Source: Halichondria panicea
Lineage: Eukaryota; Porifera; Demospongiae; Suberitida; Halichondriidae
DNA: 64,000 nt
Assembly: GCF_963675165.1 (NCBI RefSeq)
Contig: NC_087380.1
Span: forward strand, 7,326,517 to 7,390,516
Direction: 5' to 3'
A model generated the notes under the pieces. That model was not told where the DNA came from, did not search any database, and saw only the letters and a list, made by a program, of their open reading frames with translations. Numbering within the stretch: the stretch's first letter is position 1; every line of letters starts with the position of its first letter. This document shows positions 1-64,000 of the stretch, piece by piece. Made by a program: the position numbers and the translations under genes.

Positions 1-3000
1 CCCTCGTACAGACAGGGGGTGGGCTGACACAGGTCACATGACAGTGAGGGACAGACAACAGAGCAGTTCTTGCCGATTGTTTCAGGAGGGCACTCGCAGT
101 GATAGTCCAGCACATTGTCTGTACATACACCCCCGAAATAACATGGGGAGGGGTCACAAAGGTCAACTGGCGTAGTACAAAGGTCGTATCTATTGTAGCC
201 GTACGGACAGTGACAAGTGTGGCCCATATGAAATGGCTGGGATATGTATACGTTCCTTCCAAGGTACAAAGTTCGATATGGGATCCCAGATGGCCTGTAA
301 GTAGTCATTGTAATCACAGGTCGGCAGAGTTGTAGATTGGGGCAAGGTTCGTCTGCACACACGTTATTCGTGTACCCAACCAGAGTGGAGAGTCTAGAAT
401 TATGTTGATTAGACGATAGCCGGTCAATAACAACATCTTGTTCGATATACCCGAGGCCAGTGGTGTCCCGTACGGCAAAGGCTAGCACTATAGTGTCCCT
501 CTCTCCAGCCTCCATTAATCCAAACGTCTCAATCTTCTCTCGACCGCACGATAAAGATGCGGCAACAAAACTTGCAAACTGTTCGAGTTGCAAAGACACA
601 AAACTTGCCTCGGTCACACCGACAAATGATGCAACCACTCCATTACTCAGCGTGAGATTAGACAACACATTAACGTACACCAAAACCAGCCCATGTCCTG
701 TAGCATTGCCCCAGGCCGACACACTCACGTTGAGACTGTACACACTCGACACTACTCCACGACTAACAATAATCTCCCCACCGTCCTCAGATATAGAGAA
801 ATAACGACGAACACAAGGGTCAGAGTTCGCTAATGAGAATACGTATGGTACCCCCTCCTCTTGTTCTGTAATAGCCACTCGGCCAATAAAGTTCAGTTTG
901 CTAATTTGAGATTCAAATACATTGAAATAAATAGTGAGTGGTTCCAATCTTGGAATTCCATCGTCTCTTATAATCGCTATGACAACCGGTACCGCCCTCG
1001 ACAGGTGAAAATGCTGAGCTGTGACTTGTAACACGTATTCTCGTTCATCCCGTATGGGGTCCAGCGTTGTCGTGGTAACTATCACCCCCGTTTCCTGGTT
1101 GATACTAAACAAAGTTCGATCTCCGCTTGTGATGTCATAGAGAATAGAAGATTCAAGGTCACTGGAGGTCGCTTGGACCGTTAAAAGTTCAGAGTTTGCT
1201 GGTGTTTCCACGGTAACACGTACATTGTATATAAGTTCGCTGAATATTGGAGGATAGTCTATTTCATCACCGACGGCAACGCTGATGGTTATATCGTTAC
1301 CAAGAGGCTCCTCCCCTCTGTCGGACACATGCACCACCACCTATAAGGGGGGTGAGAGTACAAAGGTCAATTACAGAGGTCAATACGTACTAACACTATA
1401 GTTACCTCATAATGGTCTCTCCTCTCGCGATCCAGAGAGGTCAAAGTGTAAACAAGTCCATTATCGTACACTCCAAACACGCCCACAGCCGCACTCTCGC
1501 CCACCACACCCCACACAAGGTCAGAGTTCGATCCAGTGTCAGCATCACATGCAGACAGTTGCAATACAGACGTGTGAGATGCTTGATTCTCCAAAACAGT
1601 CACTGAAGATAAGCTCCCCTCAAAAATCGGGCGATTGTCGTTTTCATCCGTCACTGCAATTTCCACACGAGCACTTGAGCTAAGTGGGGGCTGTCCCCCG
1701 TCACTGGCCTCTATTGTAAATGCGTATATATTAGGAGGAGTCTCATAGTCGAGTGTGCGCGCTATACTGATGGTACCAGTCATGAGGTCAATAGTGAAGG
1801 ACGAGTGGATATCAGGTGAGGTGTAGCTGATAAGGGCATTGCTACCGATATCGCGATCTGTTGCTAGCACTGTGAGTAGTTGGGTTCCAACCGGAGCTGC
1901 CTCTGACACAGGAAGCGGTGTATAGAAGGTATTATGAAACAATGGCCTCTCATCGTTTTCGTCCGTCACATTGATGTATACTAGTGTTGGAAGGCTCTCG
2001 AATTGTAGATCCGTTGCTATGACGACCAGCGTGTATTCCGATCTCTGCTCCCGATCGAGACGAATTCTACTCGTTATTAAACCATTAAATGTTCCCATAG
2101 CGAACGCATTGCCATGGTTACCAGACTGAATGTAATATTCTATGGAGGATGATCCCGAGTCACTGTCACTGGCAAGCACTTGGGTGACCTCTGACCCCGC
2201 GGGCTCGTTCTCTAGTATAAGCCCAGTGTACGCTGACTGGTTAAACACGGGATGCTCGTCGTTCACATCTGTCACACGTATCACAACTGTAACACGACTC
2301 ACACGAGGGGACGCTCCACCATCACGAGCCTCCACAGTGAACGTGTATACGTCTCTCACCTCTCTATCCAATGTTGTCCGTGTAGAAACAACTCCAGTGA
2401 CAGAATCGATGGCAAACATAGTCAGTATACTAGGCTCTGCGGTAGAGTTAAGAGAATATGATATATGGCCGAATTCTCCAAGGTCTAAATCGTCCGCTGT
2501 TACCGTGACAACTTGGGACGGTACGGCAACACTCTCGAGGACTGATACGGTATATTGTGAGCGGCTAAACAAAGGGGCGTGGTCGTTTACGTTGCCGACG
2601 GTAACATGTACGCTGACAAATGAGCGCAGAGATGGGTTGACAGTTGAATGTGCTTGCACTATGAGGCTGTAGACTTGAGTAGTCTCATAGTCCAGTGTGG
2701 CCACTAGTGACAAGTGGCCAGTCGTCTGATCAATACTGAACCTAAGAGGATAATGTGATGGAATACCGTATATAGCGGGTATATTTGGAGGGTATAAATG
2801 TTCGTGGTTTTCGCTGATGAAGCATCTACTGCGAACATTTATACCCACGAATTTAATATCGCATGCATGCATGCTGCTATTCAGCGAAAATAAAATCCGC
2901 GAAAACCTTCGAACGGTCATTCTGCAAAAATGTACCCTCGAAATATACCCGCTGTACGGTACATATACCCACACATGCATGCATACAGCTATTGAGGTGT

Positions 3001-6000
3001 GTGTGTACGTACGTGTCATGCATGGTCGTATCTAGTTAAAAACAAACCGAAAAGATATTTTATACATAATTTAACTATTTCTGTTATTAATACTGTTATA
3101 GGTTATTGGGGTTGATCGATACGAAATTCAAGTTATGGAAGCTGCCTTGAACAATTGATTAAACGGATAGGGGATTGCAGTTGAATATCTTTCAACAACC
3201 GTAACTTTAGTGTTGGTGATCTAGGGTCGAAATTGGCAAATTCTATCATCTTCCAAATATGAACATGATGATTCCATTTGTCTTTTTAAGTGAAGCTTTA
3301 ACTAATATCTCACCTCCCGTCGTAATCCCCATCCACTATGAAGTACTCCAATGCAGCCAGCGGAGGTGAGTCATTGCTAACAGCTTCCACGGTAACCAGG
3401 TACGCAATAGGGGGCGTGTCTTCAGGCAGTGTGACAGAGTACGAGGAGGCATTGAACACAGGGAGGGAGTCGGCTTCATCAGTTACTCGTATCTCTACCG
3501 TTGCTGAGCTACTCAGTACAGGATTGCCGCCATCATGAGCTAGAATAGTCAGTTGATAGTGGGGGGTCGTCTCATAGTCTAGTTGTGCTCTTAGTGTGAG
3601 TGTAGCCTGGTTGCCAGTCTGGAGAAGACTAAACGTGTTGTCAGGGTCGTTGAGAATGGTGAAAGTGACTTGACCATTGGACCCACTGTCTTCATCAATC
3701 ACCAACATCTGGAGAATATCCGACGACACCTTCGAAAGAAAAGAAGGAAATATTAAATTAGAATAGTCATCAATCAGTGATGTGCCCACGTACACTGGTC
3801 GGTGGTGGTGGCTGGTACTAACCACCTCTAGACAACAATAACCACCTCTGAGACCTAGCCTACTACATAAAAGAGTGTGCCTGAATTGAGATTGTAATTG
3901 CTGATTAAAATGGCCATACACCACTTGGCAGATTCTAGGCACATTATGATTACGCAATAGTATACAGTGGCTTTAGCCGTGATTCTGTAGATACCCTCAG
4001 AGTCAATTACTATAACGGTATTATAGTGAATACCTGAGTGTTTTCACTGACTGGCTGGATGAAGTAGGTGCCCTGTTGGAAGGTGGGTGGATTGTCGTTC
4101 AGATCTTGGACGGTTAGAGTGAACGTGGACACGGCACTCTTCCCACCACCGTCTTCTGCTCGTACTCGGAAGGTTAAGACGGAGGTGGTCTCGTGATCCA
4201 ACATCGCTGTGAGGGGAGGTACACATAACCAACCAACCAACCAACACCATGCAGTAGTGGATACCAGAGGAGGTCCGACATGTGTGCACGAATCACTACA
4301 AGTTCAGTGCATTGATGTCATTGCGGTCACGTGATAACATCCAGGCCACAATGCACTGAACTTGTAGTGATTCGTGCACGCATGTCGGACCTCCTCTGAG
4401 TGGATAGTAAAGGGACTCTTTGGGCTATCATTGTTGGAGGTTATGTTGTTTATAAGTCGGGTGAAAAATCAGCTTGACTATCTGATAATATACTTTATTA
4501 CTCTATATATAATTATAGCAACAAAGCAAGTGATATTACCAGGAGTGCATGACTCCTGATATTACACACAATGGAAGGTTGAACAATGGATGATGTCATA
4601 AACTTAACCCGTCGTCATGATGATGGGATATATACATTGTGTACACAGTGTCTGCATGTCTGGAGAGTGTGGTGTTTATAAATGGATGACTAATTTCATG
4701 GAATGCCTCGATCGCAATACTCAATCGCACCAACAACTGTCAGCCAAATTAAGTCAGGGCAAGTCTTTAATACTAGGAACATCCCTGGGGATAAACATCC
4801 ATTATCTACCACAAACATCCAATAAATAACAAATTGACTCGGTAATTAAGACACCGAGACAGCTCATAAATCACTTACAACAATACCGTGCCAACAACAA
4901 TTAATCTGCCATGCTATTGACTTAGCTACCTTCACAAGGCCTCAGAAAGTTCGAAGGATCTTCAGTGAAGGACCTTCAGTAAAGGATCTTGTGAAGGACG
5001 TTCAGTGCGGTCTGGGATCGAGACTAGCTATTGACTAACTATTGACTATGGTCTCTCACTTGGTGACTAGATAATTAAGACACGATCGAGACAACTATAA
5101 AAATCACTCTGGCAATAGCTTACGAATGTCATGCCAACAATTAATAATTATCGTATAGCGCGTGTATTTTTTCGTATCATAGAGCATCATACGAAAATTA
5201 AATTATTCTACCACAAATTAACACACTCAACGTCACTATCCTGAGCTGCACGAATATTTAAAATACGAAATGTTTAATTGGACAGTTCATACAAAAATTT
5301 GCACCAACGAAAATTACTACCATATTACAAGAATATTTTGCAGGTGAAAAACCTTTGCGAATGAGCCAAATCAGTAGACCTTTTGCTATCTAACTATTGC
5401 AATCTGACAAGGATCGTGTGCATTCACTAATAATTTAAGGTTTTGCGATTTTATTGTTGCGAATTTATCAACTCTCGCAAAGTTCGCATAATCATGTTTG
5501 ATGCTAGTAATACTAGTAGATCTCAGTGATAAGATAACTCACCGGTCACTGTAATGTCTCCATGTTGAGAGTGGATCTCAAACAGTGACAGTACGCTCTC
5601 ATCGCCGCTAGCAACCAGCGAGTATGTAACTTCACCTTCAATTCCCACGTCTGGATCATTAGCGATGACCGTTCCCACGGTAACACCAGGCTCGTTATTC
5701 TCGTACAGTAGCTCCGAGTAAAAAAGTGTATTAAATCGAGGGGGGGTGTTGGATACTTGACGAAGCGTCCGTAAGTGACCATGGCTAATTTGAGATGTGG
5801 CAGGTGAGGTCAACAGAGGGGAGTCAACAATATGGTCATGAATATCATTAGTGGGCTTAGCCAAAGAGGACAAAGGCCTGACAGACAGTACAAGAGAGTT
5901 GCCTGGGGCAGCACTCAAACACGACGCTCGATCAAAAGCCAAGGAGTGTGTCGTATTAATCAACAGACTCTTTGTGTGATTAGCAGACATTGAAACTGTT

Positions 6001-6452
6001 ATATTAACCCATTCTTCATGTTTGTCCACTCCTTGGCCACCTCCTTTGTCGATGGTATGTACACGAACAAATCCATCGTATTGGGCATGCTCGAATAGCC
6101 CTCCTCCTTGTAGTGTAGCCCCTGAGGGCAGAGTCAAGTACTCCAATGGGTTCCACCAACATCCAATCTTGCTGCACACTCCAAAAAGATTTAGATCAAT
6201 TTCCTCAGTCTCTTGAGCAGGTCCAGTCAGTAATAGATGAGCAGTCTTGTCTCTGTTCCCCTGAGGGCAGACACATTGTAGCATAGATCTCTTGTTGCTT
6301 GTTTGCACTATCTTGAGCCATGGAGTATTCGTTGTGTGGACCATGTGGCCTTCTGGGTGGTCGAGGTAGCCACAGGGGGTCCATGAGATGGCTTCTCCAG
6401 ACCACCACAGAATTAGAACAAGCTGCAGGCAGAGAGGGGGGAGGGTCTGCAT
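1..6452 (-). CDS. Flamingo/CELSR-type cadherin, 5' part (continues off the left edge)
   Basis: Cell-surface adhesion protein. Exons on the minus strand: 6452-5543, 4206-4034, 3729-3314, 2741-1406, and 1340 to beyond base 1; all junctions are GT-AG and keep phase. ATG at 6452 opens a signal peptide (hydrophobic LCLQLVLILWW); an upstream in-frame TTG is not used. About nine cadherin repeats follow, with linkers such as DLNDNPP, NVNDHAP, DVNDEHP and DENDNRP and DYE/DRE motifs. Repeats 8 and 9 are degenerate. After the last repeat comes a long region ending NNVCADEPCPN, then an EGF domain with a long insert between its second and third loop cysteines, then CDPSPCYFGGVC and further EGF cysteines. 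This order (nine cadherin repeats, insert-bearing EGF, ordinary EGFs) is that of Flamingo/CELSR. LamG, GAIN and 7TM parts would lie left of the window. A FAT-like protein is the alternative. Confidence 0.82.
2742..3313. repeat. Cadherin intron holding a fold-back element (2765-2961)
   Basis: This intron contains an element whose ends are near-complementary: GTATATAGCGGGTATATT at the left and AATATACCCGCTGTACGG at the right. It carries internal inverted segments around 'aacatttatacccacgaattt'. Related copies lie at 27280-27480, 34781-34917, 58699-58816 and 58855-59063. The remainder (2962-3313) shows nothing coding. Confidence 0.7.
4265..4398. repeat. Long inverted repeat (hairpin) in a cadherin intron
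   Basis: Arms 4265-4313 and 4350-4398 are 49 bases each and complementary at 48 of 49 positions, with a 36-base loop. It lies inside the 1.3-kb first intron of the cadherin gene (4207-5542). The rest of that intron is AT-rich and has no coding signal. Confidence 0.9.
5319..5519. repeat. MITE-like element, copy 1 of 3
   Basis: About 200 bases with imperfect terminal inverted repeats of the type TATTACTAGAATATTTTGC. Internal landmarks are 'aaggatcgtgtg', 'ttttgcgattttatt' and 'gtttgatgct'. The same order of landmarks is seen at 11353-11552 and 34223-34427, so this is a dispersed family. Here it sits in the cadherin's first intron, close to the donor at 5542. Confidence 0.7.
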
Positions 6453-7025
6453 GCTGTGAAACTGCAGCAAGCTAGCTAGCGCGATTAATCTAGGTCCTAC
6501 CTAGCTTAATGGGTAGAACGTGTATAGCTCATTGTTAAGAGAAGTATGCATCCTAGACTATGACTTCACTTTGCATGTAACTTACCAATAAATAAATCTG
6601 TCTTCTTTGGATATCAAGAGCCATTTTGCAACTGAAAGCAATAGTTCTTGTTGCACAAACTCCTCTAGTTATCTTGATGAGTGATCTGCCTTACCATCAT
6701 CTCTGCATCAGTAGTACTCTTAGCTACTAGTAGGAGTATGTGCTAATAAAGAGTGGTGTGTCAAGTTATCAACAATCTGAGCTCAGCTATGAATATCATT
6801 AAAACTAACAGATAATGAATATGCTGAGTTGACAATCTTTAAGTGGAGGCAATAAAGAAAACGAAGAAGATTCCAACTATGCAATTAAAAAACTATGAAT
6901 TTTAAACAGATCATTATGAAAATGCAATCGTTGATCACGTGATCCCAACTATAAAGTTTTATAACTTTTAGTAACACTGGAAAGAGGACCTTTCTTCGCT
7001 TGGCGCCTATCTAAGCTCTGACAAG
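6453..7025. promoter_or_regulatory. Divergent intergenic region between cadherin and Eps15
   Basis: The 573 bases separate two start codons that point away from each other, so both promoters should lie here. I see no clear TATA box placed for either gene. The stretch is AT-rich with several short direct repeats, and nothing coding. Confidence 0.45.
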
Positions 7026-10000
7026 ATGGCTGGACTGCCTCCCATTACACAGGTAGGCAGTACTGTCAAAGTCTCAAGGCTCAGTTTGACTTTGTTTTGT
7101 CCTAGTTGGCTGGCAACCATCGAGTTTTATTTGAGGGTTTCTGGGCCCTTGTGGATCAGGCTGGTAGTGGCAGTGTGCCAGCCAGCATCGCTGCTGAGTT
7201 CCTCAAGAAGAGCCAACTGAGAGAGTCTGTCCTACACAAGGTACTCCATCATAGTACGCTAACGTACCATAATTATAACCAACACGATCGCCCCAATGTA
7301 CGTGTAGAGTATATATAATTATACTGTAGTTGATGTACTACAGCGCCAGAAGAAAATCATGTACAAAAAACAAATTTATGTAAGAGTGGCGCTGTAATTA
7401 CATCGACTACGGTATTATCATTCGTTTAAGACATGTACATGTACATGTCCATATATTCCTCAGATCTGGGATTTGAGTGACCCAACGTCAACAGGAAGTC
7501 TTGACAAGCAAGGCTTCTTCATGGCTCTCCGTCTGGTGGCCGCCTGCCAGAAGGGCAAGGAAGCGAATGTTACCAACATAGCTCTCACTGACCCCCCTCC
7601 AAGGTTTAACGGCATAGACCACGCCTCCCTGGATGGACGGAGCAAGTGGAGCATTGACAAAGACGAGCAGACCAGATACGAGCATCTCTTTCAAGTGAGG
7701 GAATGGTCTACTACACTAATTACATACCAGGGACATGCCCACACTGCACTGATCGTGGTACCAAACCGATAGACAAGAATAACCACCACTGTAGGCCTAG
7801 TTTAACACATGAAAGAGGCAATTTATGTATTAAATTGGAGGATTAAAAATAGTCACCACTTCGAAATTTTGTGAACACTATTATAGAAGCTGTACGAACC
7901 CCCCCCCCTCTGTGTAATAGATGTGTTGCCTCTCACTGTAGAGCCTGATTCCGACCAATGGGTTACTCTCAGGGGACAAGGCAAGACCCTTCATGCTCTC
8001 ATCCAAACTACCCATGGATGTCCTGGGGAAGGTGTGGAATCTTTCTGACATTGACAAAGATGGTAGCCTGGACAAGGATGAATTTTCAGTGGTGAGAAAA
8101 CACACTATTAACTTAATGTACATTTTAAAAATTTTCCAATGACTGATTATCCTATTGTCCCCTCCTGCAGGCTATGAAGTTGATCTCTCTTGCCCAGGGT
8201 GGTGAGACTCTACCCCCATCCCTCCCCTCCACGCTTATACCCCCCTCTAAGACCAAGGGGGGCGTGTCCTTCCCCCCTACGTCCATGGGGGCCATGTCTT
8301 TCCCCCCTACGTCCATGGAGGCTCCTCTGAATACCAGCATCCTGAATACCAGCATCCCAGAATCTCCTATTACAAGAACCCAGGCCACTAGTGTAAGCGT
8401 GTTGTGTCTTTAATGGCTCAACTACAATGTGTGTACATGTATACACTGTAGTTCCATTACCGGCCTTGTACATGTGTGTGGGTGTGTGAGGGTGTGTGTG
8501 TGTGGGTGTGTGAGGGTGTGTGTGTGTGTACAAAAGTATAGGTGAGAGGTAGTCATAATTACTGACTCAGCCTAGGAGTGGAAAAGGCTATCTAATTTCA
8601 CGTACAAAAATTTCACGTACTAATCCAATGTTAGTACTGTTCTGGTATACTGGAGTGTGTGTGTGTGTGTGCATCAGCAAAGCCCCTCCCCTTGCAGACA
8701 GAGTGGGTGGTTCCCCCTGAGGCTAAGGCAAAGTACGACACCTACTTCCAGGGTATTGACAAGGATCACGATGGAATAGTGTCGGGAGATGAGGCTCGAA
8801 CTCTCTTTATGGCCTCCAACCTGCCACCCAAACTACTAGCCCACGTCTGGTGAGTGGGAGCCATGCTCTCTGTATTATAGTAGCTTTAGAAACATGTAGC
8901 AGACTACAGTAGCCTAAGTATAGCATTGTTTAGATTCCCAGCAATACTGGGCGCCTTATTTAGAAGAAGTACGGTGACTGTTTGTAGAAGATGACAGAGG
9001 CTTTTTATAATTATGTTTGCAAAACAAGAAAACACAAATGAATTTATATGGTGCTACATAGGGGAAATGTCCTGGTGGGCGCATAATTAGAAGGAGCCTT
9101 ATTTCGAAGAAGTGCGGTAGTTAAACTATAACATCTCTCTGCTCCTGCAGGCATCTGTGTGATATTGACAAGACAGGCAAGCTCAACGGTGATCAGTTTG
9201 CGCTGGCCATGTTCTTAATAGCAGAGAAGGTTCGAGGGAAGGAAGTACCCACTGAGCTCACACCTGCCATGATACCACCGGCACTACGGAAACAGACCAC
9301 ACCCCCTAACAACACGCCCACACACAGCTCTGCCGCTTCTAGTTGGGCATCCCCGGCTTGGAGCGCACCTGGAGTCGCTATGGCAACGTCTGTAGCCATA
9401 GCTACATCAGCTTCAAGTACATCGACAGCATGGTCTACTACGCCCACCAGTTTAATGGGGGAACCCATGGCAACAACTGGCGAGGAGGGGGATGGGTTTG
9501 GGAGTGACTTCTCATCCATCATGGAACTAGACACCATCTCGAAAGAAGTGGACACCATTCGAAAGTAAGTACATGTGTTCAGTTGAATGCTCCATAAATA
9601 ACTAGTCTACTGTACATGGATTCAACTAGCAATTTTATGGCTTAGAATATTGTAACATAGGAGAGCAAGCAAAGCATGATGTTGGTAGATTTGGTAGATT
9701 TATATATAACAAAGTCTGTTGTTGTACACTGTCTGTACAGACTGTCACACCATTTACTCATGGTAATACTCCCTCCAGAGAGAAGTCTCAGCTGTCAGAG
9801 GAAATAAAGAGCAAGCAGGAGTTGATCCTGTCCCGTCAGTCTGAGGTGGAGGGACTACAGAATGAGGCTGAGGCCAGTGCTGGGCAGAGAGAGAGACTGG
9901 AGAAAGAGAGGGCGGAGGCTCAGGAACGTTTGGAAGAGTTAGACAGAGATAAGGGACGTGTGGACAGGGAGATTGCTGAGATGAGACGCAAGTGTGAGGA

Positions 10001-10242
10001 GGAACAAAAAGAGGTACTTTGTGTGTGTATCAACACTAGCTATTCATTCATTACGTTGTAACAGGTTGGAGTTATGCTCTCGCCAGATTTCTTGTTTCCA
10101 CGCTTTTTAGTTATGAGTCCAGGTAACCTTGTGTCAGCCGCTCTTTACCAAATTAATTTAGAATTAGAATCACCCCCCTACACACGCACACGCACACACG
10201 CACACACTCACACACACACACACTCACACACGCACGCACACG

Positions 10243-10324
<82 letters not shown>

Positions 10325-12927
10325 TCGATCGTCTCAAAGAGACATTATCAGCTCAGCAAGTGAGTAAGGCAAGTCAGACAGAAGAATTGGAAAAGCTGAG
10401 GGTTCAACTGGAGGCACTAAGGAAAGAAGAGAAAGAGTACAAAGACAATGTACACATGATAATCATTATGTTGAGCAATAATTCATTCTCATACTGTCCC
10501 TAGGTTGAAGCCAGTGCAGGGGAGCTGGACAAGCTACAGAAGGCCCACCAGAACATCCAAACCCAAATATCACAGGTACAAGAAATCTGAAAAATGTATG
10601 ATCTCATAACAAAGATTTTTCATTCACTCCCCCCCCCCCCCCATAGACTCGTCAGAAGATAGACTTGTACAAGGAGGAGCATCAGAGTCTCTCTGGGGCA
10701 CTGGCCATGTACCCTCCCATCTCAACCCCCTCCTCCACACGTTCATCCAGTGTTGTCAATATCAGTGACATGGCTCTCTCCCACTTGCCCTCTGAGTTAA
10801 ACGTACCGCACATTTCAGAGCCCGATGCCATCTCAGCCAGAGCCACTGTGAGTGTGTGTGGGGTGTGTGGAGGGGGTGGGTTGTTTTTGTGGGTTCGGCC
10901 CCTTCCTATCACACTACTGTTGAGATAGTCTTGTACTGGCTTATGAATTTCATCTGTAGCTCATTGTGTGTTTTTAGTCCTCACTTTGATCTTGTAGCCT
11001 ATATAATTATAGTAAAGTTCACCATGTGTCTGCTACGTATACAGGCTGGGTCCAGTAGTCCCGTGTCAAGCATCAGCGGGTTCAGCACTAACTCTCATAT
11101 GGACGATGGGGGCGAGGATTCAAGCGGCAAGGGAGACGACAAACGAACAGGGGCAGACCCCTTCACCTCCACACACACTGGGAGTGACCCTTTCGCTGCA
11201 TTCTCACTGCCTCCTGATGACCCCTTTGCCGTCAACAGAGGAGGAGGTGCAGCTTTCAAACCATCAGACTTGTCTGCATTTGATCCATTTGGAACCTCGG
11301 ATCCTTTTAAGGTAATTGTTTTGGACCTGTGTACATGTATATAAACTACATGTACCGTATTACTAGAATATTTTGCGAGTGAAAAACTTTTGCAAATGAC
11401 AAATCAGCGGAAAATGTACGTCTTGCGATCTAACTATTGCGTTCTGGCAAGAATCGTGTGTCATTACCAGTACTTAGTTTTGCAATTTTATTTTTGCCAA
11501 GTGATCAAATTTCACATATGTTTGATGCTCGCAAAACATTCTAGTAATACTGTAGAAGTGATTACGTATACATGTACGTGTAGTCATAGTGACATGCTGT
11601 ACAGCTGTTGACATGTTAATTTCTTGTAGGCTACAAGTTCTGCTCCTCCTGGTGACAATCTTTTTAAGAGTGATCCATTCGCTAGTAGTTCAGCGGGCAT
11701 GGTCAAGGCATCTGCCCCGCCCACCATGTCTGGTGGTAGCACCGACCCCTTCAGTGGACAAGACCCATTCAGTAGCGACCCCTTCGCTAGCATAGAGAGG
11801 AAAGACGGGGAACAGGTACATGTAATGTTACTACTTGCATGATGTACATGTACTGTCTTTATCGTATAGCGGGTAATGTTCTAGCAGCATATTTCACAGA
11901 TTGCGAATTTTGCGATTTATTTTCGAGGATAGAGGATCAAATGACCACACCCCTATATACAGTAGAGAGGTCTTTCAATACCGAGAGTAAAGTACCGGGA
12001 GTAAAGTACCGGGAGTAAACAATGATTCCCAATTTTCAGGGTTCGAGGTTAATTTGCAAATATCTCGAAAATAAAGCGCTTATAGTGTGTGCGTGTGTGC
12101 TACTACAGAATAGAGCAAGCTTATAATTCAGTTCATTGAGGTTTTCAGACTGCCTGCTCACTGTCACTGTCTACGCACTGTCACTGTCTACTCACTGTCA
12201 CTGTCTACCCTCTCCTTACAGCTGTCTGGTTGGTCCTCTAATGCTTTCTCTATGGACCCATTTGCCAGTCAAGGCTCCACCTCTGACCCCTTCTCCAGTG
12301 ATCCATTTGGGGATGACCCCTTCAGTCGCCAGGGCAACGCTGGAGAGGACAACCCCTTTAATCAACCAGCCCCATCAGCTAATAATGTCACAGTACCAGA
12401 ACCACTTCCTCAGGTACGAATGTCTGTGTGTACATGTTCATGTTGTTATTTGTGTAGATTCACTCACATGATTGTAACCTTACTGGCCACAGGGCTCTTA
12501 AAAACATTTTTAATACTAGTTTGGGTGACTAAGATCAATGCCTGCCTCCCCCCGGTTACTGGTGGCCAGTGGGTAAAGCACTCAACTCAAGAGCGGTCCA
12601 TGGTTGAGAGTTCGAGTCCCATCAGTAGCAGAAGTGTTTTCTAAGTATAGCTTTGCCCCGAGTAGGAGCATGTTCACCCCACATGCTAACAGGATGTAAA
12701 GCCGGAGGTCCCGATATTGATAGAGAAAGAAAAAAGTACCCTCCTCACACACACACACACTTGCCTCCCCTCCCCTCCTGCAGCCTGGTCCCCATGCCTC
12801 CAACACTGAGCGTCTACGTTGGGCACAGAGAGAGAGCGAGCGAGAACAAGCTCTGAGGAACAAAAGACAAGTAGAAGAGGAAGACGCCATTGCCAAAGCC
12901 ATCAGAGAGTCTATGAAGAAATCGTGA
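7026..12927 (+). CDS. EPS15: Eps15/Eps15R-like endocytic adaptor
   Basis: Clathrin-endocytosis scaffold, about 917 aa, similar to the usual Eps15 length. Exons: 7026-7052, 7106-7240, 7464-7694, 7942-8091, 8171-8392, 8698-8849, 9151-9564, 9779-10013, 10324-10449, 10504-10575, 10647-10847, 11045-11311, 11630-11815, 12222-12413, 12784-12927; all in phase. Three EH domains occupy residues about 10-105, 120-210 and 257-350. Their EF-hand-like loops include [13 protein letters not shown] and [13 protein letters not shown], and KVW/HVW motifs mark the NPF-binding fold. A coiled coil (about 440-600) follows. Next is a DPF-rich tail (about 680-870) typical of AP-2 appendage binding. A C-terminal acidic helix, [17 protein letters not shown], looks like a ubiquitin-interacting motif. 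The start was chosen as the first ATG before EH1. Confidence 0.93.
7322..7413. repeat. Small fold-back element in Eps15 intron 2
   Basis: Left end TACTGTAGTTGATGTACTA followed by CAGCGCCA is near-complementary to TGGCGCTG plus TAATTACATCGACTACGGTA at the right, making a hairpin of about 27-base arms. It resembles a very short MITE. Confidence 0.65.
8459..8670. repeat. (TG)n-rich intron stretch
   Basis: GTGTGTG/GGTGTGTGAGG tandem runs lie at 8473-8529 and 8655-8672 in Eps15 intron 5. Simple-sequence repeat, no coding content. Confidence 0.8.
10183..10321. repeat. (CA)n microsatellite abutting a splice acceptor
   Basis: Nearly pure CA dinucleotides run up to the acceptor CACACACAG at 10321-10323. 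The exon that starts at 10324 resumes the Eps15 coiled coil in frame, so the intron's 3' end is the microsatellite itself. Confidence 0.9.
11353..11552. repeat. MITE-like element, copy 2 of 3
   Basis: Starts ACCGTATTACTAGAATATT and ends ATTCTAGTAATACTG: good terminal inverted repeats. It lies in an Eps15 intron and matches the copies at 5319 and 34223 in landmark order. Confidence 0.8.
12556..12636 (+). repeat. tRNA-related sequence (probable SINE) with pol III A and B boxes
   Basis: TGGCCAGTGGG at 12563-12573 matches an A box and AGTTCGAGTCC at 12609-12619 a B box, about 35 bases apart as in a tRNA gene. The implied acceptor and T stems pair poorly, so a tRNA-derived SINE or tRNA pseudogene is likelier than a working tRNA. 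It lies in the last Eps15 intron, same strand. Confidence 0.6.
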
Positions 12928-13303
12928 GAAGAATCACTCAGAACTATATATTATAGTAGAGACTGATTATTAGCCCCTGTGTGTGCGTTGATATTCATCA
13001 TTATTTTTTGTGAGGTGCATTAAAAATTCACTACATGTAGATCTGCTTTTTGTCTCAAAGACCATCATTGCGGCCCGTACTCGAGGCAGAGCATGTTGGC
13101 AAGGTCCACGCCGATTTTTCTTTAATAGAACAACATCTTTAATCTCTGTTCTATTCAAGAAAAATCGGCGTGGGAAATGCCCTCGGCGTTTACTCGAGGA
13201 TGTTTGGTAAACAATGTGGCCCTCTTTACCATATCTGATGTTTGTTTTGTTGATGGTGTGAGCCAGAGTCTGGGTGTGAGCTAGCTAGTAAGCCTGTAAG
13301 GAG
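12928..13303. repeat. Eps15-R3HDM4 spacer with a hairpin (13106-13173)
   Basis: Arms 13106-13131 and 13148-13173 (CCACGCCGATTTTTCTT...) pair at 25 of 26 positions with a 16-base loop. An ATTAAA at 13019 could serve the Eps15 3' end. No coding sequence seen. Confidence 0.75.
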
Positions 13304-15126
13304 ATGGTGAAAAGAGGTTCTCGTATCAGGAACCTCATCAACATCAGTGAGGATGGCGTGAGCCCCAATCAGATCCTATCTTCGGAAGAGTCCTCTGGTA
13401 CTGAATATATTGAAGAGGAGAAACCATGGCCGCCATTGGATCACCAGCCTCGTTGTAAGACCCTCTGTCGACAGGTGACAAGACGTGACCCCCGGCCACA
13501 GTCCCATCTCTTCAGGAGGGGTCCTGGAGATGGACACGAGCGGAGGAGTCGTCACTCACGACGATGGGAGAATTGTGAGATAGTATAAAGTAATGGCCGG
13601 CCGGCTAGGTTCTGAATCTAGTCAGTTAATTGTAATTAGTCTCGGGCCATACTTTGAGGTAGTATCCCCCTTCAAAGTATGGCCTACGAGACTAGATATA
13701 GTACAGTACAATAGTACAATATAGTGTTTAACTAGTACTACTAGTGTTTATTGTATTTGTATTGTTTCTGTAGCTGCTTTTCTGAGTTCTCTGATGGTGG
13801 TGATGGAGGACGAGAGTGCCACGCCTCTCCCCGAGCACCATTCCCCCCTCACACAGCTGCACAGCTCAGAGAAGCACATGCAGGTACCCACTGACATGCT
13901 CACTGTGGAAATCCTATACACAACATATCTAGTTATTGATTAAAATGTTTTTTCATCCCTAGCTGAGCTTATTGATATATTGCCTTTTCTTTTTCTCTCT
14001 CAGGTTTGGACCAGTTTCTCGTCACGAACAGAGGAGGAGCAGCGTCTGATCTTGGAGGGTGTGAGGGGTGGAGAGTGTGATCCCGCCTCTCCTCATGCTG
14101 ACACAACGACGACCACGGCTCAGGACAGCTTCAGAAAGATTGATCGACGTATTCGCTCAGTGCTGCAACACAACAGACATCTTCCTATGGTAATCTCAGC
14201 AGATCATAGCGTCTAATGTGTTAGTATAAATACAGCCACCCCCTCTCTCTCTATAGGAGCTGTTGTCTTCTTTGGAGGAGGAGCTTCGCTTCTTGTTCAC
14301 GGTTGACCACGGATCAGTGGTGTTGTCAACACACTCCCACGCCTACTCACGCCTCCTGCTGCACGGCCTGTGTCAATACATGGGGCTCAACTCAACTAGT
14401 AAGTGATAGTGTGTGTTGTGTGACTCCTGTGACTCCTGCCCACTCAGCTGTGAATGCTGAGGGTGTGAGTGTTGTCATGGTGACTGGGGACGGCTTTTCC
14501 CCACCTAGGACCTGGCTAACTAGCTACCTCAAGAATTGAGCTGTATAATAACTGAACCTTAGTATAGTTGCATTGTATATTGTATCGTTATATTTTTGTA
14601 CAAAATCAAGCTGTGCAGAATACCACAAATAATCTTATCTCAAGATTAGGCAGCACATAAAAGAGAGTGTTAGTTCTTTGATTGAGTTAGTTTACTTCCT
14701 GAGAGACACACCTCCAAAACATGATAACATTTGAGGCATGTTATTTGACACATGTGACATCACTTCCTTTATTGCCTGTGTTACATTTTGCGACCAAGCC
14801 AGTAACGTTCTTTTGGAACCTACTATACCGTTAGCCAGATAGCCTAGTACCAAGAATTCATTTACTGTACATGCTATTCCTTATAGTATAAATTATATGA
14901 AGCTAAAACTGTCGATGAACCCACTCTTTCCCTCCTCCCCTCAGGAGACCGGCTGGTGCTCCCAGTCTCAGACCAGTTCCCCCACGACCCCACGTGCCAC
15001 AGAGGCCCACGTGCCACAGAGGCCCAAGTGCCACAGAGGCCCACGTGCCACAGAGGCCCAAGTGCCACAGAGGCCCACGTGCCACAGAGGCCCAAGTGCC
15101 ACAGAGGCCCAAGTGAACTGATCTAG
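13304..15126 (+). CDS. R3HDM4: R3HDM4-like R3H-domain protein
   Basis: Predicted single-stranded nucleic-acid-binding protein, 256 aa. Exons 13304-13454, 13774-13883, 14004-14189, 14257-14398, 14945-15126, all in phase. Residues about 85-150 hold VWTSFSSRTEEEQRLIL and SFRKIDRRIRSVL. The R3H-type C-terminal region (about 150-200) holds LEEELRFLF and YSRLLLHGLCQYMGL. This order and spacing match the vertebrate R3HDM4 family (about 268 aa), whose molecular role is poorly known. The N-terminus (MVKRGSRIRN...) is less conserved. The last exon ends in a 17-bp minisatellite that encodes a Cys/His/Arg/Pro-rich tail after residue about 214; the family's own C-terminus appears to be partly replaced. 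It is downstream of and parallel to the Eps15 gene. Confidence 0.82.
13638..13693. repeat. Hairpin in R3HDM4 intron 1
   Basis: AGTCTCGGGCCATACTTTGA at 13638 pairs with its near-complement ending at 13693 (TCAAAGTATGGCCTACGAGACT), leaving a loop of roughly 10 bases. Confidence 0.75.
14994..15112 (+). repeat. 17-bp coding minisatellite, 7 copies
   Basis: GTGCCACAGAGGCCCA recurs at 14994, 15011, 15028, 15045, 15062, 15079 and 15096, an exact 17-base period. The base after each unit's CA alternates C or A, giving CACGTG or CAAGTG. It is inside the last R3HDM4 exon. Confidence 0.95.
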
Positions 15127-15745
15127 TGATTAGCTAAAATTAGGATTAGTTGAAGCTGCTATATAAGTATAGATGTTGTTATTTATGTATAGTTGTTTAC
15201 AAGCCTCCGTTCCGTTTGTGTGAAACTGTCACTGTATGTGTTCACTTTTTATTGTGTTGTTGATTATTATTGTGGACAATTAATTAAACTGTGCTACCTA
15301 GCTTCTGTGATGTAATGTGGTTTTCTATAATTATATAGATATATTTCCTACTTTGACCTCTGAGTGTGATCAATAACAAAATTAATGATGTCTATATTGC
15401 AAATGTATAGTTAACGATCTTTACCTATAAATCTACTGGCCTGCCGTCATGATCAAATACCCTTCAGTTAAGTGATGCAAGCAACGTATAATATGATGTA
15501 TGTCATACACTACGTACATGTACATTGTTTATAATTATGCATGCCATAATTATGCATGCCAGCATCGAAGATGTAAGTCAAAGTGGTTAGCTAGTCGATC
15601 TGCCCAGGACCATTTAAATTATCATTTCACTTCAGTTCACTCCAAAATCTCAACAAATATAGTAGAATTATACATTTCTAAGGGTGAGTTTTAATTTGAA
15701 AGGCAGTAGATACATTAGAGTTATAGAGTTAGTCTACCATTGACG
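15127..15745. other. Intergenic region between convergent genes
   Basis: AT-rich sequence between the R3HDM4 stop and the kinase-like gene's stop on the other strand. Possible 3'-end signals include ATTAAA near 15291. No open frame with coding character was seen. Confidence 0.6.
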
Positions 15746-17125
15746 TCAACATAAGTCAGCAATATCCTTCAACGGTTCGCTGGACCGAATTTTGCTGATA
15801 ACTGCTTTAGAATCTGGGTAGTACTTCTCCACTATGATTGCCAGGGAGTGCCTGTCATGGCTCGGTTGCATCGGCCTGAATGCCATCGCATCTGGATGGC
15901 GTATCGAATCGCAATAATTATACCCCTTTGGGTACAAGGGCCGTTTCCCCTTCCCACAAAAGCGAGCAAGGTCATAGTCAATCAGGTACCCATCACGGCC
16001 GTCTTTGTCAAACACCAAGTTGTTTTGTCTGATGTCCCCGTGAACGTACTCCTTCTTGTGCAGTTTGTGCAGCATACACAAGATGTTACGGAACTGTGAA
16101 AGAGAAACTGGTTCGTGACCCCCATCATAGTACTTGTACTCTATGTATGAAAGCCTTTTGTCCATAGTGAGGAATTTCTCTTTCACCACCACACCAGCAA
16201 TTTTCATGACGTCAACATTGCTCAACAGTGCTGATTCATGCGTATCGAAGAATTTGACTACTGTCTTGTGACCATCTTCAGTATTCAGATACGTTCTGTT
16301 GTTTTCGTTTGCCTTCAGTGGAGTGACTGATATGTCCTTGAATGGTATGGCACATTCCAAAGCATTGTAGAATATAGGCGTCTCTGCTAAGAACTGAATT
16401 CCGATGGATAGTGTGGCCAAGAAGGACGGATTGAAAGCCAATACTTCCGTGATAATCGGTACAGCCCAAATTTTTTTGTTGCCTATCAAATAAGCCCACA
16501 ATGTGGCTGAGAGGGGGGTTCCTGACAGCCCAAGAACTATCATGCATCGATCATCTGAAAGAACTGATTGATTGATGGCAGCATATTTTGCATACAGTGC
16601 AGTCTCATTATCAGCGGTATGCATGTCAAACATCTTTAGGTCCGATACAAAGATACTCTCGGCAAAATCGGATTCTGTTATGCGAACACCCAATATATCT
16701 GCTGCTTCAGGGTTGCCTGGGTTTTTAGGTCTCGTTCGGACAGGCCCTTGATGAATGATCGTTACGTTAGGACAGGAGCACAGTAGCATATTGAGGCCTG
16801 CAGAGAAAATTGCAGAAAAACACAATTCACTTATCCGCAGTGACCTGGTTGAACGGATGCTAAAAGGTACATTTTCCTCATCCTTGCTCGTTCTACAAGC
16901 CATTTTGATATGGGCAGAGGCTTTGGTTAGGGATTGTAAGTCCAGTGTGAGCTGTTGCCCTTCAAAATCCACACTCCAAGGAGAAGGAGAAGGAGAAGGA
17001 GAAGCGGAAGCTTTCTGGAATTTTAAATAAACGTCATACAGGGACATCGCAAACCAGTGCGTCTGTAGTGGCATCCGCTGGAACACAACATTCTTCGTTT
17101 TGGCAGTGTGGCTGATGCTCTCCAT
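15746..17125 (-). CDS. Intronless kinase-like protein with HGDIRxNN motif
   Basis: 459 aa, one uninterrupted frame, unlike its intron-rich neighbours. Residues about 290-459 look like a protein-kinase fold. GHKTVVKFF may carry the ATP-site lysine. YVHGDIRQNN (H362, D364, N369) is the catalytic loop with G in place of the usual R of HRD. IDYDLA (D383-D385) stands where DFG would be. HGD/DYD forms of this kind occur in atypical kinases such as those attached to Crinkler-type proteins and fungal FunK1; the exact family is not settled. The N-terminal 250 residues are unrecognised, apart from a short SPSPSPSP run near residue 40. The ATG at 17125 follows a possible acceptor (TGCTTTTAG), so an upstream exon cannot be excluded. 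Function unknown; the kinase call is from motifs only. Confidence 0.7.
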   Translation of the reverse strand: MESISHTAKTKNVVFQRMPLQTHWFAMSLYDVYLKFQKASASPSPSPSPWSVDFEGQQLTLDLQSLTKASAHIKMACRTSKDEENVPFSIRSTRSLRISELCFSAIFSAGLNMLLCSCPNVTIIHQGPVRTRPKNPGNPEAADILGVRITESDFAESIFVSDLKMFDMHTADNETALYAKYAAINQSVLSDDRCMIVLGLSGTPLSATLWAYLIGNKKIWAVPIITEVLAFNPSFLATLSIGIQFLAETPIFYNALECAIPFKDISVTPLKANENNRTYLNTEDGHKTVVKFFDTHESALLSNVDVMKIAGVVVKEKFLTMDKRLSYIEYKYYDGGHEPVSLSQFRNILCMLHKLHKKEYVHGDIRQNNLVFDKDGRDGYLIDYDLARFCGKGKRPLYPKGYNYCDSIRHPDAMAFRPMQPSHDRHSLAIIVEKYYPDSKAVISKIRSSEPLKDIADLC

Positions 17126-17237
17126 ATCCCATTTTGGCCCTAAAAGCAGTGTGCATTACAATGGGGATCGTTACATATAATTATTGTCATCCAATTCATA
17201 CATTGCATGTGTGTATCTGAGTCACTACACAGACGTA

Positions 17238-17557
17238 TATGTGACAGGCTCTGGGAAAAGGGCCTAATTGATATTAGTATTGAGCAATAGCCACATTTAT
17301 AAAAAAAAATGTCTTGAACTTATAAGCTATCTACAGTCATTCTACTACCTTTACACCGAAGCGCTTTGTCTAATCTTTGAGTGGGTATTTTCTCAATACA
17401 AATATTTGATACAGCTTTCGAGTTTCCAACACGCATAACTCAGGCATGAAACGAGGTTATGTGTACACTATGCATATCATTGCTCTATCATCTGGTATAG
17501 ATTGTGAAAAATCATAGCTTGCGCCAATTAGGCCCTTTTCCCAGAGCCTGTAACATA
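17238..17557. repeat. MITE-like element with 33-base terminal inverted repeats
   Basis: The left end (17238-17270, core GGCTCTGGGAAAAGGGCCTA) is complementary to the right end (17525-17557) except for a few bases. The inside carries 'ttgagtgggtattttctcaata' and 'cataactcaggcatg', which recur at 53987-54155 in an intron of gene D. Confidence 0.85.
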
Positions 17558-17565
17558 TATGTACT

Positions 17566-17671
17566 AGTTAATGCACTGTTGCGAGTTGGCCAAGCGGAAG
17601 CTCATGTAGCTCGAGAACTTCCGCGAGGCCAATAATATCCATAGAGACGAGCGTAAAACAGTGCATTAACT
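17566..17671. repeat. Small element with 15-base perfect inverted ends
   Basis: AGTTAATGCACTGTT at 17566-17580 is the exact complement of AACAGTGCATTAACT at 17657-17671. The centre holds a second hairpin (GCGGAAG...CTTCCGC). It lies directly beside the previous element. Confidence 0.8.
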
Positions 17672-18996
17672 GGTTTGTAGTTTTTAGCTTCTTGCAGCTA
17701 CCAATAGCTATCGCTCTAGTATAGAGCTAACTACTAAGTAGAATAGCAACCTTCTACAAACAGATTTTGCTATTACAATGGCCTTCAATGTACTGGTAAG
17801 CAAAACTAACCTTTACTCGAGAACAAAGCCTTTGTTTGCAAGATAGCATTGATTCAGTGACAGCAAAAAAATTATTGTCTCATAAATTAGCCGGCCTTTA
17901 TTACATACACTTGGGATTAGGCCGTCCAACTTTTAGAGGGCAGCTAAAAGATGAGACTAGCAAAGCACAGTAAATGCTACTGCTGAGTCAGCAAAAACGA
18001 AAAGCAATTTGGCCTGGAATGTCATTAAAAGGTCATAATTAGTGAAAGTTCAAGTGATGTCCGACCTCCCCTCCTATGGCATTGTTAGCATACATGTAGA
18101 TTTTCCTTTAAATTTCTGTGCAAAAAACTACGAGTTATACTGTATAGCGCGAAATTTTCGTGGATTTTGTGGGTTAGCAATCCTACACGAAAATTAAGTC
18201 CGCAAAAATTGTTCTTTAATTAGAATTATCTGCTATAACGTGCAAAGATTAAAGGCGTGGCTTCCGGTAAGCAGTCATTCCACGAACATTGTGCAACGAA
18301 ATGCTTTTAGAGGCCATTCCACGAAATATAAGTGCCTCGAAAATTTCGCGCTATGGGCTCAAGGCTTGTACTATACGTTTAGCTTATCGATATCAATGAA
18401 TATAATTATGCTTATTACTGTTTGACGGTACTGTCACTATAATATTGTAAGAACGATGGCCTATTATTATGCCTCGGTGCACATGCACAAGCGAGGTATA
18501 CGGTAGTGTGTTTGTGTGTCTGTGTGTGTGTGTGTGTAGACTGCTACAGCTGCTCAAGGATCAATGAAGTGCAAGTAAGAGTTTCTATAGGCTTCTAGTC
18601 ATGTTTTCTTGGATTTTAATTCGTGGATTTGCAAAATAAAGCTTCGTTCTCGAGTTATGCCTAGTTTTGCTTACTTGGAATGCCATTGCAGCCTTTTCAG
18701 AAGAGTCCGTAGCAAAACCTGTTCAAACTTTTGGCATCGATCGTTTTTAACAACAATCCTCGTCGATCATTACCCACTCTTTGAGATTCTGGATTCTGCA
18801 TGCAGTCAGCAAAATATCATAATCAAGCTATTAGTCGAGCTAGCTATTAGTAGCTTTATGTTATGTAGCTTTGGCACCTCCACCGAGGCATCAGCACCCG
18901 CGGTGCTTTCATTCAAGCAAGTGATTGTAAAGGCTGTCTTTCTACATCTTTATTGAAGGCACTTTAAGTGAACTTGTCTATAGTGCAAATACTCAC
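17672..18996. repeat. Non-genic stretch with dispersed repeats
   Basis: A fold-back element at 18136-18354 starts TATACTGTATAGCGCGAAAT and ends AAATTTCGCGCTATGG; its relative is at 34936-35147. A repeat at 18470-18720 with a (TG)n core recurs at 21340-21610 and begins again at 63957. No supported coding exon was found. Confidence 0.65.
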
Positions 18997-19581
18997 TGTT
19001 GCCAACAGAGATTGCTAAGGTCTGGTTCTCGGAGACGGACGGCATATCGGAGATCTCGGAGACGGATGGGGACAGGTCCACTGCAGGATAATAGAAAAGA
19101 ACGAGTTACGGGCAACCCGTGACATTCAACTGCTGCTATCAACATGGTATCAATTACTAGTACAGCCAGCAAACATCATACACTCATTTCGTATGTGTAC
19201 AGAGCAACTGCAGGTCTACTTTCCTTGGTTAACTGTGTAGTTATGAAGCAATGATTTTATGACCACACTGTCACAAGTGCGAGTGCTCATGAAGTGTTAA
19301 TTTACCTACACCACTGCACTGACTTGTTTGTGTAGGCCGCTTAATTTTCTTTTGTTTACGCTCAAATTCTATTTGTTGCTCGAGTTCCTCTCGTTCACAC
19401 TTAGCTCTCTTCTTGAAGTCTGTGTAGTCGATAATAATAAAGCAATGAGTCACAATAATTATGACTGAGTTGTGAAGTGCTTATGAAGGGAAGTGCTTAT
19501 AAAGTGTTGAAATTTACCTTTAAAGGTCTTCTCCAATTCTCTTAACTCAGCATTGACATCTTGATGGCGAAGAGACGACAT
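18997..19581 (-). CDS. Small coiled-coil protein, 5' exons (3' end not found)
   Basis: Three exons join in phase: 19581-19518, 19419-19306 and 19080-18997. The product starts MSSLRHQDVNAELRELEKTF, continues through a charged heptad-rich segment (KCEREELEQQIEFERKQKK) and then a Ser-rich part (DLSPSVSEISDMPSVSE). The last exon ends at a good donor (GTGAGT), so more exons should follow at lower coordinates, but I could not identify them among the repeats there. No family recognised. The frame continuity across two introns is the main evidence. Confidence 0.5.
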
Positions 19582-22500
19582 ATTTTTCCAAAATACCGTA
19601 CCCTCGCGAAAATACGCCCACCCTTTTCTGCAAGAAGTCTAGGCTTTATCATAGATAGTGTAATAAAAGGGATTGGAAACGGGATCACGTGGGCTTATCA
19701 ATGCAATGTAATGAACTTGGGGCCTTGTGGACAATCCAGGCTGCGCGTAACGCAGCTATAAGCGCTAAATTACGTCCGTCCAGAGATACAAAGACAAGGT
19801 TTTCTCCTGTTCTAGGACAAAGGTAAAGCACTAAAACTAGTAGCAGTATATTTATTAGAGCCTCTCTTACCATGTAGATACTTATTATTTATTGGGACCT
19901 TATTTACCAGTCCTATATCAGAAATTGGCAGCATTTTCAAACTGGAATGACTTTCTGTACCTATATCTTTTTTGTTATACAAGCAATATTAAAGATTGAT
20001 GATGTTGTTGATAGAGAATTAGGTAAGGAATGAAATGGTGTTGAGTTGGCCCTGCTAAGTACTAAGAAAAGTTCACAACATGGTGATAAAATGACAAATT
20101 GACCTAAATTTATGTCCACTTTTCCGTACCTCTCTTTGGCATATAATTTGTCGTGAGTATTTCTAAATGCCTTTATATTATAGTGAGTGCTGTATATTGT
20201 GCAATAGACACCTTCATTTGACTGAACAAAGCCTTATTTTGGCAGTAGCTGTGATGTTTAGTCTACATGTATAATTACAAATTGACGTATGTACATGTAT
20301 ATACTGGTCATACGTTATTATGTTACTACCGTCTTGTTTACTTGCCCATGGGTGATATATACTATAGGGTTGGAGAATGAATACCTGGACGACTGGGACA
20401 CTGGGAAAAATCGGTTTCTAGCCGTAAGGAGCTAAGTGCACTGGCTGCAACAAGATGCTGTAGTGATGCCACAAGGACTGAAGTTCACAGCCAGGTACGT
20501 ATATATACAATGTGTATTGTAAACCTAAAACTCCCCTCGCCCCTTTGCAGTCAAATCATTCATTGACATGGTAGGAGACTTGTTCATCCTCCCTGATGCA
20601 AGTGCTTTTCTGAGTGAGCAAATCGGCTAGAACCCTCTCGAAGTGTTTAACTACATTTCTATTTGATGCACATAATTATTTTTTTTACGTGTGATCAAAC
20701 AACCATAATTATAATTATGAATCGAATCAACTATATACACTAAGAGTATAAGAGTGTGAGTACACAATATGCTAAAGTGATAGCTATTAAATTGTATTTC
20801 CCTTGTAAATCATCCATTCATAGCTACAACTTTGTTGCTCAAAGTCAGTGCAGTTACATGATGCTGGCACTAGCTGCTAAATATCTTGAATCCTTCGTCT
20901 TCACAAACAGAGGCTTAGTGGCTTCTCTCGATCTCAGTAGAGTGTTTCTCTGTATTAAAAGGGACAAATATTAAAATGGACAAGCAAGCTAGCTATACAA
21001 ATGTAGACTGGTATTTTGGACTTATACCTTCGATGCTCATCACTGCTCTTTAGCTCTAGCTCTTATCAAGGTCTCATGTGCTGTCTGTCTGCTCTGTAAT
21101 CTGTGCTGCCATCCCAAGGTGATGTGAAGAAACTATTATTAGCTTCCGGTGCAGTGAATTAACTTCCTGCGCAGCCTGGACTGGCCGACAATCGCGGTCC
21201 GTTTCCAATCCCTCTTACTACACTATCTATGGCTTTATTAGGGGACTGGGCGTTTAATCGCGAAAGGCGAGTTTTCATTCGAACATACGCCCACCCGCGG
21301 CCTCAAATCGAGGTTTACACTTGCTCTATGCCAATCTTTATTATGCCTCGAGGCGTAGCCGCACGAGGGATACAGTAAAGCTGACTGTGTGTGTGTGTGT
21401 GTCTGTCTGTCTCTGTGTGTGTGTGTATTCCAGCTATAACTGCTCAACGGTTGCAATGCGACGAAAGCTAACAGCTTCTATAGGCTTCTAGCCACGTTCT
21501 CTTGGATTTTGATTCGTGGATTAGCAAACTAAAGCTTCTTTCTCGAGTTATGGCTAGTTTGACTCACATTGAAGGCTGTTGCAGTCTCTTCAGAATCTTT
21601 CATAGCATCATCTGTCCGCACAAACTTTCTATTCAACATATGAGTTAGCCTTGCACTAAAGCGCTAGCTTTTTGTTAGCTACAATACTCAGAAAATATCT
21701 GTTAAAACAGCTAGCTAGCAGTACAGTAGAGTCTAGCCATTTTGTGAAATTGATCTCTTTGGACACACCCTTTAATTATTCCTGTGGATGTAATGCGCAT
21801 GCGCGCTCATTCCCCAGTGTAAGAAATAATATCCAAGATCCAGATCCAGATCCTCCTGGCAGAATCATCTTTGTCTTGAAGGCCTGGTAAGCCACAAAAC
21901 ACACTACCATATAACAATAATATTATAGATAACAATAATTATGCATGTACACAGGTCTTTTCTTCTTAGATGTTATATATGCTGAACTACAAATCAATTT
22001 TCTTCTTTCTTGAGATCCACATAATACAACAATAGATGCATGTAAATAAGTCTTTTCTTCTCAGTGACTTTATATAGATAAGCTAACTTTATATAAAATT
22101 CATTATAGAAACTAATATAACTTTTCAGCGAAAGCAAAAGCATGGCAAGAGGCATTAGCACAGCGCCAGCTTGAACACTAGTTAATTTATTGTATTTTCA
22201 TTGTATGAACATTTTATTGACAATAACAATGTTATAAACTAATGCATGAGTATGATTAAAGCATGACAAGAGAATGAACATGAAGAAGTGGACTCTGACT
22301 CTATTCGTTGATGTTAGATGTAGCAGAAACTTCTCAAAGGATGGTAGGTCATACTCCTACAGAGTATGACCTATCATCTGGATCATTATGCCGATTCAGC
22401 AAAAAGCTAAAAAGATAAAATTAATGACACACAAAGTATCTACCTTAATTAATTTTGGCAGGCTGCTGAATAAAATGCAATGTGCGCTACAAGTTCTATA

Positions 22501-22640
22501 CCAGACACTTCAGTTGACATTGCCATTAATAATGGGGTAAACGTCTCTGTGCTGAACATAGGTGTACAGTTCTGTACAGAATTCCAAGCTTTTCAATAAT
22601 TGAAGTTGAACTGAGGCAAGGAACATTTCAGTTTGAACAT
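19582..22640. other. 3-kb stretch without a supported gene
   Basis: AT-rich sequence. Segments near 19640-19682 and 21199-21245 are inverted copies of each other (GATAGTGTAATAAAAGGGAT and its complement), possibly the ends of a 1.6-kb element. A (TG)n-cored dispersed repeat lies at 21340-21610. Short open frames here lack coding character. Confidence 0.5.
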
Positions 22641-22649
22641 TTAGATGGA

Positions 22650-23165
22650 TCTGTACGTGTGTATGATGGATTCTTGAGATCAGACCAGAGCTTTCCAGAC
22701 CCTTCTAGACCGTCTACCACCCCTTTTGCTATCACTATTAAAGACCATTGTTTTGTTGATGTAAGTTGCTTCCCAATTTTATTGTACTGGCGCATACTCA
22801 AATACTATATGCTTCTCTTACAGGTTGAAGAGTTTTGTAAAGTTGTGTACGTACGACACCTAAAGGCTTTTGACAAGCTTGGTTTTCTAATCGTATGGGA
22901 TTGGCTACTTAATGATGGAAACTGTGATGATGATACTGATAGTAGTGTGTGTGACAGAATATCTAGTGAAGAGTTTGCATCCCAAGAAGAAGACACTCAA
23001 GAGAGCTGTGTTCCATTTAAATGCATAGGTGTCACTCGTGATACGGAGTATCAGAACATTCTCCGTAAAGTTAAGGATATAATTAAAAGTGCATGGTGAG
23101 ATTGTTCCAGTGAAGATGAAACCTGAGCCAGAGAATATTGTTGATCCTGAGTGAAGCTTTCTACT
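22650..23165 (+). pseudogene. Relic of a HIRAN-like gene
   Basis: A first segment (22655-22759) and a second (22825-23096) are joined by an apparent intron. The second encodes an acidic stretch then VPFKCIGVTRDTEYQ. The frame then stops (AW, stop at 23097), while the expected continuation EIVPVKMKPEPEN lies in another frame immediately after. This CIGV...EIVPVK...PEPEN order resembles the HIRAN-like domain seen in some animal proteins of unknown role. The frameshift and further stops suggest a dead copy. The family call is tentative. Confidence 0.4.
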
Positions 23166-24378
23166 TGAACCTTACCTCCTCTGCTGAGAGAGCCGTATTG
23201 TCAACGATGACCTGCCTAATACTGTGATCATCTATGACGATGAAGGTACAAGTAGCGACTTCCTTATAATTAATACGTTTTTACACTTTTAATTGCAGAT
23301 TTCGATGAGTTGCTTTTCTTCAACAAATCTCCACAGATTGTTGGTACGAGCCTCACTGTGGACTACACCATATCCGGGTGTGCTCGAGTTTTATGTGAAG
23401 TCAGAGCAAGAACAGATGAATTTGATTGTACATCTGATGTTTGTTTGTTCTGTTAGATGATGTCTTGCATGGGCCAAATATATTGTTCAGTGTTTGCCAC
23501 ATAAGAATGTGTGTGCATTACTATATAGAACTATTATCTCTCCCTCCTCCCCCCCCCCCCCCACACACAGGCTCTCCCCCTACTGGTAGCTTCACTGGAC
23601 AATGGTACCAAGAGTCAGTCACAAGCAGGAGGTCTATCAATAGGCTTTTTATAACTGTTGTGCCATATTGCCCCAGTCAAATTGTTCCAATATTTGAAGA
23701 CAGAAAGTTTCGTACAGGTATATGTAAAACACAGTCCATATTTAACTACTCATAACTCATAACAACATGCAGGAGAGATACTCATGATGCATTTCACTTT
23801 CAGCTACCCTATTCTTAAGTGTATGCACTAATATATACTATATGCGTTTACATAGCTCCAGCAGATAACAATAGCAATCCTCTATTGTTTCAACTCTCCT
23901 GCAGACATCCCACAGTGTAGTGTGGTATTCACTGACCAGCAGTACGAGGTTGACCCTGTATCTGGTGATGTGACTGTGGAGTGAGCCGGAACTGGACCAA
24001 CTGCTGAAGTCAATGTCAACAAGTTCATGTGTCATCTGCCTGATGGAACGTCTACAGATTGTGAGTTAACCACCACCGCAAACCACCTCACCAAACACTG
24101 AGACCTTAGTCTGCATGCATGCCTACACTTACACTAATAATCATAATTGTTTGTAATTATTGTCAAGTTTCCGCACCACTTCCCACGCACGCATGCATCA
24201 CTTTACATGCCCCTCCCCTACACTCATGCAGGCACCAGTCCATTTATGCTCCCTGGTCTAGCTCCTGGTGACCACATATTCACAGTAAGGCCTCAACAAG
24301 TCAGTGACTCTAGCGTGACTCAATGTGAGAGTAGTAGGAGGGGGTTGATAGGTCAATCCATTATCATCAGACTGTAAC
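23166..24378 (+). pseudogene. Relic of a Calx-beta/extracellular-repeat receptor gene
   Basis: Pieces with clear protein character are broken by stops. VNDDLPNTVIIYDDE (about 23199-23245) looks like the end of a Calx-beta repeat. IVGTSLTVDYTISGC (from 23338) and QCSVVFTDQQYEVDP (from 23911) look like extracellular beta-sandwich repeats; the latter hits a TGA at 23982 before AGTGPTAEVNVNKFMC. MLPGLAPGDHIFTV (about 24246) is the matching end of such a repeat. Splice-like sites flank several pieces. No intact frame joins them. Confidence 0.5.
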
Positions 24379-24851
24379 AACACAATAATCAGTCGTTAGA
24401 TTCATAGGTAGAAAAACAACAACTAGTTTTTAAATTTAAGAACAAAATAGCATTTCCTAGGCTGTTTTTTTTATTAGCAATGTAGATTTAAATTTAGTGT
24501 TATTTTGATATGGTATCTCAATACAAGTCGAGTTTGTGTACAATAAATCATACTGATTGCGCATGCACAATTTTAGCAACCGTTTCTATTTGAATATCTG
24601 TGTTTCAATAATTTGTCAACAGACGGGTCATCCCCCGAGTCAACTTCTTCCTTGAAGTGATCGTAGTTCAGCAGTAACTGTTTCCAACTGTCCTTGTAGA
24701 CTATACTTTGTCGTTCCATGGTGAGCCAAAAAAACATCATGATGCAATTACAATTATGGTATAAAGTTCACAGTTCGCTTATATAATCTCTGATAACTAA
24801 AATACTGTTTCAGTTTGAATGTTGTTTGGCTAGATTAGTCTCTTCCCATCT
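24379..24851. other. Spacer with one 48-codon ORF on the minus strand
   Basis: An ATG-started frame at 24719-24573 (minus) encodes MERQSIVYKDSWKQLLLNYD and an acidic remainder. It is short, has no recognised domain and could be an unplaced exon. The rest is AT-rich and featureless. Confidence 0.25.
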
Positions 24852-25410
24852 TTATTGGGGAGGGTCTGTCACAGGAAGTGGTGGTGGTGGTGGTGGGGGT
24901 GGTGGAGGGGGCGGTGGAGGTGGAGGTGCTGTAGTTGTAGGCGGAGGAGGAGGTGGTGGGGGAGGTGGTGGTGGGGGTGGTGGGGGTACTGTAGTTGTAG
25001 GCGGAGGAGGAGGAGGAGGTGGAGGGGGTGGTGGGGGTACTGTAGTTGCAGGCGGAGGTGGTGGCTCACATGCTCCTATGCAGCCTTTATAAAAATCTGC
25101 AATGCTGGTTCGATACAGCTGTAGCCGTGACATGCCGAACTGTTTAATAAACTGCTCCTTCAGCGAAGGCTTTCCACGTCGGGAGAGTCTGAACTCTAGA
25201 GCCAATTTGACACACTGACCCCGACACTCACGAGACTGTCTTCTCTCACGTACTAGACCACCACCTCCTTCATTGCCTTCCTATACCGTACACATTGCTG
25301 ATGAGATACCGTCACATTTTAGTAATGTGTGTGCCTGAGCTTACCTCCAGAGGGATGCTTAGGCAGGTACCTACAGCAGTTGCTAGTAGTAGTAGTATTA
25401 TCAACCTCAT
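24852..25410 (-). CDS. Short secreted protein with Cys-bearing basic domain and polyproline tail
   Basis: Two exons: 25410-25345 and 25280-24852, phase 0, 164 aa. ATG at 25410 opens a signal peptide (MRLIILLLLATAVGTCLS). The mature part starts with a Gly run and LVRERRQSRE, where RERR is a possible furin site. A domain of about 70 residues follows with two CxxxC-type pairs (CRGQC, CIGAC) separated by a basic, helix-prone segment (LKEQFIKQFGMSRLQLY). The last 65 residues are long proline runs split by TTTV/TTTA. The stop TAA lies inside AATAAA (CCCCAATAAAG), so the stop and polyadenylation signal may overlap. No family recognised. On the other strand the same DNA reads as polyglycine, which I treat as a shadow. 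Confidence 0.65.
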
Positions 25411-27210
25411 TGTAGCAATCCTGGTTTACTTGATTGTGAGTGCATGTTTTGTTTGTTTGTTTTATAGCTACTTCTCTTGGGTGCGAAAATACAATCCTTG
25501 GCTGCCACTGTTTTGGATTTGCAATTATCTAGATTGTTGTAATTTTATGTGTCACTGTGCATGTGGATATTAAACTCCTAACAGCTTCGGTGTCGACATC
25601 TCACCAGTGGCTTTAAATTTAAAGTGGTGTGCATATATACATGCAGTAAGAGTTTCCTTATAGCTGTGCAAGTGTGTGTCAGTGTATAGTAACTGTGTGT
25701 ACAGGCTGCATGCTTTGATGGTGTGCATGGAGTGCTCATACTGCTATAGCCTCTAGCTAGCGTGCTTACAAACATTTATTGATCCTTTGGCATGATGTTA
25801 ATTCTCTAAGTCAATTAATGGTGGCATTCTCATTTGGCTGCAAGTTGACTTGTGTAGGACAACAAGCAATTACTCTTCCTCTGTCAACAATTATGTATCA
25901 ACAACATTTCTAAAAGATTATTTTCTGTTGCCTAGATACAGCAATCCTGTGGAAAGGCCTTATCTCACAATAATGTTTGGAGGTCAAGAATTGAGTGTCA
26001 GGGGTCATAAGCGGTCAGCCCCACCATCATCATGGGGTCAGAGTTTACTGGTTCACGGAACTGGTATGCATGTGTGTGCCAATCCCTTCTATTGTGATAA
26101 TGTACTCTCGCAGCCTGCTCCCCATGCATTAGGTAGCTTGATGAGTTAGGATTGTACAAATGAAGCTATTGTTTTGTAGCTCTGAAAAGCCTCTCATTAT
26201 ATATGGGCATGCAGTATTGACAGGAGCCCATAAATATAGAGAAGGAGTGTCTAACTTCAGCGTACTATATACTCCAGGTTTACGTTTCTTTATTAAGTGC
26301 TTGCAAACTGCAGTGCTGTATTGCGTATAACATGTGTAAGGATTCAACCACTTAGTTTACAACTTTGCTGTTCAACTACAACACCCTCCCCCACCCGTTT
26401 AGCCGTCAATGGGTTAATTTCGTGATCCAATTTCATGATTACTGAAAGCTTATAGAAAGATACGTACCTTTCAAATGGTGCAGTCATCAATTGAATGGTA
26501 AAAATATTTGGACGTATCATGGTCCAAGGGCGAAAATGACAAATTGTGGCCCCCCAAAAAACATGACATTGGGATCAACAATACTAAAGTTATGCATGGC
26601 TGTTGAACTGATGTTCAACTACAACCTTCCTCGTTAATTTATTCAATGGCCATAACTCTCTATTCATGGGCTCCTGATTACAGCATGCATGGGCATAATT
26701 ATAAGTATGGGAAAGTTGCCTGGAGTAAAACTTAATTTTATTGTGTACAATTGTTCGATTGTGCGATGTGTCTTCTTTGATAGTGTAGTTTGAGCCAAGA
26801 CTAACTGTATACAGTAATGGATTCAAATTGGCCCACTTACTTGTTATACCTTTCAGTAATAAGCCTTATACTTTCATCTTGGCATGATTCTGGATATTTA
26901 CAGAAGGTCAATAACTTTTACCTTATAATGAGATGTGTGACAGCCACCACCCATGAACATATAATGCTGTGATGGTTGGCTAGTTCCATATACATACATA
27001 TGATCATGGCAACCACCCCCACCTTGTCTATCATGCAGGACATGACTTTATACTTCTACCCACATCCTATACTGCACTGGCTGGAGCAGTATAAAATCAG
27101 CTCTTATTCCCTCATACTACTATACAGACAAGGAGTTAGTTTCTCAAGAAGCAAGATAAAGTGAGTTTAAAGCTACTATATAGTTGCTACTTCTGTCCTC
27201 TGTATAGGTG
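25411..27210. other. Spacer before the Ig/EGF genes
   Basis: Mostly AT-rich. It holds a dispersed repeat at 26220-26350 (CAGGAGCCCATAAATA ... CAACCACTTAGT) that recurs at 63161-63331. An open frame near 25850-26149 lacks recognisable protein features and I do not call it. Confidence 0.5.
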
Positions 27211-30200
27211 ATGCTTGTTGGGTTACTCACCACGCTAGCCTTGTTAGGTACTGTACCTCGAGGTGAGTCACTATAGCTACCGTGTATAGCGGGTATACTT
27301 CGATCTAAAGTTTTGCGGAAAGATAGTTAGAAAGATTTTTCGCGGATTTAATTTTCACGAAATAGCAGCTTTTCTGCAGCATGCATGCATGTGATATTAA
27401 ATTCGTGGGTATAAATGTTTGCAGTACATGCTTATAATCAGCGAAAACCACTAACACTTTATACCCTCAAAATATGCTCACTTATTTAATATAATTATGC
27501 AAATCTAAAATGTGCGTTAATTTGTGTGTGATTTCTGCACAGTGTTTGTTGAATGTCAGTTGGAGTGTTTTAGCGAGTGCGGCACTGCTGCCTTCACTCT
27601 GGGTATCAACACTGACATCAGTGACTGCTGTAACAACGGGGGCGGAGCTTTTATTGACCTGCAGAACGAGCAAGTAGGCTGCCAGACATGCATCGACGTA
27701 GGGAGTGAGTTGAAATATAATATTCCACATGACTCTCACAACTATTAACTAGGAAAACTACTCGCTCAATTGTATTTTTCAATGATTAGGATGAACCTCT
27801 TAATTCTATTCACTCGAATGGCTTCCATTTCTCTCCTGCAGCTCTGGGACCTTCCGTGCAAACTTCCGTCGTCGTTACAGGTAGTGATGCTTCACTGACA
27901 TGCACTGCGAACAGTATCACGAGTCCCACTAACTTCAACGCAAACCTGCAATGGGTCGGACCTGATGGGTCAGTCCTCAGGCAGATGGATGCAGTCACTT
28001 CTCTCGTTTTGGAGCTAACACCTGTTACTGACTTTGGTGATTATGTATGTGTAGCCACTCTGACCTCACCTATGTTTCCTGGAATCACTTCCACAGTGTC
28101 GGCTGTTGCCTCCGTCAATGGTAAGCTATAATGGGTATCTAGGGGTGACGTTGCTGGGGTTACTACAACCCCAGCAAACACACTCATGCATGTAAACACA
28201 AAAAATGCAGAAAAATGTTGGCTGTGAAAAATAAGAGGTTGGAGCTGCAACTGCACGAGTACAGAGGTGTAGCTATAAAGCAAAGCACTGTGGTTGTAGC
28301 AAGCTGAGAAACATGAATTAATACAACCAATGTTATATAATTTTTGCAACTGCTGAACTTCTTTGCTTCTATATAGTTTAGCTGATTTGCTGGAAATGGG
28401 TTAATTTACCGAGAACTTATCCAGCTGTCATCATTCTTTCAATATAGGGATGTCTGTATGATTTTGTGCATTGTCATTGACGAAAGCTTTTCAGTTCAAT
28501 GCTAATTATATAATTATCGCTTTTTTTGACCTGATGGTATATATGTAGTTTGCTCTGTGTGACTACTAATAATTATTACGACATCATACGCAATTAAAAG
28601 GGGATGTGGCCTCAAAAATGTTGCAACATGCAAGCGCGCCCTGTTTCACAACCCCACCAATGTAATTTTTCTGGATCCGCCCCTGGGTATATTTTGGATT
28701 TTTGTAAACTAGATTCTACATGCATGTGTTATATCCTATCCCCCCCACAGTGTAGTATATCTCTAATGACCCCCTCCGTTCTTATCCTACCCCCCCACAG
28801 TGTATAGTATATCTCTAATGACCCCCCCTCTTATCCCACCCCCCACGGTGTAGTATATCTCTAATGACCCTCCTCTCTTATCCCACCCCCCACGGTGTAG
28901 TATATCTCTAATGACCCCCCTCTCTTATCCCACCCCCCACGGTGTAGTATGTCTCTAATGACCCCCCTCTCTTATCCCACCCCCCACGGTGTAGTATATC
29001 TCTAATGACCCCCCTCTCTTATCCCACCCCCCACGGTGTAGTATGTCTCTAATGACCCCCCTCTCTTATCCCACCCCCCACGGTGTAGTATGTCTCTAAT
29101 GACCCCCCTCTCTTATCCCACCCCCCACGGTGTAGTATGTCTCTAATGACCATAGTATATATTATCTCTGATGACCCCTCTCTCTTATCCTACCCCCCAC
29201 AGCTGGCGAAGAGACCAGGGAGACCATCCAGGAACCTATGACACCACCCACGGCTGGTTCCCCCTACTCTCTCACCTGCACTATTAATGTGGCCGGGGCA
29301 GACATTGAGTGGACAGGACCCGACGGAAATCCTCTTGTTTCTACTACACGTATTGATGTGGGGGCATCTCAAACTTCCGGCCAGACCACCAACAGTACTG
29401 TGACCTTTAACCCCGTTATTACGGGCGACACGGGTCGTTACACGTGTAGAGACGCCAATGGACAAAGTTCAACCACCGTCATAGTCGACAGTGAGTCCTA
29501 CAATATTGTGGTCATGTGTGCGTGCATGGTTTTTATAGTTCGTTCCCCCAAATTATTGGACCTCTCTTATAATTAGTAGACACAGTTATTCTAAGCTCTA
29601 AAACTGACCAATCATATTGCTACGTTGAATAGACTAAATCCTATAAAACTTTGCTGTTAATTATGACAATAATCACTTACCACTATCCGTGTACCCGTGT
29701 ACTCATGTATCTCTTGTAGTCCCATTGCCACCCATCACCATCTCTGGAGTGGACATGCCACCTGTCATTGGCGAGGACTACAATCCTGTGTGTGAGGCGT
29801 CAGTGCCGGAGGGTCTCACGGGAAGCGTCACTGTGACCTGGTTTAACATGAATGGAATGGCCGTTGCCACTACAACTTCGGATACTACAGCCTCTGCAAC
29901 TTTGCCTCTAATTGGATTTTCAGGATCTGATTTTGGCACTTACAGGTGTATGGTCACGGTTGAATCCACCTCTCTGGCAACACCCATTGGCTCTACCACT
30001 ACTCTGGAGATCAGCCAAGATAGTGTCATTGTATCTCCCCCTGATCGTATGGCCACCCTACCCCCTCCAACTCTACCCATTGAAGGAACTGATGGCACTG
30101 ATGCCCCTGCAACTGACCCAATAACGACTAATCCTCCAACAAACCCTCCAATAACGACTAATCCTCCAACAAACCCCCCAATAACGACTAATCCTCCAAC

Positions 30201-31762
30201 AATTCCCCCAATAACGACTAATCCTCCAACGAACCCCCCAATAACGACTAATCCTCCAACAAACCCCCCAATAACGACTAATCCTCCAACGAACCCCCCA
30301 ATAACGACTAATCCTCCAACGAACCCTCCAATAACGACTAATCCTCCAACGAACCCCCCAACTGACCCTCCAACAAACCCCCCAGTAACTACTCCTCCAA
30401 CGAACCCCCCAACTGACCCTCCAACGAACCCCCCAACTGACCCCCCTGCAACTAATCCCCCTGCGACTACATCCCCTCCAGTAATGACTGCTCCGCCCAC
30501 TACTGCCCCGCCCCCTTGTCCTGGCGGCTGTCATCCTGACGCCAGCTGTGTCAACAATGTGTGCACATGTAACAACAATTTCCTTGGCAACGGTATCGAC
30601 TGCTGCATTCTTGAGACAGAAGTGATAGCAATCGTGGACGCAGGGGTGGGAGCAGGTGAGCTAACCTGTAGTGCAGAGGAGGTTCGACAGGCGCGGTGCA
30701 GCTCAAGTAATTAGCCTCTGATTACTCTCAGCAAAAACATACGACGTGGGCGGTGCGTGGGCGGATAATTACAAAGGCTAATTGCCTGCATGAGCTGCAC
30801 CGCGCCTGTCATACCTCCTCTTCCTGTAGTGTGTGCATGGTAAAGCAGTGTGTGTGCGTGGTTAGCAGTGTGTGTGCATGGTAAAGCAGTGTGTGTGCAT
30901 GGTTAGCAGTGTGTGTGCGTGGTCTGGTTAGCAGTGTGTGTGCGTGGGTTGTAGCAGCAGCTTAGCCAGATTTGCATTGACCTCAGGCCTTGTTTTTTGC
31001 ATACAATAATTATTTGTTTTGTGCCTGACCTTTATAGCGTTGTGTTAATTCATCTTTTTACCACTCACCAGATGCTACTAGATCAGGTTCAAGACGACCT
31101 GGTCGTTCTGCCAAGCATAGCAGGAGCTCCTCTTCTAGTAGCAGCTCTAGTAGCTCTAGTAGCTCTAGTAGCTCTAGTAGCTCTAGTAGCTCTAGTAGCT
31201 CTAGTAGCTCCTCCTCATCCTCATCCTCCTCCTCCTCCTCCGATATTGTCGAAGAGGAGTTACCCACAGTTGGTGAGTATCAGTCGACTAACTACTAACT
31301 TTGATCGCCCAATTCCTATTTTAATATAGTGTCTAGTATGTGTTACAGTATAGCATCTTTGAACAGCCCATAGATACAAAGATTCAATTTCAAAGCTCTC
31401 ATGCAGAACCTTAATTATATTTGTGTCTCCCCACAGACCCGGCCTGTATGGAAGTGTTGACCAACTTTTGTGAGCAATGCCTAGAGAACGGTACCTGTGC
31501 TAGTAAGTTAGCAACTGTCAGTGTGTCTCATTTAATTAATACACTCATTATACTACAGGAATCAGATCTCGGAGAAGAGGGAAATCCCGTCGTAAGAGTA
31601 AAAGTAGAAGCCACTCTCACTCTCGTTCAAAAACCTCAGGTATGTGTGTACATGTATGCATGATATATAGTAGCAACCATCAACTGTGTGCTCTCATATC
31701 CCCTTTCAGACTCCTCCCACTCAGGCTCCCCACTCACAGGCTGTAGAGCCATCCTCGGATAA
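27211..31762 (+). CDS. Secreted Ig/EGF protein with poly-Ser and RS-rich tail (paralogue A)
   Basis: 705 aa in nine exons: 27211-27262, 27543-27704, 27842-28120, 29203-29490, 29720-30655, 31072-31272, 31437-31502, 31559-31639, 31710-31762. Nearly all introns are phase 1 and the frame closes exactly. Order: signal peptide (1-17); Cys module (18-72) with CQLECFSECG, DCCNNGGGAFIDL and GCQTC; three Ig-like domains (about 73-355, with ANLQWVGPDG, DIEWTGPDG and DFGTYRC); a stalk of TTNPPTNPPI repeats (about 393-514); one EGF-like domain (GGCHPDASCVNNVC); SGSRRPGRSAKHSRS plus about 35 serines; DPACMEVLTNFCEQC; and an Arg/Ser tail (RSRRRGKSRRKSKSRS). No membrane span seen. Likely extracellular matrix or surface-associated. 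AATAAA lies at 31795. Whole-protein family unknown to me. Confidence 0.8.
28738..29200 (+). repeat. 47-bp minisatellite containing splice-acceptor-like units
   Basis: About ten units of roughly 47 bases (TATCTCTAATGACCCCCC... TCTTATCCCACCCCCCAC). The last unit ends CCCCCCACAG at 29202 and is the real acceptor of the Ig2 exon. The first two units also end CACAG, the middle ones CACGG. Confidence 0.92.
30676..30820. repeat. Fold-back element next to a splice donor
   Basis: Arms 30676-30705 and 30791-30820 (core GACAGGCGCGGTGCAGCTCA) are complementary at 28 of 30 positions. It begins 20 bases after the donor at 30656. A TGTGTGCATGGTTAGCAG minisatellite follows at 30826-30958. Confidence 0.85.
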
Positions 31763-33276
31763 TTGGTCGGCCAGTTAGGACAAGGACTATTCCTAATAAA
31801 CTGATGAACCCATAAACTCTAGAAAAAATAGAGTAGATATTGAATTATAGTGCCAAATTTTTGTATGACCCTTTCAACTGTGTGCATTGATCATTACTTC
31901 TCGGCATGTCTGCCAAGTTTGCCCTGTGAGGTTAAGGTCTGATTAGACCACTGACTATTCAAATGGGAATATGGAGGAGTAAGAGTGGGTGGTTGAAAAG
32001 TTGTCATGGTTCCACTGCTGCCCCCATTAACTACACTTAAGCATTGTACTTAACTTCCTACCTGTTGCAGATATACGTTTCCCACAAGCTTTGTGTAAGT
32101 ACGTACAACTTCCTGGCTTAATTAGTACTCAAATGGAGGTTTTGGGGTGGTTGAATGTAAGTTGTCATAGTTCCACACTAGCATTGTACTATAAGCTTCC
32201 ACTTATTGCATGTTGCCCACAAGCTTTGTGTAAGTACAACTTCCTGGCTAATTAGTACTCAATGGAGGTTTGAGGGTGGTTGAAATGCACGTTGTCATGG
32301 TTCCACTTGCCATTGGTTGTATTGAAATGTTGTCATGGTCCCACGCTAATTATTATTGCCACACAAACTTGTGCAAGTACAGATATCATTTCCTGGCTAC
32401 TCCAATGAGGTTTAAGAAATGTTGTCATGGTCTCACTTGTATTTGCTAATTATTATTGCCCACAAACTTGTGCAAGCACTGATGTTTAGATCATTTCCTG
32501 GCTACTCAATGGAGGTTTTGGTGGTGGTTGAAATGTTGTCATGGTCCCACTGCTCTCCATAAGAGAAATGTGCTAATTGTGGTGCTTGCAAGTACAGGTG
32601 AATTTTAGATCATTTCCTGGCGAGGTTTGAGATGGTTTACATGTTGTCACTGGTCGTGGTCCACTGCTCCATGCATAACTATAGTGTACCATGTGTACTT
32701 ACTATTATTCTGAGCTAGCTTTATATTATTATTGCTTGTATGCATGTACGTACAAGCATTGTGTTTGGCAGCAGCTTGTAACATATGTATATGTACTACA
32801 AGCATTGCTGAACACATGTACATATCTCCTGTTACCAGGTCACTGACACCTCCTTAGCAGCTAACTAGAGCTGTCACTGGCTGGTATCCCTTCAGGCATG
32901 CATGCCAAGCCTCTGATGCTTTTAGTTTAAATACTGGCCATGCAAGTTTCCGTGGTGATAATGTGATTCAGTAGAGTACATGCACGCTTTTTTAGGCGGA
33001 CCACTATAGTTAATAGGTAATGTTGGCTAAAAAGGATTGGGATTGGTCCGTGCATGATGCATCTGTCTGAGTACGTAGTGGGCGTGGTGGTGAACACCTG
33101 GGGGAGAACAGTGCCAGCCAAATGGCCAGGCATGTTCAATCTTCTATATTTGCCAACAAGTGTAATAATTCTCCCCCTGCCCACAAACACACGCCCCAGG
33201 GCTATAAAACTGAGGCCCTCAATTGCTCTGACAGTTGCAAGAAGTTCTTCCAGCACTATACAACAAAAGACCGAAA
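31763..33276. repeat. Spacer with degenerate 110-130-bp tandem repeats (31965-32660)
   Basis: About six imperfect units share GGTGGTTGAAATGTTGTCATGG, a 'tccactgc' box, 'cacaagctttgtgtaagtac' and 'acttcctggct'. No coding content. Confidence 0.7.
33203..33209 (+). promoter_or_regulatory. TATA box of paralogue B
   Basis: TATAAAA at 33203-33209, 68 bases before the ATG at 33277, in a locally GC-richer stretch (CCCAGGGCTATAAAACTGAGG). The spacing allows a short 5' UTR. Confidence 0.6.
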
Positions 33277-36200
33277 ATGATCAGGGGACTGTGTTTTGCA
33301 GTGTTCCTAGCAGCAACTTGTGCAGGTAATTTACTCTATACAACTGTATATAGAGTCTTTCATATGTACCACCTTCTCTCTCACACACACACAGTTACTA
33401 CTGGCCAAACGGTGGAGTGTTTTGATGTGTGTGGAGCGGCTGCCGTTAGTCTTGGAATTAATCCCTCACCTGCCGCATGCTGTAATGGAGGTGGTACTGG
33501 ATTTATCGACCTGAGCAATGAGCCGGCCGGCTGTTTGGAATGCAGCTCTTTGAGCAGTAAGCCCTGTTCAGTTACCTATTTCCCACCTCACCTCCTCCCT
33601 CTAGTACTTTCCTTTCTTTCTCACTCTCTATTATCATTATAGCTCTTGTAACTATTATATTTTTGTTATCCCCTCCCTTATTACACAGGCCTCACGGTAG
33701 CCCTAGGATTGTCCACCTCAGAGCTGGCTGTTGGCATGGACGGCTCCATCACTTGCTCAGTCACGTCCGAGGATACGAATAATCTAGTGGCAAGTATTCA
33801 ACTAGTGGGCCCTGATCGAAACATCATCATGGAAGTTAATGATACTGACAGTCTCACGTTTAATTTCTCGCCGCTCCAAGTGTCAGATATGGGAGAATAC
33901 GAGTGCCTAGCATCTGTGACATCACCTGACTTTCCCAGCCTGCCCCCCATTCCCGTCACCGGGACCATCGACATAAACATACCCAGTGAGTCATGTCATT
34001 CATTAGTGCTGTGCTGTACACATACTGCAGCGTACTTAACTATAGTGCATGCATGTGCATTATGCAGCTAGTATATACATAATTATACATTGAAGTATAG
34101 TGTACACAAAAATTGCATCGTTGTAATTATTATATATTGCCTTGTTCAATTGGTGCATGTACTGCATGTACTGCATATCTGCATGCTTGTTAGACTATAA
34201 GCGTCTGCATGAGGCGCTCACTACCCGTATTACTAGAATATTTTGCTGGTGAAAATCCTTAATTTGCGAATGAGCCAAATCAGCAGAAAAATTGACCCTT
34301 TGCTATCTATCCATTAATTTGCAAGGATCGTGTGTAATTACCAGGTTTTACAATTTTATTTTTTGTGAAGTGATCAACGCTCGCAACGTTCGCATTATAT
34401 TTGATGCTCACTAGTATAATACGGTATATTGATGTTAATTCTCTCCTCCCTATGCAGCACCGTCTGGTGTAGAAGTGACAATTATAGCTAGCTCCAACAC
34501 TCCGCTCGCTGGTCAACCAGTCACCATATCGTGTGCAATCGCTGCCGAAGGGCAGAGCATCCAGTGGGTGGGGCCAGACGGGCAGGTGATAATGACAGGG
34601 GGTGGATTCACTGTGGGGGATACTATCTCAGCAGGGGGTATCACTAGTAGTATCCTCACACTACCGAGTGTAGCCGAGAGTCAAAGTGGACGTTACTCTT
34701 GTGTGAGTGACCTCGGTAACATATCCCAGAGGATCGATGTGATGGGTGAGTGACATACAGAACAATGATGATGTATTATTACCGTGTATATAGCGGGTTG
34801 TTTTCCCGTATTTATAGCATTAATCTGAAAATTAAAACTGCGAAATTATTTACATAAATGTATCAAAATAACGCAGTGGTCCATACGGATTTTATACCTG
34901 CTATATTATATACGGTGTACTAACGTTTAATGTCCTATACTGTATAGCGCAAAATTTTCGCGGACTTCATGGGTTAGCAATTGTCCTACACTAAATTAGT
35001 CCACGAAAATTGTTAAAATTATCTGCTATATATAACGTGCAAAGATTAAAGGCGTGGCTTCCGGTAAGCAGTCATTCCACGAACATTGTGAAACCGAATG
35101 AAATGCTTTTAGAGGCCATTCCACGAAAAAAAGTTCGCGCTATATATATTGCTGCATGTTAATTATTAATTATGCACTCTCTTGCAGTTCGTGGTCCGAT
35201 TATAGACATCGTGGAACCCAGCGAACCTACAATGGTCGGTGAAACATTCATTTCAAAGTGCACAGGGACGGCTCCACCCGATATCGAGGGTGGTATGGTG
35301 TTTGCAACGTGGGTGGATGAAGATGGCTCTATACTGGCTGCCAACTCTTCCGTGGATGAGGTTTGTGTTACCCTCGTCATTAGCCCCTTTGTTCCTGGGA
35401 GTGAGGGAGAGTACCGCTGCGAGGTGAGGAGCTGCTCTGAGTACATCTGATATTGATTTTGATTGCCTGTTTTTCTTCGTGCAGGTATTCTACACTTCAC
35501 CACTGGTCACTGGTAATCCCGGTAGTACTGGGATTTTGAACATCACTCAAATGTTAGTTACTCAACCACCGCTAGTGACCACTCAACCACCCCCAGTGAC
35601 CACTCAACCACCACCTGTGACAACTCAACCACCTCCTGTGACAACTCAACCACCCCCAGTGACCACTCAACCACCACCTGTGACAACTCAACCACCCCCA
35701 GTTACCACTCAACCACCCCCAGTTACCACTCAACCACCACCTGTGGTTACTCGACCCCCTGCACGCAGTGAGTGCTATTATAGCAGTGACAAAGAGAAGT
35801 GTATGTGTACTATGCCAATGGCTAGTTATAGCTATTCAAGTTAAAGCATTAATTTTTACTACTGATGCTATAAATTGATATTGGAGCCGTTGCTAAAGCA
35901 CGTGATTATGGCAATACGTATTATAGTGTTGCCATGACTATAGTGGATACGTAATATCTGGTGCCCTTGTTTTTTTCAGATGAATGTGAGCTGGGAATTG
36001 ACAATTGCAGTAGACGGGAAGTGTGTCGAGAGCATGGCAATGGACGATGGAAAGAATGCACCAGGGTTGCTATGTGTATGGACACAGCTGAGGGATTTAC
36101 GTGTTCTTGTACCCCAGGATTCATGGGGGACGGTGTCACTTGTCAAGGTGGGTGGGGTGGGTGTGGTCATGTACAATAGTTGATTCTCCCAGTGTTAAAT

Positions 36201-36986
36201 TCATTCCTCAGACAAATTTATTCCCTAGACTGTTGTTGTTGCAAATGCCATTATAGTTATTAGTGTTTGGCAATTCTATTGCACTTCGCTAAGGTGGCGG
36301 GTATATGTATATACTATGTATCTATTGTACATGCACAGATGTGAATGAGTGTTCTCTTGGCATTGACAACTGCCACAGAGAAGCAGACTGCATCAACCAA
36401 GAGGGGTTGTTCGATTGTCGTTGCCAGGATGGTTTCCTGGGTGACGGTATCAACTGCTGTGTCAGTGAGCTCTCACTCATAGCCCTGGTGCAGGAAGAGG
36501 AGGGGTCAAAGACAGGATCAAATAAGTCAAGGAAGTCTAGATCTAAGAAGAGAAAGGGGCGTTCCGGTGAGTTAAAGTGTTGTTGATTATTGTAAATGTA
36601 TTTCCCCGCTGACTGAAGCAACTATTATAATATAAGCGCATTCCTAATTCAAACACACGCACGCATGCACACATGTACACACCCCAGCTCGAAAGTCAAA
36701 GTCCAGTAGCTCAAGGTCCAGTAGCTCCTCATCCTCCAGCTCATCATCCAGCTCATCCTCCTCCAGCTCATCGTCCAGCTCTGACAACAACGCAGCAAGT
36801 AATTTAAAGACCATTGTTGTGTTACTGCATCTTGCCCTCCCCACCACCTATACAGGTATTGACATAGAGCCAGCGTGTATGGGGGTGCTCGAGCAGTTCA
36901 GGGCAGACTCTAGCAGTGACACGAGTAGATCTGGAAGTTCCTCTAGCAGCGACACGAGTAGATCTGGAAGTTCCAGTAGTAGCTAA
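33277..36986 (+). CDS. Secreted Ig/EGF protein with poly-Ser tail (paralogue B)
   Basis: 650 aa in ten exons: 33277-33325, 33395-33556, 33689-33985, 34458-34745, 35188-35423, 35485-35767, 35980-36147, 36339-36566, 36688-36798, 36856-36986; frame closes exactly. Same plan as paralogue A; exons 2 and 4 have the same lengths (162 and 288 bases). Signal peptide; Cys module (CFDVCG, ACCNGGGTGFIDL, GCLEC); three Ig-like domains; a TTQPPPV stalk; two EGF-like domains, the second of calcium-binding type (DVNECSLGIDNC); a basic run (KSRKSRSKKRKGRSARKSKS); about 20 serines; EPACMGVLEQF; and two SSSDTSRSGSS repeats. It has one EGF more than A and lacks A's final RS exon. AATAAA is at 37072. No transmembrane segment seen. 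Confidence 0.8.
34223..34427. repeat. MITE-like element, copy 3 of 3
   Basis: Starts CCCGTATTACTAGAATATTTTGC and ends CTAGTATAATACGGTA, with the same internal landmarks as 5319 and 11353. It sits in the intron between Ig1 and Ig2 of paralogue B. Confidence 0.8.
34781..35147. repeat. Two fold-back elements in one intron of paralogue B
   Basis: 34781-34917 has ends ACCGTGTATATAGCGGGT and its near-complement (family of 2765, 27280, 58699, 58855). 34936-35147 has TATACTGTATAGCGC... and ends TTCGCGCTATATA (family of 18136); its middle shares AAAGGCGTGGCTTCCGGTAA with that copy. Confidence 0.75.
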
Positions 36987-37108
36987 AACTAAGAGACACC
37001 ATTAAACTGAACAGTTAGGACTAACATTGATTAACGATGAATTGTGATTTGCAATTTTGAGAGAAATAACAAATAAATATTGCCACAATAATAAACTATC
37101 TATAGTGA

Positions 37109-40100
37109 TCAATCATTGTTCTCAAGGTCAGAGAGTTCATTGCTTGTATTCGGTAGTGTCTTGTAGCCACCGCCCTGTACAGGCCCGGGGGGTGGGCTGG
37201 GGGGTGGGCCTAGCTTCTTGTATAGCAATAGAATCTCCAGGAGCATGGGCACATGGAGGAACAGTAGGATCAGCATCGCCAGGAACATTCTCTTTTGCAT
37301 ACCCTCATAGGCTGCATCCACTGCATGTGCACGCACGCATGTATGGGGAAGATAATCAAAGGACGCTCTACACTAGTACTAAATATACGGTGATGAGAAT
37401 TTTGAATTCTTGCAGCTAATTAAATGCTCTATAGATATGTACACACAATTGACTCACAAATCAGTGGTCCAATTCCACGAGCCGCAGAATTAACAGCGGC
37501 CGTAGCACCTCCAAGTAACCCCTGTAATTATATATATACAGGGCAATACCATAAACACTAGTACTGCAGACGATGTATGTACGCACGCACACACACACAC
37601 ACAGGGCAATACCATGCACATTAACAAAGTTACTGCATACGATGTACGCATACAGTGACACAGGGAAGTACCATAAACAAAGTTACCGTACTATACACAT
37701 GACAACGCACACACACAGGGCAGTACCATAAACACAGTTACTACATGACAAAGCATACACAGGGAGCATACCTGAGACTCCACTCTCACTTGAAACGAGG
37801 CCATTGCCATGAGTGACACCCATAGAATAGGGAGAGACGCCATTATTGTACTAGTACCCAGTACAAACTGCCAGAAAAAAAGTGTTTGGCCCACCCCTCT
37901 GCAAATCGGCTGACAATCTGTGCACTCTTTGTGTGTAACGGACGATGACGGTATCCAATGGCAACTGCTCACGTTAGCGGCCTCACAGTTGTGTTTGGAA
38001 CGGTTATATGTACTACCAGATAGAACGGTTAACTCTTGAACATGAGCCAACTCAGTGGTAGCGGAGGGTTCAGAGTACAATATGCAGAGAGAGAGGGCTA
38101 GGGGGTGGTGTGCTGTAGAGAAGGTGTCTAATCGTGTATTGCACCGGAACTTGAGGGACAGTTCGGTATTAGCCCGCCATGTTTTGGATGGTAAGTGTTC
38201 GGTACTAACAGAATAGTTAAGACAAAGTTGGCTGCTATTGCAATAATCACAACTCTCAGTTAAAGTACAGTTCATTTTGACACCAAACGGAGCGATTTCA
38301 AATCCACTGATGCTCTGATTCAAGGGAACACTATTCTTATTATGAGAAGTGTTTAATATTTCCGGGTGGTGGAATGGACTCAGTTGAGTGCAGGGGTCGT
38401 ATGGAATGGACTGCCAGTCAGCTGATAGTATACAAGCGACGAAGGTCATGATGATACCAATGATGGCTATCAACTGGTTACTAAGGGCCAGTCGCTGAAG
38501 AATCACCCTGCAGGATTGTAGAATTTACGTATTTAAATAATTAATTAACGCTTACAGAGTGAGCACACCCCCCAGGTAGGGGACGGCCAGTGCCAGGAAG
38601 TAGTAGGAGGAGTCCCTCTCATCAAAACCAAACGAGTCACTGAGTACAGGATTGAATAACGTCTCGAAGTAGCCAAACCTCAGAGCAGCTACTACCAGAA
38701 ACAGTAGGAGCGTCACGACTATGTGAGGGGTGGGGTCAAGGAGGAACAAAACACTGAAACATGACTGCAAAACATAAAATTGATGTGCACACACATTGTC
38801 ATGTGATGGTGATAAGTAACACATGTAGCTAAAAGTATTGTTATAGTACATAGATCGAGACCATTTTGCTACATACCAAAACAACTGAAATTTGCATAAA
38901 AGCGCATGCAAGGCTATAGCCTTCAGCTTTTGTTGGAACGGTCATCCTGAGAGCTACATATACGTATATAGCACCGACACCACACCACTATTAATGTAGG
39001 ATATGAATAATCCCATGAGCCCATTGTTCACTCCACTCTTGACTTCCTCCGGACAATGACAAGAAGTTTTGATTTGGCTCCAACCGCGACAGCCCGCCTC
39101 CCCTCGGAAGAGAACCAGTTGCAGCAACAGTAAGACTGTTCCCATGACTATGTTGTACCAGGCTATGGCTCGGAATTGATCGATGGGAAACTGGGCAAAT
39201 ATAACGGCAGCACCTGTACGCAAACATAGGTCAGCTGACGGTATAATAATACCAACAAGCGAGTGAACATTATACAGTACCTTTACTTCCTCTGTACTAC
39301 ATGTACATGCTCTTGTACCTATGACCAACTCTTGTTACGTAGTAATACTGATTGCAGTATAACTCACCTGGACCTACAACGAAGCCAATAGCCACACCCA
39401 CAGCCTGAGAGGAGAACACGTAACGCTTAACCTTCTCCACTGATCCTCTGTCTAGCTCCACCCCCCTCAGTATACCCACATACTCCTCAGCGCTCTTTGC
39501 AGTGTATCCGATACTAAGCGACCATTGTGCTCCAATGAAATAGCCAGAGAGAAACTTTGAGATGAGAATCAACCAGCCCTTATAAGTGACGGCATAGAGC
39601 GTGAAGCCAGTGATGTGCGTGACTAGGCTGATGGCAAACAGGTGCCAATACGGGACACAGTGAACGAGGAACCCACTAACAATGGCTCCAAATACTGAGC
39701 CAAAGTTGAAGACAGCGATGAGCCATGAGTAGAATGACTCGGACTCACCCATACCAAACGCAGTCTGTAAGTAAATGAATGGGCATACGGATGCAATGAT
39801 AATGGTGATATGATGGTATATACTGACAGTCAAGGGTCCTAGGGTACAATACATTATTATAATAGGGCTGTGTTTACATTAACACTGCTTGCTTGCTTGC
39901 ATTAAGTCATTTATATGTAGTACTCATGCACGAGGGATGTAGTACTCATGCACGAGGGACGTAGTACTCATGCACGAGGGACGTAGTACTCATGCACGAG
40001 GGACGTAGTACTCATGCACGAGGGATGTGCACGTTTCTTATTGCTGGTGTAATATTTCAAGGATAAATATTTAAGGTTATAGACCAATCAGATTGCAGGA

Positions 40101-40858
40101 TTCTACCCGACTGCATTGTGATTCGCCACGCATCAGTTTCTTTAATACTAGCATACGTATATATAAGGTGGGAGGCATAATATTTTTATTGACTGCATCC
40201 TGGGTACCGGGTATAATATCAATATCAACCCAGGTAGAATTGCTGCATCTTGGGTAATATCAATATCATTCTAGGTATATGCAATGTACCACATTTCTGA
40301 GTGATATTGATATCACGCAGGCATATGTTACTGTATTTACAATCCTTTGATGTCTGACCACACCGAGCAATCAACACACTTATATTAGTTGACACGTGCA
40401 TGTTAAGTATTCATTAACCACGGACCTCACTCCATGAAGAATGGTTGTCCTTGTCAGCAGGAGGGTTGATGACAAACTGATGGAACGATGACGATATGGA
40501 AGTGTTGCTGGTAGTTGCTAGGACCGACAATGCCGCTACAAACACCCAGTTCATTCGCAGTCGCCATAACTCCCTCACACCACTCTCATCACCACGGACA
40601 CACTCTGAAGGAAATAGACAATTAATTAAGCAGACACACGCAGCATGACGTCCAATATTATAGCTAGCTATTAATAAATGCAGCTCAGAACAGGTATAAT
40701 AAAATCTAGCAACATGCAATAATTAGTTATTACAACACTTTCTCTTTAAATTTGTACTTCTACACAGCCTGGCTATAATTATAGTATTATTAAGAGTTCT
40801 ACTCTTGCTATATTATATATACAGTGACTCTTAACTCACCACATGCCCAGGGTGACAT
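37109..40858 (-). CDS. Major facilitator superfamily transporter (MFSD8/CLN7-like)
   Basis: 711 aa in nine exons: 40858-40840, 40604-40426, 39764-39368, 39213-38964, 38946-38877, 38764-38556, 38507-37772, 37521-37458, 37320-37109. Phases agree and the frame closes. Multi-span membrane protein. N-terminal half has WLIAVFNFGSVFGAIVSGF, LISKFLSGYFIGAQW and VGVAIGFVVGPG, typical MFS helices 2, 4 and 5. A luminal loop of about 165 residues in the 38507-37772 exon holds about ten Cys and many N-glycosylation sequons (NQS, NCT, NSS, NYS, NRS, NVS). The C-terminus is cytosolic, proline-rich and acidic. The layout suggests a lysosomal or surface transporter of the MFSD8 type; substrate unknown. The exon-2 donor is weak (GAG|GTCCGT). 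Its stop lies 122 bases from the stop of the convergent paralogue B. Confidence 0.75.
39917..40027. repeat. 22-bp tandem repeat, 5 copies
   Basis: Unit GTAGTACTCATGCACGAGGG plus AC or AT, five times head to tail, in the intron between exons 2 and 3 of the MFS gene. Confidence 0.95.
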
Positions 40859-43800
40859 CTTTATATAGAGCTAGGGTTGTTTTGATGATGAGAGCAGAAA
40901 TGTTTTATGAAGTGTTTTGCATAGCTCTCACCTAGTCATGCAGATAGCATATCATTAGCTATAGTGCAGCATGAGTGGGAGGAAGGAAACCCATCGATTA
41001 CCCATATTCTGGGTAATTTGAAGCGCATGCGCACTATCACCCCTGCAATAGGTACCAGGCCGTATTTTAATGCGGCCTGGAATCGAGGCTAGGCTAGTAC
41101 ATACGTATAATACTCTCCGGTGCTGCTTGTGTGACACACCCCCATCCACAGGCTAGGCGTTCCCAGGCAGATTTTTTTCTATTATTACAGAAGCACCAAT
41201 ACGTTATTTTAGAGACAACTCGGCCTGTGGATTGCCAACGTGGGAAATTGCAGAACCTCCATAACGACCATAGATTAAAGAGGTTGTTTTCTCGTTAAAC
41301 ATTGATAGTGCACATATGCCCACTGCACAGAGAAAAAAGACGTGCTGATTTAGCACAGAAAACCGTGCTAAACGAATGTCTCCAGTTTTAGCACATTTGC
41401 ACATGTGCTAAACAACCTAATGTGCTAAACTGGCACATGTGCTAAATTCTAATGTGCTGAAACATCTGTGCTGATTGTATTGTGCTAAATTAATTTCAAA
41501 CATTAAAAACAACAATACATCAATTCAGTATTAAAATTGTATCTAAACAAACGATAAGGATTATACAAAAGTGAAAGGTTTCTTTTAACATGCAAGTCTG
41601 CACTCAGTTCACTGCAATTGCAAGATACTGCCTTTGACTTCTCAGCATCACCTGCATGCGTGAAGTAGAAAAATATGTCACATAAAAGCCAGTAGAATTA
41701 TAACCAAGTATAAGAATAACTAAAGTGTGTATAGATTAGGTACATAACATCAGTCATAGCATGCATTGCGATGAAACTTATAATTATTATGGGGTGAAAT
41801 AAGAAAAGTATTTGCTGTGATTCATGACAAATGCCGAGTGCATGAAAAAGTACATGAGCCAAAAGCAAAGAATTCTAGCTACAGAAAGAGTCATATAACA
41901 CAGGTAAGACCAAGAGGAAGAGTACGCAACACTAATAGTCTGTACACAGGAGGCAAACTCACTATTGCATGTAACCACAGTCACTTGAGATACAACAATA
42001 ACAATAACAATGCTGATAAGGAATAGCAATGAATAAAATTAGTGGTAATCATTCATGCAGATTAATTTTAAGATTTTACAGTTTATACAACAGCATGTGG
42101 TTGTGACGTAGTTAGACAGAATGCTTACTACGGTTAGTGGAGTTGCGTACTCTTCCTAATGAACTCTTAGTAAGACATTATAGTCGTTGTTACACACAAT
42201 TAAGTTTGCGAGACTATGATAATGCAAATGAGTTCTTGTTGTGCTATTATAGAGCAGCATCAATATTCGGGCCCATCAATTATCTCGTACAGAGAGCAGA
42301 TTGAGAAGTTGTCTTCTACTGACAATACTCGTTGTAAGGGCTAAACAACAAATATAATCCACTACAAGCCTTCCCTTAATTGTCAGAAAAGAGCTGCATA
42401 TAAAGCTTAACCCGAAACGATATAAAAGTTTAATTAAACTGCGTTGTCCTATAAATTATTATAATCAATAGAACTGTTAGCTTAAGAAGAACAGCTACAG
42501 CTGCAAGGCCGGGCAGACAATGTGCCACCAGTGGCAGTATAGATTTGCATTAATTAGGAGGGTGTGTGGCAATCAAAAATCGTTTTGCGCACAAGGAATT
42601 TGGGATTTCTGTAGCAGCAATTTTTATCAATTATGAACTTACAAAGTGGTAAATATAAAGTCCCCGTTCCGTTTATGTAGTACGTGCATAATACACTGAT
42701 ACAGCGCAAATTAAACACTAAAAAGGACGTTCAAGATAAGAGCTTTTTTCTGTTGTTAAAATTATATTGGTCACCCATGCAGCTATAGTTATCATGACAT
42801 TTTGCAGTTTGCTAGCTTTGTATTATAGCTACATGTAAGATAGCTATAGCAATTATGCTAAGATTAAAATAGTGCGGTGAATGGTGCGTTATATTTCTTT
42901 GTTAGATCTATGTAGAACTATAGGCTTATAGCTAAGCAAAATTTAGCTGGATATTATGTTACTAGAGGATTGTCGCTTTGTATTCAAAAACACAGCACAC
43001 CGCATTTGTAAAGTGCAATGGTATATAGCAATGGTACAGTAAAATACGCTTTTAATACAGTACTTATCAAAATGGAAACACTACGTACTATGCAAACGGA
43101 ATGGGATATTGACCGCTGTATACGTATATAGACAGATAACTAAGTCAGATAAGTATGGTATACTGTTGCAATTGTTTTTTTGGGCGAAGCCACTATACCT
43201 AAAACATTGTGGCAATACAGCAGCATAATAATACATACCTCCAATTGTGTCGATACTTTACAGTGGTCTGGTCATACAAGGGTGTCCAGTATAATGCTCT
43301 CTCCAACACGTGTCACTTTCAACATCATCCTGCAATATGTTTTTCACATCAATTCTTACAACAATAATTAATTATATAGCACCTTCAAAAAAGTACGACC
43401 ACCATTTTGAAAGAACTTTAGACGTGAGAGGGAAGTAGGCATATTTTTGCGAATGGCGTGGTTTCCCTCCGGGCAGTTGGCGTCTCACAACTATAATGTA
43501 TATACACGTGAAAAGCAGTAGATCTAGTATGTACAATAATTATAAATCAATAATTATATTGAAACATAGCATCAAGTATGTACAGCATATAGCTAAGTAA
43601 CTAGTCTAGCTACGATACTCGAGGTGACTAGGATTGTCTCTTTGTTTGTTTTTTTTGCAAAATGTATACTTGCAATGTGCAATGGTAAATTGCAACGCTT
43701 TTAATACAGTGTAAACGTACTGGCGTACTACATAAACGGAACTTATATTGACCGCTTACTGCATCTATACAATAATAGTGCAACGTACGCTATGACAAGT

Positions 43801-44089
43801 ACAGTTGAAAACAGCAGTGGTTCTTGGTCAGACATGCATGCAATGAAACTAAGCTTTATGTGTTAACGAATAGCTATAGCGCTCCAGACATTCACCGGGA
43901 CCAGAGTAGTCTCACAGTAAAGAACTGTGAGTTTAAAATCCTGTATGACAACCAGGATTTTAAAGTAGAGCGGGAAAATATAAGGCATTCTTAAAAAAAA
44001 AGTCAACTGCATGTTATTTCAATACCCTGGTTAGTATACAGGCTATGGATACTCAGTCAATTACTAATACCTGAATGCAAATTTTAGGG
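40859..44089. other. Gene-poor stretch with repeats
   Basis: 41140-41340 resembles sequence near 56690-56960 and 62570-62780 (TTTTAGAGACAACTCGGCCTG, GATTAAAGAGGTTGTTTTCT). 41340-41480 is a cluster of TGTGCTAAA/TTTAGCACA words. 42662-43107 has inverted ends (CCCGTTCCGTTTATGTAGTAC type), and a second copy of the right end is at 43650-43765. No gene seen. Confidence 0.55.
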
Positions 44090-44570
44090 GGGGGGGGGTT
44101 GGAGCCAGAGGGGATACTCCCCCTGTGTACTGTATGACACCCGGTACCCTGGTACAATTGGCACAATAATTATTATACAATAGCTGTGCAATTACATTGT
44201 ACAGATGCTCACAGATGCTCCCTTGTGTACTGTATGACACCTGGCACAATACAATAGCTGTGCAATTACATGTACAGATGCTCCCCTGTGTACTGTATGA
44301 CACCTGGTACAATACAATAGCTGTGCAATTACATTGTACAGATGCTCCCCTGTGTACTGTATGACACCTGGTACAATACAATAGCTGTGCAATTACATTG
44401 TACAGATGCTCCCCTGTGTACTGTATGACACCTGGTACAATACAATAGCTGTGCAATTACATTGTACAGATGCTCCCCTGTGTACTGTATGACACCCTGG
44501 TACAATACAATAGCTGTGCAATTACATTGTACAGATGCTCCCCTGTGTACTGTATGACACCTGGTACAAT
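44090..44570. repeat. 64-bp tandem array
   Basis: Exact 64-base period: ATGCTCCCCTGTGTACTGTA units begin at 44278, 44342, 44406, 44470 and 44534, with truncated or diverged units before. Preceded by a G run at 44088-44098. Any open frame through it is a by-product. Confidence 0.95.
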
Positions 44571-44590
44571 AATTATTAATTATTAATTAT

Positions 44591-44765
44591 TACCCGAGGC
44601 GCGTGGGCGGCCACGGGTATAGTAGTCTGTTGGTTTGTTACCCGAGGCGCGTGTGGGCGGCCACGGGTATAGTAGTATGTTGGTCTGTTTGTTACCCGAG
44701 GCGCGCGTGGGCGGCCACGGGTATAGTAGTATGTTGGTCTGTTTGTTTGTTTGTTTGTTTGTTTG
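44591..44765. repeat. About 50-bp tandem repeat, 3 copies, GC-rich
   Basis: TTACCCGAGGCGCGTGGGCGGCCACGGGTATAGTAG recurs at 44590, 44638 and 44691, then (TTTG)n. A further unit is at 45490-45547. Confidence 0.9.
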
Positions 44766-47164
44766 TCACAGGTATATCTACTCACCTGGATGCCACAGCG
44801 CTGCGTTTACAGCATAGATAGCCTTCACAGAACAATATCTTGATTTAAATAGTGGCAGATTTTGATGTTAAAGCTTCTTTGTCGAGCAAAAGCTAAGAAG
44901 CTTGAATAAGCTTGTGACTAGGTCTGCTTACCTGGATGTTCTAGCACTGCGTTTACAGCATAAGTAGCCTCCACACAACAAGTTAGTACTTTTGATAGTG
45001 GCAGCTTTCGGTGTTAAAGCTCCTTTGTCTAATAAAAGCGAGCAAAATGTAGCTTGAACAGAACTTGCACATGCGTTACTTATAACTGAAGTGATCCTGT
45101 ACCAAGAACAACGGAACAGGGTCACTAAAGTAGAAAGCTGTATATACCAGGAACAATGGAACAGGGTCACTAAAGTAAAAGCTTGAATTATAGCATAGAT
45201 AGTAGCTCCTGCTGCTGGCTGGGATCCTACTCCATGCAGAACCTGGAGCCATACTTCTCTGAGACTCCAGGCTTCTTTACTGTGATCCTAATCCACAGTG
45301 CTATAGTACCACTACCTGTTCTCAAATGTTTCAGCATGCCTCCAGTCTGGTTTAGTTTTATTGCTCCTGAGTTGCTGTGCAAGTCCTACATGATAACAAC
45401 ATCACTATATGCACTGCATTATATTTCTGGTTTCTTTTTAATCATGTCACCAGCCGAGGGTTTGCACTTTAGTGCTCTAGGTTTGTTTGTTAACCCGATG
45501 CGCGTGGGCGGCCACGGGTTATAGTAGTCTGTCTGTTTGTTTGTTTGTAACGAGTATATCTACTCACCTGGATGCCATAGCGCTGCGTTTGCAGCATAGG
45601 TAGTCTTCACACAACAATATCTTGGTTTAAATAGTGGCAGATTTTGATGTTAAAGCTTCTTTGTCGAGTAAAAGCGAGCAAAAGCTAAGAAGCTTAAACT
45701 TGCCACGTGGCCTTGAGTCAAGGTACGGGATCACTTCAGCTGAAAATACGTAGTCAAGGCTTGATTATGTATTTTCAGCTGAAGTGATCCCGTACCAGGA
45801 ACAATTGTCAAGAAAGTAGAATTGTGACTGGTTGTTGACTGACTCTGGATCCTATACGTACTCCAGCCTGGAAGGAGCCGTGCTTCTCTTAGTCTAAGAC
45901 TCCAGGCTTCTTTGCTGTGATCCCAGTCCATAGTGCATGTCTCATGCATGTACGTTGTTAGTTTAGTTTTATTGCTCTTGAGTTGCGCATGCTAGTCATA
46001 CATGCTACATGCACTTGCATTATCACTCTTCTGGTTTCTTTATTATCACGTCACCAGCCGAGGGTTTGCACTTTAGTGCTCTAGTTTGTTTGTTTGTTTG
46101 TTTGTCACAGGTATATCTACTCACCTGGATGCCACATCACTGCGTTTACAGCATGGATAGCCTTCACACAACAATATCTTGATTTAAATAGTGGCAGATT
46201 TTGCTGTTAAAGCTTCTTTGTCGAGCAAAAGCTAAGAAGCTTGAATAAGCTTGTGACTAGGTCTGCTTACCTGGATGCTCTAGCACTGCGTTTACAGCAT
46301 GAGTAGCCTCCACACAACAAGTTAGTACTTTTGATAGTGACAGCTTTCGGTGTTAAAGCTCCTTTGTCTAATAAAAGCTAGCAAAATGTAGCTTGAACAG
46401 AACTTGCACATGCGTTACATATAACTGAAGTGATCCTGTACCAAGAAAACGATGGAACAGGGTCACTAAAGTAGAAAGCTGTATATACCAGAAACAATGG
46501 AACAGAGTCACTAAAGTAAAAGCTTGAATTATAGCTCCTGCTGCTGACTGGGATCCTACTCCATGCAGAACCTGGAGCCATACTTCTCTGAGACTCCAGG
46601 CTTCTTTACTGTGATCCTAATCCACAGTGCATATTATCTAAAGTACCACTACCTGTTCTCAAATGTTTCAGCATGCCTCCAGTCGAGTCTGGTTTAGTCC
46701 TGAGTTGCTGTGCAAGTCATGGCATGATGATGATAACAACATCACTATATATGCACTGCATTATATCAGTCTTCTGGTTTCTTTATAATCATGTCACCAG
46801 CCGAGGGTTTGCACTTTAGTGCTCTAGTTTGTTTGTTTGTTTGTTTGTCTGTTTGTCACAAGTATATCTACTCACCTGGATGCCATAGCGCTGCGTTTGC
46901 AGCATAGGTAGCCTTCACAGAACAATATCTTGATTTAAATAGTGGCAGATTTTGATGTTAAAGCTTCTTTGTCGAGCAAAAGCTAAGAAGCTTGAATAAG
47001 CTTGTGACTAGGTCTGCTTACCTGGATGTTCTAGCACTGCGTTTACAGCATGAGTAGCCTCCACACAACAAGTTAGTACTTTTGATAGTGGCAGCTTTCG
47101 GTGTTAAAGCTCCTTTGTCTAATAAAAGCGAGCAAAATGTAGCTTGAACAGAACTTGCACATGA
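44766..47164. repeat. Large tandem array of about 0.55-0.8-kb units
   Basis: Four units start with ACAGGTATATCTACTCACCTGG-like sequence at about 44766, 45548, 46108 and 46854. Each carries CTGCGTTTACAGCAT boxes, TTAAAGCTTCTTTGTCGAG and, in the fuller ones, GAAGTGATCCTGTACC. The last unit is cut at about 47164, where the duplicated MFS segment begins. No coding frame. Confidence 0.85.
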
Positions 47165-47189
47165 AAAACAAATTTGTTATTGGCTGCAC

Positions 47190-47936
47190 CTTGGGTAATA
47201 TCAATATCATTCCAGGTATATGCAATTTATCACATTTCTGAGTGATATTGATATCACGCAGGCATATGTTACTGTATTTACAATCCTTTGATGTCTGACC
47301 ACACTGAGCAATCAACACATTTATATTAGTTCACACGTGCATGTTGAGTATTCATTAATCACGGACCTCACTCCATGAAGAATGGTTGTCCTTGTCAGCA
47401 GGAGGGTTGATGACAAACTGATGGAACGATGACGATATGGAAGTGTTGCTGGTAGTTGCTAGGACCGACAATGCCGCTACAAACACCCAGTTCATTCGCA
47501 GTCGCCATAACTCCCTCACACCACTCTCATCACCACGGACACACTCTGAAGGAAATAGACAATTAATTAAGCAGACACACGCAGCATGACGTCCAATATT
47601 ATAGCTAGCTATTAATAAATGCAGCTCAGAACAGGTATAATAAAATCTAGCAACATGCAATAATTAGTTATTACAATACTTTCTCTTTAAATTTGTACTT
47701 CTACACAGCCTGGCTATAATTATAGTATTATTAAGAGTTCTACTCTTGCTATATTATATATACAGTAACTCTTAACTCACCACATGCCCAGGGTGACATC
47801 TTTATATAGAGCTAGGGTTGTTTTGATGATGAGAGCAGAAATGTTTTATGAAGTGTTTTGCATAGCTCTCACCTAGTCATGCAGATAGCATATCATTAGC
47901 TATAGTGCAGCATGAGTGGGAGGAAGGAAACCCATC
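47190..47936 (-). pseudogene. Duplicated 5' end of the MFS gene (exons 1-2 only)
   Basis: Near-identical copy of 40251-40991, carrying copies of exon 1 (ATG near 47800, with the following GTGAGTT donor) and exon 2 (start MNWVFVAALSVLATT and flanks) plus the weak donor. Differences are only scattered single bases. No downstream MFS exons follow; the next gene to the left on this strand is the tandem array, so the copy is an orphan promoter plus first exons. Confidence 0.8.
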
Positions 47937-48120
47937 ATGCAAGTAATATAACATGTCTTCACTTTACACAACATCCACATAACTGCATGCTTTTTCAAAG
48001 CAGTAAGACAATAGTTATGATCTACTCTATATATAGCGCTACAGAGATACATGAGAAAATAAACTAAATCTAGTCCAACGCAGTTTTTTGTCTCCATATA
48101 AAAATATAAAACTTAACACA

Positions 48121-51100
48121 TCATGTACGTGTTGTCACTGCAGTAAGTACAACAGCAGCCACCACTAGCGCTACAGAAACAAGAGTAAGAAAGTAGAAAC
48201 TAGCCCAACGCAGTTTGTTGTCTCCAGTCACACCACTGGAAATCAAGGGAGTTATTTCTTCCAGCTTCCCCCTCTTCAGACAAGACAAGCCTCCGAGAAG
48301 AGAGCCCGTCTTGAACAGTGCCTGAATGGTTGAGGGGGCTCGTAAGGCTCGCTCTGTGTGTGGGTGTGGGTGTGGGTGGGTTAAGAGAGATGAACGTTAT
48401 GATTCTAAGAGCTAATTATGACTTTGAAATTGTTAAATTACGGGCACTCAAAGATATTGAAACTAAAACACAGTACATGCTCACCTGTTGAGGGCGACCT
48501 TGCTGCTAGGAAAGAGAAGGTGGTCAAGAACGCGAGCACAGTTACCAGGAACACCACCTCCCAAGCCATCACCACCCAGAATACGCGAATGCTCGGGTCC
48601 AGCAAATAAGCCCCCGTGGCTATGTTGACAACTATGTGTGTGTGGGAGGGGGGGCGGAATGAGTTAGGGCAAAGCAGCAAACAGTTAGAACAAAGTATGT
48701 TAATATAGAGATGGGAATTAAGGAAACTAATCTCTCAGCTAATAATTGTCTGTACCTTCCCCCTGACTTACGTGCTAGCAGCAAAGAGATGAGACCCACC
48801 ACCTTCCCATGGAGGAGGTCAAATATCCACCTCCTGGGGTTGTCTGGGTTACATCGCAGGAGACCGATGATTGGCTATGGAGGGGAGGGTATTAGTTGTA
48901 CTATAATTATATGCTAACTCACATTGACCAGGTGCAGGGCCATCACAAGTATTCCCACAGAGAAATGAGCCGTATTTAGTACCTGAAAATAGAGAGAACA
49001 TTACATAAAAATCCATCCTATAAATGCCAGCTGTTTCTGCCCACCCTCAGTCTTCACCCACCTTCCCCTGACCGAGTGGAATAAGCCCGGGAGTGGCTTT
49101 ATGGATATGACCGATAAACACTGAGGCGAAACCAACCGCCCCCACAACCACAGACGTCAGCATCAGAGCACGGTGGATCTGTATAGTCATCATTGTAGCA
49201 CATCAGATAACACTTGACGTTTGCAACACAAGTTATGGCCTCTCAAAGTTAGCTACAAAAAAATTATTATATAGCCCATGCTTTTTCCCCGAAAAATGTC
49301 ACTAATTAAAAAAAAAAGAGCTCAGTAATATTAAAATAATACATAAATTGAAACCGGACGTTCGCAACACAAGTTATGGCTGCTCAAAATTCAAAAACAG
49401 AACCATCAAAGCTTTAAACAACAGTCAGTGGATATCCTATAATCATTACAGCCACTAATTACCTGAAACCATCCTCCACTAGGTAGGGCCGGCTTCATGA
49501 ACACAGGGAAGAAAATGGCCGTCACAACTAACAACGGCCATGTTATTAACATGAGTGAAGCGTGAGTCTTCACAAGAGCATTCTCAAAGTCCTTGTTCTC
49601 TCCAGTTGCTGTTCCGTTGCCATAGGTAATATTTATTTTTTTGTCACTGATCTCAGGGAGATGGGCAAAATCGTGAGCATTGAGAATGTCCAAAGTAGAG
49701 GCGTTCTTTGATCGCTTGCCAAACAGAACATAGAGGTCTTGGTTGAGGTTGATGTCAAACTCGTCTGATGGTAGGATACGCTTGATGACTCTGCGCGTGT
49801 GTGTGGGGGTGTGAGGGGGGTGGGTGGGGTAACAGTGAAATTAAGTTCTGTAGGAGTGTATAAGAGGGCTATGCTTTCATATCTTTGTATATGCATGTAT
49901 AATTATGTATGTGCATTATAATTATTCTTTGATACTACTGTCTACATACATGTATACTTTTTGGTAACGTAGATGCTAGTTATAACACACTGATTACACA
50001 CTCTCATGCATCATCACACAATGGTATACTAGAACTACAGCTTGCACAAGCTATAGGAGTATAGATATAATTAGCCCTCTTCCTCTTACTTGCAAGAAAG
50101 TCGTCCGTCCATGTATTTCCCCTCAAACAGATATACGTCCTGTATCTCGTCAGTGAGGCTAGTATGGGAGGGGCCACCAGGGTTGAACAGGTCTAGCACC
50201 ACCATCTTGTCTCCCAGGCGATTGCAAGCCACTGCATCTGCCTCAAACTAGAGGAGCAAGCAATTATAGAGATTGGAAAAGGTTGCACAATAGGTCATTG
50301 GCCTCCGAGGTGCTCCCCATGAACAAGAATAATCAGAAAATAGAACTATAATTATTATAATAAACAAGTCAATATTCCAATGAAAATGTGTACATTCAAT
50401 ATAAATATTATATTATTCAATTCAAGTACATATACATGAATTCAAATAGCCCATGTATCTCACAGCAACACTTGCTATGATGCATGCAGATGCTCACCAT
50501 GCCCGCAGAGTGAGTGAAGCCAACGCCCACCCATCCTTCCGCTTTACCCTCCATGTAGATATCCAACCAACTGTCGTTACCACGATTAGTATCTATGGCA
50601 ACGTACACATTACAGTCGCCAATGCCACAACCTGATGGATTTTGAAACTGGAGCCGATATTTGTCTGGTGTTTTGATTGGTGGAAGAGTGTTACTAGGGG
50701 CAACGCTAACAGGGGGTGGTCCCTGGGAAGTGATGGTATATAATTAGTGAGAGCGTAGGATGATATCTAACTTACCAGTTGAGCAGCACTGAGCTGGTCA
50801 AAATGGACAGCCTTCTCTCTCATCACAGTATAGCTAAAGGGGGCGGGCGGTGCATGCATGGATATAAAGTATACCTGGAAAATTTGACGGGACGGGTATT
50901 ATTATTTGGCAGATGAACCATTTGATGAACGTATTTGGCGGTTTTTAATTTAACGTCTCAGGCGTGGCTACTACTGCAATGACGTTGTGTCCACCGGATT
51001 TTAAATTTTGCCATCTTCGGTAAATCCGTCAAATCGCCAAATTAAAACACCTACCAAATTTTCCAGTTATACGCTATAGTAAGCTGTGATTTACAGAAAT

Positions 51101-52158
51101 CATAATTATACATGCAGGAATAAGGAATTAACAGTTTCTCCAAACATGCCCAAATGTACAGTGCATTACAATGAACACCCCCTCGGTTCAAGCGAATTGT
51201 CACACACTCACAAGAAGTCCACAGTGCCATTGCTCAGTGGTGCTGTCCAGGTGAGCTGCACTAGGGAGCGGGGGAGAGCGTTGCTATGAGCTACAGTGGC
51301 CTGTGTATAGGGAGTACAATATTCATGACATCACATGTCGTGCATGCCCAAAGAGAGACAAGTATATGTAAGCAATATTCATACACTAAGCAAAGGGGGA
51401 GGAGGTTGGTCATATAGCTTACCAAAAGGATTATGTAAATTATAGACTAATAATTTGATAGAGTATGTAAAACTATGTACATGCACACCATAATTAATTA
51501 ATTATGTGAAGGAAGAATAGTTGGACACAATGCACACAAACTAACCTCAGCAGACACGCCCCCCTGATCACAGCTGAGGGTCTTTGCTCCGTCACTGACG
51601 GCTGTGAACTGGCCAATCAGACGAGGAGCAGCAGGAGGGGGCGTGGCAGGGTCCCGAGCTTGTATTATAAATCCCTTGAAGAAGTGAGTTGTACCAACCA
51701 GCTCAACTGCACGATCGAGAGGAACTTGAGACAGTCATGACGATGCATCCACTCTTCTATAGTGTGCTATCACACTTAGCAGAACAACAGACCAGTATGT
51801 TGCGTACACTATAGATCTAGATTATACATGCAAAACCTCGACCATTGTGCTCGACTATAGATCTGATTATATATATACATGCAAAACCTCGACCATTATA
51901 CTCGTCTAGATTTGATTTATATACATGCAAAACCTCACCATTATACTCGACTCCAGGCTCATAGTGAAAGGCTTTAGTAAGTGGAGGCTGCAACTGAAGC
52001 AGGTATCCACCATGTCCACTGTGTGAGGGTCCATGGGTTTGTAGGCTGGGGCTGAGCTCCTTGCACACTACATTGGGGTAGTCTGCAGCTGGAGGGCCGC
52101 TAGGATAGCCTGATACACTGCACAGCAGCAGCACTACTACTAAAAGAAACTCTTGCAT
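48121..52158 (-). CDS. Reeler-DOMON-cytochrome b561 protein (FRRS1-like), gene C
   Basis: 632 aa, close to FRRS1 (about 592). Exons: 52158-51939, 51706-51546, 51300-51212, 50833-50776, 50722-50498, 50247-50090, 49790-49463, 49178-49062, 48982-48923, 48874-48772, 48631-48485, 48353-48121; all in phase. Signal peptide (MQEFLLVVVLLLCSVSG), Reeler domain (about 20-195, with FFKGFIIQARDP and LTWTAP), DOMON (about 196-345, with CNVYVAIDTN and DIYMEGKAEGWVGVGF), then a six-helix b561 core. The four haem-ligand histidines are in KTHASLM, IHRALM, NTAHFSVG and LLHGKVVG. Family members move electrons across membranes, for example to ferric iron. It is the only array member with one DOMON and a complete b561 core. 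Confidence 0.88.
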
Positions 52159-52397
52159 CTTGCACTGCACTACTAGCTGCACTACTAGCACTGCTTCTTA
52201 GGCCGATTTTTTTTAAACATCGTGAGGAAAACCTCGTGACTTGAGCGGCGTAGAAGCGAGGATATTGAGAGGGTAGTTTCTCCTTATTATAGCCGCCCTC
52301 GCCATAATTATAATACAATACTGAACAGTCATCTCGGTAGTTTTATGCTAACTACTCTTTGTTCTAACTGCTACTGTTTGTTTGTTCACAGGTTGCT

Positions 52398-55300
52398 CTA
52401 AGGGAAGGCCACCATGACGATCACAGCCAACAGCATCGGCACAGACACGCCCACGTAGACAATGAACGCTCCCCAACGGAGGGGGGAATCTTTGGAGGGG
52501 GTCTTGCGTTCTGGTTCGCCCTCTACTTCCTTCTCTTTGTCTCCCGGTGAGGTCATCTCCATTGCCTGACTCTTGTCCTCACGGATGAACCCTCTGACAG
52601 AACTGTGAGCACAATCTGTGGGGAAAGGATGTTATACCTGAAACTCCATACTAGCATGGCACTTACTGCTCTGTTTGGTCTTGCAAGCATACACTGAGAA
52701 GAAGATGGCACCGCCGACAAGGATTATAACCTGGAACACAATCCACGCTATAAACACCCAGAGTGGAACTTGGTTGGGGGTGGGGGGACCAAAGGTTGAA
52801 CTGCGGTCTCTTGTGAAGATAGAGAGGCCAAAGGCACAGTTCATAACTGATGGGGGGGTATTCATTGATGAATAGAATTTTTATATTTTATTTTTAAATG
52901 GTACTTACGAGCCAAGGTTTGTGACCAGAACCCAATCATGTGTCCATGTACCATGTTGAAGATCCAACGTCTGATAAAATTTACAAGTACATTTTATATA
53001 AAGTTAGATGTACATACATACCTCTTGTTGTCCGGTTTGCAGCGAAAAAGGGCAAGGATAGGCTGTCATAATAATTATACAGAACATAATAGTTAATAGT
53101 GAAATAATAATGAACTTACATTGGTGATTTGAAAGGCCACTATGACGATGCCAATAATCATGTGAGCTAAGTTCAGATTCTGTGTCGGAGGGAGGGGGTG
53201 GGGTAGGCTAGCATAGTACAATCAGAACATGCAGGCATGGACACTCACCCCACTCGTGTTCACGGGTCCCATCAATCCTACAAAGATGAGAATAAAGCCG
53301 ATTAGCGTTATGACCAGTGAGATCAGCATGAGCACTCGATGGACCTGGATGGGTTCAGTTAATCATTAAACATACACACAGCAATATTTATATTATAGTG
53401 AACTCACTTGAAACCACTCTCCATTAGGCAGAGCCGGGCGCATAAACGTTGCAAAGAAGATGCCAATTGTAGCCAGCAGAGGCCATGCAATAATCATGAA
53501 GATGCCGTGAGCACGGATCAGGTTACCCGTGTGGACAGACTCTCCGACAACTCCCCTGGAGTTAGCAGGAGAGGAACGGGCGTTGGATACGGCACTGGCA
53601 CCATTCCCGGAGTGGGACATAATACCGTTAGCCAAAGTGTTGTCAGCTGTGCGACGAGCAAATATCACATACAGACTGTCATCCAAATTTAAATCCTCTG
53701 AGTTCGATGGAACAATACGCTTGGACACACTGCATGGAGACGAAATAATTATTGTAACGGGTTAGTTTTAGTTTTAACATACGTGCAAGAAATCCTTCCA
53801 TTGACGAAAGAGCCATTGAATAACCCGACGTCCTGTACAGTGTCTATGCTGTTGCTTCTCCCTGGCCCTTGAGGGTTCCAAGCATCCCATGCGCTGATCA
53901 TATCATCCGTGCTGTTTCTCACACAAGTCACCACGTCAGCATTAAACTATTATAGAGGAATTATAATTATAGTACAGGGTTATGACTAGCCATCTTTGAG
54001 TGGGCGTTTTCTCAATACTGCTGTTTTACAGCTTCGAGTTTCCAAATCGCATAACTCAGGCATGGAACGAGGTGTGTGTACACTAAGCATATCATTGCGT
54101 AGGTAATTTTTTGCTCTATCATCTGGTATACAGATCGCAAAAATTATAGCTATATGGCATGGACACATGCAACTCACCATGTTAGCAGAGTCACTGAATC
54201 CCACAGCCACCCATCCTGCAGCTGTGCCCTCCATATAGATATCCAGGAATCCATCATCTCCAGTGTTGGTGTCTATACCAATGAACAGATCACAATCAGC
54301 ACGAGAGCAACCGGTGGGACTGAGTATCTGCAGGCGGTACTCTTCAGGAGCTCTCACAGGAGCCATGGTAGGAATAGCGCTAGTAGAGGCAGTGGTGACA
54401 GTGTAACGGACAGCACTGGGAGCTCTAGTGGATGGCTGAGCAGGATTTACAGCATGACTTTGAAGGGAATCGAGTGATGTCGACACGGTGATACGACGAG
54501 CGTAGAGTACATAGAGGTCAGTTGACAGGTCCAGGTCCTCCCCCGCTCCATTCAGAGCAATCCTCTTGGATACACTAAATGAGAACAGACAAATTAGAAA
54601 ATTAATTGGAATTTCTTAATGGTTCGTGTAATCATGCCTCAGGGTGTAATAAATTGTTACAATGGCGTACGTGCAAGAAAGCCTTGTGTTAGTAGCATTA
54701 TAGCTTGAAGTGTAGAGGGTTACGTCTTGAAGAGTGTCTCGGGTGTTGTTTCTTGTACCAGCGGGGAGGTTCCAACCATCAATGGCCACAATGTCACCAT
54801 CCACTCTGTTGCAGGCCACCACATCCGCTGAAAACTGCCAAAGGTCATGTGGACATGTTATGCAACGGTTGAGTCTATAAAAACAAGTCTAAGCCTGTGA
54901 TAATGTCTAAATAAACAACTTGACCCCACGCAGACAATGTTTTGATTAACACTATTGGTAAGGAGGCCATGCGCAAAGTTATTTGTTCTTGTGCTTGGAA
55001 TTTGGTAGCTTTCCCCAAAAAATTAAATATCATGTGACTCCAATTCAGAGGCACTAAAAGTACGTCACGAATAGCTTTCCCAAAACAGTATTGGTAAAGG
55101 AGGCCATGCAAAGTCAATTTGTTCTTGTGCGCTTGGCTTTCCCAAAAATAGCTTTCCCAAAAAGTTAAATATCATGTGACTCCAATTCAGAGGCACTAAA
55201 AGTACGTCATAAACAATTATAATTATGACTAAAAATTAATTATACTTTCGCTTATTATCGGCTCATTTATAGAAATAGTAGCCTGAGAAACTACAAATTT

Positions 55301-56621
55301 GTTTGGCCTAATAGATTGTAGTGGATTCAATATCTTTGTATATAATTATACCTACCATACTACGAGTTTCACTGAATCCCACAGCCACCCATCCTGCAGC
55401 TGTGCCCTCCATATAGATATCCAGGAATCCATCATCTCCAGTGTTGGTGTCTATACCAATGAACACGTTGCAGTCAGCACGAGAGCAGCCCTCAGGGTGG
55501 GAGCGAACAAATCTGTACTCGTCAGGTGATCGTACGGGAGCAGTGGTTGTCCCAGCAGGGAGGTCGATGGGAGGAGCCATGGTGGTGGGAGGAGGCATGG
55601 TGGTGGGAGCTGGTGTCTGGGGGAGAGGGTGGCAATCAGATTATTGAAGATCCACTGTACTTCAGACTTCATCTGCTGATACATAATCATACGCATGCAT
55701 AATGATTGTGGTTGACAAAGAAAGAGGGCAAGGCCCATGAATCTACTTGAGGCCTCCCCATGGGGGGGGGCTAGGATCATGATTATCCATGAATAAGGTT
55801 ACGGCTACATTGCACATACTGTCACTCCCACTAGACTTGCACTAATGGCATCGTAATGCATGGCCTGAACACGAACAACAGTGTAGCTGTATGGTGGAAA
55901 TGACAATTCAAATATATAAATTGCTATACATAACTCCACTCACTAAAAGTCCACATCCCCTGCAGTCATGGGGGCTGTCCAGGTGAACTGCACTGAGGTG
56001 GCATCAGCTTGATTTTGGGAGTGGGCAATGGTAGCCTGTGGACAAAATAATTATAATTATAGAATGCATTATGTACAGAACACTAAAATTAATGTCATCT
56101 ATTCAGTCAGTTTATCCTAACAGCATTCTCAATAAGTGTTAACATTACCTCATTAGCTGCTCCTGCCATTAGATCACAGGCCAGTGTTTGTTGACCGCTG
56201 ACAGTCTGGAAGGAACCCAGTAGCATTGGATCTACTCCAACACTAGGAGTGTCACCAGGCATTCTGGCTTGGACTAGGAAACCACGGATGCTATTTCCAA
56301 ATAGACGAACTAGAAAAAACAATTATAATTAGATACAGAAAAATAGGTAACTAGATCTACGTATCAATACAACGCACTCGTGTAAACAGTGCCAGTCTCG
56401 TAAGTGAATCCATTGGTAGCTGTTGCCATTGTAGGAGATATCTCCAGTCTGTATCCACCATCTCCAGATTGAGGGTCACCATGGTTGTTACGGTTTGGGG
56501 TCATCTGCTGGCATACCAGGGCTTCATTGGCACTGGGACTGAGAGGTGGACCCGAGGACATGCCAGTCACTGCATGGAGACTGCAGCAGGTTACAAAGAA
56601 CGCTAACAGGAGGACTCGCAT
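52398..56621 (-). CDS. Reeler-DOMON-DOMON-cytochrome b561 protein, gene D
   Basis: 842 aa in 15 exons: 56621-56378, 56309-56149, 56035-55944, 55886-55820, 55616-55356, 54834-54671, 54574-54178, 53946-53783, 53729-53408, 53344-53249, 53179-53120, 53062-53022, 52970-52909, 52846-52667, 52615-52398; in phase throughout. Signal peptide (MRVLLLAFFVTCCSLHAVTG), Reeler domain, a TPAPTTMPPP linker, two DOMON domains (each with CxxFIGIDTNTGDDGFLDIY), then b561 helices with histidines in RAHGIFM, VHRVLM, NLAHMIIG and MVHGHMIG. It ends with an acidic cytosolic loop and a final hydrophobic helix (VGVSVPMLLAVIVMV). Membrane oxidoreductase by family. The extra DOMON came from duplication of exon pairs within the array. 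Confidence 0.88.
53987..54155. repeat. Internal copy of the 17238-17557 element
   Basis: TTTGAGTGGGCGTTTTCTCAATA, CGAGTTTCCAA and CATAACTCAGGCATGGAACG match the inside of the element at 17238-17557 but without its inverted ends. It sits in the intron between the exons ending at 54178 and starting at 53946. Confidence 0.75.
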
Positions 56622-57152
56622 CTTGAGAGCAGATCTAGATCACTATAAAAAATAATCCCTTATAAATTTTTGCTGTGACTTTTAGTGACACACCCATCCA
56701 TAGAAGCTAAGCTATATAGGCGTTCCCAGGCCGATTTTTCTCTTTTATATATTTTACAGAAAGCATCCTGGCGTTATTTTAGAGACAACTCGGCCTGAGG
56801 ATTGTATCTGCATTTCCAGTATTGCGAAATTAATGCATTGGAAATTGCATGCTCAGTTGCAATGCAACAAATCTACAGTGGAACCTCCATTAACGACCAT
56901 ACGTCCATAGATTAAAGAGGTTGTTTTCTCGTTAAACATTGATCTTTATATAGTGCACATCATTACGCTCACTGGGCACTGCAATGACACGATGACGTTA
57001 AACACGACTCTCCATGCATGGCCTGCAACTTGTATTGACATTTTTATTGTTGAATGAACAACAGAAAACACACTAAATCTATCAACACTAAATCTATCTA
57101 ACTACGATAATTAGTACACAATTGTTAATTTTGTTCACGCGTTGGCTGACAT
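56622..57152. other. Spacer between genes D and E
   Basis: Holds the 3' flank of gene E and the promoter of gene D. It matches 62560-62981 (the 3' flank of gene F) over most of its length, so it was duplicated together with the genes. Confidence 0.65.
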
Positions 57153-60100
57153 CTAAAGTGAGGTTACCATAACGATCACAGTCAGCAGCATTGTAACAAT
57201 GCCAAACATACTCTCTCGCATCGCACCAGAGGTGGAGGAGGCAGGAGAGAAACGGGCGCTGGATACGCCACGGGCACCATTCCCAGCCCCGGAGTGGGTC
57301 ATAATGCCGTTAGCCAAAGTGTTGTCAGTTGTGCGACGAGCATAATTATATCACCCACAGGTTGTCATTCAAGTTTAAATCCTCCGAGTTCGATGGAACA
57401 ATACGCTTGGACACACTGCACAGAGGATGTATACAATTATTTCTGAGACAATTCGGTTCTAACATACGTGCAAGAAATCCTTCCATTGACGAAAGAGCCA
57501 TTGAATAATCCCACGTCCTGTACAGTGTCTATGCTGTTGCTTCTCCCTTGAGGGTTCCAAGCATCCCATGCGCTGATCCTATCATCCATGCTGTTTCTCA
57601 CACAAGTCACCACGTCAGCATTAAACTAGAGGAATATATAGTACAGGCGGGTAACCGGATACTAACACAATATAGCCGCATGGACACAACTCACCATGTC
57701 AGCAGTTTCACTGAATCCCACAGCCACCCATCCTGCAGCTGTACCCTCCATATAGATATCCAGGAATCCATCATCTCCAGTGTTGGTGTCTATACCAATG
57801 AACAGATCACAACTAGCACGAGAGCAACCGGTGGGACTGAGTATCTGCAGGCGGTAATCTTCAGGAGCTCTCACAGGAGCCATGGTAGGAATAGCGCTAG
57901 TAGAGGCAGTGGTGACAGTGTAACGGACAGCACTGGGAGCTCTAGTGGATGGCTGAGCAGGATTTACAGCATGACTTTGAAGGGAATCGAGTGATGTCGA
58001 CGCGGTGATACGACGAGCGTAGAGTACATAGAGGTCAGTTGACAGGTCCAGGTCCTCCCCCGCTCCATTCAGAGCAATCCTCTTGGATACACTAAATGAG
58101 AACAGACAAATTATAAAATTCTAATGTAAGTGCGTAATCATGACTCAGGATGTAATAAACGGTTACATGCAATGGCGTACGTGCAAGAGAGCCTTGTATT
58201 AGCAGGATCATAGTTTGAAGTGTAGAGGGTTACGTCTTGAAGAGTGTCTGGGATGTTGTCCCGTGTGTTAGCAGGGAGGTTCCAACCATCAATGGCTACA
58301 ATGTCACCATCCACTCTGTTGCAAGCCACCACATCCGCCGAGAACTGCGAAGGTCACGTGCATGCATGGATATGTTACGCAACGTTTTATAAAAACAAAT
58401 CTAAGCAAACCACTTGACCCACAAACAAACAAACAGATTGACTTAGTGGTAATAAAAACGTATACAGTAGATTCAAACATTTACCATATTAGGAGAGTCA
58501 CTGAATCCCACAGCCACCCATCCTTCAGCTGTGCCCTCCATATAGATATCCAGGAACCTATCATCTCCAGCGTTGGTGTCTATACCAATGAACACGTTGC
58601 AGTCAGCACGAGAGCAGCCCTCAGGGTGGGAGCGGACAAATCTGTAGTCATCAGGTGATCGAACAGGAGCAGTCTGGGGGAGGGGGACAATCAGATTACT
58701 ATAGCGGGAAATTTTCGTGGGAGTTTTTATCCCGGTTTTAATTTTCGCGTTAACTGCTCTGCCATCAAAACACGCAAAATGTTGAACCTCACGAAAATGT
58801 CCCGCTATACGGTATTGAAGATCCACTGTAGTATTACCATACCAGGACACTATTACCGTATAGAGGGTAATTTTCGGGGGACAAAACATTCGTGGTTCAA
58901 CAATATTGAGACATTTCGTGGGTAATATTTTCGTGGTTGGAGCTTGAACTGCAGGTAAAGGTAGGCAAGGTCGCTTCATTCGTGGGTAAAATATTCGTGG
59001 TCAGAGCTTCAACCACGAAAACCACGAATATTTTGCACCACGAAAATTACCAGCTATACGGTATGCAACAGCATGCACCTGTGCATATATACAACCACAA
59101 TTATAGAAAGAAGCCATGTATAATCGTGGGATAAGGTTACGGCTATTGCACATACCGTCACTCCCACTTGACTTGCACTAATGGCGTCGAAATGTGTGGC
59201 CTGAACACGAACAACAGTGTAGCTGGATGGGGGAATGATAATTCAAATATACCAATTGCTACAGAATTCCACTCACTAAAAGTCCACATCCCCTGCAGTC
59301 ATGGGGGCTGTCCAATTGAACTGCACTGAGGTGGCATCAGCTTGATTTTGTGAGTGGGCAATGGTGGCCTGTAACAAATTAACATGGTTATAACTGTATA
59401 CAGAACTCTAGTCACCTAACAGTATTCTCAATTAAGGCCATCCAAGCAACCTGTTTCACAGACTTTCATCAGGCTATAGAAGAATGTGATATAGTATAGC
59501 GTCTTTATTTTCGAGGAGCTAATATTTCACAGATCTAAACATTTCGAGAGATTTACTTTCGAGGATAGAGAATATATGGGGTGCCGTTTGTCTCAAAACT
59601 AATAAAGAGTCGATGTTTACCAACAAGGTCGATGTTTACCTACCAGATCGATGTTTAGAGACAAATTTATGCTTATCAGATCGATGTTTAGCAACCAGAT
59701 CGATGTTTAGCATGCAACCAGATCGATGTTTAGCAAAGCTACCAGATCACACAAAGTGCAGATATTAGGGCGTGGTTTCTTGTGATACTTAATTAGAATT
59801 ATGAATTGTGCTAGCTAGTTGCAAGATGTTATAGCCATTGCTCTTACTACTGCTGTTACAAACAGCGGTTTACTTAGTAGATTCTGAAGATGAAAATAGC
59901 ACATATAGAGAAAGCCCTACAGTAAATAGAGAGTTTGATAACTGGATTTTTGAGGCACTAAAATTTCAATTGCGAAAGTTTAGCTCCTGGAAAATAAAGA
60001 GGTTTCCCCAAACCCCTGTATGTTGTGACAAGCCTCATAAGGGTGAGAGTGGGAGTTGTGGTTTCCTTTTTATAGAGTCTAACCAATTACCGGGATGAGT

Positions 60101-60921
60101 GGCCACTACATGCATGGCTTCTGTAAATGTGTTAAGGTAACGTTCAAGAGTAACTTTAAACATGAATAGGAGGTACCATTAACTATTTTACTTAAATCGT
60201 TCCATAGAAAACAGCTGTTAATAATATTTGAAACAGTTAACTCTTGTCTGCCTGAACAGGAATGCTTAATTGTGCAATCTATAGTTGCTATGCAGGTTGT
60301 TGGCTTCCCCAAACCGGGTAAGGTGCATTGGTAAATAAGCCTTGTAAGGATGGGAGTTTCCTCTTAGAATTAGGCTTCCCCACCACACTAGTAAGTGTGG
60401 TAACAAATAGAGACCCACTTGTACTCCATGAAACATGTAATTAAGTATTAACATTACCTCATTAGCTGCTCCTACCATCAGATCACAGTCTAGTGTTTGC
60501 TGACCGTTGCCAGGCTGGAAGGAACCCAGTAGCATTGGATTTACTCCAACACCAGGAGTGTTACCAGGCATTCTGGCTTGGACTAGAAAACCACGGATAC
60601 TATTTCCAGCTAGACGAACTAGAAAAAACAATGATTAGATACAGAAAAATAGGTAACTATGTATCAATACAACGCACTCGTGTAAACAGTGTCAGTCTCG
60701 TAAGTGAATCCATTGGTAGCTGTTGCCATTGTAGGAGATATCTCCAGTCTGTATCCACCATCTCCAGATTGAGGGTCACCATGGTTGTTAGAGTTTGGGG
60801 TCATCTGCTGGCATACCAGGGCTTCATTGGCAGGGGTATCGATAGGTGGACCCGAGGACATGCCAGTCACTGCATGGAGACTGCAGCAGGTTACAAAGAA
60901 CGCTAACAGGAGGGCTCGCAT
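57153..60921 (-). CDS. Reeler-DOMON-DOMON protein lacking b561, with frameshift, gene E
   Basis: Exons 60921-60678, 60618-60458, 59368-59277, 59222-59156, 58673-58485, 58344-58181, 58091-57695, 57625-57468, then from 57415. Read as is, the last exon stops at TAA 57348-57346 (NDNLWVI, stop), giving 513 aa: signal peptide, Reeler and two DOMONs, with no membrane anchor. Compared with gene D at the same place, E carries four extra bases (GCATAATTATATCAC against GCAAATATCAC). Beyond them the old frame continues through ARRTTDNTLANGIM to a hydrophobic tail (FGIVTMLLTVIVMVTSL) ending at 57153. The whole b561 core is missing: D's linker is fused directly to the last helix exon. Either a soluble product or a decaying gene. 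Confidence 0.7.
58699..59063. repeat. Two adjacent fold-back elements in a gene E intron
   Basis: 58699-58816 begins TATAGCGGGAAATTTTCG and ends CGAAAATGTCCCGCTATACGG. 58855-59063 begins ACCGTATAGAGGGTAATTTT and ends AAAATTACCAGCTATACGGT. Both belong to the TATAGCGG family. Confidence 0.8.
59495..60457. repeat. Gene E intron with an ATCGATGTTTAG tandem repeat
   Basis: 59608-59747 has six imperfect copies of CCAGATCGATGTTTAGCAA. Before it, 59495-59575 resembles 11857-11940 (GCGAATTTTGCGA/TTTTCGAGGATAGAG). The rest, up to the exon end at 60458, has an open frame from 59838 that lacks an ATG and is not called. Confidence 0.6.
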
Positions 60922-62981
60922 CTTGATATCAAATCTAGATCGTTTATTTACTGCTAACAGTAAAATCATAGATACTATAGAATGGTAGACCGTACAGTAT
61001 TAATTAAAAGGGCTGCATGTTGTGGCCATTATATAGAACAATGAGCATGCGCATTTAGTTTGCCTCGATTCCAAGCCGCCTGGAACTCAGAGATTTTTCC
61101 ACACCTGTTTACCCTGTGCGCGTGCGCAGGGCACAGCAGAGGTGAACAGAAGCTCTGAGTTCAAAGGCCGCTTTGAAATTTACAATCAGGTTGCACAATG
61201 TTAGTCTGTTGTTAGCAGCACTGCTAGCATTGGACTTGGAGGTCTCGGTCCCAAGGACAATGCTAGATCTGTCCCATAGTTCCAGTAGAACTCCAAAATT
61301 TGAAGACAAAAATTAATATGTACTGTAGCACAAGCCACACAGTATTAAAGGAAGTGAAGATACCAGACTATTTTGGTAGACCGAGACGTTGCAGATCTCA
61401 AGGATTGCTTTCACTTGCACAGTACGGCCTGGGAAGTGGTGAAACAAAAAGTGAGATAGTATGAAACGTATCGAGTTGATGGACATAGTGGAAAAGAAGA
61501 AACAAGAGTGGAGGTGGTGGGAAGGGTCTCAGTCTTTACTGATACTAGATATCTACATCAGACATGTATCTATATATACCATGTACCAGCTAGCTATTTA
61601 GACTATCTTACTTGTGCCATAGATAGTACAGGGTACATGGTTCACCACAAGGAGGCTAGCAGCGACTGCAGTCTGCTCCCCCTAGTGCCAGGCCCTAGCT
61701 AGCTAGCTAGCTCCAGGGGCGGATCCAGAAAGGGGGGGCTAGTAGAAAGGGGCAAAGCCCCATACGAGGGTGGTGGAGCCACCCAGGGGGTGGGTATGGG
61801 AGGGGGAGCATCCCCCTCCCGGCGACATTTTTTGCTTTTTACAATTTGCTCACACTTTACCTTTGAACTGTCATATTAATAAGTGAATACTGAATATGAA
61901 AAAGTTAATACAAAAAACTCGTTCTAATCAACAAAAGGATGTATACTGTAGATGTTACATCTACATTCATGCACTCTTGGTACATGAAAGAATCACAATG
62001 CCTACCCAGACTGCACTGAGAGTGAGAGGAGGTAAGGCTGCTTCCTTGCAACTAGCTGAAAAAGTCTGAGATATGCTCCATGTTGCAGCTCAACAGCATG
62101 CACAATAGCCTCCTTCACAAGGCCTAGGAAGAGAGGCCTGGGATATGAGGCTACAAAACATTGCACAAGGAGCTGACTCAGCAACAGCAATAGGGTCTAG
62201 TTGACCTATGCACTTTATTAGTTCTAGCTAGCTATAGCTAGCTAGTATGTCCAGCTAGCTAGCCTACATCCTTTATACTCTTAGTAGCTAGACTTGGCTG
62301 TTGTCTAGCATCTCTTAAGTCAGTGAGTCTACATGCAGATGCATAAGTAACAAGTTGGTGGCAAAATTGTTGTAACCTCAGACTAGCAATACATAGGTAG
62401 TTTTTCAAAAGGGGGGGCTTCAGCTCCTCAAAACCACCCCCTGGATCCGCCCCTGAGTTCGCTCTGAAGAACTTGAAATGATTTTGACAGTTTGCCATTG
62501 TTTTGACGTTGCCGCAAGCCTGCAAGGTTCAAAGGTCGACGTTGGACATATTCCTGATTGTACCTGTATTGACACACCCAATAGAAGAGAAGAGGCGTCC
62601 CAAGCCGATTTTTTCTCTTTTAGATCTACATAATACAGAAAGCCTAGCGTTAATTTTTTTTTGGGAAATTGCATACATGTACTCAGTTACACATGCAACT
62701 ACAGTGGAACCTCCATTAACGACCATAGATTAAACATCAACATTGATGTTTATATTATAGTGCACATCATTATGCTCACTGGGCACTGCAATGACACGAT
62801 GACGTTAAACACGACTCTCCATGCATGGCCTGCAACTTGTATTGACATTTTTATTATTGAATGATTGAGCCACGATTATTTTAGTAAACAACAGAAAACA
62901 CACTAATCTATCAACACACTAAATCTATCCTGAACTACGATATTTAGTACAATTGTTAATTTTGTTCACGTTGGCTAACAT
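60922..62981. mobile_element. Spacer between genes E and F with a non-autonomous DNA transposon (61714-62455)
   Basis: CAGGGGCGGATCCAG at 61714 and its exact complement CTGGATCCGCCCCTG ending at 62455 bound a 742-base element. Poly-G runs lie inside both ends. The outer flanks AGCTAGCTC and AGTTCGCTC are a possible decayed target duplication. The end sequence is of a type common in hAT-like elements. No transposase frame is present. A lone end (GGATCCGCCCCTG) is at 28673. Confidence 0.7.
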
Positions 62982-63919
62982 CTAAAGTGAGGTTACCATG
63001 ACGATCACAGCCAGCAGCATTGGAACAATGCCAAAGATACTCTCTCGTATTGCACCAGAGGTCTGGGGGGGGGGGGGGCAATCAAATTAATTATTACCAT
63101 ACCAGGACTTTATGCACCTGTGCCAGTGTATATCATGTATATAATAATTATTATAATTATCAGGAGCCCATAAATAAGAGAAGGGGCGGCTAATTTTTCA
63201 ACGTATACTCGGGATGACGTTTCGTAATTGCTGGTGAAACCGCACTTCCTTGTACATGGAAGCAACTAAGTGCTTGCAAACCGCAGCCCTGTATTGCGTA
63301 TAACACGTGTAGGGATTCAACCACTTAGTGACTCTGCATAATAATTATATGGAAATGCGGTCATGCATGCACTTATGAAACGTGATCCCCATTGTCAGCC
63401 GCTCCTTGTCTTATTTATAATTATATAGGCTCCTGATTATATACAAGGTTGGTTAGGGTAATTATGCGTGGTTATTCTATTTTTGTGTCAATTTATAAGA
63501 GCAGTAAGTAAGCGTTATTGGTATCTATAATTATGCCGACTTGTACTAACATAGCGATAATGATTCAATACCTTTCGCGGGGTGAAATACAATACCCTAA
63601 CCTTAAGCCATGCATGTATGAATGATTGTGATCAACATAAACCAATGAACAATGTACCCCTGGGGTAATCTATATATAGGATCAAGACTATATATGGTAT
63701 GGCTACATTGCACATACTTGACTTGCACTAATGGCATCGTAATGTGTGAGCCGAACACGAACAACCGTGTAGCTGTATGGGGAAATGATAATTCAATATA
63801 CAAATTGCTATACAGAATTCCACTCACTAAAAGTCCACATCCCCTGCAGTCATGGGGGCTGTCCAGGTGAACTGCACTGAGGTGGCACCAGCTTGACTTT
63901 GGGAGTGGGCAATGGTAGC
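62982..63919 (-). CDS. Reeler protein with hydrophobic tail, no DOMON or b561, gene F (5' part off the right edge)
   Basis: Three exons in the window: 63919-63828 and 63772-63718 encode the end of the Reeler domain (ATIAHSQ, FTWTAPMTAGDVDF, YTVVRVRLTHYDAISASQ). Exon 63062-62982 then joins in phase 0 and encodes TSGAIRES plus the hydrophobic FGIVPMLLAVIVMVTSL and a stop. The tail is 27 codons, small residues followed by a 17-residue hydrophobic end, which fits a GPI-anchor signal or a bare membrane tail. Genes D and E have the same Reeler exons (92 bases for the first), so F is a shortened family member. Unlike E it has no frameshift in view. Signal peptide and first Reeler exons lie beyond base 64000. 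Confidence 0.72.
63063..63717. repeat. Gene F intron with a dispersed repeat
   Basis: 63161-63331 repeats 26220-26350 (CAGGAGCCCATAAATA, AAGTGCTTGCAAAC, GTATTGCGTATAACA, GGATTCAACCACTTAGT). A 13-base C/G run (63064-63077) forms the polypyrimidine tract of the terminal exon's acceptor. Confidence 0.7.
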
Positions 63920-64000
63920 CTGTGGACAAAATATAATTTTGATACCAAGAGTGCATGGCCTCGAGGCGATCAAGGGATACGGTAAAGCTGATGCATGTGT

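Follow-up and report, generated by a model that had tools for sequence, protein, structure and literature searches.

A tandem array of predicted CYBDOM-type genes in Halichondria panicea, probably reshaped by recombination and deletion

Results

The gene array and its extent

Four head-to-tail genes (C, D, E, and F), all on the minus strand, were predicted at and across the end of the window, i.e. the whole stretch of 64,000 nucleotides that was analysed. Their Reeler exons and intron phases match in the predicted models, and the arrangement proposed in the initial annotation proved to be real. Positions are in window numbering throughout.

52158-48121, minus strand: gene C, with a signal-peptide-like start, Reeler, one DOMON, b561-type helices, and last transmembrane (TM) segment; 12 predicted exons, 630 aa, no internal stops
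56621-52398, minus strand: gene D, with Reeler, two DOMONs, b561-type helices, and last TM segment; 15 predicted exons, 842 aa
60921-57153, minus strand: gene E, with Reeler, DOMON1, and a truncated DOMON2; 9 predicted exons (60921-57346), 513 aa to the stop at 57348-57346
65054-62982, minus strand: gene F, with Reeler and no DOMON; 5 predicted exons
65054-64811 and 64738-64578, minus strand: exons 1 and 2 of F, outside the window
63919-63828 and 63772-63718, minus strand: Reeler exons 3 and 4 of F

The array had originally been bounded at 48121-63919, and these limits had to be given up: 63919 is the start of the third exon of F only, F itself starts outside the window at 65054, and genes G, H, I, and J extend the array to 89576. 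It thus comprises eight adjoining predicted genes of CYBDOM type, C to J, which carry 1, 2, 2, 0, 1, 6, 3, and 3 DOMONs, respectively, the first four counts being those initially claimed. Exon phases are conserved at corresponding exons across all eight of these models, which are predictions from sequence, and the b561 part is absent from E and F alone. The other copies were found by tblastn with exon peptides taken mostly from D and C, and chance resemblance among the array copies is excluded because E-values were 2e-4 or below at every place listed.

Domain and ligand evidence

The Reeler domain (Pfam PF02014) scored above the cut-off in all seven array genes scanned (C, D, E, F, G, I, and J), while the Reeler of H was assigned by similarity. 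A scan of C to G, J, and a two-unit piece of H for DOMON (PF03351) gave matches in C, D, E, G, J, and the H piece; F gave no DOMON, and Reeler is its sole Pfam domain, its signal peptide being judged by eye. Judged by position, the putative haem-ligand Met is present in 18/18 array DOMON units and the His in 17/18, the exception being the truncated unit of E. Four His are invariant in the seven b561 parts compared (C, D, G, H, I, J, and K). Pfam PF03188 (b561) remained below threshold, with E-values of 0.0047 for D and H and 0.012 for K, and gave no match for C, G, and M; a five-sequence b561 profile searched against solved structures returned no b561 and just two chance matches to lectins (E-value 0.5).

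Relationships of gene C

Further Reeler matches in the genome lie at seven places, among them gene K on contig C5, and comparing these loci with the models of C, D, G, and J gave matches only for L001 (C17, E-value 0.006) and L006 (K). Gene C had been grouped with D, E, and F in an array with stepwise loss of redox modules. C paired with K on another contig with support of 100/100 in the Reeler, DOMON, and b561 trees, which rules out a linear C-D-E-F series. Compared with the genes that have one DOMON, D gained its second one.

DOMON multiplication and the hybrid gene H

DOMON exon triplets are multiplied within the array, with six in H and three each in I and J. In H, exon 9 changes its affinity along its length: the first 240 alignment columns are 85-97% identical to G and 52-67% to I/J, and the sequence beyond is 95-100% identical to I/J. 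This switch sits in the counterpart of D exon 9. The b561 region of H, introns included, is 93.9% identical to I and 55.9% to G, and AU tests rejected both a grouping of G and H for b561 (p 1.9e-5) and one of H unit 1 with I/J for DOMON (p 2.6e-4). As read from these alignments and trees, the predicted H gene joins G-type DOMONs to an I/J-type b561. The Reeler protein tree placed H with I/J (82/87), not G, although the synonymous divergence of H was far smaller from G (0.20) than from I or J (over 2).

Deletion scars linking D, E, and F

The features below bear on the comparison of the three genes.

53408-53729, minus strand: D exon 9, with the end of DOMON2, the linker, and the first b561 helix; the E/F deletion starts in this exon (alignment)
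52397-52443, minus strand: part of the last TM exon of D whose counterpart survives in E and F (alignment)
about 57348-57345, minus strand: 4-bp insertion that E has and D lacks, within the last DOMON2 strand (alignment)
57350-57153, minus strand: E tail in the shifted frame, continuing past the stop
57156-57233, minus strand: linker-like stretch of the E tail, fused to the latter half of the last TM exon (compare D 52443-52397), without b561 helices 1-5 (alignment)
58674-58698, minus strand: acceptor of the E DOMON1 exon, alike in D (55643-55617) and F (about 63089-63063)
63062-62982, minus strand: F tail exon, phase 0 after Reeler exon 4, with 18 mostly hydrophobic residues right before the stop

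I found that E and F have one common tail, in which the DOMON2 exon passes directly into the latter half of the last TM exon and b561 helices 1-5 are missing. The b561 loss previously noted for both genes holds for these helices, but the second half of the last TM exon was kept: D 52443-52397 is 83% identical to F 63027-62981 over 47 bp and 80% to E 57191-57152 over 40 bp. Tail and 3' flank of E and F are 85.7% identical over 329 columns. Probes of 134 and 123 bases from this tail each matched E and F only in a genome search that skipped very common words, and a genomic repeat was ruled out on the grounds of these two places per probe. The 37-bp linker-like stretch only weakly resembles other linkers, with shuffles scoring equally well in 12/200 cases against G, 26/200 against J, 53/200 against I, and 155/200 against H.

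The three genes also have a common acceptor, taatYtgattg...ccccag/AC (slash at the splice site), and intron 4 contains a 17-mer common to E and F and absent from D. Since the F tail exon follows the acceptor that serves DOMON1 in D and E, a second deletion took both DOMONs. The tail and the acceptor thus support two steps. First, a deletion of about 1.1 kb (in D's measure) in a D-like two-DOMON gene removed b561 helices 1-5 and fused the DOMON2 exon, at its end, with the latter half of the last TM exon, giving an E-type gene; second, a deletion from the DOMON1 acceptor in a gene with the same tail removed both DOMONs, giving F. Of the stepwise loss of redox modules proposed at the outset, this passage from a D-like through an E-like gene to F, with its two nested scars, stands; C is no step in it, the second DOMON of D is a gain, and the array also has genes with one, three, three, and six DOMONs. 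Clean shortening through phase-compatible exons likewise applies in part: F reuses a phase-0 acceptor, but the b561 loss in E fused two exons internally and the frame of E is broken.

The state of E and F

E 57647-57233 aligned with D 53978-53557 at 84.1% over 434 columns. Owing to the 4-bp insertion, E carries a frameshift and a stop at 57348-57346 inside DOMON2, and its tail is left in another frame. Pfam does find the two DOMONs attributed to E, but the second is cut by this insertion, and because of the frameshift E is not an intact two-DOMON gene. Removal of a cryptic intron of 100 nt with weak sites (57359 to 57258) could bring the tail back into frame, but at the cost of the last DOMON strand with its His.

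That E and F are decaying pseudogenes, i.e. tandem copies that lost parts by random deletion and yield no product under selection, is a serious possibility, if short of probable, and one compatible with the deletion history. It accords with the frameshift in E and with Reeler dN/dS values of 0.43-0.85 between recent pairs, for which all five intervals include 1 (D-F 0.43, 0.17-1.07). However, after two deletions F still has an open frame of 210 codons with a start, splice sites in the correct phase, and a hydrophobic tail in frame (26 residues, the last 18 with a mean hydropathy of 2.59), and its weak first donor is also found in D and E. A soluble or anchored product is plausible for F and unproven for E. 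E may be a decaying intermediate or a secreted Reeler-DOMON protein, while F might present a Reeler at the cell surface, anchored by either a GPI-type signal or one hydrophobic tail, and would lack any redox part.

An assembly artefact in part of the array, through collapsed, expanded, or misjoined repeats, appears unlikely; it would most readily concern H, whose DOMON units 3 and 5 show no difference over 1208 bp, unit 2 being 99.3% identical to both, with a 2-bp deletion. Repeated assembly of a single locus does not account for D, E, and F, because their sequences diverge by 5.6-10.4% in the two compared exon blocks and by 3.4-21.9% in intron 1, and align in blocks only, with long unmatched stretches between.

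It is more doubtful still that E and F are not separate short genes and that their Reeler exons are spliced onto the downstream gene to give hybrid CYBDOM transcripts. Phases would fit, as E exon 8 ends and D exon 9 starts in phase 2, and F exon 4 ends and the E DOMON1 exon starts in phase 0. Yet every gene comes with a start exon of its own, F ends in an in-frame tail and stop of its own, and a tail shared by E and F only is hard to explain if never used.

The two ends of F have different nearest relatives, because its Reeler sides with D while its tail is shared with E: Reeler exons group F with D, not E (98/96 for protein, 93/91 for DNA), and a grouping of E and F for Reeler DNA was weakly rejected (AU test, p 0.039). 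This Reeler grouping would fit an equally improbable order in which F arose first, when a single deletion shortened a full gene, and E got its DOMONs back from D by unequal crossing over, but E intron 4 has the 17-mer of F that D lacks, the E DOMON1 acceptor stands where that of F does, and the regain would require exchanges at exact boundaries.

Discussion

Taken together, the alignments and trees make it probable that the array arose by tandem expansion of a CYBDOM gene (FRRS1/SDR2/CG8399 type) and was reshaped by recombination and deletion, in which a two-DOMON D-like gene gave rise to an E-type gene and then to F via two deletions, DOMON triplets were multiplied, and H formed as a hybrid. 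More speculatively, and with considerable doubt, the locus may act as a module-swapping array, in which exchanges in a single hinge exon would bring together a fast-changing Reeler, a variable stack of up to six haem DOMONs, and various b561 bases; the products would form a graded set, with long electron conduits outside the cell (H) at one end and pure surface Reelers (F) at the other. In the b561-bearing copies, electrons might pass from cytosolic ascorbate through the b561 haems to the DOMON haem or haems and on to outside acceptors such as ferric iron; with up to six haem DOMONs in the stack, there would be up to eight haems including those of b561.

A single locus would document a natural passage from a membrane protein for electron transfer to a Reeler devoid of redox parts, its deletion scars being still legible, next to adjoining genes of the same array in which the haem domain is multiplied to three or six. 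Tests in a single organism could address two questions: which role a Reeler has once b561 is gone, and whether additional haem DOMONs make electron transfer reach further into the extracellular space. Among the matches listed in a literature search on sponge CYBDOM arrays and tandem DOMONs (titles and abstract openings), none dealt with this locus. A sponge skeleton-proteome paper among them (PMC4633127) reportedly mentions DOMON a single time.

The CYBDOM family combines Reeler, DOMON, and b561, with a Met/His pair in the DOMON and four His in b561 (PMC10691727). Human FRRS1/SDR2 and Drosophila CG8399 have the three domains together, as predicted for the array genes other than E and F; two DOMONs are reported in 19/888 insect CYBDOM hits, and the functions of DOMON and Reeler within CYBDOMs are stated there not to be known (PMC10691727). 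In contrast to these proteins, the array has eight tandem copies with 0-6 DOMONs (two in D, three each in I and J, and six in H). Arabidopsis AIR12, a DOMON without b561 on a GPI anchor, offers a functional parallel for an E-type protein, but it has one DOMON and is not described there with a Reeler (PMC10784544), and the E tail is out of frame as assembled. FRRS1L, a relative of FRRS1, has a DOMON and a transmembrane domain only and no reductase domain (PMC6398485), whereas F kept the Reeler and lost the DOMON. F resembles the secreted Reeler-only arthropod proteins Noduler, LvReeler, and PcReeler in being small and nearly filled by the Reeler, with signal peptides described for LvReelers (PMC12113285); unlike these, F lies inside a CYBDOM array and carries a C-terminal tail.

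Extent of the array and gene models

The genome comprises 131 Mb in 39 contigs with the window at C4:7326517-7390516, and a stretch of 124 kb, made up of the window plus 40 kb to its right and 20 kb to its left, was examined. Searching this stretch with exon peptides (tblastn, six frames, E <=0.01) confined all Reeler, DOMON and b561-like exons to ~48-89.6 kb, invariably on the minus strand. Splice-site modelling predicted eight genes, those at positions above 64000 falling outside the window, within the extra stretches L008-L010.

Predicted genes of the array
52158-48121, minus strand, gene C, 12 predicted exons
56621-52398, minus strand, gene D, 15 predicted exons
60921-57346, minus strand, gene E, 9 predicted exons
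65054-62982, minus strand, gene F, 5 predicted exons
69862-66162, minus strand, gene G, 13 predicted exons
80446-70981, minus strand, gene H, 28 predicted exons (nominal)
84802-80662, minus strand, gene I, 17 predicted exons
89576-85522, minus strand, gene J, 17 predicted exons

Intron phases recurred at corresponding exons: the four Reeler exons ended in phases 1, 0, 2 and 0, and the exons of each DOMON triplet in H in 0, 2 and 0. In D, E, I and J a single exon served as the third of one DOMON and the first of the following DOMON, and the last intron was modelled as GC-AG in H, I and J.

Domains, haem residues and selection

Pfam matched Reeler in C, D, E, F and G and in the first 191 residues of I, and found one DOMON each in C and G, two each in D and E, and none in F. 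The J ectodomain gave Reeler and three DOMONs and a two-unit piece of H two DOMONs; the six DOMONs of H and three of I were counted by exon-peptide matches and unit alignment, not by Pfam. Met occupied the presumed haem position in all 18 array DOMON units and His in 17, the exception being the truncated second unit of E; the haem-ligand role of these residues is taken from related DOMONs, as described in parts of PMC10691727 and PMC10784544.

Four His were kept in all six array b561 parts and in that of K, a C-like gene on contig C5. The Pfam b561 model reached only below-cut-off matches in D and H (E 0.0047) and K (E 0.012) and none in C or G, and a profile of five b561 parts matched no b561 structure. 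Architecture and His pattern make the b561 identity of these parts very likely.

By point estimate, Reeler was the fastest-changing part in most comparisons. Its dN/dS was 0.43-0.85 in five recent pairs; DOMON gave 0.13-0.64 (six comparisons) and b561 gave 0.16-0.44 (four comparisons, one of them, D-G, saturated). Since 1 lies within every one of the five Reeler intervals, dN/dS does not establish constraint on the F Reeler.

Losses in E and F

The initial annotation described C to F as an array with stepwise loss of redox modules; the array was largely right inside the window, but the C-D-E-F series was half the story. A simple ladder was ruled out by the grouping of C with K (100/100 in each of the Reeler, DOMON and b561 trees), a one-DOMON gene with a b561-like part on the plus strand of C5:6112819-6119501 (L026:2819-9501). 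No gene found elsewhere in the genome was closer to C than K. DOMONs paired across genes as D1/E1 (100/99) and D2/E2 (92/99), hence the doubling in D predates the D/E split.

E followed the exon 9 region of D (84.1%, 434 columns) as far as E 57233 (D 53557), and beyond this point it aligned with F (85.7%, 329 columns). Both E (from 57191; 80% over 40 bp) and F (from 63027; 83% over 47 bp) matched 52443-52397 of D, within its last TM exon. These alignments indicate the loss of b561 helices 1-5 together with the beginning of the last TM helix, whose remaining half is predicted to close the E/F-type protein. In a multiple alignment, the ~37 bp ahead of the TM part looked similar to the linker in exon 9 of G and J; the pairwise match was weak, with shuffles as good in 12/200 (G), 26/200 (J), 53/200 (I) and 155/200 (H, whose segment may not have included the linker), and the D score (5/200) stems from flanking DOMON2-exon sequence. 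Probes of 134 and 123 bases (tail plus 3' flank) each found two genome places, E and F, in a search that ignores very common words and simple repeats.

Relative to D, E carried four extra bases at ~57348-57345 in the last DOMON2 exon, leading to a stop at 57348-57346 and leaving the tail in a different frame (57350-57153). As assembled, E thus encodes Reeler, DOMON1, and DOMON2 without its last-strand end and haem His.

Directly before the F tail exon, aattaatttgattgcccc...ccag/AC matched the DOMON1-exon acceptor of D (aataatctgattgcc...ccccag/AC) and E (agtaatctgattgtcc...ccccag/AC), partly as a C run. None of 300 shuffles, preserving single-base make-up only, was as good for F against E, and a 17-mer in the intron holding that acceptor was common to E and F and absent from D. 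The simplest reading is therefore a second loss in F, of everything between the DOMON1 acceptor and the tail; F remains in phase 0, with an open frame of 210 codons. The Reeler exons placed F with D (98/96; DNA test of E+F, p 0.039), whereas the tail placed it with E, so that its two ends differ in nearest relative. Exchange between neighbouring genes would be the simplest reason.

Gene H

H, outside the window (L008/L009), held six DOMON units, the highest count in the array. Units 3 and 5 were identical over 1208 bp, and unit 2 was 99.3% identical to both and carried a 2-bp deletion. Assembly may affect this copy number, three units being 99-100% identical over 1.2 kb.

Judged by its sequence, H is a hybrid gene. 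The first 240 alignment columns of its exon 9 were 85-97% identical to G and 52-67% to I and J, columns 240-300 were 95-98% identical to all three, and past column 300 I and J reached 98-100% and G 80%. The b561 region, introns included, was 93.9% identical to I and 55.9% to G. Tests rejected a G+H group for b561 (p 1.9e-5) and, among the DOMONs, a grouping of H unit 1 with I/J (p 2.6e-4). Contrary to a G-type ectodomain, the Reeler protein tree placed H with I/J (82/87); by Reeler synonymous divergence G was nearest (0.20; I and J >2), and the Reeler DNA tree gave G and H no resolved position next to D-F. The switch in H and the deletion in E/F both fall in exon 9, at the boundary of ectodomain and membrane part.

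Other loci

Gene M (C4:7213347-7216325, plus strand; L028:3347-6325), ~110 kb left of the window, joined Reeler (E 2.7e-18) directly to b561-like helices with four His in line, and its predicted model held no DOMON; on this model it is a different kind of module combination from the array genes. Further Reeler matches lay on contigs C17, C14 and C9, further matches on C1 and C12, and a separate DOMON group near C1:14.86-14.92 Mb.

Within the window, other frames were observed:
3-3031, minus strand, cadherin-repeat open frames, part of a cadherin-type gene (Pfam E 5.7e-79 at 1367-3028, 1.6e-10 at 6-1340)
9125-9565, plus strand, EH domain fragment (E 2.9e-5) with coiled-coil and DPF-rich frames downstream, resembling an EPS15-type endocytosis gene
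15749-17155, minus strand, open frame of 469 codons, weakly matching a protein kinase under the Pfam cut-off (E 5.5e-5, 23.1 vs 31.7 bits)
29175-34068, plus strand, immunoglobulin-domain frames, with a long threonine/proline repeat (TTNPPTNPP...) close by that may form a mucin-like stalk

Putative function

The array architecture, deletion scars and hybrid H are shown by the sequence; the electron path, judging by the family, would run from cytosolic ascorbate through b561 and DOMON haem to outside acceptors. Portions of PMC10784544 propose this path for HYP1, and portions of PMC10691727 report ferric iron reduction in vitro by CG8399 and SDR2. F as modelled is incapable of such transfer and is most likely a surface or secreted Reeler. 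E could work in an AIR12-like manner only if its frame were rescued. Arthropod Reeler-only proteins bind microbes, according to part of PMC12113285, and the likeness of F to them may serve as a lead only.
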